Shown here: positions 1 through 64,000 of the stretch, piece by piece
Layout of the letters: the number at the start of each line of letters is the position of its first letter
Position numbering within the stretch: the stretch's first letter is position 1
Assembly (NCBI RefSeq): GCF_022919175.1
Contig: NZ_CP095043.1
Span: 496,001 to 560,000, forward strand
From: Leucobacter rhizosphaerae
GTDB taxonomy: Bacteria > Actinomycetota > Actinomycetes > Actinomycetales > Microbacteriaceae
Length of the DNA stretch: 64,000 nt
Direction of reading: 5' to 3'
The notes under the pieces: model-generated
Databases searched by the model: none
Seen by the model: the letters and a program-made list of their open reading frames with translations, nothing else
What the model was told of the DNA's origin: nothing
Program-made: the position numbers and the translations under genes

Positions 1-939
1 GGGGCGCAGTACCAGTCCCGGGGGCTCAACAAGGTCGAGCGCATCGTCGGGGTGAGCGCGGGGTCCGGGCTGTCGCTGCGGCACGTGATGAGCCTGTTCC
101 GGCGCCCGTCGTGGGTGGTCGGCACTGCGCTGCTCGGGCTCGCAGTCGTGTTCCAGATCGGATCGCTGTCGCTGTCGCCACTGATCATCGTGCAGCCGAT
201 CGGGGTCGTCGGGCTTGTGATCACCTCGATCCTGAACTCCCGCGTGAGTCGTGTGAAGCTCGGCCGGCGGGTGCAGACCTCGATCGGTCTCGCCGTGGCG
301 GGAATCGTCGTCTTCGTCAGCATCGCGGCATTCACGGCCTCGGACCGCCCCGTCACCGACACGAAGCTCATCGTGATCCTCGTGACCTTCGCGGTGGTGC
401 TCGCCGTCGCCCTGCTCCTCTTCGTGCTCCTGCGGCACCGCGGGATCGCGCTCGTCTACATCGTCGGCGCGGGCGTGCTGTACGGATTCGTGGCGACCTT
501 CGCGAAAGCCGTCATCGGACGTTTCCAGCAGCAGGAGTTCGAGTGGCTCACCTGGACCTGCGTCGCGGCGCTCCTCATCGGTGCGCTGCTCGGGATGGTG
601 TTCGTGCAGAACGCCTACTCGTCGGGTCCGCCAGATCTTGTGGTCGCGGGCCTCACGGTGATCGATCCGATCATCGCGGTGCTCATCGGCATCGTCGTGC
701 TCGGTGAGGCGGCGGGAGCGCCCCTGTGGGCGGTGATCGCGTTCATCGCCTCGGGCGCGGTGGCGATCATCGGTGTGATCGGGCTGGCGAAGTTCCACCC
801 GCAGACCGGGGCCTCGGCGCTGCGTCCCGAGGGCGGCGCGCTTGCTGCTGGTGGCGCGGCGCCTGCTGCGCCCCCTGGGACTTCTGCGTCTTCTGACCCT
901 GCGGTGACTCCTGGGGACGACGCCCCCGCCGGATCCTGA
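1..939 (+). CDS. DMT-family multi-spanning membrane transporter, 5' truncated by window edge
   Basis: The reading frame is open to base 1, so the gene begins left of the window; the GTG at 52 is probably internal. The visible 312 residues contain about nine or ten hydrophobic segments with short loops, such as the stretch around SLSLSPLIIVQPIGVVGL and a late LVVAGLTVIDPIIAVLIGIV segment that resembles the last repeat of EamA/DMT transporters. The tail after the last helix is a low-complexity Ala/Pro/Gly region. DMT proteins export small metabolites or drugs across the cytoplasmic membrane; the substrate here cannot be told. The gene converges on the leftward zincin-like gene. Confidence 0.75.
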   Translation, partial: GAQYQSRGLNKVERIVGVSAGSGLSLRHVMSLFRRPSWVVGTALLGLAVVFQIGSLSLSPLIIVQPIGVVGLVITSILNSRVSRVKLGRRVQTSIGLAVAGIVVFVSIAAFTASDRPVTDTKLIVILVTFAVVLAVALLLFVLLRHRGIALVYIVGAGVLYGFVATFAKAVIGRFQQQEFEWLTWTCVAALLIGALLGMVFVQNAYSSGPPDLVVAGLTVIDPIIAVLIGIVVLGEAAGAPLWAVIAFIASGAVAIIGVIGLAKFHPQTGASALRPEGGALAAGGAAPAAPPGTSASSDPAVTPGDDAPAGS

Positions 940-982
940 TCCCTCACCTTGATCCCAACCCCGACCCCGCGCGAGCGCGAGC

Positions 983-1032
983 GTGAGCGATATCTGGGGT
1001 GAACCCAGGAGTTCAGCCCCGAAATCGCTCAC
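983..1032. terminator. Imperfect long hairpin between convergent genes
   Basis: Arms 983-1003 and 1012-1032 match at 18 of 21 positions around an 8-nt loop. It lies between the 3' ends of the DMT gene (939) and the leftward zincin-like gene (1112), where a bidirectional terminator is expected. There is no T-tract on either side, so termination is an inference. Confidence 0.5.
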
Positions 1033-1111
1033 ACGGCGAGCGCCGCGCCGCGAACCACAGGCGCCTCCGCAACCGCCGACGCACCCCGCGGCACCCCGCA
1101 GCGCCGCAGAC

Positions 1112-1471
1112 CTACCGGCGGTGGCGAGCGACCAGCTCCGCGAGTTGCGCGTCGTCCATGCCGAGGTGCTGCCCGATCTCGCGGATCAGCGTGTTCCAGA
1201 TCTCGCGCTTCAGCGCCTCGACGTCGTGGGCGTGCGCAAGCATCGACTCGCGGTACAGCACGATGTTGTCGGGCAGGGGAGCCGCACCGAACTGTCCGCG
1301 CTCCGAGAGCGGAACGCCGCTGTACACCGCGAGCACCTGCAGGCTGCCGTCGGCCGGCCGATCCTGCACCGTGACGCTCACGTTGTCCAGTTCACGGCCG
1401 AGTCCGTCGGGCAGCTGATCCATCTGATCGGCGACGAGCGATTCGAACTGAGCCTCGGGTACCTGGTGCAT
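1112..1471 (-). CDS. Zincin-fold metallopeptidase-family protein with degenerate HExxH site
   Basis: The 119-residue protein resembles the small actinobacterial metallopeptidase family (PF06262, minimal zincin). It has the family's LPDNIVLYRESM block and an ending helix followed by GMDD. The family signature HExxHxxGxxD reads REIGQHLGMDD here, so both first zinc-ligand histidines are replaced (His to Arg, His to Gln) while Glu, Gly and the terminal Asp remain. The protein is therefore probably not an active zinc protease. The start is the ATG at 1471; no strong Shine-Dalgarno sequence is visible. The family is known mainly from structure, and no substrate is established. Confidence 0.7.
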   Translation of the reverse strand: MHQVPEAQFESLVADQMDQLPDGLGRELDNVSVTVQDRPADGSLQVLAVYSGVPLSERGQFGAAPLPDNIVLYRESMLAHAHDVEALKREIWNTLIREIGQHLGMDDAQLAELVARHRR

Positions 1472-1504
1472 GACACCAGCATCCCACAGTGGAACCTCAA
1501 GCCA

Positions 1505-1552
1505 CGAGATTCACGCTCCGAGATTCGAGTCGTGAGATTCGAGCCGTGAAAT
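1505..1552. repeat. Short tandem repeat of CGAGATTC-type units
   Basis: The heptamer GAGATTC (once GAAATTC) recurs four times with a 14-15 bp period in the 81-bp gap between the glycosylase stop and the zincin-like start. Adjacent copies are separated by CGTGA/CGCTC-type spacers and can pair weakly. It could be a regulatory or slipped-repeat element; nothing else is visible in this gap. Confidence 0.5.
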
Positions 1553-2194
1553 TCACCCGCGCCCGGGACGGAACCGCGATACGGTCGGTCCCGGGATCCA
1601 GAACCGCCACGGGGCTTCGGCGGATCCGACCACTCCGACGCGAGGTCCTCGTTCCATCGGCACCGGACCCGATGCCGGAGCAAACCCGAACGGCTCCGCG
1701 AAGAGATCCCGTCCATCGTGTTCGGCCCGAGTGAGCCCGAGCGCGGCCGCCACATTTCCCGGGCCGCTCGCGAGCAGGTGGTTCGGGATCTCCCGCTCAC
1801 TGCGACGGCGGGCCTGTCGGCGGGAGCGCGCGAGGTCGACGCCATCGACCACCTCCGCCGCGCGGATCAGCACACCGGACGGCGTTCCGTCGGGGGAGCA
1901 GACCAGATTGAGCGCGTGATGCATGCCGTACGTGAAGTACACGTAGGTGTGCCCGGGCGGGCCGAACATCGCCGCGTTCCGCTCGGTCCGGCGACGACGC
2001 GCGTGCGACGCCTCGTCGAGCGGCCCCGGCGTGCCGACCCCGTGGTACGCCTCGACCTCGGTGATCCTGATCCCCACCGACCCGGCGGCGCTGTCGAGAC
2101 GGAGGACCGCTCCCAGCAGATTCGGAGCCACCTCCAGCGCGTGCGGCAGAAAGAGATCTCGGGACACCCCGCCAGTATGCCAGGCTTGACACAT
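1553..2194 (-). CDS. 3-methyladenine DNA glycosylase (AAG/MPG family)
   Basis: The 213-residue protein is a monofunctional base-excision glycosylase that removes alkylated purines such as 3-methyladenine from DNA in the cytoplasm. Visible family blocks are the N-terminal LAPNLLG-like helix, the catalytic region ITEVEAYHG (Glu activates water), SHARRRRTERNAAMFGPPG, the DNA-intercalating YVYFTYGMHHALN block, and ASGPGNVAAALG towards the C-terminus. The ATG at 2194 is chosen because AAGGA lies 7 nt upstream; a GTG at 2167 is possible and would fit family length equally. It is divergent from the siderophore operon, and its start overlaps the iron box. Confidence 0.88.
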   Translation of the reverse strand: MCQAWHTGGVSRDLFLPHALEVAPNLLGAVLRLDSAAGSVGIRITEVEAYHGVGTPGPLDEASHARRRRTERNAAMFGPPGHTYVYFTYGMHHALNLVCSPDGTPSGVLIRAAEVVDGVDLARSRRQARRRSEREIPNHLLASGPGNVAAALGLTRAEHDGRDLFAEPFGFAPASGPVPMERGPRVGVVGSAEAPWRFWIPGPTVSRFRPGRG

Positions 2195-2214
2195 AAGGCG
2201 ATCCTTACCATCAT
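2186..2214 (+). promoter_or_regulatory. Promoter of the siderophore operon with DtxR/IdeR-like iron box in the spacer
   Basis: A TTGACA -35 at 2186-2191 is followed after 17 bp by CATCAT at 2209-2214. The spacer contains the palindromic TAAGG-CGAT-CCTTA followed by CC (from 2194). Positions 2194-2212 match the actinobacterial DtxR/IdeR consensus TWAGGTWAGSCTWACCTWA at 14 of 19 positions. A nearly identical box (TAAGGCGANCCTTACC core) lies before efeU at 36769. Iron-bound repressor sitting between the hexamers would block transcription, which fits iron uptake genes. The link to a DtxR-type protein is inference. Confidence 0.72.
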
Positions 2215-2282
2215 GTGATGTGGCGCTCGGCGAGGGCGCCGCGAGTCGACCGGCTCGTGATCTCGATCTGAAGGGAGTGCCC

Positions 2283-3311
2283 GTGCGCACTTCACGCCTC
2301 CTCGGCCTCACCGCCGTTGCCTCCATCGCACTCGGTTTGGCCGCCTGCGCGCCGTCCGCTGAGACCGAACCGGCAGCGGGAGGCGCATCCGAGGCCGGCT
2401 ACCCGATCGAGATCGAGCACGTCTACGGTACGACGACCATCGAGGCGAAGCCTGAGCGTGTGGCCACCGTCGCCTGGGCGAACCACGAGGTCCCGCTCGC
2501 GCTCGGCGTGGTCCCGGTCGGCATGAGCAAGGCGACCTGGGGCGACGACGACGACAATGGTGTGCTGCCCTGGGTCGAGGACAAGCTCGACGAGCTCGGC
2601 GCCGAGACCCCCGTGCTCTTCGACGAGACCGACGGGATCGACTTCGAGGCCGTTGCCGACACCCAGCCGGACGTCATCCTCGCCGCCTACTCCGGACTCA
2701 CGGAGGACGACTACAACACTCTCTCGAAGATCGCTCCGGTCGTCGCATACCCGGAGACCCCGTGGGGCACCTCCCTCGACGACATGATCACGCTGAACTC
2801 CGAGGCGATCGGTCTCGGTGACGAGGGCGACGCGCTCATCGAGGAGCTGCACGGCGCGGTCGACGATGCGCTCGCGTCGCACGCGGAGCTGCAGGATCGG
2901 AAGATCCTCTTCGCGTTCCTGAACCCGGCCGACCTCTCCAAGATCGGCTTCTACACCGTGCACGACACCCGACCCGGCTTCCTGGCCGACCTCGGCCTGC
3001 CGCAGCCGGAGATCGTCGATGAGGAGTCGGCAGGCACGGAGGAGTTCTACGTCGAGGTGAGCTCGGAGGCGGCGGACCGCTTCGCGGACGTCGACGTGTT
3101 CGTGACCTACGGCGACGCCGAGGGCGCCGTGCTGAAGCAGATCCAGTCCGACCCGCTGCTCTCCAAGATCCCCGCGGTCGCCGAGGGCCGGATCGCGATC
3201 CTCGAGGAGTCGAGCCCGCTCGCGGCCTCGGCCAACCCGTCGCCGCTGTCGATCGACTGGGGGATCGACGACTACTTCGAGGTGCTCGCCACCGCGGCGA
3301 CCGCGAAGTAG
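2283..3311 (+). CDS. Iron-siderophore ABC transporter substrate-binding lipoprotein
   Basis: The 342-residue protein starts with a basic n-region, a hydrophobic core and the lipobox LAAC (Cys22), so it is anchored outside the membrane. The mature part has the FepB/FecB-type (PF01497) two-lobe pattern: KPERVATVAWANHEVPLALG early, FEAVADTQPDVILAAYSGL, and SPLSIDWGIDDYFEVL at the end. It would bind a ferric siderophore and pass it to the permeases downstream. The start is GTG 2283, 5 nt after AAGGGAG; upstream GTGs lack the signal-peptide context. It is the first gene of an iron-box-controlled operon. The exact siderophore is unknown. Confidence 0.9.
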   Translation: MRTSRLLGLTAVASIALGLAACAPSAETEPAAGGASEAGYPIEIEHVYGTTTIEAKPERVATVAWANHEVPLALGVVPVGMSKATWGDDDDNGVLPWVEDKLDELGAETPVLFDETDGIDFEAVADTQPDVILAAYSGLTEDDYNTLSKIAPVVAYPETPWGTSLDDMITLNSEAIGLGDEGDALIEELHGAVDDALASHAELQDRKILFAFLNPADLSKIGFYTVHDTRPGFLADLGLPQPEIVDEESAGTEEFYVEVSSEAADRFADVDVFVTYGDAEGAVLKQIQSDPLLSKIPAVAEGRIAILEESSPLAASANPSPLSIDWGIDDYFEVLATAATAK

Positions 3312-3348
3312 CAGGTCGATCGAACCGATTGGCGCTCGAAGCACACGC

Positions 3349-4431
3349 GTGACCTCCCACCCGCAACCGGCTCCGGTCGCTCCCGGCGACCGCACGCCCG
3401 GTCTCGACGAGCCGCCCCGCACCGCGCACCTGCGCCGCGGGGCGGCTCGTCGGAGCGTGTGGATCGCTGCGGGATGCGCGGTGATCCTGCTCCTCGTCGT
3501 GGCATCGGTGGTGCTCGGGGTCCGCGCCGTGTCGATCACCGACATCGGGGGTGCGCTCCAGGGCGCCTCCGATTCGATCAACGAGGCCGCCGTGGCGAAG
3601 CGCCTGCCCCGCACGGTGCTCGCGTTGCTCGTCGGCGCGGCACTCGGCGTGTCGGGAGCCGTCATGCAGGCGGTCACCCGGAACCCGCTCGCCGAGCCCG
3701 GCCTGCTCGGCGTCTCGAGCGGCGCCGCGCTGGCCGTGGTGGTCGGCATCAGCTTCTTCGGACTCACTCGCCCGCTGAGCCTCATGACGGTGGCGATCGC
3801 CGGGGCCGCCGCCGCCGCCGTGTTCGTGTACGCCGTCGGATCGCTGGGTCGAGGCGGCGCCACTCCGTTGCGGCTCGCGCTCGCCGGTGCCGCGAGTTCC
3901 GCGGCCTTCGTGTCACTGATGAGCGCCGTGATGCTGCCCCGGGTCGATCTGCTCCGCACCTTCCAGTTCTGGCGCATCGGCGGCGTCGGCGGCGCCACCT
4001 GGGAGAGCATCCTGACCGTGCTTCCGCTGCTCGTCGTCGGGATGATCGTGGCACTCGCAACCACACGATCCCTCAACTCGCTCGCGCTCGGTGACGATCT
4101 GGCCGCCGGGCTCGGTGTGCACGTGGGCCGTGCCCGGCTGATCGCCGCCGTCGGCGCCGTGATCCTGTGCGGCGCGGCCACGGCCGTCGCCGGTCCGATC
4201 GCGTTCGTGGGGCTCGTCGTCCCGCATCTCTGCCGCATGCTTTTCGGCCCGGATCACCGCTGGCTGCTGCCGAGCTCAGCGATCGCCGGTGCGGCCCTGC
4301 TCCTCGCCTCAGACGTGGTCGGTCGGATCGTCGCACGCCCGGAAGAGATCGAGGTCGGAATCGTCACGGCACTCGTGGGGGCCCCGTTCTTCATTTGGAT
4401 CGTCCGCCGCCAGAAGGTGCGTGAACTGTGA
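3349..4431 (+). CDS. FecCD-type iron-siderophore ABC transporter permease (first subunit)
   Basis: The 360-residue polytopic protein has about nine or ten membrane segments and the FecCD (PF01032) landmarks: RLPRTVLALLVGAALGVSGA, the TRNPLAEPGLLGVSSGAA block, and the cytoplasmic coupling region AVAGPIAFVGLVVPHLCRM. It forms half of the inner-membrane channel for the ferric siderophore delivered by the preceding lipoprotein. The start is GTG 3349, 37 nt after the lipoprotein stop; the N-terminal 35 residues are hydrophilic and proline-rich. Its stop overlaps the start of the next permease in a GTGA, indicating translational coupling. Confidence 0.92.
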   Translation: MTSHPQPAPVAPGDRTPGLDEPPRTAHLRRGAARRSVWIAAGCAVILLLVVASVVLGVRAVSITDIGGALQGASDSINEAAVAKRLPRTVLALLVGAALGVSGAVMQAVTRNPLAEPGLLGVSSGAALAVVVGISFFGLTRPLSLMTVAIAGAAAAAVFVYAVGSLGRGGATPLRLALAGAASSAAFVSLMSAVMLPRVDLLRTFQFWRIGGVGGATWESILTVLPLLVVGMIVALATTRSLNSLALGDDLAAGLGVHVGRARLIAAVGAVILCGAATAVAGPIAFVGLVVPHLCRMLFGPDHRWLLPSSAIAGAALLLASDVVGRIVARPEEIEVGIVTALVGAPFFIWIVRRQKVREL

Positions 4432-5489
4432 ACCGCCTCGGCATGAACCGCACCCAGCGCACCGACGCCGCGACGGCGATCGCCGCCGGCCGTGCGCGGC
4501 GGCAGCGTCGACGGGCGACCGCCACCGTCATCATCCTGGTGGTCACCGCACTCGTGTTCGCGGCGAGTCTGATGCTGGGTCGAACCCTGTACGAACCGGC
4601 CGAGGTCTGGGCCGTGCTCACCGGGCAGACCGTGCCGGGAGCCTCGTTTACGGTCGGCGAGTTGCGACTGCCGCGCGCCGTGCTCGGCATCCTCGCCGGG
4701 TTCGCCTTCGGGGCGTCGGGAACGACCTTCCAGACGCTGCTGCGGAACCCCCTCGCCTCGCCCGATGTGATCGGGATCTCCGCGGGGGCGGGTGCATCGG
4801 CGGTCGTCGCGATCATCGTGCTCGGGCTCAACGACACGGCTGTGTCCGTGACCGCCCTCCTCGGCGCACTCGCCACCGCCGGCATCATCACCCTGCTGTC
4901 CTATCGGAACGGGTTCGCGGGCATCCGGTTCATCCTGATCGGGATCGGGATCGCCGCGATGCTCACCAGCGTCACGTCGTACATCCTGTCCCGCGCCGCG
5001 AACTGGGACATTCAGGCGGCCATGCAGTGGCTCGCCGGCAGCCTGAACGGCGCGAGCTGGGAGCGGGTCCTCCCGCTCGCGATCGCGTGCGGGATCCTCA
5101 TCCCCCTGCTCCTCCTGTGCAGCCGCGGGCTCAGCGCGCTCCGTCTCGGCGACGACGCCGCTCGAGCGCTCGGGGTGCCCGTGCACCTCACCCGCGTCAC
5201 TCTGATCCTGGCCGCGGTCGCGCTGCTCGCCTTCGCGACCGCGGGAACGGGCCCGATCGCCTTCGTCGCGTTCATGGCCGGTCCGATTGCGGCGCGGCTC
5301 GTGGGTCCGGGCGGCTCGCTGCTCCTACCCGCCGGCTGCATCGGCGCCCTGCTCGTGCTCGCGTCGGACCTCGCAGGCCAGTTCCTCTTCGACGAGCGGT
5401 ATCCCGTCGGCGTGATCACGGGTGTGCTCGGCGCCCCGTACCTGATCCTCCTCCTCATCCGCATGAACCGCACGGGAAGCTCGATATGA
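4428..5489 (+). CDS. FecCD-type iron-siderophore ABC transporter permease (second subunit)
   Basis: The 353-residue partner of the preceding permease has the same family blocks: LRLPRAVLGILAGFAFGASG, LLRNPLASPDVIGISAGAG, and the coupling loop GTGPIAFVAFMAGPIAARL. About nine membrane segments are visible. The two permeases would form a heterodimer, as FepD/FepG do. The GTG start at 4428 overlaps the upstream stop by 4 nt and the stop overlaps the ATPase start (ATGA), so the three transporter genes are tightly coupled. Confidence 0.92.
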   Translation: MNRLGMNRTQRTDAATAIAAGRARRQRRRATATVIILVVTALVFAASLMLGRTLYEPAEVWAVLTGQTVPGASFTVGELRLPRAVLGILAGFAFGASGTTFQTLLRNPLASPDVIGISAGAGASAVVAIIVLGLNDTAVSVTALLGALATAGIITLLSYRNGFAGIRFILIGIGIAAMLTSVTSYILSRAANWDIQAAMQWLAGSLNGASWERVLPLAIACGILIPLLLLCSRGLSALRLGDDAARALGVPVHLTRVTLILAAVALLAFATAGTGPIAFVAFMAGPIAARLVGPGGSLLLPAGCIGALLVLASDLAGQFLFDERYPVGVITGVLGAPYLILLLIRMNRTGSSI

Positions 5490-6286
5490 CACGTGAACAC
5501 CAGTTGTCGGCCGACGCCGTCACGCTGAGCTACGGAGATCGGACGATCCTCGAGCAGCTCTCGCTCGACATCGCACCGGGCCGCATCACCTCCATCGTCG
5601 GTGCCAACGGTTGCGGCAAGTCCACGCTCCTCCGTGCACTGGCCCGGCTCATGCGCCCGTCTGGCGGTCGTGTCACCCTGGACGGCGTCGCCCTGCAGGA
5701 TCGGCCGTCGAAGGAGATCGCTCGGGTCCTGGGCCTCCTGCCGCAGAGTCCGATCGCACCGGAGGGCATCGCGGTGGCGGATCTCGTCGGACGCGGGCGG
5801 CACCCCCACCAGCGCGCGATGTCGCCCTGGAGCGCGCGGGACTACGCCGTCGTCGCGGAAGCCCTGGAGTCGACCGGCACGAGCGACCTGGCGGACCGGC
5901 CGGTCGACGAACTCTCCGGCGGACAGCGGCAGCGGGTCTGGATCGCGATGGCGCTTGCCCAGGAGACGGACGTGCTGCTGCTCGACGAGCCCACCACCTT
6001 CCTCGACGTGGCCCACCAGGTCGAGGTCCTCGATCTGCTGACCGACCTGAACCGGGAGCGCGGCACCACCATCGTCATGGTGCTCCATGATCTCAATCTC
6101 GCGGCCCGCTACTCGGACATGCTCGTGGCGGTCCGCGGCGGCGAGGTCAGTGCCGCCGGCGCCCCCGCCGAGGTGCTGGATCAGGCGCTCGTCCGCGATG
6201 TGTTCGGGCTCGACTGCCAGGTGATTCCGGATCCGGTCTCCGGATCCCCACTCGTTCTGCCACTCGGGAGGCACCATGTCGGATAG
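5486..6286 (+). CDS. Iron-siderophore ABC transporter ATP-binding protein
   Basis: The 266-residue ABC ATPase has Walker A GANGCGKST at about residues 39-47, the signature LSGGQRQR, Walker B VLLLDEPTTFLD and the switch histidine in VLHDLNLAARY. The pattern DEPTTFLDVAHQVEVLDLL is typical of FepC/FecE-type siderophore ATPases. It powers the two permeases encoded just upstream. The ATG at 5486 overlaps the preceding stop. Its last 11 nt overlap the start of the siderophore-interacting protein gene. Confidence 0.94.
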   Translation: MTREHQLSADAVTLSYGDRTILEQLSLDIAPGRITSIVGANGCGKSTLLRALARLMRPSGGRVTLDGVALQDRPSKEIARVLGLLPQSPIAPEGIAVADLVGRGRHPHQRAMSPWSARDYAVVAEALESTGTSDLADRPVDELSGGQRQRVWIAMALAQETDVLLLDEPTTFLDVAHQVEVLDLLTDLNRERGTTIVMVLHDLNLAARYSDMLVAVRGGEVSAAGAPAEVLDQALVRDVFGLDCQVIPDPVSGSPLVLPLGRHHVG

Positions 6287-7229
6287 CGTCGCACCATTCA
6301 CCGTCGTCGAGGCCCGGGTCGATGCGGTCGAACGGGTGTCCCCGAGCTTCATGCGGGTCACCTTCACGGGCCCCGGGGTCGATGGCATCGGCACGCCCGG
6401 CCAGACCTTCGACCAGCGGATCAAACTGATCTTTCCGGGGGAGAGCGGCGTGCTGCCCGACCTGGAGGGCGCGGGTGACGACTGGTACACCGCGTGGCTC
6501 GCGGTTCCGGAGGATCGCCGCGGGTCCATGCGCACCTACTCGATCCGGGATCTCACCGTCGACGGCGGTCGCACGCGCCTCGTTGTGGACTTCGTGCTGC
6601 ACCTGGCCGAGGGGGCGACCGGCCCGGCCTCGCGCTGGGCGGCTGCCGCGCAGGCGGGGGATGCGCTGCTCCTCGTCGCGCCGCGACGGGACCGGCTCGA
6701 CGGGGGCGGGATCGAGTTCGACACCTCGTCGACGGGCGACATCGTGCTCGCCGGCGACGAGACCGCGGCCCCCGCAATCGCGCGCATTCTCGAGGATCTG
6801 GATCCCGCGACCCGGGGGACCGCCTTCATCGAGATCCCGGAGCCCTCGGACGAACTGCACATCCAGGCACCCCGAGGTGTCTCGGTGCGCTGGCTCCCTC
6901 GTGCGGGGGGCGACGTCGGCTCACGCCTCATCCCGACGGTGCTCGAACACCTCGATGTCGCCGACACGGCCGTGGACCCCGTCGTGGAAACCGAGGACCT
7001 GCTCTGGGAGACCCCCGTCTACTCCGGCAGCGGAGAAGCCGTCTCCGTGCCCGCGGCGGCCGGTGACGCGGCAGCGACTGGCAGCGCATCGGCGACCCGC
7101 TTCTGGATCGCCGGGGAGAGCCGGGTCATCACCACCCTGCGCCGCCACCTCGTGCGCGACCTCGGGATCCCGCGCTCGAGTGTCGCCTTCATGGGCTACT
7201 GGCGCATCGGCGTCGCGATGAAGGGCTGA
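6276..7229 (+). CDS. Siderophore-interacting FAD protein (ferric-siderophore reductase type)
   Basis: The 317-residue cytoplasmic flavoprotein has the SIP layout: an FAD-binding barrel with MRTYSIRDL (the RxYS/T flavin motif), VLHLAEGATGPASRWAA where the pyrophosphate region is expected, and a C-terminal NAD(P)H-type half beginning LAGDETAAPAIARIL and ending RRHLVRDLGIPRSSVAFMGYWRIG. Such proteins release iron from imported ferric siderophores by reduction. It is the last gene of the operon, overlapping the ATPase gene by 11 nt, and converges on the MarR-family gene. An insertion of about 40 residues before the last block is somewhat longer than in compact family members. Confidence 0.9.
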   Translation: MSDSVAPFTVVEARVDAVERVSPSFMRVTFTGPGVDGIGTPGQTFDQRIKLIFPGESGVLPDLEGAGDDWYTAWLAVPEDRRGSMRTYSIRDLTVDGGRTRLVVDFVLHLAEGATGPASRWAAAAQAGDALLLVAPRRDRLDGGGIEFDTSSTGDIVLAGDETAAPAIARILEDLDPATRGTAFIEIPEPSDELHIQAPRGVSVRWLPRAGGDVGSRLIPTVLEHLDVADTAVDPVVETEDLLWETPVYSGSGEAVSVPAAAGDAAATGSASATRFWIAGESRVITTLRRHLVRDLGIPRSSVAFMGYWRIGVAMKG

Positions 7230-7263
7230 GCCGCACCCGCTGGAGCGAACAGGATTCGCGACG

Positions 7264-7722
7264 TCAGCTGGCTGCGGCTGGATCCCGGTCGATCGCCTCG
7301 ATGATCGCCGTGAGCTCGTCTCGCAGCGCCATGAGCCGATCGACCGGCACGCCGAGGCGTTCGACCACCGCCGGAGGTACAGCGAGCGCGCGGTCCCGCA
7401 GCGCGCGGCCGGCCGCGGTGGTGACGAGCGCGAACGTCCGCTCATCCCCGTCGACCGGCACCCGTTCGATGAGGCCCGAGTGTTCGAGGCGCTTCACGAT
7501 CGGGGAGAGGGTCGCCGGATCCATGCGAAGCATGTCCGCGAGCTCGCGGAAGCGCAACGTGCCGTCTCCCCAGAGAGCCAACATGACGAGGTACTGCGGG
7601 TGGGTGAGCCCCAACGGCTCGAGGATCGGGCGATAGACGCCGATGACGCTTCGACTGGCCACGGCCAAGGCGAAGCAGACCTGGCGGTCGAGTTCGAGTG
7701 CGTCCTCCGTGAGCTCCTCCAT
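7264..7722 (-). CDS. MarR-family regulator, OhrR-like peroxide sensor
   Basis: The 152-residue protein has a winged helix (FRELADMLRMDPATLSPIVK recognition region, wing near ERVPVDGDERTF) and an N-terminal LDRQVCFALAVASR segment. Cys16 there matches the redox cysteine of OhrR (Cys15 in B. subtilis), and Tyr30 matches one of the two OhrR tyrosines, but the other tyrosine position is Ala20. OhrR proteins release DNA when the cysteine is oxidised by organic peroxides. No ohr/osmC gene is adjacent, so the target differs from the usual one. A TATACT -10 ends 7 nt before the ATG, suggesting a leaderless mRNA. Confidence 0.82.
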   Translation of the reverse strand: MEELTEDALELDRQVCFALAVASRSVIGVYRPILEPLGLTHPQYLVMLALWGDGTLRFRELADMLRMDPATLSPIVKRLEHSGLIERVPVDGDERTFALVTTAAGRALRDRALAVPPAVVERLGVPVDRLMALRDELTAIIEAIDRDPAAAS

Positions 7723-7729
7723 ACGTCAC

Positions 7730-7779
7730 AGTATAGCTCGTTAATGCACAAACGATCTGTGATACGATTTCGTTTGTGC
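7730..7779. promoter_or_regulatory. Divergent promoter and inverted-repeat operator of the OhrR-like regulator
   Basis: Perfect 10-bp arms GCACAAACGA (7746-7755) and TCGTTTGTGC (7770-7779) are separated by 14 bp. The right arm runs into the first codon of the gene at 7776. A rightward -10 TACGAT (7763-7768) and a leftward -10 TATACT (7735-7730) flank or lie inside the repeat, each 7 nt from its start codon. Autoregulation by the MarR-family protein is the simplest reading. Confidence 0.68.
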
Positions 7780-8033
7780 GCGAACGAAAACGACGACTCT
7801 GGCATGAGACCCCGTGGGACGGACAGCCTGGCTTCTGGGCTGCGTGGCGCCGCTTCTTCTACCAGTTCGAGGGGACGGCACAGCTTGGCGACCCGAACGA
7901 ACCGGCCTACGTGCCGCCAGCTGATCCGAAGTGCCCGGTGTGCGGGGCATCGATGGCCGACCATCGGATCGCGCGCGGCGGCCCCGGGAAGCCCACGCAC
8001 CTGACCTGCCCGAAGCCGTCACCCGACGCGTGA
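7776..8033 (+). CDS. Small conserved-looking CxxC protein of unknown function
   Basis: The 85-residue protein has an aromatic, basic N-terminal half (RRLWHETPWDGQ, FWAAWRRFFYQFEG) and a C-terminal KCPVCG...H...C set that could bind one zinc ion. I do not recognise a function. The codon pattern, aromatic content and clean leaderless start (TACGAT, 7 nt, GTG) support a real gene. It is divergent from the OhrR-like regulator and shares its operator, so it is a likely regulated target. Its 3' end faces the phzF-like gene with a 21-nt gap. Confidence 0.65.
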   Translation: MRERKRRLWHETPWDGQPGFWAAWRRFFYQFEGTAQLGDPNEPAYVPPADPKCPVCGASMADHRIARGGPGKPTHLTCPKPSPDA

Positions 8034-8054
8034 GCCCGGTCGGGCCGCAGCAGT

Positions 8055-8918
8055 TCAGAGGCGCGACTCCGTGGGATCGGGCAGCTCCACCGCAGTCCCA
8101 GAGACGGTGATGCCGCCGGAACGTGGAATCTCGACGGTGAGGAGACTGGGGCGCCCGACGTGAGCGCCCTGCCGGATCTCGATCGTCGCCGGTGCCTCGA
8201 CCAGGTCGAGCGCACGGAGGTAGGCACCCACCGCCGCGGCCGCAGACCCGGTCGCCGGATCCTCCGTGATCCTGCCGACCGGGAAGATGTTCCGCGCGAC
8301 GAGCCCATCCGCAGCACTGCCGTGCAGGACCGTGATGGTCGCCGGCCAGCCGTGCGCGTCCATCAGGATCCGGGCGGCGTCGGGATCGAAGGCGAACGTG
8401 TCGAAGGCCCGGCGATCCGAGAGCACGAGCAGCGGGTGCACATTGCCCGCGAATGCGAGCGCGGGTGGCATGTCCGCACTGAGATCCGGTTCCGTGAGTC
8501 CGATGAGGGCGAGGAGTTCTGCGAGATCTGCAGGCGGCATGGCCTCAACCGAGGGTTCGACGCTGGTGAACGCCGCGCGAATCCTGCCCCCGATCCTCGC
8601 GGTGCGGAGGAGCACGGGCCCCACGGGAGTCCGGAATGTGAGATCGCCCGGAGCCCGAAGCCCGCGCTCGACGAGTGCGATCGCTGTCGCGATGGTCGCG
8701 TGGCCGCAGAACGGAACTTCCGCAACCGGCGAGAAGTAGCGGATCGACACCCCATCCGCGTCGGCTCCCGTGACGAACGCCGTCTCCGCGTAGTCGACAG
8801 CTGTTGCGAGGCCCTGCATCTCGAGATCTGTGAACTCGGATGCGTCGAGCACAATGCCCGCGGGGTTCCCGCCGCTCGGATCACTGGTGAACGCTGCGGA
8901 TCTGATGACTGGAACCAT
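8055..8918 (-). CDS. PhzF-family isomerase
   Basis: The 287-residue protein shows the PhzF/diaminopimelate-epimerase-like fold signatures: N-terminal AFTSDPSGGNPAGIVL, the catalytic glutamate in DYAETAFV, the PVAEVPFCGHATIATA loop and the C-terminal EDPATGSAAAAVGAYL phosphate- or carboxylate-binding motif. Family members isomerise or epimerise small carboxylic acids; outside phenazine clusters the substrate is usually unknown, and no phenazine genes are present here. A TACACT box sits 6 nt before the ATG at 8918, again a leaderless pattern. Confidence 0.88.
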   Translation of the reverse strand: MVPVIRSAAFTSDPSGGNPAGIVLDASEFTDLEMQGLATAVDYAETAFVTGADADGVSIRYFSPVAEVPFCGHATIATAIALVERGLRAPGDLTFRTPVGPVLLRTARIGGRIRAAFTSVEPSVEAMPPADLAELLALIGLTEPDLSADMPPALAFAGNVHPLLVLSDRRAFDTFAFDPDAARILMDAHGWPATITVLHGSAADGLVARNIFPVGRITEDPATGSAAAAVGAYLRALDLVEAPATIEIRQGAHVGRPSLLTVEIPRSGGITVSGTAVELPDPTESRL

Positions 8919-9008
8919 CTGACGAGTGTACTGGAGCGGACGGCGTGCGTTCGGCGATCGTCACCCCGAATCTTCCGCGGGCTGGGCGGTACCGCAGTCA
9001 CGCACGCA

Positions 9009-11591
9009 CTACGGGTTCACCCGTTCGAGGTGATCCTGAATCGCGTGGCGGCTTCCGACGTCGAGTTTCCGCATCACACGATGCATGTGCGTCTCGACAG
9101 TCCGTACGCTCAAAACCAGCTGGTTTGCGATCTCCTGGTTCGTCAGCCCGTCGGCAGCCAGCCGCGCGACCTCATGCTCGCGGTCCGTCAATGTCACCGC
9201 GCTCACGGAGAACCGTGTGGCATCGATCGTGCCGGGGGAGTGCCGCTCAAGGATCGACAGTCGCAGCTGTTCGGCCCGCTGCACGATCTCCGGTTCATTG
9301 CGGTATTCGCCCAGAGCGGCCGCACTCTGGCATGCCTGCAGCGCAAGGCCGATGCGTCCGACGGTGTTCAGGCCGATGGCCGCGTCGAGCACTCCTGCGG
9401 CGTCCTCGTGGAGCCGCGCCTGAAAGTAATCGACCTGAACCTGGAAGGTGAGGGGTTCCTCGACCACCGACAGGTACTCCCGGATCACCCTCAACCGCTC
9501 GTCCGTCGTCTCGATCTCGACGGCACCCAGAAACCCTGAGAGCGCGGCGAACCGAGCCTGCCGGGCCCACAAGCGCTCGGAGGATTCCCAGAGCAACCGC
9601 GCACCCGTCGCCGGATCGCCGTTGAAGACCGCCAGTTGCGCGTGCGCCCAGGCGCGGGACTGACCCGGCAACGGTCCATCCGGAGTCGACAGGCGATCCA
9701 GTTCACCGATGAGCCGCTCACCGGTGGCTATTTGTCCGTTCCGGATCGCAGAAAGCGCCCCGAAGGACAGGAGGGTGAGCTGGTTGCCGGGTGGGAAGGG
9801 TGTCGGTTCCCCGGCAGCGAATATCGTCTCGATCAGCTCCTCGAGCCCGCCGGTGTTTCCCGCGAAGACGTGGCAGAGGATTGCGGCGGCGCCAAACGCG
9901 CGTACTCCGTGGAGGTCGAGAACGCCGTGCGCCTCATCGAGTCCTCGATGAAGGAGTCCGAGTGTCGATGCATAGTCCCCGGTGCCGAGGACCATCGTCG
10001 CCTGCAGCACCCGGGAGGCGGTCGAAAGCGGGCCGAGCGATTCCAGACGGTCGAGCACACGCTGGGCGTCTCTGAGACGGCCGGCGCCGGTCAGCACGAG
10101 GAGCTGGGTCTGCAGGAGTTCGATCTTCACGTCGCCCGGGAGGTCGTCGGTGACTTCGAGCGCAGCTGCGAACTGCTCGGGCAGCGTTTCAAGATTGAAC
10201 TCGAGCTCCACTCTGACGGCGTCGAGGACCCGTCCGTAGATCCCGAGCCCGCGGCGAGCCCGGGACAGCGTCGCCCGCGCGGCCTCCAGATCGTGTTCCA
10301 CGTACGCCTGCCATCGTGCGGCGAGTGCGTGCAGCGCCGCTTGGCTCGGAGCATCCTCGAGTCGCTCGTCGGTTTCGTCGAACACACGCCTCACGGTCGC
10401 ATTCACCGTTGCAGTGAACGTGTGGCTGAGCGCCTCGATGTATCGCACCGCATGTGACGGCGACTTCACGGACTCCCACTCTGAAGCTGTCACGATACGG
10501 AGCGCCCGAGCGCGCTCGTGCAGCAACCGCACGAACAGCGCTTCACGTTCCGGTGTCACCGCTGGGCGGTACATCTGCTCGGTGAGAATGGCGGACGCGG
10601 ACTGCGCCGCACCCAGGCGTTCGACGATGAGTTCGGTCAGACGAACCCGACGAGCACTCAGCGGCTCGTGCCGGAAGAACTCGACCAGCAACGGTGGAAT
10701 CACCGCGATGAGCGGGGAGGTGCCGCTCGAGATGAAGGTGATCATCGCCCGTTCCTCGAGGAGCTCCAACGTGCCCCAGTCGACGAGTTTGCGCACGGTG
10801 TCGAGGGAGGCGAGGCCGGCGATCGCGATGATCTCAAGCGCGTCGCGGGCCGCCGAATCGAGGTTCTCGAGATACGCTTCGAGCACGGCTCTCAACCCAG
10901 GACTCCACAGGTCTCGCGACGCGACCCACTCGGTGCCGCGAAGTTCGAGCTGCCCCTCGCGGGATGTCGCATCCACCAGACTGACGGCGAGGCCGATGTT
11001 GCCACCGGACTTCGCGTAGATGCGACTCATCGTGCTCGATTCGATCGGCGCCTTGAGATAGTTCCCCAGCGCCTGTTCCATGTCCTCGAAGCCGAGGGGC
11101 GTCATGTCGATCACGTACGAGGGTTCGAGCGTCGACGCATCGAGTCCGGTCGGGGTGTGTCGAGCACGCAACCCTTGCAGCCGGGAGACGACGACCGCAA
11201 TGCCCTCCTGGCGTCGGAGCGACTCCGCGATGCCCCAGGAAGCCTCGTCGAGGTCATCCCAGTCGTCGAGAAAGAGCACGGCGCGCTCGACATGCAGCTT
11301 GGCTTTCAGCGCCGCCGCGGTCTCGTGGAGTGCCCCGCCGGGTCGCCCCGCACCGCCGATACCTGCGAGATGCAGTGCTGCGAGCGGGTGCTGTCGCAGG
11401 GAGGCGATCCCCCTCACGGTGACGACGGTCCAATCTGCGTCGACGAGTCGATGCTCGAGCGCTCGAAGGAAGGTCGACCTTCCGCTGCCGCGACCGCCAA
11501 CGATGTCCACGCTGATACCCGCTTGGACAAGATCGATCGCCCGAGCCACACTCTCCTTGCGTCCGACGAACACCGGCGCCCGCTTCCTCAC
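9009..11591 (-). CDS. Large STAND-type LuxR-family transcriptional regulator (first of three)
   Basis: The 860-residue protein begins with a P-loop NTPase domain: Walker A VGGRGSGRST at about 31-40 and Walker B AVLFLDDWD at about 103-111. A long helical middle of TPR-like repeats (about 350-780) follows, and then a C-terminal LuxR helix-turn-helix from about 799 with LTDREHEVARLAADGLTNQEIA and VRTVETHMHRVMRKL. This is the layout of the LAL/MalT-like STAND regulators, which oligomerise on nucleotide and ligand binding. The start is GTG 11591 with GAGGG only 3 nt upstream, so it is not fully certain. The inducer and targets are unknown. Confidence 0.87.
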   Translation of the reverse strand: MRKRAPVFVGRKESVARAIDLVQAGISVDIVGGRGSGRSTFLRALEHRLVDADWTVVTVRGIASLRQHPLAALHLAGIGGAGRPGGALHETAAALKAKLHVERAVLFLDDWDDLDEASWGIAESLRRQEGIAVVVSRLQGLRARHTPTGLDASTLEPSYVIDMTPLGFEDMEQALGNYLKAPIESSTMSRIYAKSGGNIGLAVSLVDATSREGQLELRGTEWVASRDLWSPGLRAVLEAYLENLDSAARDALEIIAIAGLASLDTVRKLVDWGTLELLEERAMITFISSGTSPLIAVIPPLLVEFFRHEPLSARRVRLTELIVERLGAAQSASAILTEQMYRPAVTPEREALFVRLLHERARALRIVTASEWESVKSPSHAVRYIEALSHTFTATVNATVRRVFDETDERLEDAPSQAALHALAARWQAYVEHDLEAARATLSRARRGLGIYGRVLDAVRVELEFNLETLPEQFAAALEVTDDLPGDVKIELLQTQLLVLTGAGRLRDAQRVLDRLESLGPLSTASRVLQATMVLGTGDYASTLGLLHRGLDEAHGVLDLHGVRAFGAAAILCHVFAGNTGGLEELIETIFAAGEPTPFPPGNQLTLLSFGALSAIRNGQIATGERLIGELDRLSTPDGPLPGQSRAWAHAQLAVFNGDPATGARLLWESSERLWARQARFAALSGFLGAVEIETTDERLRVIREYLSVVEEPLTFQVQVDYFQARLHEDAAGVLDAAIGLNTVGRIGLALQACQSAAALGEYRNEPEIVQRAEQLRLSILERHSPGTIDATRFSVSAVTLTDREHEVARLAADGLTNQEIANQLVLSVRTVETHMHRVMRKLDVGSRHAIQDHLERVNP

Positions 11592-12215
11592 GAACCCTCA
11601 CTGGTGGGTGCGATTGTACTCCTCGACGCGAACCCTGGATAGACGGTCGCGTGCGAATGCAGCCGCGCCATCTTGGTTGTTCCCAGCACGTCCGCTCCAG
11701 TCCATCGATGGCATCAGAGAGATGCAGCCCCACCGCTGAAATTTGGGGAGAGCGGTGGGGCTGCTGAAGGCAATGCCTTCCACACCGGAGGACGAGTGGA
11801 CTCCCAGTGCTGCCGCGCGGTTGGATGGGGTGTCAAGTACCGTGGCGAGAACGCAGAGCATCCTTTGCCACAACAACCGCGACGGCGGGTGTGTGAGATG
11901 TGTTACCGCAGGGACCCCTTCGGCATCGCATGCTCACGATATCCGCCCGCTTAGGGGACGAGCGAATACCTCAAAGGTAAGCGTCTGCGCGGACCGATCA
12001 TGGGACGATGCCAGTGAATCAGTACGCTCTGCCTCCAACTCTGAGTAGCCGCCGAGGCAGACTTACGTACAACGGCCACCCTCGGACCCCGGCAGGTGCC
12101 GAAGTCAGCGCCTACGGAGGGTGGGCGGGCTCGGTGAGTTGCGCGCGCCGATCACGACGCCGGTTGCCAGGAGGAGCCGGCGCAGCACCCAGGAGCGTCG
12201 CGGTGAACCGCCGAG
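11592..12215. other. 624-bp gap with one strong hairpin and no convincing gene
   Basis: This stretch between the 5' end of the first LuxR regulator and the 3' end of the GGDEF gene has less biased base use than its neighbours. Open frames here show no family features and unlikely composition. A leftward -10 candidate TACAAT (11618-11613) could serve the regulator. The only strong structure is the hairpin at 11724-11764. It could be a decayed mobile insert or a long regulatory leader. Confidence 0.5.
11724..11764. repeat. Perfect 14-bp stem hairpin
   Basis: Arms 11724-11737 and 11751-11764 (GCAGCCCCACCGCT and its complement) are perfect around a 13-nt loop. No T-run follows on either strand, so it is not a standard terminator. 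It lies about 130 bp upstream of the LuxR regulator start and could act in its leader. Confidence 0.7.
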
Positions 12216-13211
12216 CTACTTGCGCGATGACTTCTGCGCGTACATGCGAGCGTCGGCCTCGTGGATCGCCGCCTGGAGGTGGGGGTCACCCGCGCGGGCG
12301 GTCGCGTAGCCGAAGGAGGCACGGATCCCGGCGTCCAGAATTGCGTGGATGAACCGCTCGAAGTGCGACTCTGCGGTGTTCGCGGCGACGCCGTTCGCGA
12401 GGATCAGGAATTCGTCGCCGCCGACCCGCGCGATTCGATGTGAGTCCGTGGCGGCACCGGCCAGCGCGTTCGCGAGCCCCACGATCTGCGCGTCTCCCGC
12501 TTGATGCCCGAGCCCGTCGTTGATCGCCTTGAGATCGTCGAGGTCGACGACGGCCACTGAGACCGGGTCGCCGAACGCGTCGATCCGCTCCTGGGCGTCA
12601 TCGACCATGCGCTCCCACCCGCGGCGACTCAACAGTCCGGTGAGCGGGTCGGTGTTCGCCTCCGCCTCGGCGATCGCCGCCTGCCGGCGCTCTCGGTCGA
12701 TCCCGCGCGCGAGCCTCAACTGGATGGAGAGCAGCTGACTCAGTAGGTGGACGAGCTCCTGATCGATGGCCTCGTCCGAGCCGAGCGGTTCACGGCGAGT
12801 GCCGCAGAGCACGCCGAACAGCTCGCCGCGGTCGTCGATGATCGTGTAGCCCGCGTACGATCCGACGCCGGTGGACTCACCGAGTTCGGCGTAGAGCGGA
12901 TCCTTGGCCGAGTCGGGCACGATGTGCGCACCCCCGGCCACCATTTTTTTGCAGAATGTCTGATCCCAGTTCACACGATCACCCACGCCGCGTTCGCCGC
13001 CCTGCTCCACGTGCACGAACACCTGCTCATCGCTCACCACCCGGGTGACCGACCAGTCGGAGAGCGGCGTCTTCTCGTTGAGATATCGCACGACCACGTC
13101 CGCGGCCTCGGTGAAGGTCGAGGCTCCGTTGAGGCGATCCTGCACCTCTGCGTCGAGTCCGTGACCCGACGCGCCGACGGTGGCGAGAAGTTCCGAGAGT
13201 CCTGCGCTCAT
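12216..13211 (-). CDS. GAF-GGDEF diguanylate cyclase
   Basis: The 331-residue protein has an N-terminal GAF-like sensor domain (about 20-165, with VNWDQTFCKKMVAGG and GSYAGYTIIDDRGELFGVLCG) and a C-terminal GGDEF domain with DPLTGLLSRRGWERMV, the DLDDLKAINDGLGH metal-binding region and the intact active site VGGDEFLI. It should make cyclic-di-GMP from GTP. No RxxD inhibitory site is visible before GGDEF. The ATG at 13211 is supported by TAGACT ending 7 nt upstream, a leaderless pattern. A run of seven A residues (T on the + strand, 12944-12950) lies in codons for Lys-Lys-Met. Confidence 0.9.
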   Translation of the reverse strand: MSAGLSELLATVGASGHGLDAEVQDRLNGASTFTEAADVVVRYLNEKTPLSDWSVTRVVSDEQVFVHVEQGGERGVGDRVNWDQTFCKKMVAGGAHIVPDSAKDPLYAELGESTGVGSYAGYTIIDDRGELFGVLCGTRREPLGSDEAIDQELVHLLSQLLSIQLRLARGIDRERRQAAIAEAEANTDPLTGLLSRRGWERMVDDAQERIDAFGDPVSVAVVDLDDLKAINDGLGHQAGDAQIVGLANALAGAATDSHRIARVGGDEFLILANGVAANTAESHFERFIHAILDAGIRASFGYATARAGDPHLQAAIHEADARMYAQKSSRK

Positions 13212-13306
13212 ACGAGCGAGTCTAGCGAGACGCAGGAGAAGCGGGGGAGAGGGTGCGATACGGGTCGATGTGCTGGCCGCGCCATCGCGGCATCTGTCCG
13301 ATGAGG

Positions 13307-13319
13307 TATACATACACAC
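13307..13319 (+). promoter_or_regulatory. -10 box and leaderless start of the DUF1275 gene
   Basis: TATACA at 13307-13312 is followed by 7 nt and then the GTG start at 13320. There is no Shine-Dalgarno sequence, which fits a leaderless transcript beginning at the start codon. The divergent cyclase gene uses the same arrangement about 95 bp away. Confidence 0.55.
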
Positions 13320-14012
13320 GTGAAGTCTCTCTCAGATGCCGCATACGGCGGTTCGGTTCTCCTCGCCGGCGTCGCGGGGTTCGTCGACGCCATCGGCTTC
13401 ATCATGTCGGGTGGCCTGTTCGTCTCGTTCATGAGCGGCAATTCGACCCAAGCGGGTGTTGAGGTGTCCCAGGGAGCCGTGCACACTGCGTCGGTGGCAC
13501 TGTGTCTGGTGCTGGGGTTCGTGCTCGGAGTGACCTGCGGGCACCTCCTGGGAATCCGTTTCGAACGGGTGCGCTCGGCCGAACGAGTCCTCATCCTCGC
13601 CGGCGCACTGGCGATCGCGGTGGGCATCGTCACACTGGCACCGACCTCGGGATACTCGTTGGTGGCGCTGTCCGCCGTCATGGGTGCGATGAACACGCTC
13701 TTCATCGCCGACGGGCGAGCCCGGGTCGCCATCACGTATGCGACCGGCACCCTGGTCAGTTTCGGGATCGGCCTCGCCGAGCGCCTCTCCGGTCGGGCGC
13801 AGGGCTCATGGGTGCGTCCACTGCTGCTCTGGACCGGGATCACGCTCGGTGCGCTTGTCGGAGCGCTGACATGGCACCTCATCGGGCTCTGGTCGCTGGC
13901 GGTCGCGGTGCTCAGTCTGGTCGCGATTGGCGGGGTGCACCTGCTGATCCGACGCCGGAGTGCGCCACCGAAGACGGCGCGCTCGCAGCGGTCACCGGGG
14001 TCGCCGCGCTGA
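13320..14012 (+). CDS. DUF1275 (YoaK-like) membrane protein
   Basis: The 230-residue protein has six or seven membrane segments and the DUF1275 landmarks: GFVDAIGFIMSGGLFVSFMSGNST near the N-terminus and a later MGAMNTLF...ITYATGTLVSFGIGLA block. The family is common in bacteria and its transport substrate or role is not established. It is divergent from the diguanylate cyclase. Its 3' end overlaps the convergent HTTM gene by 101 bp, over the low-complexity tails of both proteins. Confidence 0.85.
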   Translation: MKSLSDAAYGGSVLLAGVAGFVDAIGFIMSGGLFVSFMSGNSTQAGVEVSQGAVHTASVALCLVLGFVLGVTCGHLLGIRFERVRSAERVLILAGALAIAVGIVTLAPTSGYSLVALSAVMGAMNTLFIADGRARVAITYATGTLVSFGIGLAERLSGRAQGSWVRPLLLWTGITLGALVGALTWHLIGLWSLAVAVLSLVAIGGVHLLIRRRSAPPKTARSQRSPGSPR

Positions 14013-15060
14013 CCTGACCCTGGGGAGCGACTCCGGCACTCCCGATCGTGTGCCGCCTGCCAGCGGGCCAGACACGGCCGAGACGATCGATCAGCGCGCG
14101 CCAGCTCCGATCCCGGATGAAGATCATGTCACCGAGGATCATCATCAGCGAGAACCAGGGGAGCGCCAGCAGGATCCCGATCCCGGCGTGCATGCCCGTG
14201 ACGACGACGAGGCCGAGGATCCTCGTCCAGCGGTTCAGGAGCATGAGCGGGAAGAAGAGCTGACCGTAGACCGCGAGCCAGGAGGCGAGGAAGACGGCCG
14301 GCGTCACCTGCCAGGCCAGGTGGTTCAGCCAGGGGAACAGCGTCAGTTCCTCGAGCTGCAGCGGATAGTAGGCCGCGACCCCGGAGATCCATGTCGACCC
14401 CTGCAGCTTCCACAGTGCGCTCGAGACGTAGATGACGCAGATCTGGTAGCCGATCAGCACCAGGGCGACGTTGTTCGCGAGGATCGGCGCCCATCGGGGG
14501 AGGCGCCCGTTCCGAACGCCGAGCGCGGGATCCTCCGCGCCGCGACGGGCGCGTCGGCGCGCATCGAGGGACCAGCGCTGCGACAGGTCCGCGAGCAGCA
14601 TGAACAGCAGGAAGATCCGGAAGGTCTGGTAGTGGCCGGTGTTCAGGATGACCGGATTGGTCAGGGTGAATCCGAGCCAGAGCAGCACGAACAGCGGGCT
14701 CGTCACCCGCATCCGCCAGCCCAGCGCGTAGATGACCGCGACGGCCATGAGGAGCAGGATCTTCGCCAGGCGGAGCGCATCGGGCTCATCAGCCGGAAAG
14801 AGCAGCGGGATCGGCCACAGGTAGTCGTGCACCGCGGACGATTGGGTGAGCGCCGACCCCCAGCGCGATCCCGCGCCGAATGAGTACGAGAAGTTCGGGA
14901 GGTACATCGCGAGGATGACGACCGTCATCGCACCGAAGCCGATGCGCATGATCGCGAGGCCGTAGGTGCCGTGGCGCTCGTTCAGGAACCAGACGCAGAG
15001 CCGATCCCATCCATCACGCACGAAGCTCGGATTCTGCGGTGTTCGCCGATCCGCGCTCAC
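13912..15060 (-). CDS. HTTM-domain membrane protein (gamma-carboxylase-like)
   Basis: The 382-residue protein has the horizontally transferred transmembrane (HTTM) pattern: an N-terminal amphipathic segment, several membrane segments, and conserved blocks YGLAIMRIGFG, NTGHYQTFRIFLLFMLLADLS and SSALWKLQGSTWISGVAAYY. HTTM is related to the membrane part of vitamin K-dependent gamma-carboxylase, but bacterial roles are largely unknown. The GTG at 15060 overlaps the upstream DUF5819 stop (GTGA), so the two are coupled. The last 45 residues are Ala/Ser/Gly-rich and overlap the convergent DUF1275 gene. Confidence 0.82.
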   Translation of the reverse strand: MSADRRTPQNPSFVRDGWDRLCVWFLNERHGTYGLAIMRIGFGAMTVVILAMYLPNFSYSFGAGSRWGSALTQSSAVHDYLWPIPLLFPADEPDALRLAKILLLMAVAVIYALGWRMRVTSPLFVLLWLGFTLTNPVILNTGHYQTFRIFLLFMLLADLSQRWSLDARRRARRGAEDPALGVRNGRLPRWAPILANNVALVLIGYQICVIYVSSALWKLQGSTWISGVAAYYPLQLEELTLFPWLNHLAWQVTPAVFLASWLAVYGQLFFPLMLLNRWTRILGLVVVTGMHAGIGILLALPWFSLMMILGDMIFIRDRSWRALIDRLGRVWPAGRRHTIGSAGVAPQGQVSAATPVTAASAPSSVAHSGVGSAGAPRQSRPD

Positions 15061-15872
15061 GGCAGCACCTCGGCCCGCTCGGCCCAGTTGGTGAACGTGC
15101 GCGCGAAGGCCTCGGGATCCTGGCCTTCCCACTCCATCGGCGGAACCCAGCCGAGATCCGTGTAGCTCGCGGCGGGCCGCTGCGCATCGGGATCGTGGCG
15201 GTCGTTCCACCGGATCACCGGGTCATACACGGCGCGCACCTGCACCCCGACCACCGAGCCGTCGTCGCCCCACAGCGCGTGCGCGACCTGCGTCGCATAC
15301 GACGTCGCGTAGTTGTCAGCTCGGATAAAGGCGCTCACTGCGACGGGCCGGGAGTCGTCGGCGGTGCGGAGCGCCTCGTCGAGCCCGAACAGAGCGTCAC
15401 CCTCCAGGTAGTTGCGCTGCGCTGCCGCCTGTTGTGGGGCGCTGAGTCGCTGATAGGCGGCCATGAGTCGCTCGGCACCGGTCACGGAGAGCTGCTTCCG
15501 GAGCACCTTCTGTGAGAGCGAGGAGAGTTCGACGTGCGTGGTGTTCACCCACTCGCTCGGCTCGCGCTCGCCGTTCTCGTCTTCGATCCAGGCGCGCACC
15601 CACAGCTGGTGGTCGGCGTCCGCCGGATCCGGAGCGAAGATCTTGTAGTCCTGGACCAGGTAGGGCTGCGCGTAGCGGTCGGCGAGTGCTCCGGGGAGCA
15701 CCTCGTACTTCACGCGATCCGACGGCACGTTCACGACGGCGGTGAAGAACATATGCACGGCGAGGAGTGCGACAGCCACGACGACGCCGACCAGTGCGGC
15801 CCGCGAACCGCGGTGGTCGATCCGCCCGCGATCCTGCTCCGGAACAGTCGACCCCTCCCGATGACCCCTCAT
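15057..15872 (-). CDS. DUF5819-family protein, single N-terminal membrane anchor
   Basis: The 271-residue protein has one hydrophobic segment (about residues 25-48, ALVGVVVAVALLAVHMFF) and an outside domain with YAQPYLVQDYKIFAPDPADADHQLWVRAWIE, characteristic of DUF5819. This family usually sits next to HTTM proteins, as here, and the pair probably forms one membrane complex of unknown activity. Translation is coupled to the HTTM gene through a 4-nt overlap. The ATG at 15872 is the only plausible start before the membrane segment. Confidence 0.8.
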   Translation of the reverse strand: MRGHREGSTVPEQDRGRIDHRGSRAALVGVVVAVALLAVHMFFTAVVNVPSDRVKYEVLPGALADRYAQPYLVQDYKIFAPDPADADHQLWVRAWIEDENGEREPSEWVNTTHVELSSLSQKVLRKQLSVTGAERLMAAYQRLSAPQQAAAQRNYLEGDALFGLDEALRTADDSRPVAVSAFIRADNYATSYATQVAHALWGDDGSVVGVQVRAVYDPVIRWNDRHDPDAQRPAASYTDLGWVPPMEWEGQDPEAFARTFTNWAERAEVLP

Positions 15873-15968
15873 TGCGCCCCCTCGCGCTCAGCGGAATATG
15901 GTCCACGCACGAAGCGGTGGCTTCCGGCAAAACTACTCCATCAGCCACCGCTCCGTCACGCGATGCGC

Positions 15969-18611
15969 TTACTCACGCGTGTGATCGACCCGCGGCTTCC
16001 GTCGGGAGGCCGCCACGATCACGGCACCCGCGGCGAGCACCAGCAGTGCGATCGGCACGACCGGCCCGGGATCGAATCCGGTCGTCGCGAGGCCACCCTT
16101 CGCGCCGGGCCCCCCGCCCCCGCCCGGCTCATTCGCCGCCACGACTCGGAAGTCTGCGGCGATGGCACCGGACTCGGCACCGACCAGCTCGACCGTGTGC
16201 ATGCCGAGGGAGGCGTTCGCCGGCACGTTCCACGTGAAGGCCACCTCACCCTGCGCGTTCGCGACCTGGGTCCCGAGCGCGAGTGGGGACGAGTACTGGG
16301 TTCCCGTCACGATCTCGCCGGGCAGGAATCCATAGCCGTAGGCCCGCTCCTGTTGACCCGGCATTCGCACGTCGTGTTCGAGCTCGATGGCGAGTTCGCC
16401 GCTCGGGTCCGTTCCGGGATCAGTGCCAGGGTCGGTGCCGGGATCGGTGCCCGGGTCGGTTCCTGGGTCAGTCCCCGGATCGGTGCCCGGATCGGTGCCC
16501 GGGTCCGTGCCCGGATCAGTTCCCGGATCAGTGCCCGGGTCCGTGCCCGGATCAGTGCCCGGGTCCGTGCCCGGATCGGTGCCCGGGTCCGTGCCCGGAT
16601 CGGTTCCCGGATCCGTGCCCGGGTCCGTGCCCGGATCGGTTCCCGGATCCGTGCCCGGGTCCGTGCCCGGATCCGTACCAGGGTCAGTGCCCGGATCGGT
16701 TCCCGGGTCCGTGCCCGGATCAGTGCCCGGGTCCGTGCCCGGATCGGTTCCCGGATCAGTTCCAGGGTCAGTGCCCGGATCGGTTCCCGGATCCGTACCA
16801 GGGTCAGTGCCCGGATCGGTTCCCGGATCCGTACCAGGGTCAGTGCCCGGATCGGTTCCCGGATCCGTACCAGGGTCGGTGCCTGGATCAGTGCCGGGAT
16901 CAGTGCCGGGGTCGGTCCCAGGATCAGTGCCGGGGTCGGTCCCAGGATCAGTGCCCGGATCGGTCCCGGGATCGGTGCCCGGATCCTCATCCAGCGCCGT
17001 CACCGTGGACGATCCGAACTCCAGCGCCACCGCGCCGTTGGTGGCGGCGTTGGGGAGCAAGCGCACCGCGAGTGCGCGGACGGTGAAGCTGTCCGCACCG
17101 AGGTCACCGGGCGTCGGCTGCTCGTTGATCGTGACCGTGGCGATCTCTCGGAGGACCGGACCGACGCCGTTCGTGAGCAGGCCAGACACCACCGGCTGCA
17201 GCGCTTCGGTGAGTGACGGCTGCAGATCGTCGATCACCTCGGTGAGCGCCGTGTCGAGCGCATTGCCGATCGGTTGCACGACGTCGAGGAGCAGATTTGT
17301 TAGCGGTTGCAGTACCGTGCCGACGGGAAGGCCGGCCACCTCGATCTGGGACGTGTCGAGCTCGGGCTCGTCGTACCCGTCGACGCCGATGAATCCGCCG
17401 ACGGTGCCGGACAGCGTGACCGGTGCGTTGACCAGTTCGAGCACGACGGTGACGGCGACCTGGATGTCCACGTTGACCTCGACGTTGTACAGTCCCTGCT
17501 GCACGAGGTCGACCGTCTTCGAGATGAGCGAGTTCTCGCCCGCGCCCGTCAGTGCGTCCGTGACACCGTCGAGGATCGCGTTCACGGTGTCGCCGTGCAG
17601 TACCTCGGTGTCTGCCGGCAAGGAGTTGAGATCAGTCGACCCCGTGCGATTGACCACGAGGCTCGCCAGATCGACCGAGATCGTTCCCGTGCTCAGGTCG
17701 ACGAGCACACTACCGTCCGTGTTTGAAAGCGGCTCCTCCAGCAAGGACGTTCGCACCTGCGTGAGCAACGGTTCAACATTGACCGATGCATCGTTCAAGG
17801 AGGCCGTCACCCCCGGGAGAGCGTCGAGGGCTCCCACGAGCTCGCTGAGCGTCGTTTCCAGCGCGCCTCCGGTGCCGAACACGCCCTGAATCGGCTGCAC
17901 GGTTGCAGCAAGCGTGGTGTCGACCTCGTCGATGAGCGTCGCCACGGCCGGGCTGTGGATCGTCGCGGTCACGTCGCTCAGGGCGTACTCGCTGCTCTCG
18001 TCGGTGAGCTGTTTGGTCGCGCGCGACCCTAGGGCGCCGATCTCGATCGAGGCCTCATCGACGAGCGTGTCGACCAGTTCCGGGGTGAGCACCTGGCCGA
18101 GCAGATCACTCAGGTCCAGGTTCGCGGTGCCGTACTCGCCGCTGTTGATCACGTCCAGGTTCAAGCCGCCTTCAGAGGTGATGAGGCCGGTTGAAGCGCT
18201 CGACGATGTGGCGCTCGGTGACGCGCTGTAGCTCGAGAGCGCCCCGAGATTGCCGAGCTCCAACAGGCCGGGGGCCTCCGGAGCGGGTTTGATCAGCGGC
18301 AGACTGACGGTACCGACTTCCAGCTCAGCGAGTCCTCCGAGCACCTCAACGTTGAGCGGGTCGGTCACCGGGCCCGGTGTGTCATCTGAGTTCGAGAGTG
18401 TGGTTCCAGCGCCTGCGACGTCGAGACCGAGCCCCTCCGCCCAGAGCCAGTGCCCATGCGCCGCGGATTCCGCGGTGACGGTGTGCGTGTCGGCGAGTGC
18501 CGCTGGCGCAGCCACGGAGGCGGATGCCAGCACCACGGCGGTCGTCGCGCCGAGCGCAAGCCCCCTGGTCACTCTTCGGCGACTCCGGGTCGCTTGGTCG
18601 TGAAGTTTCAA
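15969..18611 (-). CDS. Choice-of-anchor G-type wall-anchored surface protein with 48 DPGT repeats
   Basis: The 880-residue protein has a signal peptide (twin-Arg-rich n-region, core, cleavage after ALA-40). A long domain rich in paired LLDVVQPIGNALDTALTEV-type helices, typical of choice-of-anchor G proteins, spans about 41-540. Next come 48 DPGT tetrapeptides (about 543-734), an Ig-like module (about 740-830), and the LATTG signal at 841, a hydrophobic segment and an RRKPR tail. LAxTG is the class E sortase motif. The TTG at 18611 is preferred because AAGGGG lies 7 nt upstream; ATGs at 18629 and 18644 lack this. It is divergent from the second LuxR regulator. Its role is probably surface attachment or wall structure. 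Confidence 0.85.
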   Translation of the reverse strand: MKLHDQATRSRRRVTRGLALGATTAVVLASASVAAPAALADTHTVTAESAAHGHWLWAEGLGLDVAGAGTTLSNSDDTPGPVTDPLNVEVLGGLAELEVGTVSLPLIKPAPEAPGLLELGNLGALSSYSASPSATSSSASTGLITSEGGLNLDVINSGEYGTANLDLSDLLGQVLTPELVDTLVDEASIEIGALGSRATKQLTDESSEYALSDVTATIHSPAVATLIDEVDTTLAATVQPIQGVFGTGGALETTLSELVGALDALPGVTASLNDASVNVEPLLTQVRTSLLEEPLSNTDGSVLVDLSTGTISVDLASLVVNRTGSTDLNSLPADTEVLHGDTVNAILDGVTDALTGAGENSLISKTVDLVQQGLYNVEVNVDIQVAVTVVLELVNAPVTLSGTVGGFIGVDGYDEPELDTSQIEVAGLPVGTVLQPLTNLLLDVVQPIGNALDTALTEVIDDLQPSLTEALQPVVSGLLTNGVGPVLREIATVTINEQPTPGDLGADSFTVRALAVRLLPNAATNGAVALEFGSSTVTALDEDPGTDPGTDPGTDPGTDPGTDPGTDPGTDPGTDPGTDPGTDPGTDPGTDPGTDPGTDPGTDPGTDPGTDPGTDPGTDPGTDPGTDPGTDPGTDPGTDPGTDPGTDPGTDPGTDPGTDPGTDPGTDPGTDPGTDPGTDPGTDPGTDPGTDPGTDPGTDPGTDPGTDPGTDPGTDPGTDPGTDPGTDPGTDPGTDPSGELAIELEHDVRMPGQQERAYGYGFLPGEIVTGTQYSSPLALGTQVANAQGEVAFTWNVPANASLGMHTVELVGAESGAIAADFRVVAANEPGGGGGPGAKGGLATTGFDPGPVVPIALLVLAAGAVIVAASRRKPRVDHTRE
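16410..16985 (-). repeat. 48 tandem copies of a 12-bp unit encoding Asp-Pro-Gly-Thr
   Basis: Exactly 576 bp, or 48 units of 12 bp, encode an uninterrupted DPGT stalk. Units differ only at synonymous positions. Three consecutive identical 36-bp blocks (16765-16800, 16801-16836, 16837-16872) show that recent growth occurred in steps of three units. The 12-bp period keeps both strands open, creating long false frames on the + strand. The array should be length-variable between strains. Confidence 0.97.
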
Positions 18612-18957
18612 GGTCCCACCCCTTTTCATCCAGGAGGGAAACATGCGCTACATGATGTCCCTCGCACGATCAGTCGCTCTCATACGGGCAACTAGTCAGG
18701 AGGTTAGAGGCCCGTCGGCGAGGCCTCCTACGCCAACCGGGTGGCCTGAGAAACGGCGTCACGGCCATTCCGCATCGACGCCGGGACTACTGAGAGCTCC
18801 GCGTGTGTGCCCTGAGGCGACACGCCCGACACTTCCGATGCTCACTGAACAGATGTGGCCACCGTCCGAGAATTTTTCCCAGCAGCTACCCAGAAACGGC
18901 TAGAGTCATGCCCAAGGGGGCCTGAAGTCCGCTCCGTACCTCGGTGCGGGCCACGGA
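18612..18957. promoter_or_regulatory. Shared divergent region between surface protein and second LuxR regulator
   Basis: 346 bp separate the two start codons. On the regulator side a rightward -10 candidate TAGAGT lies near 18902-18907. An A/T-rich tract at 18871-18880 contains, on the minus strand, GGGAAAAAT. The same GGGAAAAT occurs in the equivalent position of the other surface-protein/regulator gap (25536-25543). No gene is convincing here. Confidence 0.5.
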
Positions 18958-21360
18958 ATGCACATGGACACGGGGAGCAATGGAGCGCCGTTTCGTCGAG
19001 AATTCCTCGACGAAACGAGAACACATCTGACCGAATTCGGCAACGTCCTACTGACCGGTCCGAACGGATCTGGCCGGAGCTATCTGCTGCGCAGAATGGC
19101 GGAAGCGTTGCGCAGGGACGCCCACGTCGTCACCGAGATCCGCTGCTCGGAGGCCGACGGCGCGGAACGCGCCGCACTCGCGCACCCGCTGTCCACGCTC
19201 ATCGTCGACGAGCTCGAGCTGGCGGACCCGCCGCTCCTCGAAGCGCTCGACGCGCACGTACTGAGCGGCGGCCCGCTCCTCTCAGCGCTCGACACCGGCC
19301 ACTGGCGGAGTCATCATCTGCTCGCCGGCAGTGAAGGTTCCGGGTTGCCTCCGAATGCCCAGCGGCTCTTGGATACGGCCCACCTCATGCCGATCGATCC
19401 CATGGATGCCCACGAACTCGAAACACTGCTCCACTCGCACTCGGAGACCGCCGTCGACTCGGATACGGTGCACACCATCTGTGCCCTGGCCGAGGGCAGG
19501 CCCCAGTGGGCGCTGGATCTCCTCACCATTGCACGCCACGGCCACCTGTCCAGCTGCCCGAGACCATCGATCTCGGGAGTGCTCTTCGGCGCAGTTCCCC
19601 TCCCGGCGGCGCGCAGCTTGAGCAGCGCAATCGGAGACATTTCTGCAGAGCTCGCCTCGATGGCGGTCGCACTCGCCGACTTCGAGTCTCGTGATCTCAG
19701 CGCTGTGGTCGAGCTCATCGGGGGAGAGGCTGCGCACCAGCTGCTCGATCTCGGAGTGTTGATCAGGACACCAGGGACCGAGCTCTATTCGGTCCCCCCG
19801 TTCGTCGGCTTCTCGCTCCACCATCGCGCGGATCCGAGCGAGGTATCTCGGATCCAAAACCTCATCGCGGGCCACTTGGTGACGCAGGAGGCACTCGGCT
19901 TCCCGATCACCGCGGCCGAGGCCGCGCAGTGCGCGCGAGTGCTGGGGACGTGGCCGGTCGCGACCGACGGTGCGCTGTCGCCCGTCGAATCCCGGATCAT
20001 CCAACGGGTCGCCGCCGACCTCCTCGCCTTCGATGAGGGATCTGCGGCACGCACGCTGCTGGTCCGTGCCGGGACCACCGATCACCCGGAGGATCCGCTG
20101 CACCGCACGAAGTCACTGATCGTGCTCGCTGGACCCGCGGCGGGACTCCGTGAACTCGACGCGCTGAGTTTCCCGGACGGCAGCAGTGATGCGGTCGCGG
20201 CGGCCTTCCTTCGTGCGCAACTCGTCGCTGCGGTCGGGGGTCACACGGACATCGCCACCGGACCGGTCACCGACGATCTCGCCGCGGTCTTCCGTGTGTG
20301 GAACACGCTGGGAAGAGGCCCGAACGCGCTGTCCGGCGACCCCGGGCCGATTCAGAGTCTCGGGTTCCCCGAGCTCACGAATGCCGCACGTGCCTTCTCC
20401 GTCCTCGACCACGTCCTCGCCGGCGTCGTGCCCGACGGAACATGGTTGGCGACCGGGGAGGACATCCCACTCCCGACGGTCGAGGTCTCACGGCAGTTCG
20501 AGCCGCTGCTCGCCACGACACTCCTCGCGCATACGGTGGTCGCCCTGCTGTCCGGAGAATGCGCGTCGCGATCCAACGAACTTCGCGAGGCGGCGGGCCG
20601 ACTGGCGCCACGGGCGTACCACCGCCGCTGGATCCGCCATCTCGAAGCGACTGGTACTGCGCTCGCCTCGGGAGATCTCGGTCGCGCGCGATTGGAGTGG
20701 TCGGGGTTGCAGGCACGCGCACCGCGCTTCATTCCCGTGCGCCTCCGCGATGCCCTCGATCGCATTGCGCTCGCGATCACCGAGGTCTCGCAGGATCGAA
20801 CCGTGGGCTCCACGGCGCCCGTTGGCATCGAGATCGAGCGACGCATCGTGTCATACCTGTCCGGGCAGATCGAGCACGTGCCCCGCCGACCGTTCTCGGC
20901 GGGACCCGCCACGCCGCTGCCGTCGCTCCGCCTCGCGGAGGCGCACCTCGCGGCGTCGGAGGAGCAGAATCCAGCCGAGCTTCTCCGAATCGCGGAGGAG
21001 TTGCAGCGCCGCGAGCTCTGGACTCCCGCGGCATTCGCGTACACCGAGGCGCGCGCCATCCTGCTGAGCCGACGGGCATCCGGGGGTGTCCGCCGGTGCG
21101 ACGCCAGGATCGCCGAGTTCACGGCTCGGCTGCGTCAGCGCGTTCGATGGCATCGCCCCGGTGACTTGCCGACGAGCAGCCGCGTCAGGCTCACCCCCCG
21201 CGAACGGTCCGTGGCTCGTCTCGCGGCCCAGGGAATGACGAACCGGCAGATCGCCGAGCGACTCGGGTGCAGCGCCAGAACGGTCGAGTCGCACCTGGCT
21301 CAGGCACGGTCGAAGCTCGGCGCGTCGAGCCGGGACCAGATCGCAGAACTCCTGTCATAG
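18958..21360 (+). CDS. Large STAND-type LuxR-family transcriptional regulator (second of three)
   Basis: The 800-residue protein has Walker A TGPNGSGRS at about 33-41, Walker B LIVDELELAD at about 81-90, a helical repeat middle, and a C-terminal LuxR domain from about 745 with LTPRERSVARLAAQGMTNRQIAERL and ARTVESHLAQARSKLG. It is a LAL-like regulator without a recognised ligand domain. The start at 18958 (or the ATG two codons later) has only a weak upstream GGA. It is head-to-head with the DPGT-repeat surface protein, so that gene is the first candidate target. Confidence 0.86.
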   Translation: MHMDTGSNGAPFRREFLDETRTHLTEFGNVLLTGPNGSGRSYLLRRMAEALRRDAHVVTEIRCSEADGAERAALAHPLSTLIVDELELADPPLLEALDAHVLSGGPLLSALDTGHWRSHHLLAGSEGSGLPPNAQRLLDTAHLMPIDPMDAHELETLLHSHSETAVDSDTVHTICALAEGRPQWALDLLTIARHGHLSSCPRPSISGVLFGAVPLPAARSLSSAIGDISAELASMAVALADFESRDLSAVVELIGGEAAHQLLDLGVLIRTPGTELYSVPPFVGFSLHHRADPSEVSRIQNLIAGHLVTQEALGFPITAAEAAQCARVLGTWPVATDGALSPVESRIIQRVAADLLAFDEGSAARTLLVRAGTTDHPEDPLHRTKSLIVLAGPAAGLRELDALSFPDGSSDAVAAAFLRAQLVAAVGGHTDIATGPVTDDLAAVFRVWNTLGRGPNALSGDPGPIQSLGFPELTNAARAFSVLDHVLAGVVPDGTWLATGEDIPLPTVEVSRQFEPLLATTLLAHTVVALLSGECASRSNELREAAGRLAPRAYHRRWIRHLEATGTALASGDLGRARLEWSGLQARAPRFIPVRLRDALDRIALAITEVSQDRTVGSTAPVGIEIERRIVSYLSGQIEHVPRRPFSAGPATPLPSLRLAEAHLAASEEQNPAELLRIAEELQRRELWTPAAFAYTEARAILLSRRASGGVRRCDARIAEFTARLRQRVRWHRPGDLPTSSRVRLTPRERSVARLAAQGMTNRQIAERLGCSARTVESHLAQARSKLGASSRDQIAELLS

Positions 21361-21400
21361 ATCTTCACCGTTCGCGCGGGATCCGGGATACGCTCGGGGC

Positions 21401-21604
21401 ATGACCGACGACCAGGGCCGGGATCCGTACGCGGGGATGATCGGGTACATCTCCGGTGGCCTGGTCGCGGGCATGATCCTCGGAGTCGTGATCGGGTTGC
21501 TGCTGCCCTCGATCGGCGTGGGCTTCGGGATCCCGATCGGCATGATCCTGGGGATCTCACTCGGGCTCGCGGTGTGGTTCGCGCGCCAGGGCACCCGCAA
21601 GTAA
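21401..21604 (+). CDS. Small two-helix membrane protein of unknown function
   Basis: The 67-residue protein has a charged N-terminus (TDDQGRDPY) and two hydrophobic segments (about 13-33 and 39-58) separated by a Pro-Ser turn, ending in RQGTRK. TACGCT ends 6 nt before the ATG, so a leaderless transcript is likely, although GGGG is also nearby. It lies 40 nt after the second LuxR regulator. The function is not recognised. Confidence 0.6.
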   Translation: MTDDQGRDPYAGMIGYISGGLVAGMILGVVIGLLLPSIGVGFGIPIGMILGISLGLAVWFARQGTRK

Positions 21605-21639
21605 CAGATCAGCACCGTCGATCCCGCGGACCGTCGCCG

Positions 21640-22899
21640 TCACGGTTCTCGCGGACCGCGTCGGATCCAGAGCACCCCGGGCACGAGCGCCACCGCCGCG
21701 AGCACCAGCATGAGCGTGCGGTACGGATTGTCGGTGAACAGTCCCGGGACGAGCGCTGTGGCGGCGAAGACCACTCCGAGGCCCAGGAGCGGGCCGACGA
21801 ACTGGCCGGCCGCGCCCGACGCGCTGAAGGCCCCAATGAACCTGCCGTCACGACCCGGAGGGGCCGCCTCCAGCGCCGCCGCCAGCAGCACCGAGTTCAG
21901 GATCCCGATCGCGAATCCGCTGACGAATGCGGACACCCCGACCACCGCCACGGCCTCCGCGAACCCGCGCAGACCGAGAGACACCATGAGCACCAGAGAA
22001 CTCACCAGGATGCAGCCGCGTGCGTGCGACACGAATCGCGGACGTGCGTAGAGCGCAGCGGTCGCGCAGACGAGCCCGGCAATCGCGGCGATGAGCAGAC
22101 CGACCGCCATCTGCACGGGCACCGCGTCACCGTCCTCGGATCGGGCCGCAAGCTCCAGCGCGTGCGCGGCGAGGTAGGCGGCGGCGACCGCACTCACGCA
22201 GAGCTGAGACGCCAACAGCAGAGCGGGATGCACCCGCCGCACCGGTGCGCTCACGGCGCTTTCGGAAATGGGAGACGCGCCCAGTTGCGCCCCCGAGCCG
22301 GCACGCTGCGGCGCGAAGAAAAGGAACATGGCCGGAACAGCGCAGCTGACGAGCGACAGCACGAACGTCGTCTGCCACACGAGTTCCGGTGCGACGAGGA
22401 GGACGCCGAGCGGCAGCGCGAGGCCCACGTAGGCCCCGAGGATCATGATGACGGCCCCTCTGCTGCGGTGGCGCGGCAGCGCAGTCGCCAGGAGCGCGCG
22501 CAGCACCGCCATTGCACCGGAGTAGCCGCCCTGCGCAATGCCCCAGCCCACGAGCAACGCGCCGGGCGAGACACCGGTCACCGCGATCACCAGTCCGAGC
22601 GTGCCCACGACCGTTGCCGCAAGCACCAGGGTCCAGCGTCGGAAGGCCGACGCGCTTCCGATGTCGGCGATGCGGCCGACGAGCAGTGCACCGATGATGG
22701 CGCATATCGACCCCGTGCTCATGGTCACGGCGACGATGCCCGCGACCTCCAGTCCCGAAGCGATGTCCGTCGCGCGGGCGGCGATGCCCACCGCGACGGG
22801 TGGGGTCAGCGCCGCGAGCAACGTCAGTTTCGCAAGGTTCACGAAGAACGCGACCCGGAAGGACGCGCGCTCACCGGCCGTCGACATCGGACCCGTCAT
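21640..22899 (-). CDS. MFS transporter
   Basis: The 419-residue protein has twelve predicted membrane segments with MFS loop features, such as GALLVGRIADIGSASAFRRW after helix 2 (the GxLaDrxGxrr-like loop) and a second-half SGFAIGILNSVLLAAALEAAP segment. The ATG at 22899 (GGA 7 nt upstream) lies inside the 3' end of the third LuxR regulator, overlapping by 29 nt. The two are therefore one transcript, and the transporter probably belongs to that regulator's response. The substrate is unknown. Confidence 0.85.
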   Translation of the reverse strand: MTGPMSTAGERASFRVAFFVNLAKLTLLAALTPPVAVGIAARATDIASGLEVAGIVAVTMSTGSICAIIGALLVGRIADIGSASAFRRWTLVLAATVVGTLGLVIAVTGVSPGALLVGWGIAQGGYSGAMAVLRALLATALPRHRSRGAVIMILGAYVGLALPLGVLLVAPELVWQTTFVLSLVSCAVPAMFLFFAPQRAGSGAQLGASPISESAVSAPVRRVHPALLLASQLCVSAVAAAYLAAHALELAARSEDGDAVPVQMAVGLLIAAIAGLVCATAALYARPRFVSHARGCILVSSLVLMVSLGLRGFAEAVAVVGVSAFVSGFAIGILNSVLLAAALEAAPPGRDGRFIGAFSASGAAGQFVGPLLGLGVVFAATALVPGLFTDNPYRTLMLVLAAVALVPGVLWIRRGPREP

Positions 22900-25441
22900 G
22901 GATGAATCCGGCTTCGCGTGCCACCCGGATCGCCTCGGAGCGGCGACGGACCCCGAGCTTGCGGTGCACCTGCTTCAGGTTCCACTTCACCGTTTCTCGG
23001 GAGAGGTGCAGTGCGGTCGCGGTCTCCTCAATGCTCCCCGAGTGCTGGATCGACTGCAGCGTGCGGGCCTCGGCCTTCGAGAGTGGCACGAGCACGTGCG
23101 CCTCTGCAGCGATGCTGTGCTCGACCGGCAGCCCGGGCGCGAGCAGCGCGAGGGCCCCGGCGGATTCCGCCGACAGGGCACGCATCGGTAGCCCCAGGTG
23201 CAGGGCCTGGAGGAGCTCGCTCGCGCCCGAAATGCGAGCGGTCGCTGCAGAGGTGTCGCCGGCGCGCCGCGCGCTCTCGGCGCCGATGATCAACAGCTCG
23301 GTCCGGATCCTGGGGGAGCGCAACGCAGCCGGCTGATGGAGGAGTGCGCCGACCGTGAGCGACGCCTCGTCGAAGCCACCTCGGCTCATCGCGGCGTACA
23401 CGCTCGCGAGCGTGGCGGTGCGCTTCCGCCGATCAGCCCCGATGCGCTGGCCGGACTGCCACCGCAGGCGCGCGCGAAGCGACTCGAGCAGTGATTGCGA
23501 ACTGGGGAAGACCCCGAACCGATGTTTCCTCCGGTGCAGCTCGCGCTCGAGACGCTCGAGCGCCGGCCCGGGACCGCCCGAGCTCTCCGTGATGAGCGCG
23601 TGCAGCATCACCAAATGCGGCCAGTGCTCGATCGTCGCCTCGTGTTCTTGGAGTGCGTCGAGGTGCTCGGCTGCCGCCTCAGGCTGCCGAGCTTCCAGGT
23701 CGAGGAGTGCCGCGCCGATCCGGTACCCGGCACCGAGGTACGAGTGAGCCCAACCAACGGGCTCTCTCAGCTGTTCGCATCGCACGAGTCGCGAGCGCGC
23801 GGTGATCAAGTCGCCGTTCCACGCGGCCGTCCAGAGCGCAAGGGAGTTCGCGTGGGCTCGAGTTTTCGGCTCCAGTCGGTCGGGCCAGTTGAGCAGCGGC
23901 GCGAGCGCCTGTTCCGCGGCGAGACTGTCATCCGCGTGGATGAAGGTGACTGCCGCGTGGCGCAGAGCGCTCTGGAGCGGAATCCAGGCGTCCGTCCGCT
24001 CCTCGGGGCTGAACTGCTCGAGCAACGCGAGCAGCCGATGGGCCAGCTCCACACTGAGCGACTCGTTCCCCGCGAGGCGCGACACGATCATCCGGAGCGC
24101 TGTGGCGGACAGACCTGGAAATCCCGGCTCCTCGGAGGCCGCGGCGAGACCCGTGCTGGCGAGCACCCGAAGCCCGGAGAACAGCCGGGCGATGCGTCCT
24201 TTCGGAAAGGCGTACTCATCGATCAGCGCGAACGCCCCGATGATCGGGTACTGCTCCTGGATGTGCTCCGGAACGTCCGAGAGCCGGTGCGGCATGCGAT
24301 CCCGCGTCACAGGCGCAATGTCTCCCTGCAGCAGGAGCTCACTCAGCACATCCCACTGCTCGCCGATGATCGCGGCCTGCACCGCGAGCCTCGGTCGCGC
24401 CGATGCGAAGGCGGGTGCGGCTCGACCCGCGAGCGTGCGCAGCTCATCAGCGCCGACCAACCCCTCGGCACGTCGCATGATCTCGTCACGGACCATCGTC
24501 TGGTGGTGGAACCAGAGCTCGCCATTCTCCTCGAGCCAGGAACCGAAATGCGCGTCGATCACACGCTCAAGAAGTATCTGAGCCTCGGTCGGCGAGACGT
24601 CCAGCATGCGCTCGAGGACCGTGGGCGAGACCTGTTCGAAGAGGGCCGTCGCGCACAGCAGCCGATGCTCGGCGGGCGTGCCAGACGTTATCGTTGCCTC
24701 GATCAGCGACGCCACCACCTGCGCGGGGCGACCTCGAGATCCCGCGATGGCCTCCTCACCCTCCGCGATCAGGGCGAGCACACCCAGCATCCATCCGCGG
24801 GTGCTCCGGACCAGGTGGGCTGCCGCCTGCTCCCGCTCCGTCGACCGGATCTCGGGGACGCGCGCGGCCAGGAGTTGCGCGACCTCGCTCTCGGAGAGCG
24901 CCAAGTCATCTGGGCCGAACTCGCACACGGGGAGCCGAAACCGGGTCTTCGGGCCGGCAAGCTCGGCGGGCCGCCGTCGCGAGGTGACGATCACACTGAG
25001 GTCGGGCACCTCCTCGAGCATGGTGACGAGCGGCCGCTGCGTGTCGAGGGGGAGCCCCGCGGGAGCGCCATCCAGCACAAGCACCACCCTTCGGCCCAGC
25101 GACACGAGCATCTCACGCAGGCCGGGGTGAGGATCGCCCGACGAGGATTCGACCAGGCCGGCTCGGGCGATGGCGCCTGCCACCCGTTGCCACAGCGCTC
25201 CCGGGGAGGTGTCGGCGTCCGAGAGCTCGATCCAGAGTGCCGAACCTGCTTGATCGTCGATGGACCCCGCTTCGGACGCTAGCGTGCGCGCCACCGTCGC
25301 CGCGAGCACGGACTTGCCGCTCCCGCCAGGACCGTGGATCAGTGTGAGCGCCGGACGCTGCGAAACGACGCGCCGCAACAGCAGCGGCCGCGGAAGCATG
25401 TGGTGGCGGGTCACCGGGAAGAAATGCGCGTCAGCCGGCAT
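22871..25441 (-). CDS. Large STAND-type LuxR-family transcriptional regulator, MalT-like (third of three)
   Basis: The 856-residue protein starts MLPRPLLLRRV..RPALTLIHGPGGSGKS, with the Walker A at about 37-44 in the MalT style, then VVLVLDGAPAG as Walker B. A long helical middle with TPR-like repeats and a C-terminal LuxR domain follow, the latter from about 787 (LSKAEARTLQSIQHSGSIEETATALHLS, then TVKWNLKQVHRKLG). The KWNLKQVHRKLGV recognition helix is MalT-like. It is head-to-head with the LPxTG surface protein (193-bp gap) and cotranscribed with the MFS gene. The inducer is unknown. Confidence 0.87.
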   Translation of the reverse strand: MPADAHFFPVTRHHMLPRPLLLRRVVSQRPALTLIHGPGGSGKSVLAATVARTLASEAGSIDDQAGSALWIELSDADTSPGALWQRVAGAIARAGLVESSSGDPHPGLREMLVSLGRRVVLVLDGAPAGLPLDTQRPLVTMLEEVPDLSVIVTSRRRPAELAGPKTRFRLPVCEFGPDDLALSESEVAQLLAARVPEIRSTEREQAAAHLVRSTRGWMLGVLALIAEGEEAIAGSRGRPAQVVASLIEATITSGTPAEHRLLCATALFEQVSPTVLERMLDVSPTEAQILLERVIDAHFGSWLEENGELWFHHQTMVRDEIMRRAEGLVGADELRTLAGRAAPAFASARPRLAVQAAIIGEQWDVLSELLLQGDIAPVTRDRMPHRLSDVPEHIQEQYPIIGAFALIDEYAFPKGRIARLFSGLRVLASTGLAAASEEPGFPGLSATALRMIVSRLAGNESLSVELAHRLLALLEQFSPEERTDAWIPLQSALRHAAVTFIHADDSLAAEQALAPLLNWPDRLEPKTRAHANSLALWTAAWNGDLITARSRLVRCEQLREPVGWAHSYLGAGYRIGAALLDLEARQPEAAAEHLDALQEHEATIEHWPHLVMLHALITESSGGPGPALERLERELHRRKHRFGVFPSSQSLLESLRARLRWQSGQRIGADRRKRTATLASVYAAMSRGGFDEASLTVGALLHQPAALRSPRIRTELLIIGAESARRAGDTSAATARISGASELLQALHLGLPMRALSAESAGALALLAPGLPVEHSIAAEAHVLVPLSKAEARTLQSIQHSGSIEETATALHLSRETVKWNLKQVHRKLGVRRRSEAIRVAREAGFIHDGSDVDGR

Positions 25442-25634
25442 GGGATGGATCCGACGGCGCAGGCATACGTCTCAATCTACCGATTCCACGGGACGTGCGG
25501 GCCTGTGCGGGATGCCGAAGAGGGGGAAATGCGGGGGGAAAATCCGGCCGATCGATCTCAGGTGGGTTCGCGCCGCCTACTCTGACGTCGGGAATGACTG
25601 TGCCGATTCGGCAATTCACTGGGACGAGGGAACA
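25442..25634. promoter_or_regulatory. Divergent region between third LuxR regulator and LPxTG surface protein
   Basis: The 193-bp gap contains a leftward -10 candidate TAGATT (near 25480), a purine tract with GGGAAAAT at 25536-25543 and a short palindrome GCCGATTCGGC just before the surface protein's ribosome site. The purine tract resembles the one in the gap before the second regulator. No gene is seen. Confidence 0.5.
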
Positions 25635-28600
25635 ATGACGTATCGAGGCAAGCGACCACCGGCGACGCCCGCTCGGCGACTCCTGCACGCGGGGGCGCTC
25701 GTGAGCGCATTCGCCATGGTGGCTGGACTGCTGTCGGTTCCTGCGGCGTTCGCAGAGGAGACCGCACCCGAGACCTCGACCGAGGGAACCGCACCGGCCG
25801 CGCCCGCAGCCGAGGAAGCGACGGCGACCACCGAGGGGTCCGAGCCGGGACCGGAGACTCTCGAAGTCCCGGTGGCCGTGGATGCCGCCCCCATCATTCC
25901 GTTCGCGGCCGGCGATGGCACCCTCTCCGTTGTGCTCACGCAGCAGACCGGCACGGAACCGTTCCAGGACAACGACGATGCGGGCAACGATTCCGGCCCC
26001 GACAATGACATCGTGCGCACGAACGACTCGGTGACGTATAACGTCAGCGTCCGCTTCGAGGGCTCGGAGCACACCGCCCCGACGATCACGTTCGACCTGC
26101 CGCAGGGCGAGGAGCTCGTGTCGCTGCCGCCATTCTGTCTGCCGGGCTCGAGTGTGACACCGGCCTCGTTGCCGGCGCCGCCGATTCCCGTCGTCTCGAC
26201 GAGCTGGGAGTCCCTGCCGACGCAGTCCGTGACGTGCATCGTCGCCGATCAGGCGCAGGGTACGTCGCTGGACTACCGCTTCGTGTCGAAGGTGCGGCCT
26301 GAGGTGCCGAACGGCACCGCGCTCACCCCGGTGACTGCGACTGCCGCCTCGCAGGAGACGGCCGCCCCGTCGGTCTCCAACGAGGTGTCGCACTCGGTGT
26401 CGGCCGCGGCGAACTTCGATGTGTCGAAGCGGACCCGAGCAACGACCGATAACAGTGGCCCCTTCTTCCAGCAGTTCTTGGCGTGTACCTTCGACGCCAC
26501 GAAGCTCTGTGTGCGGATGGAGTTCCCGCTGACGATGGAAGCCCCATCGAACGGCAAGGGGGTCACACCACTGGCTTCTCCGATCGTGGTGACCGAAGAC
26601 CTCCGGCCTGAATCGTTCTTCGGACCCGGGGTGACGTCCTCGCCGGAGTGGATCGCCGCGGGCGCGGGTGCGCTGGAGAAGTACGCACCGCGCATCACGG
26701 GGTGCTCCTATGGGCACCCGAATCTGTACGGGTCGCTGCCGAATCCCTGGCAGGGAGCGCCGGACAACGCGGTTCGCGATAGCGGCACCATCACCTGCGT
26801 GCAGACCGAACTCGGCACTCCGGTCGACATCACCTTCACCGACGCAGACACGACCGCGTACACCGTGCCGACCAATGCCGTCGGTGGGCCCGCTCTCCCT
26901 GCAGACTCCGGGTACGTTCTCGCGACATCGATCCGTATCGAGGTGCCATTCGAAGCGATTCAGGACCTCGGTCTTCAGGAGGGCGACGCGTACACGCTCA
27001 ACTGGTCGAACAACTACTCCGAGGTTCAGGCCACCGCGATTGATGGCAGCCCCAACTTGGGGGAGGCGCCTGAGAACAATGTCCGGTCAGGAAGCACCCG
27101 GTTTGAAGCCGGATCGGGCAACTTCAGCTTGACGAAGGGGTTCAGCGGCGTCACCGGCGCCCCGGGGAACACTCCGTCCGGGAAATACACGAACTGGGAG
27201 TTCGAAGGACCTCCCGGATCCTCTCGTTTTCTGGATGGCAACACTGTGGTGCTTCCGGGTCAGACCGTCATGAGCAACTTGATCGTCCATCACGAGCTCC
27301 TCCCGCTCTCCGCGACGCAGAATGCTCGTTCGTTCGTCGCCTGTGATGTGTGGGACAACACGAAACTCGCGATGCCGGAGACATTCAATCTGCCGGCAAC
27401 ACCATACACTCGAGTGCAGTTCGCATCGAACGGGTCCCCCGCATGGCTCTCCAGCGTCATTCTCGATGAGTGGTGGACGAGCGCTGACGATCTGCAGAAC
27501 CTGCAGGTCGAGTACGGGTACACCGCGACTCCCGGGTCCGCTGAGAATTCCGACTGCGACTCCGGCACCTGGGCATCGACTCCCGGCGCAGTAGCCGGGG
27601 CCTCCGTCGTCGATGGCACATGGCAGGGCGTGAACCGGGTCCGGTTCTCGTTCAGTTCCGAAGCCGGCAACGTGTCGAACCAGATGTGGGTGAACTTTAC
27701 GATCGCGATGAAGGTGCTCGAGGGCGCCGGTGCGAACGGCACGATCATCCCGAACTACGCCAGCTTGCTGACCCGTGCCGGGGTGCACACCCTCGACGAG
27801 GTCGTGGCGACACCTGACACGACCCACCCGTCAAGCTACAACCCGGGGACAAATGTCGGGTCACGTGGCGACCGACTCATCGTGGGTGAGGCGTCTGCGC
27901 GGATCAAGAAGTTCGTGAAGAACCCGACCACGGGCCTGTTCACGGATTCGGCGTCGCCGCAGTACACGGCCGGATCGACGGTGGAGTACCGCCTGACTCC
28001 GTCGCTCACGGCGGATGCGTCGGTCACGGGTCTCACCCAGAATGTCACGGTGGAGGATTGTCTGCCGCGGTATCAGTCCTTTGTGTCTTCCGCGCGTGAG
28101 AGTGGTGCCCCGATTGTGCCGGTGATCGTGCAGGAGGGGTCGCCCGCGGGCGCGGAGGTGACCTGCGGTGCCGGGCAGACGTATGTGAAGTGGGATCTGG
28201 GCCCGCAGGAGATCAATGTCGCGATAGATCCGATCATGTATCAGGTCGAGATCGGTGCGACGGCCCGGAACGGGGTGTACACGAATACCGCCGTGGTGGC
28301 GTCTCCGGGGGATCCGACGCGGGTGAGCGCGCGGACGTCGACGGCGCAGATCCAGTTGGTGGTGCCGACGGGGATCAAAATCGCGAAGACCGTGGATAAG
28401 CCCCAGGTCGAGTCGAACCGGGAGGGTCTCGCGTACCCGCGCTCGTTCACCTGGACCATCGATTTCGTGAATATCGATTCCCCGGCGCAGGTGTCCGATG
28501 TCGATGTCATCGACGTGCTCCCCGCGGACGGGCGTGACGGGTCCGCGTTCACCGGGACCGTGGACCTGAATGACGTGTCGGTGTCTGCAGGTACCGGGAT

Positions 28601-29915
28601 TCAGGTGCTGTACACGAGTGCCGCTGCGGCGTCCCTGGTCGTGGATCCGAGCGACCCGTCGAACCAGAGCACGGGTGCGACGACGTGGTGCGACGCCGCC
28701 ACCGGTGGCTCGGTCGTGAGCGGCACCGGGACCACGGCTGCGTGCCCGGCCTCGGTGTCGGAGGTGACGGGGCTCAGGTTCGTGCGTCCGGGGTCGTTTG
28801 GTTCGGCGGACGAGTTCACGGTGAAGGTCACGATGACCCCGCAGGGGAACACGGCGGGGGATGTGTACGAGAACCGGACCTCCGGTCGCGTCGTCGGCGT
28901 GACGCAGCCCGTGGGGCCCGCGGTGCGACAGGTCGCTGTCATCGCCTCCGCGGTGGGGGATCGGGTCTGGGAGGATCTCAACCAGAACGGCCTCCAGGAC
29001 GAGGGCGAGCCGGGGGTGGCCGGGTTCCCGGTGCGTCTCCTGGGTACTGATGTTGACGGCAACCTCGTCGACCTGGAAACGGTGACGGACGCGGACGGGA
29101 ACTACCGGTTCGAAAACCTCGCCTCCGGCACCTACCATGTCGTGTTCGACCCGAACGGGTTGAATTCGAACACCACGTTCACGATCCAGCATGCCGGTGA
29201 TGACTCGACGATCGATTCGGATGCGGACACGGTCACGGGAGAGACCCAGGACTTCGCTCTCGGGCAGGACACCGAGGACCTCACCCTCGACGCGGGTCTC
29301 ATCATCGACCGGAACGTGAACATCGTGCTCGACAAAACGTACCTCGGCGCCACCGACCTCGGCACGGGCAACCGCACGACGGTGACGTACGAACTCACCG
29401 CGACGAACACGGGCACCGCGGAAGGGGTGTACGACCTCACCGACGACCTCGCGTACGGCGGCGACATCACCATCGGAGACGTCACGGCCCGGAACACGGT
29501 ACCGGGTGGCATCGCCACGAACCCGGGCTTCGACGGGCAGACCGATACCACGGTCGTAGCGGCAGCAGCACTGCCGGGCGGAGCGACGCACACGTACCTC
29601 GTGACCGTGACCGCGGACATCGCGACAACGATCACGACCGAGGACACCGTGTGCGACATCACGGCAACCGAGACCGGGAGCGGGTTCCTCAACGAAGCCG
29701 CCCTCACCGTCGACGACGTCACCGTCACCGACAAGGTCTGCGGCAACCCACCCATCCCACAGGCACCGACGGATCCGACGACACCGCAGCACCCGATCCC
29801 GGGCCTCCCGGTGACCGGCGGACAGCTCACCGGCATCACGGCCGCAGCACTCCTGCTGCTGGTCGCAGGCGCGGCCGCAGTGATTCTCCGGCGACGCCGG
29901 CACGTGGAGCACTAA
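25635..29915 (+). CDS. Large LPxTG wall-anchored surface protein with SdrD-B and DUF11-like domains
   Basis: The 1426-residue protein has a signal peptide ending AFA-40, an Ala/Glu/Thr-rich spacer, several beta-rich adhesin-like modules (about 85-1100), and an SdrD_B-type Cna-B domain (about 1106-1225) with VGDRVWEDLNQNGLQDEGEP and DADGNYRFENLASGTY. A DUF11-like module (about 1229-1368, TVTYELTATNTGTAEG) follows, then LPVTG at 1391, a hydrophobic stretch and an RRRR tail. Sortase would link it to peptidoglycan. The ATG at 25635 follows GAGGGA by 4 nt, and earlier in-frame starts lack a signal peptide. It is divergent from the third LuxR regulator. Confidence 0.88.
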   Translation: MTYRGKRPPATPARRLLHAGALVSAFAMVAGLLSVPAAFAEETAPETSTEGTAPAAPAAEEATATTEGSEPGPETLEVPVAVDAAPIIPFAAGDGTLSVVLTQQTGTEPFQDNDDAGNDSGPDNDIVRTNDSVTYNVSVRFEGSEHTAPTITFDLPQGEELVSLPPFCLPGSSVTPASLPAPPIPVVSTSWESLPTQSVTCIVADQAQGTSLDYRFVSKVRPEVPNGTALTPVTATAASQETAAPSVSNEVSHSVSAAANFDVSKRTRATTDNSGPFFQQFLACTFDATKLCVRMEFPLTMEAPSNGKGVTPLASPIVVTEDLRPESFFGPGVTSSPEWIAAGAGALEKYAPRITGCSYGHPNLYGSLPNPWQGAPDNAVRDSGTITCVQTELGTPVDITFTDADTTAYTVPTNAVGGPALPADSGYVLATSIRIEVPFEAIQDLGLQEGDAYTLNWSNNYSEVQATAIDGSPNLGEAPENNVRSGSTRFEAGSGNFSLTKGFSGVTGAPGNTPSGKYTNWEFEGPPGSSRFLDGNTVVLPGQTVMSNLIVHHELLPLSATQNARSFVACDVWDNTKLAMPETFNLPATPYTRVQFASNGSPAWLSSVILDEWWTSADDLQNLQVEYGYTATPGSAENSDCDSGTWASTPGAVAGASVVDGTWQGVNRVRFSFSSEAGNVSNQMWVNFTIAMKVLEGAGANGTIIPNYASLLTRAGVHTLDEVVATPDTTHPSSYNPGTNVGSRGDRLIVGEASARIKKFVKNPTTGLFTDSASPQYTAGSTVEYRLTPSLTADASVTGLTQNVTVEDCLPRYQSFVSSARESGAPIVPVIVQEGSPAGAEVTCGAGQTYVKWDLGPQEINVAIDPIMYQVEIGATARNGVYTNTAVVASPGDPTRVSARTSTAQIQLVVPTGIKIAKTVDKPQVESNREGLAYPRSFTWTIDFVNIDSPAQVSDVDVIDVLPADGRDGSAFTGTVDLNDVSVSAGTGIQVLYTSAAAASLVVDPSDPSNQSTGATTWCDAATGGSVVSGTGTTAACPASVSEVTGLRFVRPGSFGSADEFTVKVTMTPQGNTAGDVYENRTSGRVVGVTQPVGPAVRQVAVIASAVGDRVWEDLNQNGLQDEGEPGVAGFPVRLLGTDVDGNLVDLETVTDADGNYRFENLASGTYHVVFDPNGLNSNTTFTIQHAGDDSTIDSDADTVTGETQDFALGQDTEDLTLDAGLIIDRNVNIVLDKTYLGATDLGTGNRTTVTYELTATNTGTAEGVYDLTDDLAYGGDITIGDVTARNTVPGGIATNPGFDGQTDTTVVAAAALPGGATHTYLVTVTADIATTITTEDTVCDITATETGSGFLNEAALTVDDVTVTDKVCGNPPIPQAPTDPTTPQHPIPGLPVTGGQLTGITAAALLLLVAGAAAVILRRRRHVEH

Positions 29916-29926
29916 CGATCACCGAC

Positions 29927-29966
29927 GAGGGGGTTCGATGGGGGACACGCCTCGTCGAACCCCCTC
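29927..29966. terminator. Bidirectional terminator hairpin
   Basis: Perfect 12-bp arms GAGGGGGTTCGA (29927-29938) and its complement (29955-29966) lie between the convergent surface-protein and GNAT genes. The right arm touches the stop codon of the GNAT gene. No T-run follows, as is common in high-GC actinobacteria. Confidence 0.72.
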
Positions 29967-30834
29967 AGTCGTGTGCTGCGGCGGACGGCAGCCCGCTGCC
30001 CCGACGCAGCAATCGCTCCGTGCTGAGTCGGAATCCGCACTGCGCGAGCAGTCCTCGGAGCGCGGTGTCCGCCGACCCCGAGGAGATCTCGCACCTGATC
30101 GTCCACAGCCCCGTTTCCGCGAGTGTGGTGCACAGATCCTCGAGGCCGCGAAGATCGATCGGGCTCCGTGCAGCGGCTGGAGGACCAGAAACGCGCCGAA
30201 GGCCGGTCGCACGGGGCCGGGAGAGATCGACGATCTGATCCGCCGACACCCAGGTGTCGTCAGGGCCGGCAGCAAGCGTGAGCCGCAGGCCGAGTCGCCG
30301 TGCCTCCTGCACCAGATCGGCAAAGGAGGGTGGGCTTTCAGCGACGAGCTCCGGGGGAGTGGAGAGCATCCAGGTCTCGGAGTACGGTTCATACCCGCAA
30401 CGCACGTAGAGTGCGCGCGCTCGGGTGTTGCCGCCCAGCACGTCCAGGACGCCGAGATCAATACCCCCGTCCTGCGCCGCATCGTCCACGGTGCGCATCA
30501 GATGGGATCCGATCCCGCGGCCCCGGGCCGCTGCAGCAACACCGAGCGTCTCCAGCACCATGGCTCGGGCACCGGCCAGCTCCTCTTCGAATGCCACCGC
30601 GTACCCGAGTCGCGATCCCGCGTCGTCGAGGGCGAGCCAGAAGCGCGTGTCCGGGTGCTGCTGCAGCAGTCGCTCGTAGTGGGCGCGGCGACGGGGCCAG
30701 GTCTCCTCGCGCGCGATGGTGGCGAGCCCTGCCGCACCGACCGCGAGGTGATGGTCGAAGAGCGCTTCCCAGAGCGACGCGACCTCATCGATCTCGTTCG
30801 CGGCGAGTGCGCGGACGCGGATGCCGGATTCCAT
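29965..30834 (-). CDS. GNAT-family N-acetyltransferase with C-terminal extension
   Basis: The 289-residue protein has a GNAT domain in its first about 150 residues, with the acetyl-CoA binding signature GVAAAARGRGIGSHLM (R/QxxGxG/A type) and VLGGNTRARALYVRCGYEPY at the end. A further 125 residues resemble a second, shorter lobe without an obvious motif. The ATG at 30834 is chosen because GGGAG lies 6 nt upstream. The substrate is unknown. It converges on the surface-protein gene through a shared terminator. Confidence 0.8.
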   Translation of the reverse strand: MESGIRVRALAANEIDEVASLWEALFDHHLAVGAAGLATIAREETWPRRRAHYERLLQQHPDTRFWLALDDAGSRLGYAVAFEEELAGARAMVLETLGVAAAARGRGIGSHLMRTVDDAAQDGGIDLGVLDVLGGNTRARALYVRCGYEPYSETWMLSTPPELVAESPPSFADLVQEARRLGLRLTLAAGPDDTWVSADQIVDLSRPRATGLRRVSGPPAAARSPIDLRGLEDLCTTLAETGLWTIRCEISSGSADTALRGLLAQCGFRLSTERLLRRGSGLPSAAAHD

Positions 30835-30957
30835 CGTGTGCTCCCTCACTCGGCGAGGCATGCACCCCGAACTCTCCTGAGTCTAGGTCCGAAATTCGCC
30901 CCGTTTCGCGCGATACGTGTGGGGAGGTCGAAGTGAGGTATGTCGCGGATGCGTTCC

Positions 30958-31389
30958 TCAAAGGTCGGAGCGTCCGAAGAACGGGCGCGGCACCGCACCC
31001 ACCGCGAGGATCGCGAGCACGGTCTGCAGGAGTCCAGTGACGAAGAAGATGCCGTGCAGCGGCGACCACACCAGCATGATCGCGATCTCCACGAAGATCC
31101 AGATCATCATGACGAGCCCGGCTGCCGCGTGCAGACCCCACGCGAGCGCCAGCCAGCGGAGCTGGGCGAGAAGTGCAAGCACCTGGGACCCGCCCACCAC
31201 GACCCCCAGGATGATTCCGGGCCACACGTACGAGGTGAACACGCTCCCGTCGAGCCACGCGAGCGGTAACCCCATCCCACCTCCGAGCGTCAGCCCGACC
31301 ATGCCGATGAGCGCGGAGAGTGCATTGAACCCACTGATGACGAGCAGCGACACACGGAGCGGACGCGAGGGACGGCGAGTGAGGTCCAT
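30958..31389 (-). CDS. Four-helix membrane protein of unknown function
   Basis: The 143-residue protein has four hydrophobic segments (about 13-35, 52-74, 80-108 and 112-134) with short loops and a basic N-terminus (TRRPSRPLR). I do not recognise a family. TAGACT lies 6 nt before the ATG and overlaps a GAGGG, so either a leaderless or a short-leader mRNA is possible. It is followed upstream by the cation transporter gene with a 42-nt gap and is probably a separate unit. Confidence 0.65.
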   Translation of the reverse strand: MDLTRRPSRPLRVSLLVISGFNALSALIGMVGLTLGGGMGLPLAWLDGSVFTSYVWPGIILGVVVGGSQVLALLAQLRWLALAWGLHAAAGLVMMIWIFVEIAIMLVWSPLHGIFFVTGLLQTVLAILAVGAVPRPFFGRSDL

Positions 31390-31431
31390 GCCCTCAGTCT
31401 AGGGAGAGTCTCGGCCGAGAGAGGTGCCGGA

Positions 31432-32412
31432 TCAGCTCAGCCGGTCGGCGTGCTCTGGGAGCTCCTGGGTCGCGACGACCACCACATCGTTCAGCTTCCA
31501 GTCGATCCGCGCGATCGCCGCGCTGAGGTCCGCGAGTTGCTCCAGCGATACCTCGGACTGCTGAGGTTCCACGAAAACCTCGACGTGGAAGACCTGGCCC
31601 TGGTCGCGCATGCGCAGGGCGGCGTCGGCGACCCAGGGCACTCCCGCGAGAAACTCCAGGACCTCATTGACGAGCGAGTGCGGATCCTTCCCGTTGGCAC
31701 TCCGGGCACGCTGATCCATCAGATCCTGCAGCGCAATGCTCGTGTTGCGGAACCCGTCTACGACGATCCCGACGGAGATGAACAGCGCGGCCACTCCGTC
31801 GAGCCACCAGAGTCCGGCGCCGATTCCGAGTACACCGACGATCGATGCGGCATTCGTGTGCCAGTCCGCCTTGGCCATGTCACCGTCGGCGTAGAGCAGC
31901 TTGTTGTGCAGCACCGGCGCGAGTTTCGCCTTCGCCGGGCCGTAGATCAGCGGCCCCGCCACGATCACGGCCATCACGGCCACCATGATCCAACCCAACC
32001 AGACGGTGTGTCCGAACAGCACGATCGTGCCGATGGTCGGATGCTCTGCGGCGAGCAGGCCGGATCCCGCCTCCACCGCCAGAATGAGCCCCACCGCGAG
32101 TAGCGCCACGCCCGCGATGAGGTGACCAACCCCCATGACCCGATGCCATCCGTACGGATGCTTCTTCGTGGGCCTCCGCTGCACGAAGAGGAGCGAGAGG
32201 AGGAATACGATCTGCGGAACCAGGGAGAGCATGTCCTCGATCCAGGCGGTCTTCATCGCCTGGGAGTTGCCGAGCACAAACGCGACGACGATGATCGTGA
32301 CGCTCGTGTACGCGATCGTGAAGATCTGCCACCGTATCGCCGACCGTCGCGCCTCCCGTTGCTTCTCGGGCAGCTGCTCGTGCGAGTGCTGTCGCATCGA
32401 TGCGGTGGTCAT
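31432..32412 (-). CDS. Cation diffusion facilitator (CDF)-family transporter, atypical metal site
   Basis: The 326-residue protein has about six membrane segments (N-terminal helix near 28-48, last near 206-222) and a cytoplasmic C-terminal alpha-beta domain with VPWVADAALRMRDQGQVFHVEVFVE, as in CDF proteins that export divalent metals against protons. The canonical membrane motifs are not clear: the helix-2 region reads WIEDMLSLVP and the helix-5 region DWHTNAAS, where family members normally show (H/D)xxxD. Metal specificity is unknown. Its ATG overlaps the stop of the lipoprotein gene (ATGA), so the two are translated together. Confidence 0.8.
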   Translation of the reverse strand: MTTASMRQHSHEQLPEKQREARRSAIRWQIFTIAYTSVTIIVVAFVLGNSQAMKTAWIEDMLSLVPQIVFLLSLLFVQRRPTKKHPYGWHRVMGVGHLIAGVALLAVGLILAVEAGSGLLAAEHPTIGTIVLFGHTVWLGWIMVAVMAVIVAGPLIYGPAKAKLAPVLHNKLLYADGDMAKADWHTNAASIVGVLGIGAGLWWLDGVAALFISVGIVVDGFRNTSIALQDLMDQRARSANGKDPHSLVNEVLEFLAGVPWVADAALRMRDQGQVFHVEVFVEPQQSEVSLEQLADLSAAIARIDWKLNDVVVVATQELPEHADRLS

Positions 32413-32894
32413 GATCCAGACTCCGCATCCAGGAAGGCCTCAACGCGCGACAGGAACGCATTCTCGCCGAGCTGCACCAGCACCACGAACCGGCGACCCT
32501 CGAGGTCCGGGAGATGGTCGAAGGCCCGGGATACTCCGGCCCGGTCTATCCAGGGGGTGGCATCGGTGAACCCGCCGACGCCGAGATCCAGTGCGTCGTC
32601 CTCGAGCATCCGCACGATTGATTCCTCGCCGAGCGGATGCCACTCGACCTCGGCGCCGAGCTCGTCGGCGAGCCCGTCGACCAGGTCGGCAGCGGGGCCG
32701 TCAAACGTGTCGCCGGAGGCGGTGATCACGCCAGGTTCCGTGGAGACGCCCACGCGCAGAGTGCCGCCGGCGACGTCCGAGAGCGTGCCGTCCGGATCGG
32801 AGGGGATCTGCAGCCCGCACGCGGTGATTGTGCCCAGCAGGATCACGGATCCCACCACCCCTGCCGCTCGAGACCGAACTCGCAGCCGTGCCAT
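32409..32894 (-). CDS. Short solute-binding lipoprotein coupled to the CDF transporter
   Basis: The 161-residue protein has a signal peptide ending in the lipobox ITAC (Cys26) and one lobe of an SBP_bac_3-type binding protein: GGTLRVGVSTEPGVI, a D/L-rich helix and LDLGVGGFTDATPW. A full family member has two lobes and about 230-270 residues, so this is about half. No frameshift is visible; the gene ends cleanly and its stop overlaps the CDF start by 4 nt. The ATG at 32894 has AGGAG 8 nt upstream. It may present or sense a ligand for the CDF transporter, which is inference. Confidence 0.75.
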   Translation of the reverse strand: MARLRVRSRAAGVVGSVILLGTITACGLQIPSDPDGTLSDVAGGTLRVGVSTEPGVITASGDTFDGPAADLVDGLADELGAEVEWHPLGEESIVRMLEDDALDLGVGGFTDATPWIDRAGVSRAFDHLPDLEGRRFVVLVQLGENAFLSRVEAFLDAESGS

Positions 32895-33054
32895 GTGGTT
32901 CACTCCTGTCGTGCACCGTGTCTGACGGGGACACCAGTAGTGTGCACGGACTGCGCGGCAGGCGACCAGGGGGTTGCCGACGGTGGAACGGACGCGCTAG
33001 TGGCGGATCGGCCAAGCCGACCGCCCGCATTCACTAGACTGAGAGCCGCACCAG

Positions 33055-33128
33055 GGGGCGTTAGCTCAGCCGGTTAGAGCAGCGGACTCATAATCCGTCG
33101 GTCGCGGGTTCAAGCCCCGCACGCCCTA
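33055..33128 (+). tRNA. tRNA with CAU anticodon (elongator Met or Ile2)
   Basis: A full cloverleaf folds: acceptor GGGGCGT/ACGCCCT, D-stem GCTC/GAGC, anticodon stem GCGGA/TCCGT with loop CTCATAA (anticodon 33089-33091), T-stem GCGGG/CCCGC with TTCAAGC, and discriminator A. The anticodon stem lacks the three G-C pairs of an initiator. Met elongator and lysidine-modified Ile2 cannot be separated by eye. Confidence 0.95.
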
Positions 33129-33155
33129 CTCCCTCGGACGTCTGCGCGGGATCGC

Positions 33156-33914
33156 CTACAGCTCGGACTGACCGGGATCGTAGCCGGCGTCGATCAGTGA
33201 CGTGGCGCGTTCGGTCTGCGGGCTGAACTCCAGCATGTCGGTGCGGAGGCCGAGGTCTCGATCGACGTGTAGCGCCATCGAGTGCGCCGCGTTGCGCACA
33301 TCCCGAGCCTCGATCGCCTTCAGCACGGCCTCGTGATCCAGATGCATCGTCTCCGGGGTGGTGCCCAGGATCACGCGCCCGTCGGCGCTGGCCTTCTGGA
33401 GCACAGAGATCACGCCGAGGTACAGATCCAGGAGCAGCTTGCTGCCGCTCGCCTCGACGATCAGGAGGTGGAACGACCCGGGCGTCGAACTCTGGTCGCA
33501 GCGGTCGATCGCCGCGGCGCCACCGTGCGAGCGCGCGAACGCGTCTCGCAGCAGCACGAGCTGCTCCTCGCTCCGGTTCACCGCCGCGTGCTGCGCGGCT
33601 TCGATCTCGAGCGAGCGCCGGTAGACCAGCACCTCCTCGAGATCGTGGTCGACGAGGAACTCCGTGAGGATCGTGCTCACGGGTGTGCGCGCCCGGACGA
33701 AGGTGCCCACACCGGGCACCGTCTGCAGCATGCCGAAGGTCGCGAGCGACCGGACCGCCTCGCGCACCGTCGACTTGCCGACGCCGATGAGCTCCATGAG
33801 CTCGGGCTCCTTCGGGATCAGGTCGCCGACCGCCCACGCGCCGCTCGAGATGTTGTCGCGCAAATACTCGAGGGTGTCACGTGCCTTCTGCGAGCCGCGT
33901 GGTGAACCTGTCAT
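33156..33914 (-). CDS. GntR-family regulator, FadR/FCD subfamily
   Basis: The 252-residue protein has an N-terminal winged helix (about 8-75) with GDLIPKEPELMELIGVGKSTVREAVRSL and a wing at VPGVGTFVRAR. An all-helical FCD effector domain (about 95-225) follows, with the metal or ligand residues spread as in SFHLLIVEAS and DHEAVLKAIEARD. FCD regulators respond to organic acids. The ATG at 33914 follows GAGG by 8 nt. It is divergent from cpfC and probably controls itself and possibly that gene; a 13-bp palindrome lies between them. Confidence 0.87.
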   Translation of the reverse strand: MTGSPRGSQKARDTLEYLRDNISSGAWAVGDLIPKEPELMELIGVGKSTVREAVRSLATFGMLQTVPGVGTFVRARTPVSTILTEFLVDHDLEEVLVYRRSLEIEAAQHAAVNRSEEQLVLLRDAFARSHGGAAAIDRCDQSSTPGSFHLLIVEASGSKLLLDLYLGVISVLQKASADGRVILGTTPETMHLDHEAVLKAIEARDVRNAAHSMALHVDRDLGLRTDMLEFSPQTERATSLIDAGYDPGQSEL

Positions 33915-34019
33915 GTGTGAAACCTCTGGAGGGGGCCGGCGGGACACGCGGGAAGTCTGCGTGCCGGTACCCTGCAATCATATCGATTCGCGGGGTCGCC
34001 AAATGGGGCCTCCACATCC

Positions 34020-34060
34020 GATGTTATACATCAGATCTACAGCATCACTGATGGTAGCGT
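34020..34060. promoter_or_regulatory. GntR operator candidate and leaderless promoter of cpfC
   Basis: GATGT-TAT-ACATC (34020-34032) is a palindrome of the kind bound by GntR regulators and lies between the divergent GntR and cpfC genes. TAGCGT at 34055-34060 is followed by 7 nt and the ATG at 34068, which fits a leaderless cpfC mRNA. Confidence 0.5.
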
Positions 34061-34067
34061 GCCAGTC

Positions 34068-35165
34068 ATGACTGCACACGCCATGCCCTACGACGCGCTC
34101 CTGCTCTGCTCCTTCGGTGGTCCGAACGGCACCGACGATGTCCTCCCGTTTCTGAAGAACGTGACGCGCGGCAAGGGCATCCCGGAGGACCGCCTCGTGG
34201 AGGTCGGCGAGCACTATCACCGCTTCGACGGCCGCAGTCCCATCAACGAGCAGAATCTCGACCTGCTCCATGCCCTGCGCGCCGAGCTGCAGCGGCGAGG
34301 CGTGGACCTCCCGGTGATCTGGGGCAACCGCAACTGGCACCCCTACACGGTCGACACGCTGCGCGACGCGAGTGCGTTCGGCGCGAAGCGGATCCTCACC
34401 CTCGTCACGAGCGCCTACGCGTCGTTCTCGGGCAGCCGGCAGTACCGCGAGCACCTGGCAGCGGCCGTGCACGAGCTGGGGGAGTCGGCCCCCGAGATCC
34501 ACATGCTGCGCCCGTTCTTCAACGACCCGGGATTCGTGCACGCGAATCTTGATGCGATCCGCGAGGCCGGTGCCACCCTCGACGGCGGGCTGGCGGGCGC
34601 GCACATTCTGTACGTCACGCACTCGATTCCCGACACGATGCAGGAGGCCTCGGCCGCGACGGGCCCCGGCTACCGCGAACAGCACGAGGATGTGCGGGCG
34701 ACGATCGATGCCGCCCTGGCCGACGACCTCGGGCACGCGCTGCCGTCGTCGCTGGCCTACTGCTCACGGTCCGGCGACCCCCGCACCCCGTGGCTCGAGC
34801 CGGACGTCAACGACCACATTGAGGAGCTTCAGGCGCAGGGCGTCCGCAAGATCGTCATCGCGCCCATCGGGTTCATCTCGGACCACATGGAGGTCGCCTT
34901 CGACCTCGACGTCGAGGCGATGGAGACGGCCGAGGAGCACGGGATCGCAGCCGCCCGGGCCGACACCGTCGGCGTGCGGCAGCGCTTCGTCGCGGGTCTC
35001 ATCGACATGGTGCTCGAGCGCGCGGCTCGGGAAAGCGGCGCGGACGTTGCACCGGCCACTGTCGGTTCCCTCGCGGCCTTCCCGGATGACGCGCCGGCGG
35101 GGAGCTGCCGCATGCGCGCCGGTGAGGTCACCGGGATCCCGGTGCTCGCCGGTCCTCACGACTGA
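34068..35165 (+). CDS. cpfC: Coproporphyrin III ferrochelatase
   Basis: The 365-residue enzyme inserts Fe(II) into coproporphyrin III, the penultimate step of the haem pathway used by Actinobacteria and Firmicutes. Visible blocks are [20 protein letters not shown] at the N-terminus, [23 protein letters not shown], the metal-site histidine in [10 protein letters not shown] (about His185) and [13 protein letters not shown] towards the C-terminus. The C-terminus has a single Cys, so the [2Fe-2S] cluster of some actinobacterial homologues is absent. The ATG at 34068 is supported by a -10 box 7 nt upstream; GTG 34059 is less likely. The next gene encodes the following step of the pathway. Confidence 0.93.
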
Positions 35166-35215
35166 CGCGCGGCGACCCGCACCGATTCCCACCCACCCCA
35201 CCCCGAGGACCCACG

Positions 35216-35956
35216 ATGTCTACTCCCACCACACCCGCCTCCGCAGCCCCCGTCGTCGACCACTCCGGCGTCGCCGACGCGATCAACGACGCCGTCAACT
35301 ACACGATGTACGCGGTGTTCCGAGAGGATCACGGCCGCGCCGGTGTCGGCGTCTCACCGGCCTGGCGGGGGATCGCACGCGGCCTCCTCGCCGAGCTCGA
35401 CGCGATCGAGGGTCTCGTGACCCGCGGCTGGTACGACGTTGCGGGGTACCGGGCGGATGCCGACCTTCTCATCTGGTGGCACGCGCCCACTCCCGAGGCG
35501 CTCCAGGCGGCATATCGCCTCGTGCTCGAGTGGTCGGCAGGCGCTCTGGCACCGGTGTGGGCGAACATCGGAGTCCACCGCGCCGCGGAGTTCAACCGTG
35601 GCCATGTGCCCGCTTTCCTGGCCGGGGACGCTCCGAAGGGCTACGTCTGCGTGTACCCCTTCGTGCGGGGGCGTGAATGGTACCTGCTGCCCGACGCCGA
35701 ACGTCGCGAGATGCTGCGCGAGCACGGTGCCGCGGCCCGGGACTACGGAGACGTGCTCGCGAACACCGTCGCGGCCTTCGGACTGGGCGATTACGAGTGG
35801 CTGCTCGCGTTCGAAGCGGACGATGTGATCCGGATCGTGGACCTCATGCGCGAGCTCCGAGCCACGTCGGCCCGGCGGCACGTCATCGAGGAGATCCCCT
35901 TCTTCACCGGGCCTCGTCGCGCACCCGAAGAGCTCCTCGCCCGCATCTTCAGCTGA
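35216..35956 (+). CDS. chdC: Coproheme decarboxylase (HemQ/ChdC)
   Basis: The 246-residue enzyme converts coproheme to haem b with peroxide, completing the pathway after CpfC. The family residues are in place: distal His130 (RGHVPAF), catalytic Tyr147 ([11 protein letters not shown]) and proximal His170 (MLREH); their spacing (17 and 23 residues) matches the corynebacterial enzyme. The ending [14 protein letters not shown] is typical. The ATG at 35216 follows GAGGA by 6 nt, 50 nt after cpfC, so the two form an operon. Confidence 0.93.
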
Positions 35957-36070
35957 GAGCGATCAGGGACCTCACGGCCTACGCACTCGAGTCGACGGAG
36001 ACCGCTCTCTGCCGCATGATTCCGCCGATCGCGAGTCCTGTCATCGACTGTAAGCCGAGCCTGTCCTTGC

Positions 36071-36098
36071 TTGCACGATCCCGAAATCGGCGTAAGTT
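36071..36098 (+). promoter_or_regulatory. Promoter candidate for dps
   Basis: TTGCAC (36071-36076), a 16-bp spacer and TAAGTT (36093-36098) precede dps by about 37 nt. A GAGGGG ribosome site lies 8 nt before the ATG at 36135. No convincing iron box is seen. Confidence 0.5.
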
Positions 36099-36134
36099 TA
36101 TGGGTAAGACTTCACAGAGAGAGGGGATCACTCA

Positions 36135-36623
36135 ATGGTCACTAAGCAGATTCAGGTTCCGGCCGCGCAGGGCGATCTCAGCCGCCCCACCGGCGTCGCG
36201 CAGTACCTGAGCCCCGTCGTGCACGACCTCGTGGCACTCGCGGTCAACGGCAAGCAGGCGCACTGGCACGTGCGCGGTGAGAACTTCATCGGCGTGCACG
36301 AGTTCCTCGACGTCGTCGTGACGAACGCACAGGATGCCGCAGACACCGTCGCGGAGCGCATCGTCGCCCTGGGGCTGCCCGTCGACGCTCGGATCTCGAC
36401 GGTCGCCGCGCGCACCACCACTCCGACGCTGAGCGACGGCTTCCAGCAGTCCGACGTGACGGTCCGCGAGATCGTGGCGCAGATCGACGCGACGCTCGAG
36501 ACCGTCTACGCCGCGGTGAAGGGGCTCGATGACATCGATCTCGTGAGCCAGGACGTCGTGATCGCGATCGCGCAGCAGCTGGACAAGGACCGCTGGTTCC
36601 TGTTCTCGCACTTCGCGGGTTAG
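36135..36623 (+). CDS. dps: Dps-family ferritin-like iron storage and DNA protection protein
   Basis: The 162-residue protein has the Dps ferroxidase residues of the inter-subunit site: the helix-2 motif NGKQAHWHVRGENFIGVHEFLD (His, His, Asp/Glu) and a later AQDAADTVAERI. Dps oligomers oxidise and store iron using peroxide and shield DNA. A lysine-rich tail is absent, though the N-terminus has a single Lys before the core. A strong GAGGGG ribosome site supports the start. It lies between haem synthesis and EfeUOB iron uptake, consistent with an iron-handling locus. Confidence 0.92.
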   Translation: MVTKQIQVPAAQGDLSRPTGVAQYLSPVVHDLVALAVNGKQAHWHVRGENFIGVHEFLDVVVTNAQDAADTVAERIVALGLPVDARISTVAARTTTPTLSDGFQQSDVTVREIVAQIDATLETVYAAVKGLDDIDLVSQDVVIAIAQQLDKDRWFLFSHFAG

Positions 36624-36654
36624 TCCGCTGCCGCTGACGCTGCGGCCATGATCA

Positions 36655-36699
36655 CAACGGCCCCGTCGAGTTCCACATCGGTTCTCGGCGGGGCCGTTG
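36655..36699 (+). terminator. Terminator after dps
   Basis: Perfect 11-bp arms CAACGGCCCCG (36655-36665) and its complement (36689-36699) with a 23-nt loop lie 32 nt after the dps stop. A single T and mixed bases follow, as usual in GC-rich genomes. Confidence 0.7.
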
Positions 36700-36731
36700 T
36701 CGTGTGCCCGGGGACTCGCGACACCTGTCGG

Positions 36732-36787
36732 TTCATACATCTGATGAAACTGTGGTAACTTCACTCTGTAAGGCGAGCCTTACCAAG
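36732..36787 (+). promoter_or_regulatory. Promoter of efeUOB with DtxR/IdeR-like iron box
   Basis: TTCATA (36732-36737) and TAACTT (36756-36761) make a promoter with an 18-bp spacer. Immediately downstream, 36769-36787 match the DtxR/IdeR consensus TWAGGTWAGSCTWACCTWA at 15 of 19 positions (core TAAGGCGAGCCTTACC). The box would cover the transcription start. The same core stands before the siderophore operon at 2194. Confidence 0.75.
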
Positions 36788-36817
36788 ATCACACGTGCAT
36801 TTGGAAGCGAGCCGCTA

Positions 36818-37729
36818 GTGCTGGGAACTCTCATGATCGGCCTCCGCGAGGGCCTGGAGGCGGCACTCGTCGTGGGTGTTCTGCTCGCCTACGTCCACCG
36901 GATCGGGCGACGCGATGTCGCGAAGCGGATCTGGATCGGCGTCGGCGCCGCCGTGCTGCTCTCGATGATCCTGGGCGCCATCCTCACCTACGGCGCCTAC
37001 GGGCTCTCCTTCACGGCGCAGGAGGCGATCGGGGGCTCACTGTCGATCCTCGCGGTCGTCATGGTCACCTGGATGGTGTTCTGGATGCTGCGCGCGTCGG
37101 GCGACCTCGGTGCGGACCTCCGCGGTCAAGTCGATCGCGCACTCGTCGGCAACGGCTGGGGTGTCGCCGCCATCGGTTTCGTCTCCGTGGGGCGCGAGGG
37201 GCTCGAAACCGCACTCTTCATCTGGGCGACGACGCGGGCGAATGATATCTCCCCGCTCACCGGGTTCCTCACCGCCGTCTCCGGCATCGTGATCGCGATC
37301 ATCCTCGGGTGGCTCCTCTACCGGGGCATGCTCCGCATCAACCTCACCGTGTTCTTCCGCTGGTCGGGCGCACTACTCATCGTCTTCGCGGCCGGGGTGC
37401 TCGCCTACGGCGTCCACGATCTGCAGGAGGCCGGGTTCCTCCCGGGACCGTTTGCCCCGCCGCCGCCGGAGGCCGGTGCGTTCGTCGCGGCCTGGTTCGG
37501 CGAGTCCGCCTGGGCGTTCCAGCTCTCCCACCTCATCGCGCCCGACGGCTTCCTCGGCGCGCTGCTCAAGGGCACGATCGGGTTCTCGCCCGAGATGACG
37601 AAGCTCGAGGTCTTCGCCTGGTTCCTGTACCTCGTGCCGACCCTCACCATCTTCCTCCGCGCATCCTTTGCGCAGGAACGCGAACGCGCGGCGCGCAAGA
37701 TCGCCGCCACTCAGAAGGGAACCCCGTGA
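36818..37729 (+). CDS. efeU: EfeU-type iron permease (FTR1 family)
   Basis: The 303-residue membrane protein has seven predicted helices and the two iron-binding REGLE motifs, LREGLEAALVVG near the N-terminus and GREGLETALFIWA in the fourth segment. It carries iron, delivered through EfeO and EfeB, across the membrane. The GTG at 36818 (GGAAG 10 nt upstream) gives the family N-terminus MLGTLMIGLREGLEA; the in-frame start at 36704 would add 38 non-family residues that overlap the iron box. Its stop overlaps the efeO GTG. Confidence 0.93.
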   Translation: MLGTLMIGLREGLEAALVVGVLLAYVHRIGRRDVAKRIWIGVGAAVLLSMILGAILTYGAYGLSFTAQEAIGGSLSILAVVMVTWMVFWMLRASGDLGADLRGQVDRALVGNGWGVAAIGFVSVGREGLETALFIWATTRANDISPLTGFLTAVSGIVIAIILGWLLYRGMLRINLTVFFRWSGALLIVFAAGVLAYGVHDLQEAGFLPGPFAPPPPEAGAFVAAWFGESAWAFQLSHLIAPDGFLGALLKGTIGFSPEMTKLEVFAWFLYLVPTLTIFLRASFAQERERAARKIAATQKGTP

Positions 37730-38952
37730 CCATCACCCACCCCCGCAGGCGCGTCGGCCAGACGCTCACCGCCCTTGCCACACTCGCCGGTGCCACCATC
37801 GCGCTCACCGGGTGCGTGCCGAACGCCGCACCCGACGCCGAGAGCATCGCTGTCACCGCGTCCGATACCGACTGCGCGGTCGAGACCGCCGAAGCGACGA
37901 GCGGCACCGTCACCTTCACCGTCCAGAACGACGGCAGCACGGTGAACGAGTTCTACGTGCTCGGTGCGAACAAGCTCACCATCATCGGCGAGGTCGAGAA
38001 CATCGCCCCCGGTGCGAGCCGCGACCTCACCGTGCAGGTGGGCCCGGGCGACTACTTCACCAATTGCAAGCCCGGCATGATCGGCGCGGGCGTCGGCCAG
38101 GCCCCCTTCGTCGTGAACGGCGAGGCCGTCGAGACCTCTCAGGAGGATGACGCGGTGATCGCGCAGTACATCGGGTACGTGAAGTCGCAGACCGAGGAGC
38201 TCGTGCCCCAGGTGCAGGAGTTCGTCGACGCCTACCAGGCGGGCGACGACGAGGAGGCCAAGCGCCTCTTCCCGCTCGTGCGCATCAGCTACGAGCGGAT
38301 CGAGCCGACCGCCGAGCAGTTCGGCGACCTCGACCCCAAGATCGACTACCGCAAGCCGGGCGCGCTCGAGGAGGGCATCCCCTTCACCGGATTCCACCGC
38401 ATCGAGCAGGATCTGTGGCTGGACGCCGCGATCGCGAACTACTCGACGCCCGAGAAGGATCACTACCCGAAGGACGATCTCGTCGCCCTCACCCCCGAGG
38501 AGCGCGCGGAGCTCGGCGATCAGCTGGTCGCCGACATCACCGAACTGAAGGACAAGGTCGCGGCTCCCGACTTCACCCTGACGCTCGCCGACATCACCGA
38601 GGGTGCCAAGGGCCTCCTCGACGAGGTTGCCGCTCCCGACGGCAAGCTCCCCGGTGAGGAGAACGAGTTCGGACACACCGACCTGTACGACTTCTACGCC
38701 AACGTCGAGGGCGCGCAGGTCGCGTTCGACACCGTTCGCCCGCTCGCCGAGGCGAACGACGCCTCCGAGCTGGTCACCGAGCTGGACGAGCGATTCGCCG
38801 ACATGTTCGCGCTGCTCGACGAGTACGGTTCCTACGACGCTGGATTCGTGTTCTACGACACCGTCGACGAGACCCAGCGCGCCGAACTCGCCGCGAGCCT
38901 GAGTGCGCTCAGCGAGCCGATGTCGAAGCTGACCGCAGCGGTCGTGAAGTAG
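37726..38952 (+). CDS. efeO: EfeO-type iron-binding lipoprotein with cupredoxin and M75 domains
   Basis: The 408-residue protein has a signal peptide with lipobox LTGC (Cys30), a cupredoxin-like domain (about 38-140, VNEFYVLGANKLTIIGEVEN), and an M75 imelysin-type helical domain with the metal motif GFHRIEQDLW (HxxE) in the second half. It is an extracytoplasmic iron-binding partner of EfeU. The GTG at 37726 overlaps the efeU stop by 4 nt with AGAAGGGA upstream. The full-length cupredoxin places it in the two-domain EfeO class. Confidence 0.93.
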   Translation: MTITHPRRRVGQTLTALATLAGATIALTGCVPNAAPDAESIAVTASDTDCAVETAEATSGTVTFTVQNDGSTVNEFYVLGANKLTIIGEVENIAPGASRDLTVQVGPGDYFTNCKPGMIGAGVGQAPFVVNGEAVETSQEDDAVIAQYIGYVKSQTEELVPQVQEFVDAYQAGDDEEAKRLFPLVRISYERIEPTAEQFGDLDPKIDYRKPGALEEGIPFTGFHRIEQDLWLDAAIANYSTPEKDHYPKDDLVALTPEERAELGDQLVADITELKDKVAAPDFTLTLADITEGAKGLLDEVAAPDGKLPGEENEFGHTDLYDFYANVEGAQVAFDTVRPLAEANDASELVTELDERFADMFALLDEYGSYDAGFVFYDTVDETQRAELAASLSALSEPMSKLTAAVVK

Positions 38953-38960
38953 GGATCGTC

Positions 38961-40250
38961 GTGAGCGAGGCCGAGGCGACCGACCCCGCCATCACTCCCA
39001 CCAGGCGCGGCCTGCTGGGGATGATCGGCACCGGCGTCGCCGGCCTCGCCCTCGGCGGCGCCGGCGGGGCAGCCGTGACCGCCGCCGCCCTCGCCGGCAC
39101 CGGGGCCGACGGTTCCAGCGGCTCGGTCGTGCCGTTCCACGGGGCGCACCAGGCCGGCATCGTCACGCCCGCGCAGGACCGCCTGCACTTCGCGTCGTTC
39201 CGGATGGTGCGCGGGGCGACCCGCGACGATCTGATCGCGCTGCTGCAGGACTGGACCGCCGCGGCCGAGCAGCTCTGCCGCGGCGAGGCTCTGGGCACGG
39301 GCATCGAGTCCGAGGATCCGCTCCTGCCGCCGGACGACACCGGTGAGGCCGAGGGCCTGCACGCCGGGCACCTCACCCTGACGTTCGGCCTCGGGCACCA
39401 GCTCTTCACCGGGGAGGAGGACGACGCGGATCCGTTCGGGATCCGCGCCAAGCTCCCCGACACGTTCACCCCGCTGCCGTCGTTCGCCTTCGACCTCCTC
39501 GAGGCGACGCAGAGCGGCGGGGACCTGTGCGTGCAGGCGTGTGCCGACGATCCCCAGATCGCGGTGCACGCGATCCGGAACCTGGCGCGGATCGCCATCG
39601 GTCGCGCGCACCTCTCGTGGAGCCAGCTGGGGTTCGGTCGCACCTCCTCGACGTCCCGCGACCAGGAGACGCCGCGGAACCTGTTCGGGTTCAAGGACGG
39701 CACGATGAACATCATGTCGGACGAGCGCGCGGCGCTGGATGCGCACGTCTGGGTCGGGGGCTCCGCGCCGGAGTGGATGCGCGGCGGCACGTACCTGGTC
39801 GCGCGGAAGATCCTCATGACCATCGAGACCTGGGACCGGACCTCGCTGCTCGAGCAGGAGCGGGTGTTCGGACGGACCAAACGCACCGGCGGCCCGGCCA
39901 CCGGCGGGGGAGAGTTCGAGCAGCCCGACTTCACGGCGACGAACGCCGCGGGCGAGCCCACCATCGACATCGCCGCGCACGTGCGCCTCGCGCACCCCGA
40001 TCAGAACGGCGGCGCGCGGATCCTGCGCCGCGGCTACAACTACGTGGACGGCTCCAATGGCCTCGGGCAGATGGGCGGGGGGCTCTTCTTCATCTCGTTC
40101 CAGCGCGATCCCGCGATGTTCGTCCGGGTGCAGCAGTCGCTGAAGCCGGACCTCCTGAACGAGTACATCCGCCACATCGGCTCCGGGCTCTGGGCGGTGC
40201 CGCGGGGGATCGCGCAGGGCGAGTTCGTCGCTCAGGCGCTCTTCGAGTAG
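38961..40250 (+). CDS. efeB: EfeB-type Tat-exported DyP haem peroxidase
   Basis: The 429-residue protein has a Tat-like signal (TRRGLLGMIGTGVAGLALGG from residue 14) and the DyP-type peroxidase motif GFKDGTMN, with the catalytic Asp, followed by an RGGTYLVARKILM block and the RRGYNYVDG region. EfeB works with EfeU/EfeO, probably oxidising ferrous iron or handling haem at the membrane. The GTG at 38961 lies 8 nt after efeO. Its last 19 nt overlap the convergent glutamine amidotransferase gene. Confidence 0.93.
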   Translation: MSEAEATDPAITPTRRGLLGMIGTGVAGLALGGAGGAAVTAAALAGTGADGSSGSVVPFHGAHQAGIVTPAQDRLHFASFRMVRGATRDDLIALLQDWTAAAEQLCRGEALGTGIESEDPLLPPDDTGEAEGLHAGHLTLTFGLGHQLFTGEEDDADPFGIRAKLPDTFTPLPSFAFDLLEATQSGGDLCVQACADDPQIAVHAIRNLARIAIGRAHLSWSQLGFGRTSSTSRDQETPRNLFGFKDGTMNIMSDERAALDAHVWVGGSAPEWMRGGTYLVARKILMTIETWDRTSLLEQERVFGRTKRTGGPATGGGEFEQPDFTATNAAGEPTIDIAAHVRLAHPDQNGGARILRRGYNYVDGSNGLGQMGGGLFFISFQRDPAMFVRVQQSLKPDLLNEYIRHIGSGLWAVPRGIAQGEFVAQALFE

Positions 40251-41017
40251 ACCGGGGCCAGGTCCGCGACACGCGGTGCGGGCGACGAGGAGATGTACTC
40301 CTCGATGAAGCGCCCGAGCACCATGTGCGACGCGCGCACGTCCGCGTGCTCCACCTGCTCGATGATCGCGTCGACCTCTCCCGGGTTGAAGTACCCGTGG
40401 TGCGCGTAGGTGCGCACACGGTCCGTGAACGCCGCCGTGTCGAGCTCGGGGTGGAACTGGGTCGCGTAGACGTTCCTGCCGACGCGGAACGCCTGCACCG
40501 GGCAGGTCGCGGAGCCCGCGAGTACCGTGATGGAGTCCGGCACCTCGCTGATCGCCTCCTTGTGCCCGACGAACGCGTCGAACGCCTCGGGGAGCTCGTG
40601 GAAGAGCGGGTCGACGATACCGGCGGGGGTGAGCGTGATGCGCACGGCCTGCGAGGATTCGCCGTAGGTGCGGTCGACGCGGGCACCCTGGTGCGCGCCG
40701 ATCGTCCCGATTCCGTAGCAGACCCCGAGAAACGGAACGTCGCGCGCGATGACCTCGTCGAGCAGCTGCGCGAGCTCGCGCTCCACGCGAAGCTCGGTCG
40801 GGGACTTCGCCTCGGTGGGCTCGCTCACCGTGAACGGACTGCCTGCGAGGATGATCCCGGAGTAGGCCGCGAAGTCGATCGGACCGAGGGAGTCGCGGTC
40901 GATCCGCCGCCACTCGAGGTCCTCGGGCAGTAGGCCGGTGAGCCGGCAATACGCCGCGTGCTCCTCCGCGGCGACGTCGTCCTCGCCGCGTGAGGTGACC
41001 AGCAAAAACGGCTTCAT
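40232..41017 (-). CDS. Class I glutamine amidotransferase-like protein
   Basis: The 261-residue protein has the class I triad: Cys100 in PFLGVCYGIG, and His/Glu in ATQFHPELD. An oxyanion-side block ILAGSPFTVSEP precedes the Cys. It resembles GMP-synthase-like GATase proteins without a synthetase domain; the acceptor is unknown. The first codons (ATG AAG CCG TTT TTG) double as the falling arm and T-run of the fab terminator, and TACCGT in that hairpin's loop lies 6 nt before the ATG, so a separate leaderless transcript is likely. The 3' end overlaps efeB by 19 nt. Confidence 0.85.
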   Translation of the reverse strand: MKPFLLVTSRGEDDVAAEEHAAYCRLTGLLPEDLEWRRIDRDSLGPIDFAAYSGIILAGSPFTVSEPTEAKSPTELRVERELAQLLDEVIARDVPFLGVCYGIGTIGAHQGARVDRTYGESSQAVRITLTPAGIVDPLFHELPEAFDAFVGHKEAISEVPDSITVLAGSATCPVQAFRVGRNVYATQFHPELDTAAFTDRVRTYAHHGYFNPGEVDAIIEQVEHADVRASHMVLGRFIEEYISSSPAPRVADLAPVYSKSA

Positions 41018-41060
41018 GCCTCTACGGTAGCGCGTTGCGCCGGAGAGGCATGAAGCCGTT
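41007..41060 (-). terminator. Intrinsic terminator of the fab operon overlapping the next start codon
   Basis: Perfect 17-bp arms (41044-41060 and 41007-41023) around a 20-nt loop are followed on the minus strand by TTTTTGCT. It lies 27 nt after the fabF stop. The falling arm contains the ATG of the downstream amidotransferase gene, and the T-run is its Phe-Leu codons. Confidence 0.88.
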
Positions 41061-41086
41061 GCGTTGTGTTGCAGTCGGGTGGCGAC

Positions 41087-42325
41087 TCAGTCGACGGAGC
41101 GGATCGCCACGACGGCGTTGTGGCCGCCGAACCCGAAGGAGTTCGAGATCGCGAGTTGCGGCCCGTCGCCGAGCGACTGCGGTTCGCCGGAGATGGTGAG
41201 CGGAATCTCGGGATCCTGCTCGGTCACGTTGATCGTCGGCGGTGCAATGCGGTTCTGCACGGCGAGCACGGAGAACACGGCCTCCAGAGCGCCCGTGCCA
41301 CCGAGGAGGTGCCCCGTCGCGCCCTTCGTCGCCGAAACCGGGATCGAGTCGACCCGATCCCCGAACACGACGCGCAGCGCACCGTACTCCGCGATGTCGC
41401 CGGTCGGCGTGGAGGTGGCGTGGGCGTTGATGTGCGTGACCTGGTCGGGGGTCGCACCCGCCGTCTCGAGCGCGAGCAGCACTGCGCGGCTCGCTCCCTT
41501 GCCCTCGGGCTCCGGAGCGGTGATGTGGTAGGAATCCGCGGTCACGCCGCCACCGGCGATCTCCGCGTAGATCTTCGCACCGCGAGCGAGCGCGTGCTCC
41601 TCGGTCTCGACGACGAGGGCCGCGGCACCCTCGCCCATGACGAACCCGTCACGGTCGATGCTGTAGGGGCGCGAGGCGGTCTCGGGGGAGTCGTTCCGCT
41701 TCGACAGCGCCTGCATGGAGTTGAAGGACGCGAGGGTGATCGGGTGGATCGCCGACTCCGAGCCGCCGACGATGACCACGTCGGCCAGACCGGCCTGCAG
41801 GTGCTCGTAGGCGTTCACGAGCGACTCGGTGCTCGATGCGCAGGCGGACGCCACGGTGCGGGCGTAGGCGCGGGCCTCGAAGTGCATGGACACCGCGGCG
41901 GCCGGTGCGTTGGGCATCAGCATCGGCACGGTGAGCGGCATGACGCGCCGCGGGCCCTTCTCACGGAGGGTGTCCCAGGCGTCGAGCAGCGACCAGAGGC
42001 CGCCGATCCCGGTGGCCCAGTCGACACCGAGGCGTTCGGCGGGGAGCTCCGGGGAGCCCGCGTCGGCGAACGCCTCCATTGCGGCGATGAGGGCGAACTG
42101 GCTGGACGGGTCGAGGCGCTTGGCCACCGGACGGGCGAGCACCTCTTCGGGTCGCACGATCGCCTCGGCGGCGAACCGCACGGGCAGGTCGTACTGCTCG
42201 ACCCAGTCGTACTCCAGGGCGCGCGTACCGGACGTGCCCGCGAGCAGCGCTTCCCAGGTCTCTCGGGCAGTGCCGCCGATCGGCGTCGTTGCGCCGATGC
42301 CGGTAACGACAATCTTCTTGCTCAT
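41087..42325 (-). CDS. fabF: Beta-ketoacyl-ACP synthase II
   Basis: The 412-residue enzyme elongates acyl-ACP with malonyl-ACP in type II fatty acid synthesis. The KAS triad is visible: Cys162 in VASACASSTES, His in NAHATSTPTGD and His in KGATGHLLGG, with GFGGHNAVV near the end. The N-terminus KKIVVTGIGATTPIG is typical. It is the last gene of the block fabD-fabH-acpP-fabF and is separated from acpP by a hairpin that may lower its expression relative to acpP. Confidence 0.95.
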   Translation of the reverse strand: MSKKIVVTGIGATTPIGGTARETWEALLAGTSGTRALEYDWVEQYDLPVRFAAEAIVRPEEVLARPVAKRLDPSSQFALIAAMEAFADAGSPELPAERLGVDWATGIGGLWSLLDAWDTLREKGPRRVMPLTVPMLMPNAPAAAVSMHFEARAYARTVASACASSTESLVNAYEHLQAGLADVVIVGGSESAIHPITLASFNSMQALSKRNDSPETASRPYSIDRDGFVMGEGAAALVVETEEHALARGAKIYAEIAGGGVTADSYHITAPEPEGKGASRAVLLALETAGATPDQVTHINAHATSTPTGDIAEYGALRVVFGDRVDSIPVSATKGATGHLLGGTGALEAVFSVLAVQNRIAPPTINVTEQDPEIPLTISGEPQSLGDGPQLAISNSFGFGGHNAVVAIRSVD

Positions 42326-42397
42326 GTGGTCATGCTCCGCGTGATCGAGTGGCCGTGGGGTGAAGCGACACGCGCTTCGAAGTGAGGGGGTGCGTGG

Positions 42398-42421
42398 GGG
42401 AGGCGGGGAATCCCGCCTCCC
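42398..42421 (-). other. Intercistronic hairpin between acpP and fabF
   Basis: Perfect 10-bp GC arms GGGAGGCGGG (42398-42407) and its complement (42412-42421) with a 4-nt loop start 13 nt after the acpP stop. No T-run follows, so it is more likely an mRNA-end stabiliser or partial terminator, fitting the need for much more ACP than FabF. Confidence 0.65.
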
Positions 42422-42433
42422 GTCCGCGCGTGC

Positions 42434-42682
42434 TTAGGCCTGAGCCTTGACGATGAAGTCGACGGCGTCGCCGACGGTCTTCAGGTTCTTGACCTCTTCG
42501 TCGGGGATCTTGACGTCGAACTTCTCCTCGGCGTTGACGACGATGGTCATCATCGAGATGGAGTCGATGTCGAGGTCGTCGGTGAAGGACTTGTCCGCCG
42601 CCACCACGTCAGCCGCAATGCCGGTTTCGTCGTTGATGAGCTCTGCGAGTCCGGCGAGGACCTCTTCGTTGCTGAATGCCAT
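42434..42682 (-). CDS. acpP: Acyl carrier protein
   Basis: The 82-residue acidic protein has the phosphopantetheine site DIDSISMM with Ser41, flanked by the usual helices (SFTDDLDID before, VVNAEEKFDVKIPDEEV after). It carries the growing acyl chain for FabH, FabF and FabD in the same operon. An AGGAG-type ribosome site (AAGGAGAATACAG) precedes the ATG at 42682. Confidence 0.96.
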   Translation of the reverse strand: MAFSNEEVLAGLAELINDETGIAADVVAADKSFTDDLDIDSISMMTIVVNAEEKFDVKIPDEEVKNLKTVGDAVDFIVKAQA

Positions 42683-42766
42683 TCTGTATTCTCCTTGTGT
42701 GTTGTGGTGGGGAAATTCTACGTCTGGAAGCGACCGAACCGGGGAGCCGGAGCGGCGCGCTGGGAG

Positions 42767-43771
42767 CTAGGGGATCTCGACGACCTGGGCCCCGTACACG
42801 AGGCCGGCGCCGAACCCGATGGTGAGCGCGAGCCCGCCGGAGAGCTCCGGGTGCTCCTCGAGGAGCGCGTGCATCGCGAGCGGGATCGAGGCCGCCGAAG
42901 TGTTGCCCTGCATCTCGATGTCGCGCGCGACGATGACGCTCTCGGGGAGCTTCAGCTGCTTGGCGAACTCGTCGACGATGCGCATGTTGGCCTGGTGCGG
43001 GATGAAAGCCGCGAGATCGGACGCCTCGATGCCGGATTCCTCCAGCGTACGGCGTGCGACCTTCGCCATCTCCCAGACGGCCCAGCGGAACACGGTCTGC
43101 CCGTCCTGGCGCAGGGTCGGCCAGGCGACCTCGCCGCCGCCGTTGCGGTACTCCTGGAACGTCGAGCTGACGCGGATCGCGTCCCACTTCTCGCCGTCGG
43201 AGCCCCACACGGTCGGGCCGATCCCGGTGTGGTCGCTGGGGCCGACGATCACCGCACCGGCGCCGTCCGCGAGCAGGAACGAGATGCTGCGATCCGTGGG
43301 ATCCACGATCTCGGAGAGCTTCTCGGCGCCGATCACCAAGACGTTCGTGCAGATGCCCGCGCGCACGAGGCCGTCGGCCTGCGCCACGCCGTAGACGTAG
43401 CCGGCGCACGCGGCCGAGATGTCGAATGCCGCGGCCGGGGTGAGCCCGAGGCGGTGGGCGGCGAGCGACGCCATCGAGGGGGTGACCGCGACGTTCGAGA
43501 TCGTCGAGATGATCACACCGTCGATCTCCGAGCGGTCGAGGCCAGAGCGTGCGATCGCTTCCTCGGCGGCCGCGACCGCGAGGTCGACCGCTTCGATCCC
43601 GTCGCTGGCGCGGCGGCGCTGGATGATCCCGGTGCGCTGCCGGATCCACTCGTCGGAGGAGTCGATGGGCCCGACGAGGTCGTCGTTCGGCACATTGAGG
43701 TCGCCGCGGGCGGCGCCGATCGAGAGCAGACGGGTGAAGGCGGGGCCCGAGGGCTGCACAAGCTGAGCCAT
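42767..43771 (-). CDS. fabH: Beta-ketoacyl-ACP synthase III
   Basis: The 334-residue enzyme starts fatty acid synthesis by condensing acyl-CoA with malonyl-ACP; in such organisms it often accepts branched primers. The catalytic Cys122 is in DISAACAGYVYG, His in FIPHQANMRI and Asn in EMQGNTSAASIPLA. DEWIRQRTGI near residue 40 is typical. The ATG at 43771 has GAAAGG upstream; the open frame extends further but without family residues. Confidence 0.95.
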   Translation of the reverse strand: MAQLVQPSGPAFTRLLSIGAARGDLNVPNDDLVGPIDSSDEWIRQRTGIIQRRRASDGIEAVDLAVAAAEEAIARSGLDRSEIDGVIISTISNVAVTPSMASLAAHRLGLTPAAAFDISAACAGYVYGVAQADGLVRAGICTNVLVIGAEKLSEIVDPTDRSISFLLADGAGAVIVGPSDHTGIGPTVWGSDGEKWDAIRVSSTFQEYRNGGGEVAWPTLRQDGQTVFRWAVWEMAKVARRTLEESGIEASDLAAFIPHQANMRIVDEFAKQLKLPESVIVARDIEMQGNTSAASIPLAMHALLEEHPELSGGLALTIGFGAGLVYGAQVVEIP

Positions 43772-43788
43772 GTGCTGGTTCCTTTCGA

Positions 43789-44706
43789 TCAGGCTGCGTC
43801 GGCGAGCAGAGCGACCGCCGCGTCGAGGTCGGCGGGGGACTTCACGGCGACCGCGGGGGTACCCTTCAGCGCGCGCTTCGCGATGCCGGAGAGCGCGCCC
43901 GCGGGCGTGAGCTCGATGAGCCCGGTGATGCCCGCGGCTTGGAAGCCCTCCATGCACGCGTCCCAGCGCACGGGGTGCGCGACCTGCGAGACCAGGAGGT
44001 CGAGGAAGCGGGTGCCGTCGGTCACGACCGAGCCGTCGTGGTTGGTCCAGAGTCGGTGCGTGGGATCCTGCGCGGTGACCTCGGCGGCCGCGTCGCGCAG
44101 CGCCGGGATCGCGTCCGCCATGTACGACGTGTGGAAGGCACCGGCGACCTGCAGACGGATCACCCGAGCGCCCCGGGGGGCCTGCTCAGCGAGCGCGTCG
44201 AGCGCGTCGAGCGCCCCCGCGGCCACGATCTGGCCGCCACCGTTCCGGTTCGCCGGGGTGAGGCCCTGGGCCTCGATCGCGGCGAGCACGTCGGGTTCGA
44301 CCCCGCCGACCACCGCGGCCATGCCGGTCTCCGCGCGGGTCGCGGCCTCCGCCATCGCGCGGCCGCGCACACCGACCAGGTGCAGCGCGTCCTCCTCGGA
44401 GAGCACCCCGGCAACCGCGGCTGCAGCGAACTCGCCGACCGAGTGGCCGGCGACACCGACCTCGGCGAGCGACGTGCGCGCGGCGAGCTCGCGCCACGCG
44501 AGCAGACTCGCGGCGACGATGAGCGGCTGGGCGATCGCGGTGTCGCGGATCGTGTCCGCGTCGCTCACCGTGCCGTGCGCAATGAGATCGACGCCGATGC
44601 GCTCGGAGGCGGTTCCGAGGGCCTCTCGTGCGCCCGGAAGCTCAAGCCACTCGTTGAGAAAACCGGGGGTCTGGGAGCCCTGTCCAGGGCAGGCGAGAAC
44701 AATCAC
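43789..44706 (-). CDS. fabD: Malonyl-CoA:ACP transacylase
   Basis: The 305-residue enzyme moves malonyl from CoA to ACP. The active Ser89 is in GVAGHSVGEF, His in AGAFHTSYM, and the N-terminus reads VLACPGQGSQTPGF as in actinobacterial FabD. The GTG at 44706 is chosen because it gives that N-terminus exactly; ATGs at 44757 and 44745 would add 12-17 residues and are possible. A TATATGC -10-like element lies near 44750. It is the first biosynthetic gene after fasR. Confidence 0.93.
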   Translation of the reverse strand: MIVLACPGQGSQTPGFLNEWLELPGAREALGTASERIGVDLIAHGTVSDADTIRDTAIAQPLIVAASLLAWRELAARTSLAEVGVAGHSVGEFAAAAVAGVLSEEDALHLVGVRGRAMAEAATRAETGMAAVVGGVEPDVLAAIEAQGLTPANRNGGGQIVAAGALDALDALAEQAPRGARVIRLQVAGAFHTSYMADAIPALRDAAAEVTAQDPTHRLWTNHDGSVVTDGTRFLDLLVSQVAHPVRWDACMEGFQAAGITGLIELTPAGALSGIAKRALKGTPAVAVKSPADLDAAVALLADAA

Positions 44707-44785
44707 GTCGTCCAGTTTCTCAGATCCAGGCGGAAGTCCCTGCATATAACGCACCATAAATCGGAAAAATGATTGTGGGAACTCA

Positions 44786-45985
44786 TCATTTTTTCGACGG
44801 TGCGGCGCGGCGGCCGCCGTGCTGCGCGATCGACCCGGCGATGAGCGCCGACTGCAGGATCAGCGCCTCGCGCGCACCCGTGGCGTTCCACCCGATGACG
44901 TCCGACACCTTCTTCAGACGATAGCGGACCGTGTTGGGGTGCACGAAGAGCTCCCGCGCCGTGGCCTCGAGCGAACGGCCGTTGTCGAGGTAGCACCACA
45001 GCGTCTCGAGCAGTTCGCCGGAGTGCGCGCTGAGCGGCTCGTATATCTGCTCGATCAGCGTGCGTCGCGCAAGCCCGTCACCGGCCAGCGCCCGCTCGGG
45101 CAGCAGATCGTCCGCCGCGACCGGTCGCGGAGCGTTGCGCCAGGAGCGCGCGACGGCGACCCCGGCGAGCGCGGCGCGCGCACTGCGCGACGCCGCGACG
45201 AGGTTCTCCACGGTCGGTCCGAGCACCACCGGGCCGTCGGAAAAGCCCTCCGCCAGGCGGTCCGCGATCTCCAAAAAGGTCAGCGACACGGGCTCGCCCG
45301 TGTTCGGATCCTTCGGCGACGACTCCATGCGCCCGAGCACCACCACGAGGCGGGTGCCCTGCAGCCCGATCAGCACGTCGGCGCCCGCGTGGCGGGCGGT
45401 GCGCCGCAGCTGATCGACGTCGACGAAGCGCTCGGCGGTGCCCACGAGCACCGCCGCGTCACCGTCGCCGTGCCAGCCGAGCGCTGCGATCCGGCTCGGC
45501 AGCTCGTCATCGGATTCCCCGGTGAGGATCGAGTCCACCACCAGCGCTTCGAGGCGCGCGTCCCAGAGCCCGCGAGCCTCGGCCGCGCGGGCGTAGACGT
45601 CGGCGGCCGCGAACGCGACGTCGCGCGAGTAGTGGAGCACCGCCTCGCGGAGGGCCTCGCTGCGGGGCGAGACGCGATCCTCGACCACCGACACCACCAC
45701 GCGGATCAGCTGCAGCGTCTCCTGCAGGCTGATCGAGCGCAGCAGCTCACGCGGTGCGGAGCTGAAGACGTCGGAGGCGATCCACGGGGTCGCCGACGGA
45801 TCCTCGTACCACTGGATAAAGGAGCTGATCCCGGTCTGCGCGACGAGACCGACCGCCGATCGCCGACTCGGCGGCATGTTGCCGTACCACGGCAGCGTGT
45901 CGTCGAGTCGGGCGATCGTCTGGGTTGCGAGCTCGCCGGCTATCGTGCGCAGCCAGGCAAGCTCCTGCTCTTTCATGCGATCCAT
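44786..45985 (-). CDS. fasR: PucR-type helix-turn-helix regulator of fatty acid synthesis (FasR-like)
   Basis: The 399-residue protein has an N-terminal sensor region, a middle GGDEF-like relic region and a C-terminal PucR-type HTH with LLETLWCYLDNGRSLEATARELFVHPNTVRYRLKKVSDVIG. Its place between aceE and fabD matches FasR of Streptomyces, an activator of the fab operon; the gene symbol rests on this synteny. The ATG at 45985 (MDRMKEQELAW) is preferred; an ATG at 46042 would overlap aceE by 44 nt. Confidence 0.85.
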   Translation of the reverse strand: MDRMKEQELAWLRTIAGELATQTIARLDDTLPWYGNMPPSRRSAVGLVAQTGISSFIQWYEDPSATPWIASDVFSSAPRELLRSISLQETLQLIRVVVSVVEDRVSPRSEALREAVLHYSRDVAFAAADVYARAAEARGLWDARLEALVVDSILTGESDDELPSRIAALGWHGDGDAAVLVGTAERFVDVDQLRRTARHAGADVLIGLQGTRLVVVLGRMESSPKDPNTGEPVSLTFLEIADRLAEGFSDGPVVLGPTVENLVAASRSARAALAGVAVARSWRNAPRPVAADDLLPERALAGDGLARRTLIEQIYEPLSAHSGELLETLWCYLDNGRSLEATARELFVHPNTVRYRLKKVSDVIGWNATGAREALILQSALIAGSIAQHGGRRAAPSKK

Positions 45986-45998
45986 CAGGATCCCGGGC

Positions 45999-48725
45999 CT
46001 AGGCGTCTCCGCCAGCGCCACCGGTCGTGCCGGCGTTGACATCGTTCAGACGGTACTGCTCGGCGGCGCGACGCGGGACCTCGGCGTCGATCTTGCCCTG
46101 CGCGGCGAGTCGCTGCAGGATCCGCACGATGATGGACTCGCGGTCGATCCCGAAGTACCGTCGCGCCGCGGCGCGGGTGTCGGAGAACCCGAAGCCGTCC
46201 GCCCCGAGGACCGAGTAGTCGCCCGGCACGAACTGACGGATCTGCTCCGGAACCTGCGTCGCCCAGTCGCTGACCGCGACCACTGGGCCCTCGGCCCCCG
46301 CGAGCTTCTGCGTGAGGTACGCCTCGCGTGCCGGCTCGTCGAAGTGGCGGAAGTTGTGCTGCTCGGCGGCGACGCCGTCGCGCCCGAGTTCCGTCCAGCT
46401 CGTGACGCTCCACACGTCCGCGGCCACGTCCCAGTCGCGGGCGAGGATCTCCTGCGCCTCGATCGCCCACGGCACAGCGACACCCGACGCGAGGATCTGC
46501 GCGGCGTGCTGGCCTTCGCCGGCCGCGCTCACGCGGTGGATGCCCCGCACGATGCCCTCGACGTCGACGTTCTCCGGCTCGGCCGGGTGCACGATCGGCT
46601 CGTTGTAGACCGTGAGGTAGTACATCACGTTCGGATCCGGGTGCTCACCGCCGTACATCCGCTCGATGCCGGAACGGACGATGTGTCCGATCTCGTAGCC
46701 GTATGCAGGATCGTAGGAGATGACGGCGGGGTTGGTGGCTGCGAGTGCCATCGAGTGGCCGTCGGCGTGCTGCAGGCCCTCACCCGTGAGCGTCGTGCGT
46801 CCGGCGGTCGCACCGATGATGAATCCGCGCGCCATCTGGTCGCCCGCGGCCCAGAGCGCGTCGCCCGTGCGCTGGAAGCCGAACATCGAGTAGAAGATGT
46901 AGACCGGGATCAGCGGCTCGCCCTGGGTCGAGTACGAGGTACCGACCGCGGTGAAGGCCGCGGAGGCCCCCGCCTCGTTGATGCCGACGTGGATCAGCAC
47001 GCCCTGCGGGCTCTCCTTGTAGGCGAGCAGCAGCTCGCGATCGACGGAGACGTAGTTCTGCCCGTGCGGGTTGTAGATCTTCGAGGTGGGGAAGTAGGAG
47101 TCCATGCCGAAGGTGCGCGCCTCGTCGGGGATGATCGGCACGAAGCGGGGGCCGAAGCCCTTGTCGCGCATCAGGTCCTTCAGCATGCGCACGAAGATCA
47201 TCGTCGTCGCGGCCTCCTGCGTGCCCGATCCCTTCGCCGCGATGGCGTAGCTCTTGGGTTCCGGCAGCGTGAGTTCGGTGTGCGTCGAGCGCCGCTCCGG
47301 CAGGTATCCGCCCAACTCGCGACGACGCTCGTGGATGTACTGGATCGCCTCGTCGTCGTCTCCCGGGTGGTAGTACGGGGGACGGTAGGGATCGGCTTCG
47401 AGCTGCGCGTCGGTGATCGGGATGCGCATGGTGTCGCGGAAGAGCTTCAGGTCCTCGAGCGACATCTTCTTCATCTGGTGCGTCGCATTGCGGCCCTCGA
47501 AGTGCGGGCCGAGACCGTAGCCCTTGACCGTCTTCGCGAGGATGACGGTCGGGCGGCCCTTATGCGCCATCGCGGCGGAGTAGGCGGCGAAGACCTTGCG
47601 GTAGTCGTGGCCGCCGCGGCGCAGCTGCCAGATCTGGTCGTCGGAGTAGCCGTCGACCAGGCGTGCCGCGCGCTCGTCCTTCCCGAAGAAGTGGTCGCGG
47701 ATGAACCCGCCGCTCTCGGCCTTGTAGGTCTGGAAGTCGCCGTCGGGCGTGGTGTTCATCACGTTGAGCAGGGCGCCCTCGGTATCGCGCTCGAGCAGGT
47801 CGTCCCACTCGCGGCCCCAGATCACCTTGATGACGTTCCAGCCGGCGCCGCGGAAGTAGCTCTCGAGCTCCTGGATGATCTTGCCGTTGCCGCGCACCGG
47901 GCCGTCCAGCCGCTGCAGGTTGCAGTTGATCACGAAGGTGAGGTTGTCGAGGCCCTCGTTGGCCGCGACCTGCAACTGACCGCGGCTCTCGACCTCGTCC
48001 ATCTCGCCGTCGCCGAGGAAGGCCCAGACGTGCTGGTCGGAGGCGTCCTTGATGCCGCGGTTCGTGAGGTACTTGTTGAGCTGCGCCTGGTAGATCGCGT
48101 TGATCGGGCCGAGACCCATCGACACGGTCGGGAACTGCCAGAAGTCGGGGAGCAGACGCGGGTGCGGGTAGCTCGGCAGCCCGCCGCCGAGGTGCGACTT
48201 CTCCTGGCGGAACCCGTCGAGCTGGTCGGCGGTGAGGCGCCCCTCGAGGAAGGCGCGCGCGTACATGCCGGGGGAGGCGTGCCCCTGCACGAAGATCTGG
48301 TCGCCACCGCCCGGGTGATCCTGCCCGCGGAAGAAGTGGTTGAAGCCGACCTCGTAGAGGGACGCGGCCGAGGCGTACGTGGAGATGTGCCCGCCGACCC
48401 CGATACCGGGCGCCTGCGCGCGGTGCACGGTCATCGCGGCGTTCCAGCGGATCCACGAGCGGTACTTGCGCTCGAGCTCCTCGTTGCCCGCGAAATCGGG
48501 CTCGTCGTCCGATGCGATGGTGTTCACGTAGTCGGTCGTCGGCACCTGCGGCACGTTGAGATGCAGCTGGCGGGACCGGTCGAGCAGGCTCGTCATGATC
48601 TCGCGCCCGCGGCCGGCGCCGCGCTCCTCCACGACCGCGTCGAGCGACTCGCGCCACTCGGCGGTCTCCTGCGGGTCCTGATCATCGTGATCAGGGGCGT
48701 AGGGATCCTGTGTGTTCACAGCCAA
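45999..48725 (-). CDS. aceE: Pyruvate dehydrogenase E1 component, homodimeric type
   Basis: The 908-residue enzyme is the thiamine-diphosphate decarboxylase of the pyruvate dehydrogenase complex, supplying acetyl-CoA for the fab genes that follow. It has the TPP motif GDGEMDE...NLTFVINCN, the N-terminal [19 protein letters not shown] and [20 protein letters not shown] blocks, and the C-terminal [23 protein letters not shown] block. The TTG at 48725 gives [14 protein letters not shown] with GGAG 8 nt upstream, close to family starts; GTG 48719 and ATG 48746 are alternatives. Confidence 0.95.
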
Positions 48726-48969
48726 GATGGGTACTCCGTTCACCATGAGACGTGCGCGCTCTGGGCACGGCTTGGTGCACCCGTGCGCAGCACGAAGGGT
48801 CCCCGCTGGTCCGCGGGTCGCCTCCCAGACTAGCGAACATCCACGACGAATCAGTGAATACTCCGTTGCAGTGTGTCACCTCTGCACAATCCGCGGGTCG
48901 CAATCGGTAGTGTGGACCTGCATTCTCGTTCTCACGGGCGCGTCACGCGCCAGAAGGGAGGCACCCTTG

Positions 48970-49428
48970 GTGCTTCAGGTCGGCGCGGTGGCGCCCGATT
49001 TCACGCTGTCGGATCAGCACGGCGAGGAGCTGACGCTCTCCGAGCTGGTGGCCGAGGGCCCGGTCGCCCTCGTGTTCTTCCCGCTCGCGTTCTCCGGCAT
49101 CTGCACGGGTGAGCTGTGCGAGCTGCGCGACAACCTGTCGGTGTTCTCGGACAGCAAGGTCCGTCTCGTCGGGGTGTCCGTCGACTCCGTCTTCACGCTC
49201 CAGGCATGGGCGAAGCAGGAGGGCTACGAGTTCTCGATCCTCTCCGACTTCTGGCCGCATGGCGCGGTCGCGAAGGAGTACGGTGTGTTCATCGAGGACG
49301 GCGGCATCGCGACCCGTGCGACGCTCGTGATCGGCCAGGACCGCTCCGTGCTCGCCTCGTTCGAGACCGAGCCGGGCCAGCCGCGTGATTTCGCGGCGTA
49401 CCGCGAGGCGCTGGCAGACATCGGCTAG
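48970..49428 (+). CDS. AhpE-type peroxiredoxin
   Basis: The 152-residue thiol peroxidase has the Prx motif PLAFSGICTGELCELRDN (PxxxSxxC with the peroxidatic Cys and a nearby second Cys), plus APDFTLSDQHGEELTLSEL at the N-terminus. AhpE proteins reduce peroxides with mycothiol/mycoredoxin in actinobacteria. The GTG at 48970 has GGGAGG 8 nt upstream; the adjacent TTG at 48967 is also possible. It is divergent from aceE. A -10 candidate TAGTGT lies at 48908-48913. Confidence 0.9.
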   Translation: MLQVGAVAPDFTLSDQHGEELTLSELVAEGPVALVFFPLAFSGICTGELCELRDNLSVFSDSKVRLVGVSVDSVFTLQAWAKQEGYEFSILSDFWPHGAVAKEYGVFIEDGGIATRATLVIGQDRSVLASFETEPGQPRDFAAYREALADIG

Positions 49429-49490
49429 CCGTCTGAATTGGTGTCCGCGAGCGACCTTCCCTAGGATGGGGGAGTTCGCTCGCGGACGAG

Positions 49491-49563
49491 GGGCCTGTAG
49501 CTCAGCTGGTAGAGCGCCACGTTTACACCGTGGATGTCGTCGGTTCGATCCCGGCCGGGCCCA
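49491..49563 (+). tRNA. tRNA-Val (UAC)
   Basis: The cloverleaf is complete: acceptor GGGCCTG/CGGGCCC, D-stem GCTC/GAGC, anticodon stem CCACG/CGTGG with loop TTTACAC (anticodon TAC 49524-49526), T-loop TTCGATC and discriminator A followed by CC. It lies 62 nt after the peroxiredoxin gene. Confidence 0.97.
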
Positions 49564-49598
49564 CCGAATCTCTCGCTCGAGCGACGCGCAGCTCGGTG

Positions 49599-50363
49599 CT
49601 ACCGCGTGCGTCCTCGGTACTTCAGCACCGCTCCGCCGTAGGCGACCGCGAGGATCCCGATCAGCCAGGCGAGGGCGACCCAGATCTCGCCGCCCACCGG
49701 CTGTAGCGCGAACAGGGCGCGCAGCGTGTCGACGATGGCTGTGACGGGCTGGTGCTCGGCGAACCACGCGACCGGGCCGGGCATCGACTCGGTCGGGACG
49801 AACGCCGAGCTGATGAACGGCAGGAAGATCAGCGGGTAGCTGAAGGCACTCGCGCCATCGACCGTCTTCGCCGACAGCCCCGCCACCACCGCGATCCAGG
49901 TGAGTGCGAGCGTGAAGAGCACGAGGATCCCCGTGACTGCGAGCCACGCAAGCGGCGACGCCCCCGTGCGGAATCCCAGCAGCAGCGCGACTCCGGTGAC
50001 CACGGCCACCGAAACGAGGTTCGCCGCCACCGAGGTGAGCACGTGCGCCCAGAGGGCGCTCGACCGCGCGATCGGCATCGACTGGAACCGCTCGAAGATC
50101 CCGCCCTGCAGGTCGAGGAACAACCGATACGCCGTGTACGCCACGCCCGAAGCGATGGTGATGAGCAGGATCCCGGGCAGCATGTACGACACGTACGGCT
50201 CGTCCGACCCTGTCGAGATCGCCCCTCCGAGCACGAACACGAAGAGCAGCATCAGCGCGATCGGCGTGACGACGGTGGTGATGATCGTGTCGGGGCTCCG
50301 AAGGATGTGCCGGAGCGAGCGCCCCGTCAAGACGGTCGTGTCGCGGAGCAGGTGTGCGGTCAT
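49599..50363 (-). CDS. ABC-2-type efflux permease
   Basis: The 254-residue protein has six membrane segments and the ABC-2 family signature in FISSAFVPTESMPGPVAWFAEHQPVTAIVDTLRAL. It resembles DrrB-type drug efflux permeases that pair with a DrrA-like ATPase. The ATG at 50363 overlaps the ATPase stop by 4 nt (ATGA). It is the last gene of the PadR-DUF1048-ATPase-permease operon, a layout typical of inducible lipophilic-drug or antimicrobial export. Confidence 0.9.
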   Translation of the reverse strand: MTAHLLRDTTVLTGRSLRHILRSPDTIITTVVTPIALMLLFVFVLGGAISTGSDEPYVSYMLPGILLITIASGVAYTAYRLFLDLQGGIFERFQSMPIARSSALWAHVLTSVAANLVSVAVVTGVALLLGFRTGASPLAWLAVTGILVLFTLALTWIAVVAGLSAKTVDGASAFSYPLIFLPFISSAFVPTESMPGPVAWFAEHQPVTAIVDTLRALFALQPVGGEIWVALAWLIGILAVAYGGAVLKYRGRTR

Positions 50364-51142
50364 GATTCCTCCCGAGTCTTCGGACCGACGAGGGAGAGGA
50401 AGATCTCCTCCAGCGACGGTTGTTTCTCGACGACCTCGACGGTGGCTGACGGCAGCAACGATCGCAGTTCCGCGAGCGTGCCGTGCTGAATGATGCGACC
50501 CTCGTGCAGGATCGCGATGCGGTCCGCGAGATGCTCTGCCTCCTCGAGGTACTGCGTCGTGAGGAGCACCGTGGTGCCGCCGTCCGCGAGCTCCCGCACC
50601 GTCTCCCAGACCTCGTTCCGCGCCTGCGGATCGAGACCGGTCGTCGGTTCGTCGAGGAAGATCACCGGGGGAGACCCGATGAGGCTCATGGCGATGTCGA
50701 GTCGTCGCCGCATCCCTCCCGAGTAGGTCCCCGCTCGGCGCTGTCCGGCGTCGGTGAGCGCGAACCTTGCGAGCAGCTCATCGGCGATCTCCGCAGGCCG
50801 CGAGAGATGTCGGAGGCGGGCGACGAGGATCAGGTTCTCGCGGCCCGTCAATACCTCGTCCACCGCGGCGAACTGCCCGGTCAGGCTGATCGATTCGCGC
50901 ACCCGCTGCGGGGCGTCGGCGACGCCGTGGCCGCAGACGGTCGCCGCGCCGGCGTCAGCGGAGAGCAGGGTCGACAGGATGCGGACGAGGGTCGTCTTCC
51001 CTGCACCGTTCGAGCCGAGCAGTGCGACGATCGTGCCGGCTTCGACATCGAGGTCGACGCCGCGGAGCACCTCGGTGCCCGCGAACGCCTTCGTGAGTCC
51101 CTGGATCCGGATCTCCGGTCCCGGGACAGGACTGGTGCGCAT
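50360..51142 (-). CDS. DrrA-like ABC transporter ATP-binding protein
   Basis: The 260-residue ATPase has Walker A LLGSNGAGKTT, signature YSGGMRRRLDIAMSL, Walker B PPVIFLDEPTTGLD and LLTTQYLEEAEHLADRIAIL, all typical of the DrrA/daunorubicin subfamily. The C-terminal part LEEIFLSLVG also fits. The ATG at 51142 has GAGAGGAAC upstream; the open frame to 51517 has no family features. It overlaps the permease start by 4 nt. Confidence 0.93.
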   Translation of the reverse strand: MRTSPVPGPEIRIQGLTKAFAGTEVLRGVDLDVEAGTIVALLGSNGAGKTTLVRILSTLLSADAGAATVCGHGVADAPQRVRESISLTGQFAAVDEVLTGRENLILVARLRHLSRPAEIADELLARFALTDAGQRRAGTYSGGMRRRLDIAMSLIGSPPVIFLDEPTTGLDPQARNEVWETVRELADGGTTVLLTTQYLEEAEHLADRIAILHEGRIIQHGTLAELRSLLPSATVEVVEKQPSLEEIFLSLVGPKTREES

Positions 51143-51168
51143 GTCGGTTCCTCTCTCCGTGGGATCCG

Positions 51169-51570
51169 TCAGGATCCGGATCCGGATCCTGACGCGCTCG
51201 GATCGCCCGAGCTCTCCGCTTCGGCGCGGTCGATGGTGTCGTTCAGGCGCTTCCGCTCCTTGCTCACCCACTGCCCGTCCGCGTAGTTCGCGATGAAGGT
51301 CTCGGCGAACTCGACCGGGTCGTCCCCGACGATGTCCCGGATCGGCGTGCCGTCGGCCGCCGCCTGCTCGACGAAGTCGGCCAGGTCGTCCAGCATCTGC
51401 ACGAGGACGTCGCCCTTGGCGATCGCACCGGCGTACATGAGGTACCGCTCCAGTCCGTCGAGGGCCGTCCGGTAGCCGGCCGGCAGGGCCCGCTTCCGTG
51501 CCTGGTACTGCTTCCACCGCCGTTTGTCTTCGAACGATCCGGTGACCTGTTCAATCCAGCCTGCAACCAT
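51169..51570 (-). CDS. DUF1048-family protein
   Basis: The 133-residue protein is mostly helical with FEDKRRWKQYQARKRALPAGYRTALDGLERYLM, the DUF1048 core, and ends in an SGSGSGS tail. DUF1048 genes commonly follow PadR regulators, as here, and probably act with them; the mechanism is unknown. The tail and stop codon are encoded by a perfect 24-bp palindrome (51169-51192). The gene sits 17 nt after padR and 26 nt before the ATPase. Confidence 0.85.
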   Translation of the reverse strand: MVAGWIEQVTGSFEDKRRWKQYQARKRALPAGYRTALDGLERYLMYAGAIAKGDVLVQMLDDLADFVEQAAADGTPIRDIVGDDPVEFAETFIANYADGQWVSKERKRLNDTIDRAEAESSGDPSASGSGSGS

Positions 51571-51587
51571 GATGACTCTCCTTGTTC

Positions 51588-51929
51588 CTATGCGTGTTCG
51601 GGTGGGGTGTCGGTGCGGAGCGCCTCGATCCGGTCGGACAGGAAGCCCCAGGTCGACCAGAACTCATCGAGTACGGCCTGGCCGTCCGTGTTGAGTGCGT
51701 AGACCTTTCGCGGGGGACCCTTCTCCGATGGCACCCGCTCGACATCGACCAGACCGCGCTGCTCGATCCGGATCAGCAGCGCGTAGACGGTGCCCTCGAC
51801 GATGTCGGCGAAGCCGTGCTCGCGCAAGCGCGCCGTGATCTCATACCCGTATGCCGGCTGTTCGCGGAGCAGCGCGAGCACGACCCCCTCGAGCGTGCCC
51901 TTCAGCATCTCGGTCATCTGTTTCGCCAT
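51588..51929 (-). CDS. PadR-family transcriptional regulator
   Basis: The 113-residue protein has the PadR winged helix: MLKGTLEGVVLALLREQPAYGYEI, EGTVYALLIRIEQRGLVDVERV and GPPRKVYALNTDGQAVL. It should repress its own operon, which encodes the ABC-2 efflux pump, until a drug-like ligand is bound. The ATG at 51929 gives the compact family N-terminus; an upstream ATG at 51986 is unlikely. Two direct repeats at 51964-52000 are the likely operator. Confidence 0.9.
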   Translation of the reverse strand: MAKQMTEMLKGTLEGVVLALLREQPAYGYEITARLREHGFADIVEGTVYALLIRIEQRGLVDVERVPSEKGPPRKVYALNTDGQAVLDEFWSTWGFLSDRIEALRTDTPPEHA

Positions 51930-51963
51930 GTGCGGCACGTCCTCGACTACTCGGTGTGACTGG

Positions 51964-52000
51964 GTACCACTACATAGTAGAGCCAAGTACCACTCGATAG
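51964..52000 (-). promoter_or_regulatory. PadR operator candidate (direct repeat)
   Basis: The 14-mer GTACCACTNNATAG occurs at 51964-51977 and 51987-52000, a period of 23 bp (about two helical turns). On the minus strand this region also carries TACTATG as a -10 element for padR. Binding of a dimeric PadR at two phased sites would cover the promoter. Confidence 0.6.
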
Positions 52001-52046
52001 CAACACTGAGTACCGGAATCTAGGCGCGCCAAGCGTCACCTATGTA

Positions 52047-52108
52047 CAGAGATCTGCATTCCCGCTGACGGATTCGCGCGATCCGATCAGCGGGAATGCA
52101 GATCTCTG
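52047..52108. repeat. Long near-perfect palindrome (22-bp perfect arms)
   Basis: Arms 52047-52068 and 52087-52108 are perfect 22-bp complements. The 18-nt interior contains a further CGGAT/ATCCG pairing, making a stem of about 27 bp with one bulge. It sits between the leftward gpx gene (ends 52159) and the padR promoter. It has no T-run. It may be a terminator, a REP/MITE-like element or a cruciform site. Confidence 0.8.
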
Positions 52109-52158
52109 CTCGAACGTCTGTCAGCGCACACGCGCATCAGCGCGGCGCACAGGCATCC

Positions 52159-52644
52159 CTAGCGGGGCAGTGCCGTCTCGATCACCGAGATGATGGCCGG
52201 GTCATCCGGCACCACCGTCGGCCGGAACCGGCTGATCGAGTCGTCCGGAGCGATCACGAACTTCTCGAAGTTCCACTTCACGCGCCCCTTCTTGCCGTCG
52301 GCGTCGCGCACCTCGTGCAGGATCTCGTACAGCGGGTGCTTGTGGCGACCGTTGACCTTCGTCTTCTCCATGAGCGGGAAGGTCACGCCGTACGTGAGCG
52401 AGCAGAACTCCTTGATCTCCTCCGCGTTGCCGGGCTCCTGCCCGAGGAACTGATTGCAGGGGAACCCCAGCACGGTGAAACCGCGATCCTGGTACCGCGC
52501 CTGCAACGCCTCGAGAGTCTCGTACTGCGGGCTCAGACCGCACTTCGACGCGACGTTCACCACGAGCACCACCTCATCGGCGTGGGCCGCCAGCGTCGTC
52601 GATTCGCCGTCGATCGTGGTGAGGGGGATGTCGCGGAGGTTCAT
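52159..52644 (-). CDS. Glutathione-peroxidase-family thiol peroxidase
   Basis: The 161-residue protein has the GPx tetrad: Cys35 in VNVASKCGLSPQY, Gln in LGFPCNQFLGQEP, and Trp/Asn in VKWNFEKF. As in most bacterial GPx proteins the active residue is Cys rather than selenocysteine, and the second Cys in FPCNQF suggests thioredoxin-dependent cycling. It reduces peroxides in the cytoplasm. TAGGCT lies 6 nt before the ATG, a leaderless pattern. Confidence 0.92.
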   Translation of the reverse strand: MNLRDIPLTTIDGESTTLAAHADEVVLVVNVASKCGLSPQYETLEALQARYQDRGFTVLGFPCNQFLGQEPGNAEEIKEFCSLTYGVTFPLMEKTKVNGRHKHPLYEILHEVRDADGKKGRVKWNFEKFVIAPDDSISRFRPTVVPDDPAIISVIETALPR

Positions 52645-52765
52645 GCGTCCAGCCTATGCGCGGAGCCTGTGAGCGTCACAGCGGAATGTTCGATCGGCCG
52701 GACGTGTTGAGATCCTCGTCAGCATCGGACGATAGGTTCGGCAGTAACGAAAAGGGGAGCCACCC

Positions 52766-53296
52766 ATGGGTGCACCGCACGGTGAGACGAGTGTTCCAGT
52801 CGAGTTCAGCGGCGCCGAGGCGCTCAAACGCGCCTTCCGCGAACACCCCGCTGGCGTGGCGCTCATCACTGCCCAGACCGAGGACGGGCCGGTCGGTCTC
52901 ACCGCGTCGAGTGTCGCATCGGTCGGCATCGATCCGCCCACGCTCGCCTTCTCCGTGACCCGCGCGACGGGCAGTGCGGGCGGGATCCTCGGCGCCGACA
53001 GCTATCTCGTGCATCTGCTCGACGCCCGCCACGCCGACCTCGCGCTGTCGTTCGCGGTGTCGGGCGCCGAGCGCTTCACCGCCGAGCAGGGCTGGGAGCA
53101 GCTCGACACCGGGGAGCCGTTCCTGCCCGACTCCCGCGTCGCGCTCCGCTGCCGCACGCTCCACTCGCTCGGCGTAGGGTCTTCGGTGATCGTCGTCGCC
53201 GAGGTGCTCGGAGCGCACTTCGGCGCGTCCGAGACCCCGATGGTCTACCACGACCGACGCTTCATCCCGCTTCCCGCCGTCGACCCGACCCGCTAG
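52766..53296 (+). CDS. Flavin reductase-family protein
   Basis: The 176-residue protein has the flavin-reductase-like (FMN-binding split barrel) pattern: EHPAGVALITAQTEDGPVGLTASS, PPTLAFSVTRATGS and a late VYHDRRFIPL segment. Such proteins reduce flavin for partner monooxygenases or act on small substrates. An AAGGGGAG site precedes the ATG at 52766 by 8 nt. It lies 9 nt before the GST-type gene, in one operon. Confidence 0.87.
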   Translation: MGAPHGETSVPVEFSGAEALKRAFREHPAGVALITAQTEDGPVGLTASSVASVGIDPPTLAFSVTRATGSAGGILGADSYLVHLLDARHADLALSFAVSGAERFTAEQGWEQLDTGEPFLPDSRVALRCRTLHSLGVGSSVIVVAEVLGAHFGASETPMVYHDRRFIPLPAVDPTR

Positions 53297-53305
53297 GAGA
53301 TCACC

Positions 53306-54472
53306 ATGACCGAGCCCGCCGATCGCACCGACCCGTCCACTCGAGACGCCGACGAGCACTCGACGCTCGGCAGCTACGTCACCGGGGGCGAGGCGTTCGA
53401 GCGCGACACCCAGTACATCGAGGATCGGATCGTCGCGGATCCCGCCGCGGTGCGCGCACTCCCCGCTCCCGGGCGCTCGAAGATCGGCACGCTCGGCGCT
53501 GGCCTCAGCGAGGGCGCGCAGGCCTGGCCGGTGGAGGCGAATCGCTACCGCCTCATCGCCGCGCCGGCGTGCCCGTGGGCGAATCGTACGCTGATCGTGC
53601 GCCGCCTCCTCGGTCTCGAGGATGCCATCTCGATCGGGCGCCCCGGCCCGATCCACGACGCACGATCCTGGACCTTCGATCTCGACCCCGACGGGCGCGA
53701 TCCGGTGCTCGGCTCGGAGCGCCTGCAGGAGCACTACTTCGCCCGGTTCCCGGGCTATCCGCGCGGCATCACCGTGCCCGCCATCGTCGATATCCCGAGC
53801 GGGGGAGTCGTCACGAACGACTACCCGCAGATCACCCTCGATTTCTCGACGGAGTGGCGCGCATTCCACCGGGAGGGAGCACCCGACCTGCTGCCTGCGG
53901 AGCTCGTGGACGAGATGTGGCCCGTGATCCAGCGGGTCTTCACCGAGGTGAACAACGGCGTCTACCGGTGCGGTTTCGCGGGCAGCCAGGAGGCGTACGA
54001 CGACGCGTATCGTCGACTCTGGGAGACGCTCGACTGGCTCGAGGATCGGCTCTCGACTCACCGGTTCCTGATGGGCGACCGCATTACCGAAGCCGATGTG
54101 CGGCTCTTCACCACCCTGGTCCGCTTCGACCCGGTGTATCACGGCCACTTCAAGACGAATCGCAACCGACTGACCGAGATGCCGAATCTCTGGGCGTATG
54201 CGCGCGAGCTCTTCCAGACTCCCGGGTTCGGAGACACCGTCGACTTCGTGCAGATCAAGCAGCACTACTACGTCACGCACCGCGACATCAACCCGACGGG
54301 CATCGTGCCGGCCGGCCCCGACCTCGAGAACTGGTTGGAACCCCACGGGCGCGAGCGCTTCGGAGGATCGCCGTTCGGCGACGGGACCGCTCCGGGTTCG
54401 GTGCGGCCGGACGAGCGCATCACACCCGGCCACAGCCCGCTGGTGCCGAGCGAATTCACGCTCCCGAACTAA
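53306..54472 (+). CDS. Glutathionyl-hydroquinone reductase-type (YqjG/ECM4) GST
   Basis: The 388-residue protein has the Xi-class GST layout: N-terminal thioredoxin-like domain with catalytic CPWANRTLIVRRLLGLE (Cys-Pro-Trp-Ala), RGITVPAIVD, then a helical domain with EVNNGVYRCGFAGSQEAYD and DRITEADVRLFTTLVRFDPVY, and HRDINPTGIVPAGP near the end. These enzymes reduce glutathionyl-hydroquinones; in mycothiol users the thiol partner is presumably mycothiol. Its stop overlaps the convergent MFS gene by 4 nt. Confidence 0.9.
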   Translation: MTEPADRTDPSTRDADEHSTLGSYVTGGEAFERDTQYIEDRIVADPAAVRALPAPGRSKIGTLGAGLSEGAQAWPVEANRYRLIAAPACPWANRTLIVRRLLGLEDAISIGRPGPIHDARSWTFDLDPDGRDPVLGSERLQEHYFARFPGYPRGITVPAIVDIPSGGVVTNDYPQITLDFSTEWRAFHREGAPDLLPAELVDEMWPVIQRVFTEVNNGVYRCGFAGSQEAYDDAYRRLWETLDWLEDRLSTHRFLMGDRITEADVRLFTTLVRFDPVYHGHFKTNRNRLTEMPNLWAYARELFQTPGFGDTVDFVQIKQHYYVTHRDINPTGIVPAGPDLENWLEPHGRERFGGSPFGDGTAPGSVRPDERITPGHSPLVPSEFTLPN

Positions 54473-55707
54473 CCCGCGAGGGTCGGGATCCCGATCGTGT
54501 TGAGGTTGCGGGCCTTGTCGCGGCGCTCGACCGCGACGCTCACACCCGCGAGCGCGAATCCGAGCGCGGCGAGCAGCACCCCGACCCACCCGGGGGCGAG
54601 ATACCCGATTCCCCCCGCGATGACGAGGCCGCCGAGCCAGGCCCCGAGGCTGTTGCCGATGTTGAAGGCGGCGTGGTTGACCGCGGCGCCGAGCAGCGCG
54701 GCCTCGTTCGAGATCCGGATCAGTCGGGTCTGGATCGAGGGGATCAGCGCCGACGACGTCACGCCGATCACGAACACGGTCAGGATCAGTCCGACCGGCG
54801 CACTCGCGAACTGCGCGTAGGCGAGCAGCGCGAGAATGAAGGCTGCGAAGCCCCACGTGACCGTGCGGGTCGCGTGCCGGTCGGTCGCCCAGCCGCCGAG
54901 CAGGTTGCCGACCGTCATGCCGATGCCGAGGCACGCCAGCACCCACGGCACCGCGGAGGCGGGGAAGCCCGTCTCGCGTGTGGTCACCTCGGCGATGTAG
55001 GAGTAGACCGCGAAGAACCCGCCGAACCCGACCGCGCCCACCGCGATCATGATCCACATGCGGGGGTTGCGGAGCGCCGAGAGCTCCTGGAGCGCGCTCC
55101 GCTCCGGGTTCCCCGGGAACCTCGGCAGCGCCCAGAATCCGATGAGGAGCGTGAGGCCGAAGATGACGGCGACGAGCACGTAGGCCCAGCGCCAGCCCAC
55201 GGTCTGTCCCAGCCACGTCGCGAGCGGCACACCGATGACGTTGGCGATCGTGAGTCCGGAGAGGGCGAGCGCCACGCCGCGCCCCTGCTTGCCGGGGCCC
55301 ATGATGCGTGCTGCGAGGAGCGATGCGACGCCGAAGTACGCGCCGTGGGGCAGCGCCGCGACGAAGCGGGCGATCGCGAGAGTGCCGAAGCTCGGCATGA
55401 AGGCCGACGCGAGCGACCCGACGATGAAGAGGCCGAGGAGCCAGAACGCCAGTCGGGTCTGCGACATGCGCGACGCGAGCACGGCGAACGTCGGCGCGCC
55501 CACCACAACGCCGAGTGCGTACGCGGTGATCAGGATCCCGGCTTGGGCGATGCCCGTGTCGGGGGCCGCCTCGAATCCGGGGAGCAGTTCGCGCGCCACG
55601 TCCGGGAGCAGCCCCATCGTCGCGAATTCGGTGACGCCGATCCCGAAGCCGCCGAAGGCGAGGGCGAACAGGGCGACGTTCCGGCGGAACGGGGTGAGCT
55701 GGGTCAT
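54469..55707 (-). CDS. MFS efflux transporter, AraJ/DHA1-like
   Basis: The 412-residue protein has twelve membrane segments with DHA1 features: FALAFGGFGIGVTEFATMGLLPDVA at the N-terminus, LPHGAYFGVASLLAARIM, and the proline-glycine-rich helix 5 region ALSGLTIANVIGVPLATWLG (motif C-like, antiporter). It probably exports sugars or drugs. It stands alone, convergent with the GST operon, with a GAAAGG site 6-7 nt before the ATG. Confidence 0.9.
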   Translation of the reverse strand: MTQLTPFRRNVALFALAFGGFGIGVTEFATMGLLPDVARELLPGFEAAPDTGIAQAGILITAYALGVVVGAPTFAVLASRMSQTRLAFWLLGLFIVGSLASAFMPSFGTLAIARFVAALPHGAYFGVASLLAARIMGPGKQGRGVALALSGLTIANVIGVPLATWLGQTVGWRWAYVLVAVIFGLTLLIGFWALPRFPGNPERSALQELSALRNPRMWIMIAVGAVGFGGFFAVYSYIAEVTTRETGFPASAVPWVLACLGIGMTVGNLLGGWATDRHATRTVTWGFAAFILALLAYAQFASAPVGLILTVFVIGVTSSALIPSIQTRLIRISNEAALLGAAVNHAAFNIGNSLGAWLGGLVIAGGIGYLAPGWVGVLLAALGFALAGVSVAVERRDKARNLNTIGIPTLAG

Positions 55708-55845
55708 GCAGGCCTTTCGGAGTGCGGATCAGGTGGAGTGTGTGAGCACACGGGTGCTGACGCGGCACTGCGACCCTGCAATGCTAGTCCCTGACCGTTC
55801 CGAGCAGGTTTCGGCGGTTGCCGACGGCTCTGCGGCGACCGGTGA

Positions 55846-56496
55846 CTACCAGCCGCGGGCGAGCCAGGAGGCGAGGGCCGGGGACTCCGCGCCGATGGTG
55901 GTGCTCGCGCCGTGACCGGGCTGCGCCGTCATCGCAGCGGGCAGGGTGAACAGACGGGTGCGGATCGACTCGACGATCTGCGGGAAGCTCGAGTACTCCC
56001 AGCGCGTCGCCCCCGGCCCGCCCTGGAACAGGGTGTCACCGGAGAAGACGGTGTCGAGCGCGGGCGCGACGAAGCAGACCGAACCCGGGGTGTGACCGGG
56101 CGTGTGGACCGTGGTCAGGTCGATCCCGGCGACGAGGAACGATGCGCCGTCCTCGAGTTCGAAATCCGGCGGGGTGTCGCCGTGCGTCTGCTCCCAGAGG
56201 AACAGGTCCGCCGGGTGCAGGTAGAGGTGCGTGTCGAGCCGCCGAGCCGCGGCGACGGCGGCGTTCACGTGATCTTCATGCCCGTGCGTCAGGAGGATCC
56301 CGAGCACGTCGCGATCCCCGACCCCCGCCACGATGGCCTCCGCGTCGTGCGCGGCATCGATGACGAGCACCTCGGAGTCGTCACCGACCAGCCAGACGTT
56401 GTTCTCGAGGGCCACACCCTCCGGCGGGAACCCGGGCCGGCCGGCACCGATGAGGCCGGTGGTGATGACACGGTCGATGCGCGCGGAGGTGCTCAT
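55846..56496 (-). CDS. MBL-fold metallo-hydrolase (glyoxalase II-like)
   Basis: The 216-residue protein has the metallo-beta-lactamase metal motif LLTHGHEDHVNAA (HxHxDH), a second His in VHTPGHTPGSV, Asp in VFSGDTLFQGGPG and a final His in AQPGHGAST. The compact size and GHTPGS motif fit hydroxyacyl-thiol hydrolase or sulfur-related MBL proteins. AAGG lies upstream of the ATG at 56496. It stands between the MFS gene and the GH3 lipoprotein and is on the same strand as both. Confidence 0.88.
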   Translation of the reverse strand: MSTSARIDRVITTGLIGAGRPGFPPEGVALENNVWLVGDDSEVLVIDAAHDAEAIVAGVGDRDVLGILLTHGHEDHVNAAVAAARRLDTHLYLHPADLFLWEQTHGDTPPDFELEDGASFLVAGIDLTTVHTPGHTPGSVCFVAPALDTVFSGDTLFQGGPGATRWEYSSFPQIVESIRTRLFTLPAAMTAQPGHGASTTIGAESPALASWLARGW

Positions 56497-56540
56497 GGGC
56501 GCCTGCCCTTCCTGTGGTGTGCGATGTCGGAGTTGCCATG

Positions 56541-57758
56541 CTACCCGGGGCCCACGACAGCGGCCGGAGCGCTACCGGGCTCGTGCGCTCCGGCGATCTC
56601 CAGCCGCAGCTCAGCGACCCGGGTCGCGGCGTCGACGAGCCTCGCCTCCGGCACCGCGCCGCTGTCCACCGCGGCGATGAGGCCGTCGATCATCGCCGGC
56701 ACCGCCGCACCGTCGAGGTGGAGCAGCAGGTCGTTGCCCGCGAGCAGCGCCTGGATCGCGTTCTGCGTCGCGTCGAGCAGTGCGGGCTCGCCGGAGTTCT
56801 GGAGCATGACCAGATCGTCCGTGACGATCACCCCGGTGAACCCGAGGTCCTCCCGGGCGATCCGGTGCCACTCGGGGGAGAGGGAAGCGGGGAGCGGGTC
56901 GATGGTCGGAAAACGCACGTGTCCGGTCATCATGAGCTCGGCCCCCGCGTTGATGCCCGCGCGGAACGGCACCGCCTCGGTGGTCTTCCAGGCGGCCCGA
57001 TCCAGAGGGGACTGCGGGATCATCTCGTGAGAGTTCCCAGGCGCCGAGCCATGCCCCGGGAAGTGCTTGAGGGTGGAGCGCACCACGCCCCGTTCGCCGC
57101 GCACCGCGGCCGCAACCCGGTCCGCAGCGTCATCGGGTGTGACTCCGAGCACCCGGTCGGCGAGAAAGCTCGACGGATCCGCCGTGATGTCGGCCATGAT
57201 CCCGAAGTTCACGCTGACTCCGGTGTCGGCGAGCAGCCGTGCGCGAGCCGCGAAGGCCGCTTCCGTGGCGTCCGGCGCCTCGGTTCGCAGTGCGCTCGCG
57301 CTCGGCAGGTCGTCCCAGGCCAAGCGGGAGACGACTCCACCCTCTTGATCGATGCCGATGAGCGCGGGAAATCCGGGATCGCCGGCGACCACCCCGGTCA
57401 GGGCGCGCAACTCTTCCGGCGTCGCCGGGACGTTCGATCCCATCAGGATGACGCCGCCGAGACCCTGAGCCTCGATGAGACTGCGCAGCGCGGCCGGATC
57501 GGTGCCGGGGGCGGTGCTCATGACGATGCTCGCGACCTTCTCGCGGGTGGTCGCGGAGGTCACGCGCTCCACCGCGTCGGCGTGCCTGAGCTCGGCCGGG
57601 GTCGGCGGTGCCGGGGTGGTCGGCTCGGAGGTCGGGCTCGGCCCGCTCGAGGCGGCGGATCCGGACGACCCGGCGGGCTCGGTCGCGCATCCGGCGAGCA
57701 GGATCAGCGCGGCGGTGAGCGCCACCGCGCCGAATCGCCGGATGCGCGGTCGACGCAC
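56541..57758 (-). CDS. GH3-family beta-N-acetylhexosaminidase lipoprotein (NagZ-like)
   Basis: The 405-residue protein has a signal peptide with lipobox LAGC, a Ser/Pro/Thr spacer, and a GH3 domain with the NagZ motif KHFPGHGSAPGNSH (catalytic His) and the nucleophile Asp in VIVTDDLVML; IGIDQEGGVVSRL also matches. It would cleave N-acetylglucosamine from cell wall fragments outside the membrane. The GTG at 57758 shares its G with the stop of the stress-protein gene upstream (TAGTG), showing coupling; frames further upstream are not coding. Confidence 0.9.
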   Translation of the reverse strand: MRRPRIRRFGAVALTAALILLAGCATEPAGSSGSAASSGPSPTSEPTTPAPPTPAELRHADAVERVTSATTREKVASIVMSTAPGTDPAALRSLIEAQGLGGVILMGSNVPATPEELRALTGVVAGDPGFPALIGIDQEGGVVSRLAWDDLPSASALRTEAPDATEAAFAARARLLADTGVSVNFGIMADITADPSSFLADRVLGVTPDDAADRVAAAVRGERGVVRSTLKHFPGHGSAPGNSHEMIPQSPLDRAAWKTTEAVPFRAGINAGAELMMTGHVRFPTIDPLPASLSPEWHRIAREDLGFTGVIVTDDLVMLQNSGEPALLDATQNAIQALLAGNDLLLHLDGAAVPAMIDGLIAAVDSGAVPEARLVDAATRVAELRLEIAGAHEPGSAPAAVVGPG

Positions 57759-58603
57759 TATGCGCGGGTGACGATCACCGGACAGGGGAGGGCCTGCAGG
57801 ACCCCGTGGCTCACCGAGCCGAGCAGGAGCCGGGAGATTCCGCCACGGCCTCGGCTGCCGACGACCAGCAGATCGGCCCCCTCCGCGGCCTGCACCAGTG
57901 CCGCGACCGGCGGAGCCTGCACGATCTCGCGACGGATCTCGAGGTCGGGGTAGCGGCTCGCGAGGCCGGCCACGCCGATCGCGATGGCCTCCTCGGCCGC
58001 GGCGCGCTGGGACTCGACGAGCTCCTCGCTCCAGAGGTACTCGAGCCCCGGGGTGAGGGGCGGCATCCACGCGTACACCGCGACGAGCGGAAGCCCGCGG
58101 AAGGACGCTTCCTCGGCCGCGAACGCGATCGCCTTCTTCGAGGCATCCGAGCCGTCCACGCCCACCACGACGGTCGAGTCCCGGCGCACGTCGTCCTTCG
58201 GGATCACGGCGACCGGGCAGTGCGCGGTCGCCGCCGCCTTCACCGCCCGGGTGCCGAAGAAGGAGCCCGCGAGGCGACCCCCGCCGTGCGCACCCAGCAC
58301 GAGGAGATCGGCGTGGCGCGAGGCCTCCTCGATCTCCGCGATCGGGTGCCCGACGACGGCGCTCCCGCTGATCTTGCCGGTGAACCCGAGGCTCCGCGCG
58401 TACTCCGTCTCCGCCGCGAGCATCTGCTCGGACGCCTGCTGCGCCTCGGAGAGAAAGGCCACGCTCTCCGAGAGGAACGAGTCGTCGGCGACGTGGAGCA
58501 GCTCCACGGCCGCACCCCGTTCACCAGCCCGAGCGAGGCCCCACGCGAGGGCGACCCGGCTCTGTTCTGAACCGTCGACTCCAATGAGATATGTACCGGA
58601 CAT
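57758..58603 (-). CDS. Tandem-domain universal stress protein
   Basis: The 281-residue protein has two USP domains of about 140 residues. Each has the ATP-binding pattern G-x2-G-x9-G(S/T): LGAHGGGRLAGSFFGT near 100 and GSRGRGGISRLLLGS near 255, plus YLIGVDGSEQS and VVVGVDGSDAS starts. Such proteins bind ATP and act in stress persistence. Its stop codon overlaps the GH3 start by one base. A short gap separates it from GAPDH on the same strand. Confidence 0.93.
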   Translation of the reverse strand: MSGTYLIGVDGSEQSRVALAWGLARAGERGAAVELLHVADDSFLSESVAFLSEAQQASEQMLAAETEYARSLGFTGKISGSAVVGHPIAEIEEASRHADLLVLGAHGGGRLAGSFFGTRAVKAAATAHCPVAVIPKDDVRRDSTVVVGVDGSDASKKAIAFAAEEASFRGLPLVAVYAWMPPLTPGLEYLWSEELVESQRAAAEEAIAIGVAGLASRYPDLEIRREIVQAPPVAALVQAAEGADLLVVGSRGRGGISRLLLGSVSHGVLQALPCPVIVTRA

Positions 58604-58649
58604 GTGCTGCCTCTTCTCTCTCGGTGCTGCTGGGAACGGGATCGGTGCC

Positions 58650-60089
58650 CTAGGACTCCAGTGCGGGCAGGTGTGCCGGGTGGCTGCCCGCGAGCTGTTC
58701 GATGATGCGCACGACCTGGCAGCTGTAGCCGAACTCGTTGTCGTACCAGACGTAGAGGATGGCGGTGTTGCCGGTAACGATCGTGGCCAGGCCGTCGACG
58801 ATGCCCGCGCGGTTCGAACCGACGAAGTCCGTCGACACGATCTCGGGGGACTCGACGTAGTCGATCTGGGTGCGCAGGCTGCCCGTCAGCGAGACCTTCT
58901 CGAGGAAGGCGTTGATCTCGTCGCGATCGGTCTCGGTCTCGAGCTGCAGGTTCAGCACCGCCATCGAGACGTCGGGGGTGGGAACGCGGATCGCGTTGCC
59001 GGTGAGCTTGCCCTCGAACTCGGGGAGCGCCTTCGCCACGGCCTTCGCGGCACCCGTCTCCGCGAGCACCATGTTCAGGGCGGCCGAGCGGCCGCGCCGG
59101 TCGCCCTTGTGGAAGTTGTCGATCAGGTTCTGATCGTTCGTGTAGGAGTGCACGGTTTCGACGTGCCCCTGCTTCACGCCGAAGCGATCGTTGATGACCT
59201 TCAGCACGGGAGTGATCGCGTTGGTGGTGCAGGAGGCGGCGCTCAGGATCGTGTGCGCGTCGGTGATGTTGCCGCTGTTCACGCCGTACACGACGTTCAG
59301 CATGTCGCCCTTGCCGGGTGCGGTGAGGAGCACACGAGCGATGCCCTGGTTCTGGAGGTGCTGGGAGAGCCCCTCGGCGTCGCGCCACTTGCCGGTGTTG
59401 TCGACGAGGATCGCGTCCTCGATCCCGTACGCGGTGTAGTCGACCTCGGCGGGGTCGTTCGAGTAGATCACCTGGATACGCACGCCGTTGGCGAGAATCA
59501 CGTTCTCGTCCTCCAGCACCTTGATCGTGCCGTTGAAAGGGCCGTGCACCGAGTCGCGTCGCAGCAGGTTCGCCCGCTTCTCGAGGTCGTTGTCCGACCC
59601 CTTGCGCACGACGATCGCCCGCAGGTTCAGACCGTTGCCGCTCCCCGTGTGGTCGATGATGATGCGTGCGAGCAGCCGGCCGATGCGACCGAACCCGTAG
59701 AGCACCACGTCGGTGCCGCGACCCGGCTTCGCGTCGAGCGCGGGGGCGAGCTCCTCCCGAAGGTAGGCGCTGAGGTCGGAAGCGCCCGACGCGCGGAAAC
59801 CGTTGGCGAGGAGGGCGAGATCCACCGAGACCGGCCCCGGCTGGATCTCCGCGAGCGCCTCGACGATGGCGGAGGTCTCGGTCAGCGACAGCTCGACGTC
59901 ATCGATCTTCCGGGCAAAGCTGTGCGCGCGGATGATGTCGATCGCGGACCGGCCGACCAGGCTGCGGCCATGCACGGACATCACCACGTCGTGATCCCGG
60001 TACAGCTGGCCGATCAGCGGGATCATCCGCTCCGCGAGTTCCTGCTTCGTCTTCCAGGCTTCCAGGTGAGACACAGCTCGCTGATTCAT
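58650..60089 (-). CDS. Glyceraldehyde-3-phosphate dehydrogenase, long GapB-type
   Basis: The 479-residue protein carries an N-terminal extension of about 125 residues before the NAD domain (VVLYGFGRIGRLLARI). The catalytic SAASCTTNAITP and the NAIRVPTPDVSMAVL and WYDNEFGYSCQVV blocks are intact. The size and extension match the corynebacterial GapB class, which mainly serves gluconeogenesis, rather than the usual 335-residue GapA. GGAA and similar bases precede the ATG at 60089. Confidence 0.9.
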   Translation of the reverse strand: MNQRAVSHLEAWKTKQELAERMIPLIGQLYRDHDVVMSVHGRSLVGRSAIDIIRAHSFARKIDDVELSLTETSAIVEALAEIQPGPVSVDLALLANGFRASGASDLSAYLREELAPALDAKPGRGTDVVLYGFGRIGRLLARIIIDHTGSGNGLNLRAIVVRKGSDNDLEKRANLLRRDSVHGPFNGTIKVLEDENVILANGVRIQVIYSNDPAEVDYTAYGIEDAILVDNTGKWRDAEGLSQHLQNQGIARVLLTAPGKGDMLNVVYGVNSGNITDAHTILSAASCTTNAITPVLKVINDRFGVKQGHVETVHSYTNDQNLIDNFHKGDRRGRSAALNMVLAETGAAKAVAKALPEFEGKLTGNAIRVPTPDVSMAVLNLQLETETDRDEINAFLEKVSLTGSLRTQIDYVESPEIVSTDFVGSNRAGIVDGLATIVTGNTAILYVWYDNEFGYSCQVVRIIEQLAGSHPAHLPALES

Positions 60090-60259
60090 GTGAACGGAGA
60101 GTTCCTTCCAAAGTGATGAGGAGTTCGGCCTGCCCGCCGGCGCCGTGTCGGCGTCACTCCCAGTATCCCACGGGAACGCTGGAGCGAGACCATGACGCCG
60201 TGTGACACGCTGATTTCGCGCGCCGTCCGGGGTGCCCCAGGCTGGTTTTGTTCAGACAT

Positions 60260-60277
60260 GGCCCCGGATCCGGGGCC
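60260..60277. repeat. Perfect 18-bp GC palindrome in the metQ leader
   Basis: GGCCCCGGATCCGGGGCC lies 31 nt before the metQ start. It could form a short hairpin in the metQ leader or bind a repressor. No SAM riboswitch fold is recognised. Confidence 0.6.
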
Positions 60278-60308
60278 CACACTCCGATATCACCACTTGA
60301 GGAACACC

Positions 60309-61211
60309 ATGAGTTTCACGAAGCGCGGCATCCTGGCCGCTTCCATCGCCGGCCTGGCGCTCGTCCTGGCGGGATGCTCCGCACCGGCCGCCGACAGCGG
60401 CTCCGAGGAGGGCGCTGAGAGCGGCCCCGTGCGCATCGGCGTCGTCGGCTCGAGCGATCCCTACTGGGAGACCTTCACCGCCGCAGCAGCCGACGAGGGC
60501 ATCGAGGTCGAGCTCGTCGACTTCACCGACTACAACCAGCCGAACCCGGCGCTGAGCGAGGGTGAGCTCGACCTCAACCAGTTCCAGCACATCGTGTACC
60601 TCGCGGACTACAACGTCGCGAACGACGACGACCTCGTCGCGATCGGGTCGACCGCGATCTACCCGCTCGCCGTGTTCTCCACGAAGCACGACGAGCTGAG
60701 CCAGATCCCGGAGGGCGGCACCGTCGCGATCCCGTCCGACCCGACGAACCGCGCTCGTGCGCTCAACGTGCTGCAGGCGGCCGAGCTCATCGAACTCTCC
60801 GACGGCGGTTCGCTGTTCTCGACCCCCGACGACATCGACACGGCGGCCTCGAAGGTCTCCGTCACCGAGATGGACGCCTCCTTCACCGCGACCTCCCTCG
60901 CCGACGTCGACGCCGCGGTCGTCAACAACGACTTCGTCACCGACGCGGGTCTCGAGTTCTCGGACGCCCTGTACCAGGACGATCCCGAGGACGAGGGCGC
61001 GAAGTACTTCATCAACATCTTCGCCGCGAAGAAGGCCGACGCCGAGAACCCGACCTACCAGAAGCTGGTCGAGATCTACCAGACCAACGCCGACGTGCAG
61101 GCCGGCGTGCTCGAGAACTCGGGCGACAGCGCCATCCTGCTGAACACCCCCGTCTCCGAGCTGCAGGAGATCCTGACCGACTCCGAGGCCCAGGTCCGGG
61201 ACAACGGCTAG
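60309..61211 (+). CDS. metQ: MetQ-type methionine ABC transporter binding lipoprotein
   Basis: The 300-residue protein has a signal peptide with lipobox LAGC and the NlpA/MetQ pattern: VEFTDYNQPNPAL-like VELVDFTDYNQPNPALSEGELDLNQFQHIVYL, IPEGGTVAIPSDPTNRARAL and LADVDAAVVNNDFV. It binds methionine outside the membrane. GAGGAAC precedes the ATG at 60309. It is followed by metN and metI but separated from them by two strong hairpins. Confidence 0.93.
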   Translation: MSFTKRGILAASIAGLALVLAGCSAPAADSGSEEGAESGPVRIGVVGSSDPYWETFTAAAADEGIEVELVDFTDYNQPNPALSEGELDLNQFQHIVYLADYNVANDDDLVAIGSTAIYPLAVFSTKHDELSQIPEGGTVAIPSDPTNRARALNVLQAAELIELSDGGSLFSTPDDIDTAASKVSVTEMDASFTATSLADVDAAVVNNDFVTDAGLEFSDALYQDDPEDEGAKYFINIFAAKKADAENPTYQKLVEIYQTNADVQAGVLENSGDSAILLNTPVSELQEILTDSEAQVRDNG

Positions 61212-61223
61212 ACCTCACCATCG

Positions 61224-61293
61224 CGTCCGCACCGAACGGGTGCGGACGTCGGAGCGGAACCGGAATCATGGCATCCTTGATTCCGGTTCCGCT
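61224..61293 (+). other. Two hairpins between metQ and metN
   Basis: The first is a perfect 10-bp stem, CGTCCGCACC (61224-61233) with its complement at 61239-61248. The second is a perfect 16-bp stem (61253-61268 and 61278-61293) with a 9-nt loop. Neither is followed by a T-run. They probably stabilise or partly terminate the metQ message so that binding protein exceeds the membrane parts. Confidence 0.72.
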
Positions 61294-61328
61294 GCATGAG
61301 CGGGACACCCAGAGGAGTGGAGACGCAG

Positions 61329-62357
61329 ATGACACGCGTGCAGATGATCGGGGTCGGCAAACGCTACCCCGGGCGGGGCAAGGGCGCACCCCCGGTCGTC
61401 GCGGTCGACGACGTGTCGATCGATGTCGCCTCCGGTGAGATCCACGCGATCATCGGGTACTCCGGTGCGGGCAAGAGCACCCTCCTGCGCCTCGTGAACG
61501 GCCTCGAGCGTGCGACCGCCGGTCGGATCCTCGTGGGCGACCAGGACATCACGGCACTGCCCGAGTCGAAGGTGCGCGCCGCACGCGGCGGCATCGGCAT
61601 GATCTTCCAGCAGTTCAACCTGTTCCACTCGAAGAACGTCGCGAAGAACGTCGAATACCCGCTGATCGTGGCCGGGGTTCCCACCGCCGAACGCACGCGA
61701 CGAGTAACCGAGCTGCTCGAGTTCGTCGGCCTCGCCGACAAAGCGCGCGCCTTCACGGACCAGCTCTCGGGCGGCCAGAAGCAGCGGGTCGGGATCGCGC
61801 GCGCGCTCGCGACGAATCCGGGTGTCCTCCTCGCCGATGAGGCGACGAGCGCCCTCGATCCCGAGACGTCGCAAGAGGTGCTCGCACTGCTCAAGCAGGT
61901 GAACGCCGAGTTCGGGATCACCATCGTCCTCATCACCCACGAGATGGAGGTCGTGCGGGAGATCGCCGATCGCGTGACGGTGATGGATGGCGGGCGCGCG
62001 GTCGAGCAGGGCGACGTCTTCGACGTGTTCTCCAACCCGCAGACCTCGACGACACGCCGCTTCGTCTCGACGGCGCTGCCGAGCCAGCCGGCCGACGACC
62101 ACCTGGAGGCGCTGCGACAGCGGCACCGGGGCAAGCTCGTCACCATGACCTTCCGCGACGGCGACGTCGACCAGCCCGTCGTCTTCCAGACCCTCGCCGA
62201 GCGCGGCGTCGGCGTGAGCATCGTGCACGGCGGGATCACCGACGTCGGCGGCCGGAGCTTCGGCAAGTTGACGCTCGAGCTCATCGGCGACGAGCTGCGG
62301 GTGGAGCACGCGATCGCGGCCCTGGCCCAGGAGACCGACCTGGAGGTGCTGGCGTAA
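61329..62357 (+). CDS. metN: MetN-type methionine ABC transporter ATPase with NIL domain
   Basis: The 342-residue ATPase has Walker A GYSGAGKST (about 43-51), signature LSGGQKQRVGIARAL, Walker B VLLADEATSALD, and a C-terminal NIL regulatory domain (about 270-342) that senses methionine and inhibits transport. The ATG at 61329 follows GGAG by 6 nt. Its TAA stop shares a base with the metI ATG. Confidence 0.95.
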   Translation: MTRVQMIGVGKRYPGRGKGAPPVVAVDDVSIDVASGEIHAIIGYSGAGKSTLLRLVNGLERATAGRILVGDQDITALPESKVRAARGGIGMIFQQFNLFHSKNVAKNVEYPLIVAGVPTAERTRRVTELLEFVGLADKARAFTDQLSGGQKQRVGIARALATNPGVLLADEATSALDPETSQEVLALLKQVNAEFGITIVLITHEMEVVREIADRVTVMDGGRAVEQGDVFDVFSNPQTSTTRRFVSTALPSQPADDHLEALRQRHRGKLVTMTFRDGDVDQPVVFQTLAERGVGVSIVHGGITDVGGRSFGKLTLELIGDELRVEHAIAALAQETDLEVLA

Positions 62358-63022
62358 TGGACAAGCTCATCGAATTGCTGGAGAGCGGCAAGTTCGTCGA
62401 GGCGACCGTCGAGACCCTGTTCTACGTCGTCACGGCGATGGGGATCGGCGGGGTGCTCGGTCTGATCATCGGCGTCGCCCTCACCGTGACCCGGCAGGGC
62501 GGCCTGCTCGACAACCGGGTCGTGTTCTGGGTGCTCAACTTCCTGGTCAACTTCTTCCGACCGATTCCCTTCGTGATCCTCATCGCGGCGCTCCAACCGC
62601 TCGCCCGCCTGACGGTCGGCACGGGCATCGGAACCCCGGCGCTCCTCTTCGTGCTGTGCTTCGCAGCGACGTTCGGCATGGCCCGCCTCGTCGAGCAGAA
62701 CCTGCTCACCGTTCCCCCCGGGGTGATCGAGGCCGCGCGGGCCATGGGTGCCGGTCCGCTCCGCACGATCTTCACCGTGCTGATCCCCGAGGGCCTCGGC
62801 CCGCTCGTGCTCGGCTACACCTTCGCGTTCATCGCTGTGGTGGACATGACCGCGATGGCCGGTGTGATCGGCGGCGGCGGGCTTGGTAACCTGGCGCTGC
62901 AGTACGGCTACCGTCAGTTCAACCCCTGGGTGACCTGGGCCGCCGTGCTCATCCTCATCGTGATCGTGCAGCTCGTGCAGGTGCTCGGCAACGGAATCGC
63001 TCGCAAGCTCCTTCGGAGGTAG
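62357..63022 (+). CDS. metI: MetI-type methionine ABC transporter permease
   Basis: The 221-residue protein has five membrane segments and the inner-membrane permease EAA loop EAARAMGAGPLRTIFTVLIPE. It pairs with MetN to form the MetNI channel. The ATG at 62357 overlaps the metN stop (TAATG). The gene ends 2 nt before the next start, so the NIF3 gene may share the transcript. Confidence 0.95.
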   Translation: MDKLIELLESGKFVEATVETLFYVVTAMGIGGVLGLIIGVALTVTRQGGLLDNRVVFWVLNFLVNFFRPIPFVILIAALQPLARLTVGTGIGTPALLFVLCFAATFGMARLVEQNLLTVPPGVIEAARAMGAGPLRTIFTVLIPEGLGPLVLGYTFAFIAVVDMTAMAGVIGGGGLGNLALQYGYRQFNPWVTWAAVLILIVIVQLVQVLGNGIARKLLRR

Positions 63023-63024
63023 AC

Positions 63025-63894
63025 ATGGTGCAGCTCTCGGTCGCAGACCCGTCATCCGGATCCCCGCGGGAGCACACCGTGTCCGATCTCCGCCGTGCCG
63101 CGGAGGCGCTCTGGCCCGTCGCATCCGCGGAGAGCTGGGATCGGGTCGGGCTCGTGTCGGGCCGTGACGCTGCGCCGCTGCGACGCGTCCTGCTCGCCGT
63201 GGACCCCGTGGGCGCGACCGTCGACGAGGCGCTGGAGTGGGACGCCGACGTGCTGCTCGCGCATCACCCGCTGCTCTTGCGCGGTGTGCACTCGGTCGCG
63301 GAGGACACCGCCAAGGGGGCGCTGCTCGCCCGCCTGATCCGCGGCGACTGCGCGCTCCTCACCGCGCACACGAACGCCGATATCCCGGAGGGGGGCGTCT
63401 CCGCGGTGATCGCCGAGCGGCTCGGGCTGCGCGCTGCGCGCCCCATCGTGGAAAGCACATCTCCCGAGGTCTCGGGCGGCACGGCGGGCATCGGACGCGT
63501 GGGCACGCTCGACGCGCCGGAGTCGCTCCGCGCCTTCGCCGAGCGCGTCGCGGGGATCCTGCCGCAGACCGTCAGCGGCGTGCGGGTCGCGGGCGATCCG
63601 GATCGCGCGGTCCAGCGCATCGCGCTGCTCGGCGGCGCCGGCGACAGCCTGCTCGACCACCCGGCCGTCCTCGCGGCCGACGTCTATCTCACGAGCGACC
63701 TGCGCCACCACCCCGCGCAGGAGGCGCTGGAACGCGCTGCGGCCATGGGCGGGCCGGCGCTCATCGACGTCGCGCACTGGGCGAGCGAGTCGCTCTGGCT
63801 CGACGGCGCCGCCGAGCGACTGGGCGACCGCCTGCCCGGGGTCGAGTTCCGGGTGAGCACCCGACGCACCGACCCCTGGAGCTTCGCGGTCTGA
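63025..63894 (+). CDS. NIF3-like dinuclear metal centre protein
   Basis: The 289-residue protein has the NIF3 (GTP cyclohydrolase I type 2-like) pattern: WDRVGLVSG, LLAHHPLLLRG, TAHTNADIPEGG and a C-terminal LIDVAHWASESLW block, with the metal-binding histidines and aspartates in these motifs. Its cellular role is not firmly established. The ATG at 63025 with CGGAGG 4 nt upstream supports the start. It is followed by the zinc-ribbon gene, a usual actinobacterial order. Confidence 0.9.
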   Translation: MVQLSVADPSSGSPREHTVSDLRRAAEALWPVASAESWDRVGLVSGRDAAPLRRVLLAVDPVGATVDEALEWDADVLLAHHPLLLRGVHSVAEDTAKGALLARLIRGDCALLTAHTNADIPEGGVSAVIAERLGLRAARPIVESTSPEVSGGTAGIGRVGTLDAPESLRAFAERVAGILPQTVSGVRVAGDPDRAVQRIALLGGAGDSLLDHPAVLAADVYLTSDLRHHPAQEALERAAAMGGPALIDVAHWASESLWLDGAAERLGDRLPGVEFRVSTRRTDPWSFAV

Positions 63895-63922
63895 CGCGCC
63901 GTGCAACGGTCGTTCGTGACGC

Positions 63923-63928
63923 TAGGCT
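63923..63928 (+). promoter_or_regulatory. -10 box of the zinc-ribbon gene (leaderless)
   Basis: TAGGCT is followed by exactly 7 nt and the ATG at 63936, with no Shine-Dalgarno sequence. This is the recurrent leaderless arrangement of this window. Confidence 0.55.
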
Positions 63929-63935
63929 GTCAGCT

Positions 63936-64000
63936 ATGAAGGCCAGCACACGCCAGCAGAGACTGCTGCTCGATCTCCAAGACCTCGACAACACGCTGGC
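63936..64000 (+). CDS. Zinc-ribbon, coiled-coil protein, 3' truncated by window edge
   Basis: Only the first 21 residues are seen, MKASTRQQRLLLDLQDLDNT, typical of the start of the long coiled-coil C4 zinc-ribbon proteins found next to NIF3 in actinobacteria. Its product and length cannot be confirmed because the window ends. Confidence 0.65.
   Translation, partial: MKASTRQQRLLLDLQDLDNTL

Follow-up and report, generated by a model that had tools for sequence, protein, structure and literature searches.

A divergent STAND-LuxR regulator and a helically phased repeat array as candidate control elements of a choice-of-anchor G surface-protein operon in Leucobacter

Do two neighbouring gene pairs with the same layout amount to a repeated system for the control of surface display? 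The window analysed here, a 64,000-nt stretch of the Leucobacter rhizosphaerae genome, contains two head-to-head pairs in which a large STAND-LuxR regulator gene faces a gene for a wall-anchored protein, and the original prediction read this repeated architecture as dedicated control of the surface-protein genes. Both pairs are indeed present, with facing starts at 18611/18958 and 25441/25635, as are the third regulator gene and the gene for a c-di-GMP cyclase that had been pointed out nearby (Table 1).

Table 1. Features of the two gene pairs and their surroundings, in window coordinates
Feature	Coordinates	Strand	Remarks
P0005, third STAND-LuxR regulator	9009..11591	-	unlinked to the module; 38 bits to P0002
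GAF-GGDEF diguanylate cyclase gene, downstream of HTTM	12216..13319	-	PF00990 5e-25
HTTM-domain (SdpB-like) membrane protein gene	13912..15210	-	PF05090 33.2 bits, cut-off 27.7; extent as listed; the real start probably has a smaller coordinate
DUF5819 membrane protein gene, following chG in its predicted operon	15057..15872	-	PF19136 107.7 bits, cut-off 27.1
P0001, choice-of-anchor G (chG) family surface protein	15969..18611	-	DPGT repeats, LATTG sorting signal
Putative chG -10 box TAACCT	18701..18706	-	87 nt from array core
Operator-like array	18746..18815	-	core TCTCAGTAGT at 18786-18795; TCAG (CTGA) copies at 18746-18749 and 18812-18815
P0002, STAND/LAL-type LuxR regulator, 800 aa	18958..21360	+	N-terminal P-loop NTPase fold, helical middle, C-terminal LuxR HTH
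MFS transporter gene	21640..22899	-	overlaps P0003 3' end; conserved partner of P0003
P0003, second STAND-LuxR regulator, 856 aa	22871..25441	-	outside the conserved module
P0004, SdrD-B domain LPVTG surface protein, 1426 aa	25635..29915	+	PF17210 106.5 bits

In the first pair, P0002 matches PF00196 (GerE) with 63.9 bits (P0003: 25.6 bits; cut-off 23.5) and carries a STAND NTPase fold at its N terminus, while sequence relatives of its family in the PDB gave HTH and general ATPase matches. Its Walker A motif, GPNGSGRS, has an arginine in place of the lysine, and across 20 aligned family members that position is lysine in 11, with seven arginines, one glutamine and one histidine among the rest. 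As this lysine is replaced in P0002, its use of ATP is uncertain; our claim is for a STAND-like fold that works in the manner of a LAL regulator, and canonical ATP use is left unclaimed. The P-loop position of P0005 is an arginine too. None of 32 plasmid records covers 80% of P0002; ten among those listed cover 8–20% of it, at the C-terminal (HTH) end.

The partner P0001 belongs to the choice-of-anchor G family (NF033766, 209.6 bits against a cut-off of 45). Its C terminus, judged by eye, shows LATTG followed by a hydrophobic stretch and a basic tail, so an anchoring signal is present, and the LAXTG and LAVTG models match there, both under their cut-offs. The open reading frame extends over 15969-18644 (-), or 891 aa counted from an upstream ATG at 18644, but a TTG at 18611 more probably serves as the start, since relatives, again by eye, use TTG. 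Foldseek gave no match for the chG fold at E 0.001; as a lead, residues ~237-486 may adopt a TULIP-like lipid-binding fold, the domains compared being of the BPI/SPLUNC1 type.

If the pairing matters, it should be found in related genomes, and for the first pair it is. A first set of 60 genomes, 37 of them Leucobacter, was searched for P0002 relatives at E 1e-15 or better; with at most 17 candidates scored per genome, so that absences may be miscounted, relatives were found in at least 22 of the 60, the genome of the window included. chG is the divergent neighbour in 21 of these 22, the exception being L114 (genome G032). A held-out set of 17 further Leucobacter genomes, unused in motif derivation, yielded six with the regulator, and all six regulators face chG. 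Taken together, the regulator is present in at least 28 of 54 Leucobacter genomes and chG lies divergent from it in 27 of the 28, confirming the expected recurrence of the head-to-head arrangement. The regulator genes of two of the 28 (G026 and G075) span two frames and may be frameshifted.

The genes behind chG recur as well. In the window, and in all 17 first-set relatives with sufficient contig, chG is followed by genes for DUF5819 and HTTM; this count leaves out L113, L122 and L127, whose contigs end early. The three genes are probably co-transcribed. On the other hand, a GGDEF gene follows HTTM in the window and in six of 21 fetched relatives (several other stretches stop soon after HTTM), and the GGDEF proteins of two scanned relatives are PAS-containing whereas that of the window is GAF-GGDEF, which makes for a weak link to c-di-GMP. 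We also saw chG-DUF5819-HTTM runs with neither a P0002-type regulator match nor an array in L129, L130 and L132, and a second DUF5819-HTTM pair in L334 (G070, 1347-3219), which lies ~3 kb from that genome's regulator/chG module and has no chG match of its own in the fetched stretch.

What, then, lies between the two genes? When 21 regulator/chG gaps were compared side by side to derive a motif, TCTCAGTAGT-type direct repeats were found to recur every 21–22 bp, an element absent from the original prediction. In the window the conserved element is ACTACTGAGA, which on the chG strand reads TCTCAGTAGT, accompanied, at steps of 44 and 22 bp, by copies of CTGA that keep a 22-bp register. TACTGAG is present in 19 of the 21 gaps, against at most six for any 7-mer in 20 shuffles, and 39 CTGA pairs are spaced by 21–23 or 43–45 bp, whereas 200 shuffles gave 1.2 on average and six at most; at least one such in-register pair is seen in 19 of the 21, L116 and L128 being without.

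The array is in phase with a candidate promoter element of chG. TAnnCT occurs 30–150 nt past the first core in 17 of the 21 gaps, and all 17 copies lie at 64–65, 86–87, 107 or 131 nt, distances that step by ~21.75 nt, or two helical turns, so that lineages differ by whole steps. The core is present and the phased TAnnCT missing in L116, L123 and L128, and L125 has neither; the same three gaps carry TTTGCT 78 or 122 nt past the core, possibly a different promoter arrangement. In several loci, the window included, the closest TCAG copy is 42–43 nt before the -10-like box. The distance from the array to the regulator, measured to its aligned start, varies; the array is placed for chG.

This pattern does not depend on gaps that are simply copies of one another: 25 gaps form 17 clusters between which no alignment was detected, and the core is kept in 16 of the 17 and the phased -10 in 13. 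In the held-out gaps the core was found in six of six, in phase in six of six, with TAnnCT at 107, 87, 64, 86, 130 and 87 nt. The search with the exact motif had led to four of the six, and a full listing of regulators then added two without the exact 10-mer; as three cluster together with gaps used for training, and L331 and L332 stand outside the clustering, the six do not amount to six independent trials.

The array also appears to be specific to this gap. In the genome of the window (3.34 Mb, a single contig), the exact 10-mer ACTACTGAGA occurs once, inside the P0002/chG gap. Allowing one mismatch gave 33 matches, compared with 49 for the reversed control, and a second in-register CTGA was found at just one (L187) of 29 one-mismatch sites checked strand-correctly, out of 32; a wider array regulon in this genome was rejected on this count. 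Across the 54 Leucobacter genomes there are 66 exact 10-mer sites, the majority outside the module and treated as background, including 13 of the 17 exact sites in the held-out genomes, which fall outside any regulator/chG gap. Conversely, in the 700 bp preceding 19 chG genes with no P0002-type regulator in the fetched stretch, neither the core nor TCAG copies paired at 21/22 bp were seen (0/19). Since chG is sometimes second in its operon, the search was widened to 2500 bp, which yielded one lone core-like match (L134). The region upstream of the regulator in L114, the one that lacks chG, has no core. In L268 (G061, 2118-6073), which holds one of the 13 held-out sites outside any such gap, a DUF5819-HTTM pair with no chG match has TACTGAG-type words in a repeat run just upstream.

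Outside the genus the picture is thinner. chG was found in 133 of 349 sampled genomes of the family (Microbacteriaceae), in 50 of 85 genera. Among 40 non-Leucobacter chG loci, hand-picked and thus non-random, 13 have DUF5819 and HTTM and 10 a match to the P0002-family profile, of which L291 (29 bits) was dropped, leaving nine. Four of the nine regulators are directly divergent from chG (L302, L318, L321 and L323). With profile scores of 468 and 460 bits, L318 and L321 are, judged by sequence similarity, clear P0002 relatives (four Leucobacter loci scored 762–883 in the same run), and since both are divergent from chG, the pairing would reach beyond Leucobacter; the Leucobacter core was not found upstream of either regulator. 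The remaining matches outside the genus, at 68–143 bits, may be general LAL proteins. TACTGAG/CTCAGTA lies upstream of the regulator in five of the nine (L285, L287, L295, L302 and L323). In three of these loci, all from other genera (L285, L287 and L295), a LAL-type regulator stands opposite an operon that contains genes for secreted proteins and a chG paralogue, and CTCAGTA precedes the regulator match by ~200 bp; the L285 operon includes a signal-peptidase-like gene and an LAxTG gene.

The element originally thought to unite the two gaps was a different one, a GGGAAAAT tract in similar positions of both, and it did not hold up. The window has a single exact copy of the octamer, in the second gap (25536-25543), and the first gap has GGGAAAAAT on the - strand. 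With up to one mismatch, GGGAAAAT has nine matches in the whole window against 10.25 expected, and no similar tract was seen in 20 other chG gaps. A frequency at chance level and the lack of conservation led us to reject it as a shared operator.

The second pair fared differently from the first. P0003 relatives at E 1e-40 or better were found in at least three other genomes of 54 (at most 17 candidates scored in each), and in all three best relatives (L148, L149 and L150, 38–39% identity) an MFS gene adjoins the regulator and no sortase-anchored gene faces it; in L148 an ABC-transporter lipoprotein gene lies ~1 kb off on the divergent side. P0004 relatives, examined in 15 regions taken from a longer list, one of them a paralogue from the same genome, have no divergent P0003-type regulator either, so the recurrence predicted for this pair failed on both sides. 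Near one of them (L157) there are a short HTH gene and, at a distance of ~7 kb, a weak P0003 relative. Genome G005 holds two weaker P0003 relatives, L151, near a transposase-like gene, and L152. A dedicated P0003/P0004 pair of recent origin in this species is conceivable, given that the two genes diverge across a gap of just 193 bp and that the P0003-like gene of L152 (8145-10685), though it has an internal stop, is 1 kb from divergent sortase-anchored IPLTG/LPLTG genes (11686-17280). We consider it unlikely, in view of the MFS partnership and of the P0004 neighbourhoods just described. Moreover, no 5–6 nt word in the P0003/P0004 gap is repeated at 20–23 or 42–44 bp, the regions upstream of P0003 relatives share with it matches of just 8–14 nt, and the fetched flanks of the first-pair loci L108–L128 contain no P0003, P0004 or MFS matches above 60 bits. 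P0003/P0004 was therefore rejected as a second copy of the module, its pairing not recurring; P0003 and the MFS gene probably form one unit and P0004 a separate surface gene, adjacent by chance. Thus the idea of dedicated control by a divergent STAND-LuxR regulator stands for the first pair, where recurrence and the phased array speak for it, and is not supported for the second, and the two-module pattern reduces to one module.

For that module, dedicated control of chG by the divergent P0002 is well supported at the level of gene order and gap sequence. Our reading, to which we give a probability of roughly three in four, is that P0002 is a dedicated STAND activator, predicted to bind the array and to switch on chG-DUF5819-HTTM. 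Against it stand L125 without the core, L116, L123, L125 and L128 without a phased TAnnCT, and L114 without chG. The array might instead be bound by another protein that controls chG, with P0002 a mere neighbour acting elsewhere: binding by P0002 is a prediction, and the array is set for chG at a varying distance from the regulator start. This, too, seems unlikely to us, because regulator-less chG genes are without the array (19 of 19, within 700 bp) and the genome of the window has the exact core nowhere else; a dedicated neighbour fits this better than a broad regulator. Divergent regulators frequently act on both promoters, and P0002 could accordingly repress chG and itself from the common gap until a signal releases the repression, but the sites precede the chG -10-like box by ~43–131 nt, in steps of whole turns, and do not overlap it, a placement typical of activators that makes repression quite improbable. 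Finally, all 28 counted regulators come from one genus, as they would if the pairing had been kept by vertical descent alone and the two genes were functionally unlinked; that 17 non-alignable gap clusters nevertheless keep the core in 16 cases and the phase in 13 makes this very hard to believe.

On the activator reading, P0002 would behave like MalT or IniR and become activated, probably by a cytoplasmic ligand together with a nucleotide. Activated P0002 would then oligomerise on the helically phased direct repeats of the TCTCAGTAGT type, which are spaced by about two turns of DNA, and from this array upstream of the chG -10 box it would turn on the chG-DUF5819-HTTM operon, whose predicted products are a sortase-anchored surface protein and two membrane proteins that may aid its maturation. 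It is tempting, though we regard it as doubtful, to see here one case of a class of envelope switches across Microbacteriaceae, combining a STAND-LuxR regulator with an often degenerate P-loop, a phased array, a TULIP-like wall-anchored protein, an SdpAB-like maturation pair and the sensing of lipid or envelope state.

Large regulators of the STAND-LuxR (LAL) type are common among actinobacteria and, to our knowledge, few have a known operator or target. In this case genome comparison yields directly testable predictions of the target operon, operator sequence, spacing and promoter phase, and it places choice-of-anchor G surface proteins and the DUF5819-HTTM pair in a gene context, with a candidate logic for their control. 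The literature searched mentions neither choice-of-anchor G nor DUF5819, nor choice-of-anchor together with LuxR, and a search by title gave nothing on regulation of this kind for Leucobacter sortase or choice-of-anchor proteins.

Among known systems, E. coli MalT and other LAL regulators resemble P0002 in having an NTPase, a helical sensor region, a LuxR HTH and repeated sites, which for MalT lie upstream of its target promoters. Target and site sequence differ, and P0002 is not MalT: model NF003420 scores 20.6 bits on it, through the HTH only, and 43.5 on P0003, against a cut-off of 537. In B. subtilis, the sdp operon has the small membrane protein SdpA beside an HTTM/SdpB-like membrane protein, and DUF5819 is, we assume, linked to SdpA. 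The DUF5819-HTTM pair shows the same juxtaposition of a small membrane protein and an HTTM/SdpB-like one, but its partner is a wall-anchored protein, and the HTTM protein reaches 39.9 bits with the SdpB model TIGR04033, under the cut-off of 178.4, passing only that of the broader HTTM domain. Nor is P0002 an IniR, since the IniR model NF038181 gives 44.2 bits against a cut-off of 750, again in the HTH only. Mycobacterial IniR switches on its iniBAC targets, which are IniB and dynamin-like proteins (PMC5760070), whereas the candidate target of P0002 is the operon for a sortase-anchored protein, DUF5819 and HTTM. The operators of SARP and SARP-LAL regulators, such as AfsR (PMC10936776) and PimR (PMC5930380), are similar in design, with direct repeats one or two turns apart that are set to the -10 element, as here. 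Their DNA-binding domain is a SARP domain, in contrast to the LuxR HTH of P0002, and the 3' repeat of the SARP site is 8 bp from the -10 element (PMC10936776; PMC5930380), where the closest copy here is ~43 nt off. The proposed unit of regulator, operator and operon is built from known kinds of parts in a combination that is undescribed in the literature searched.
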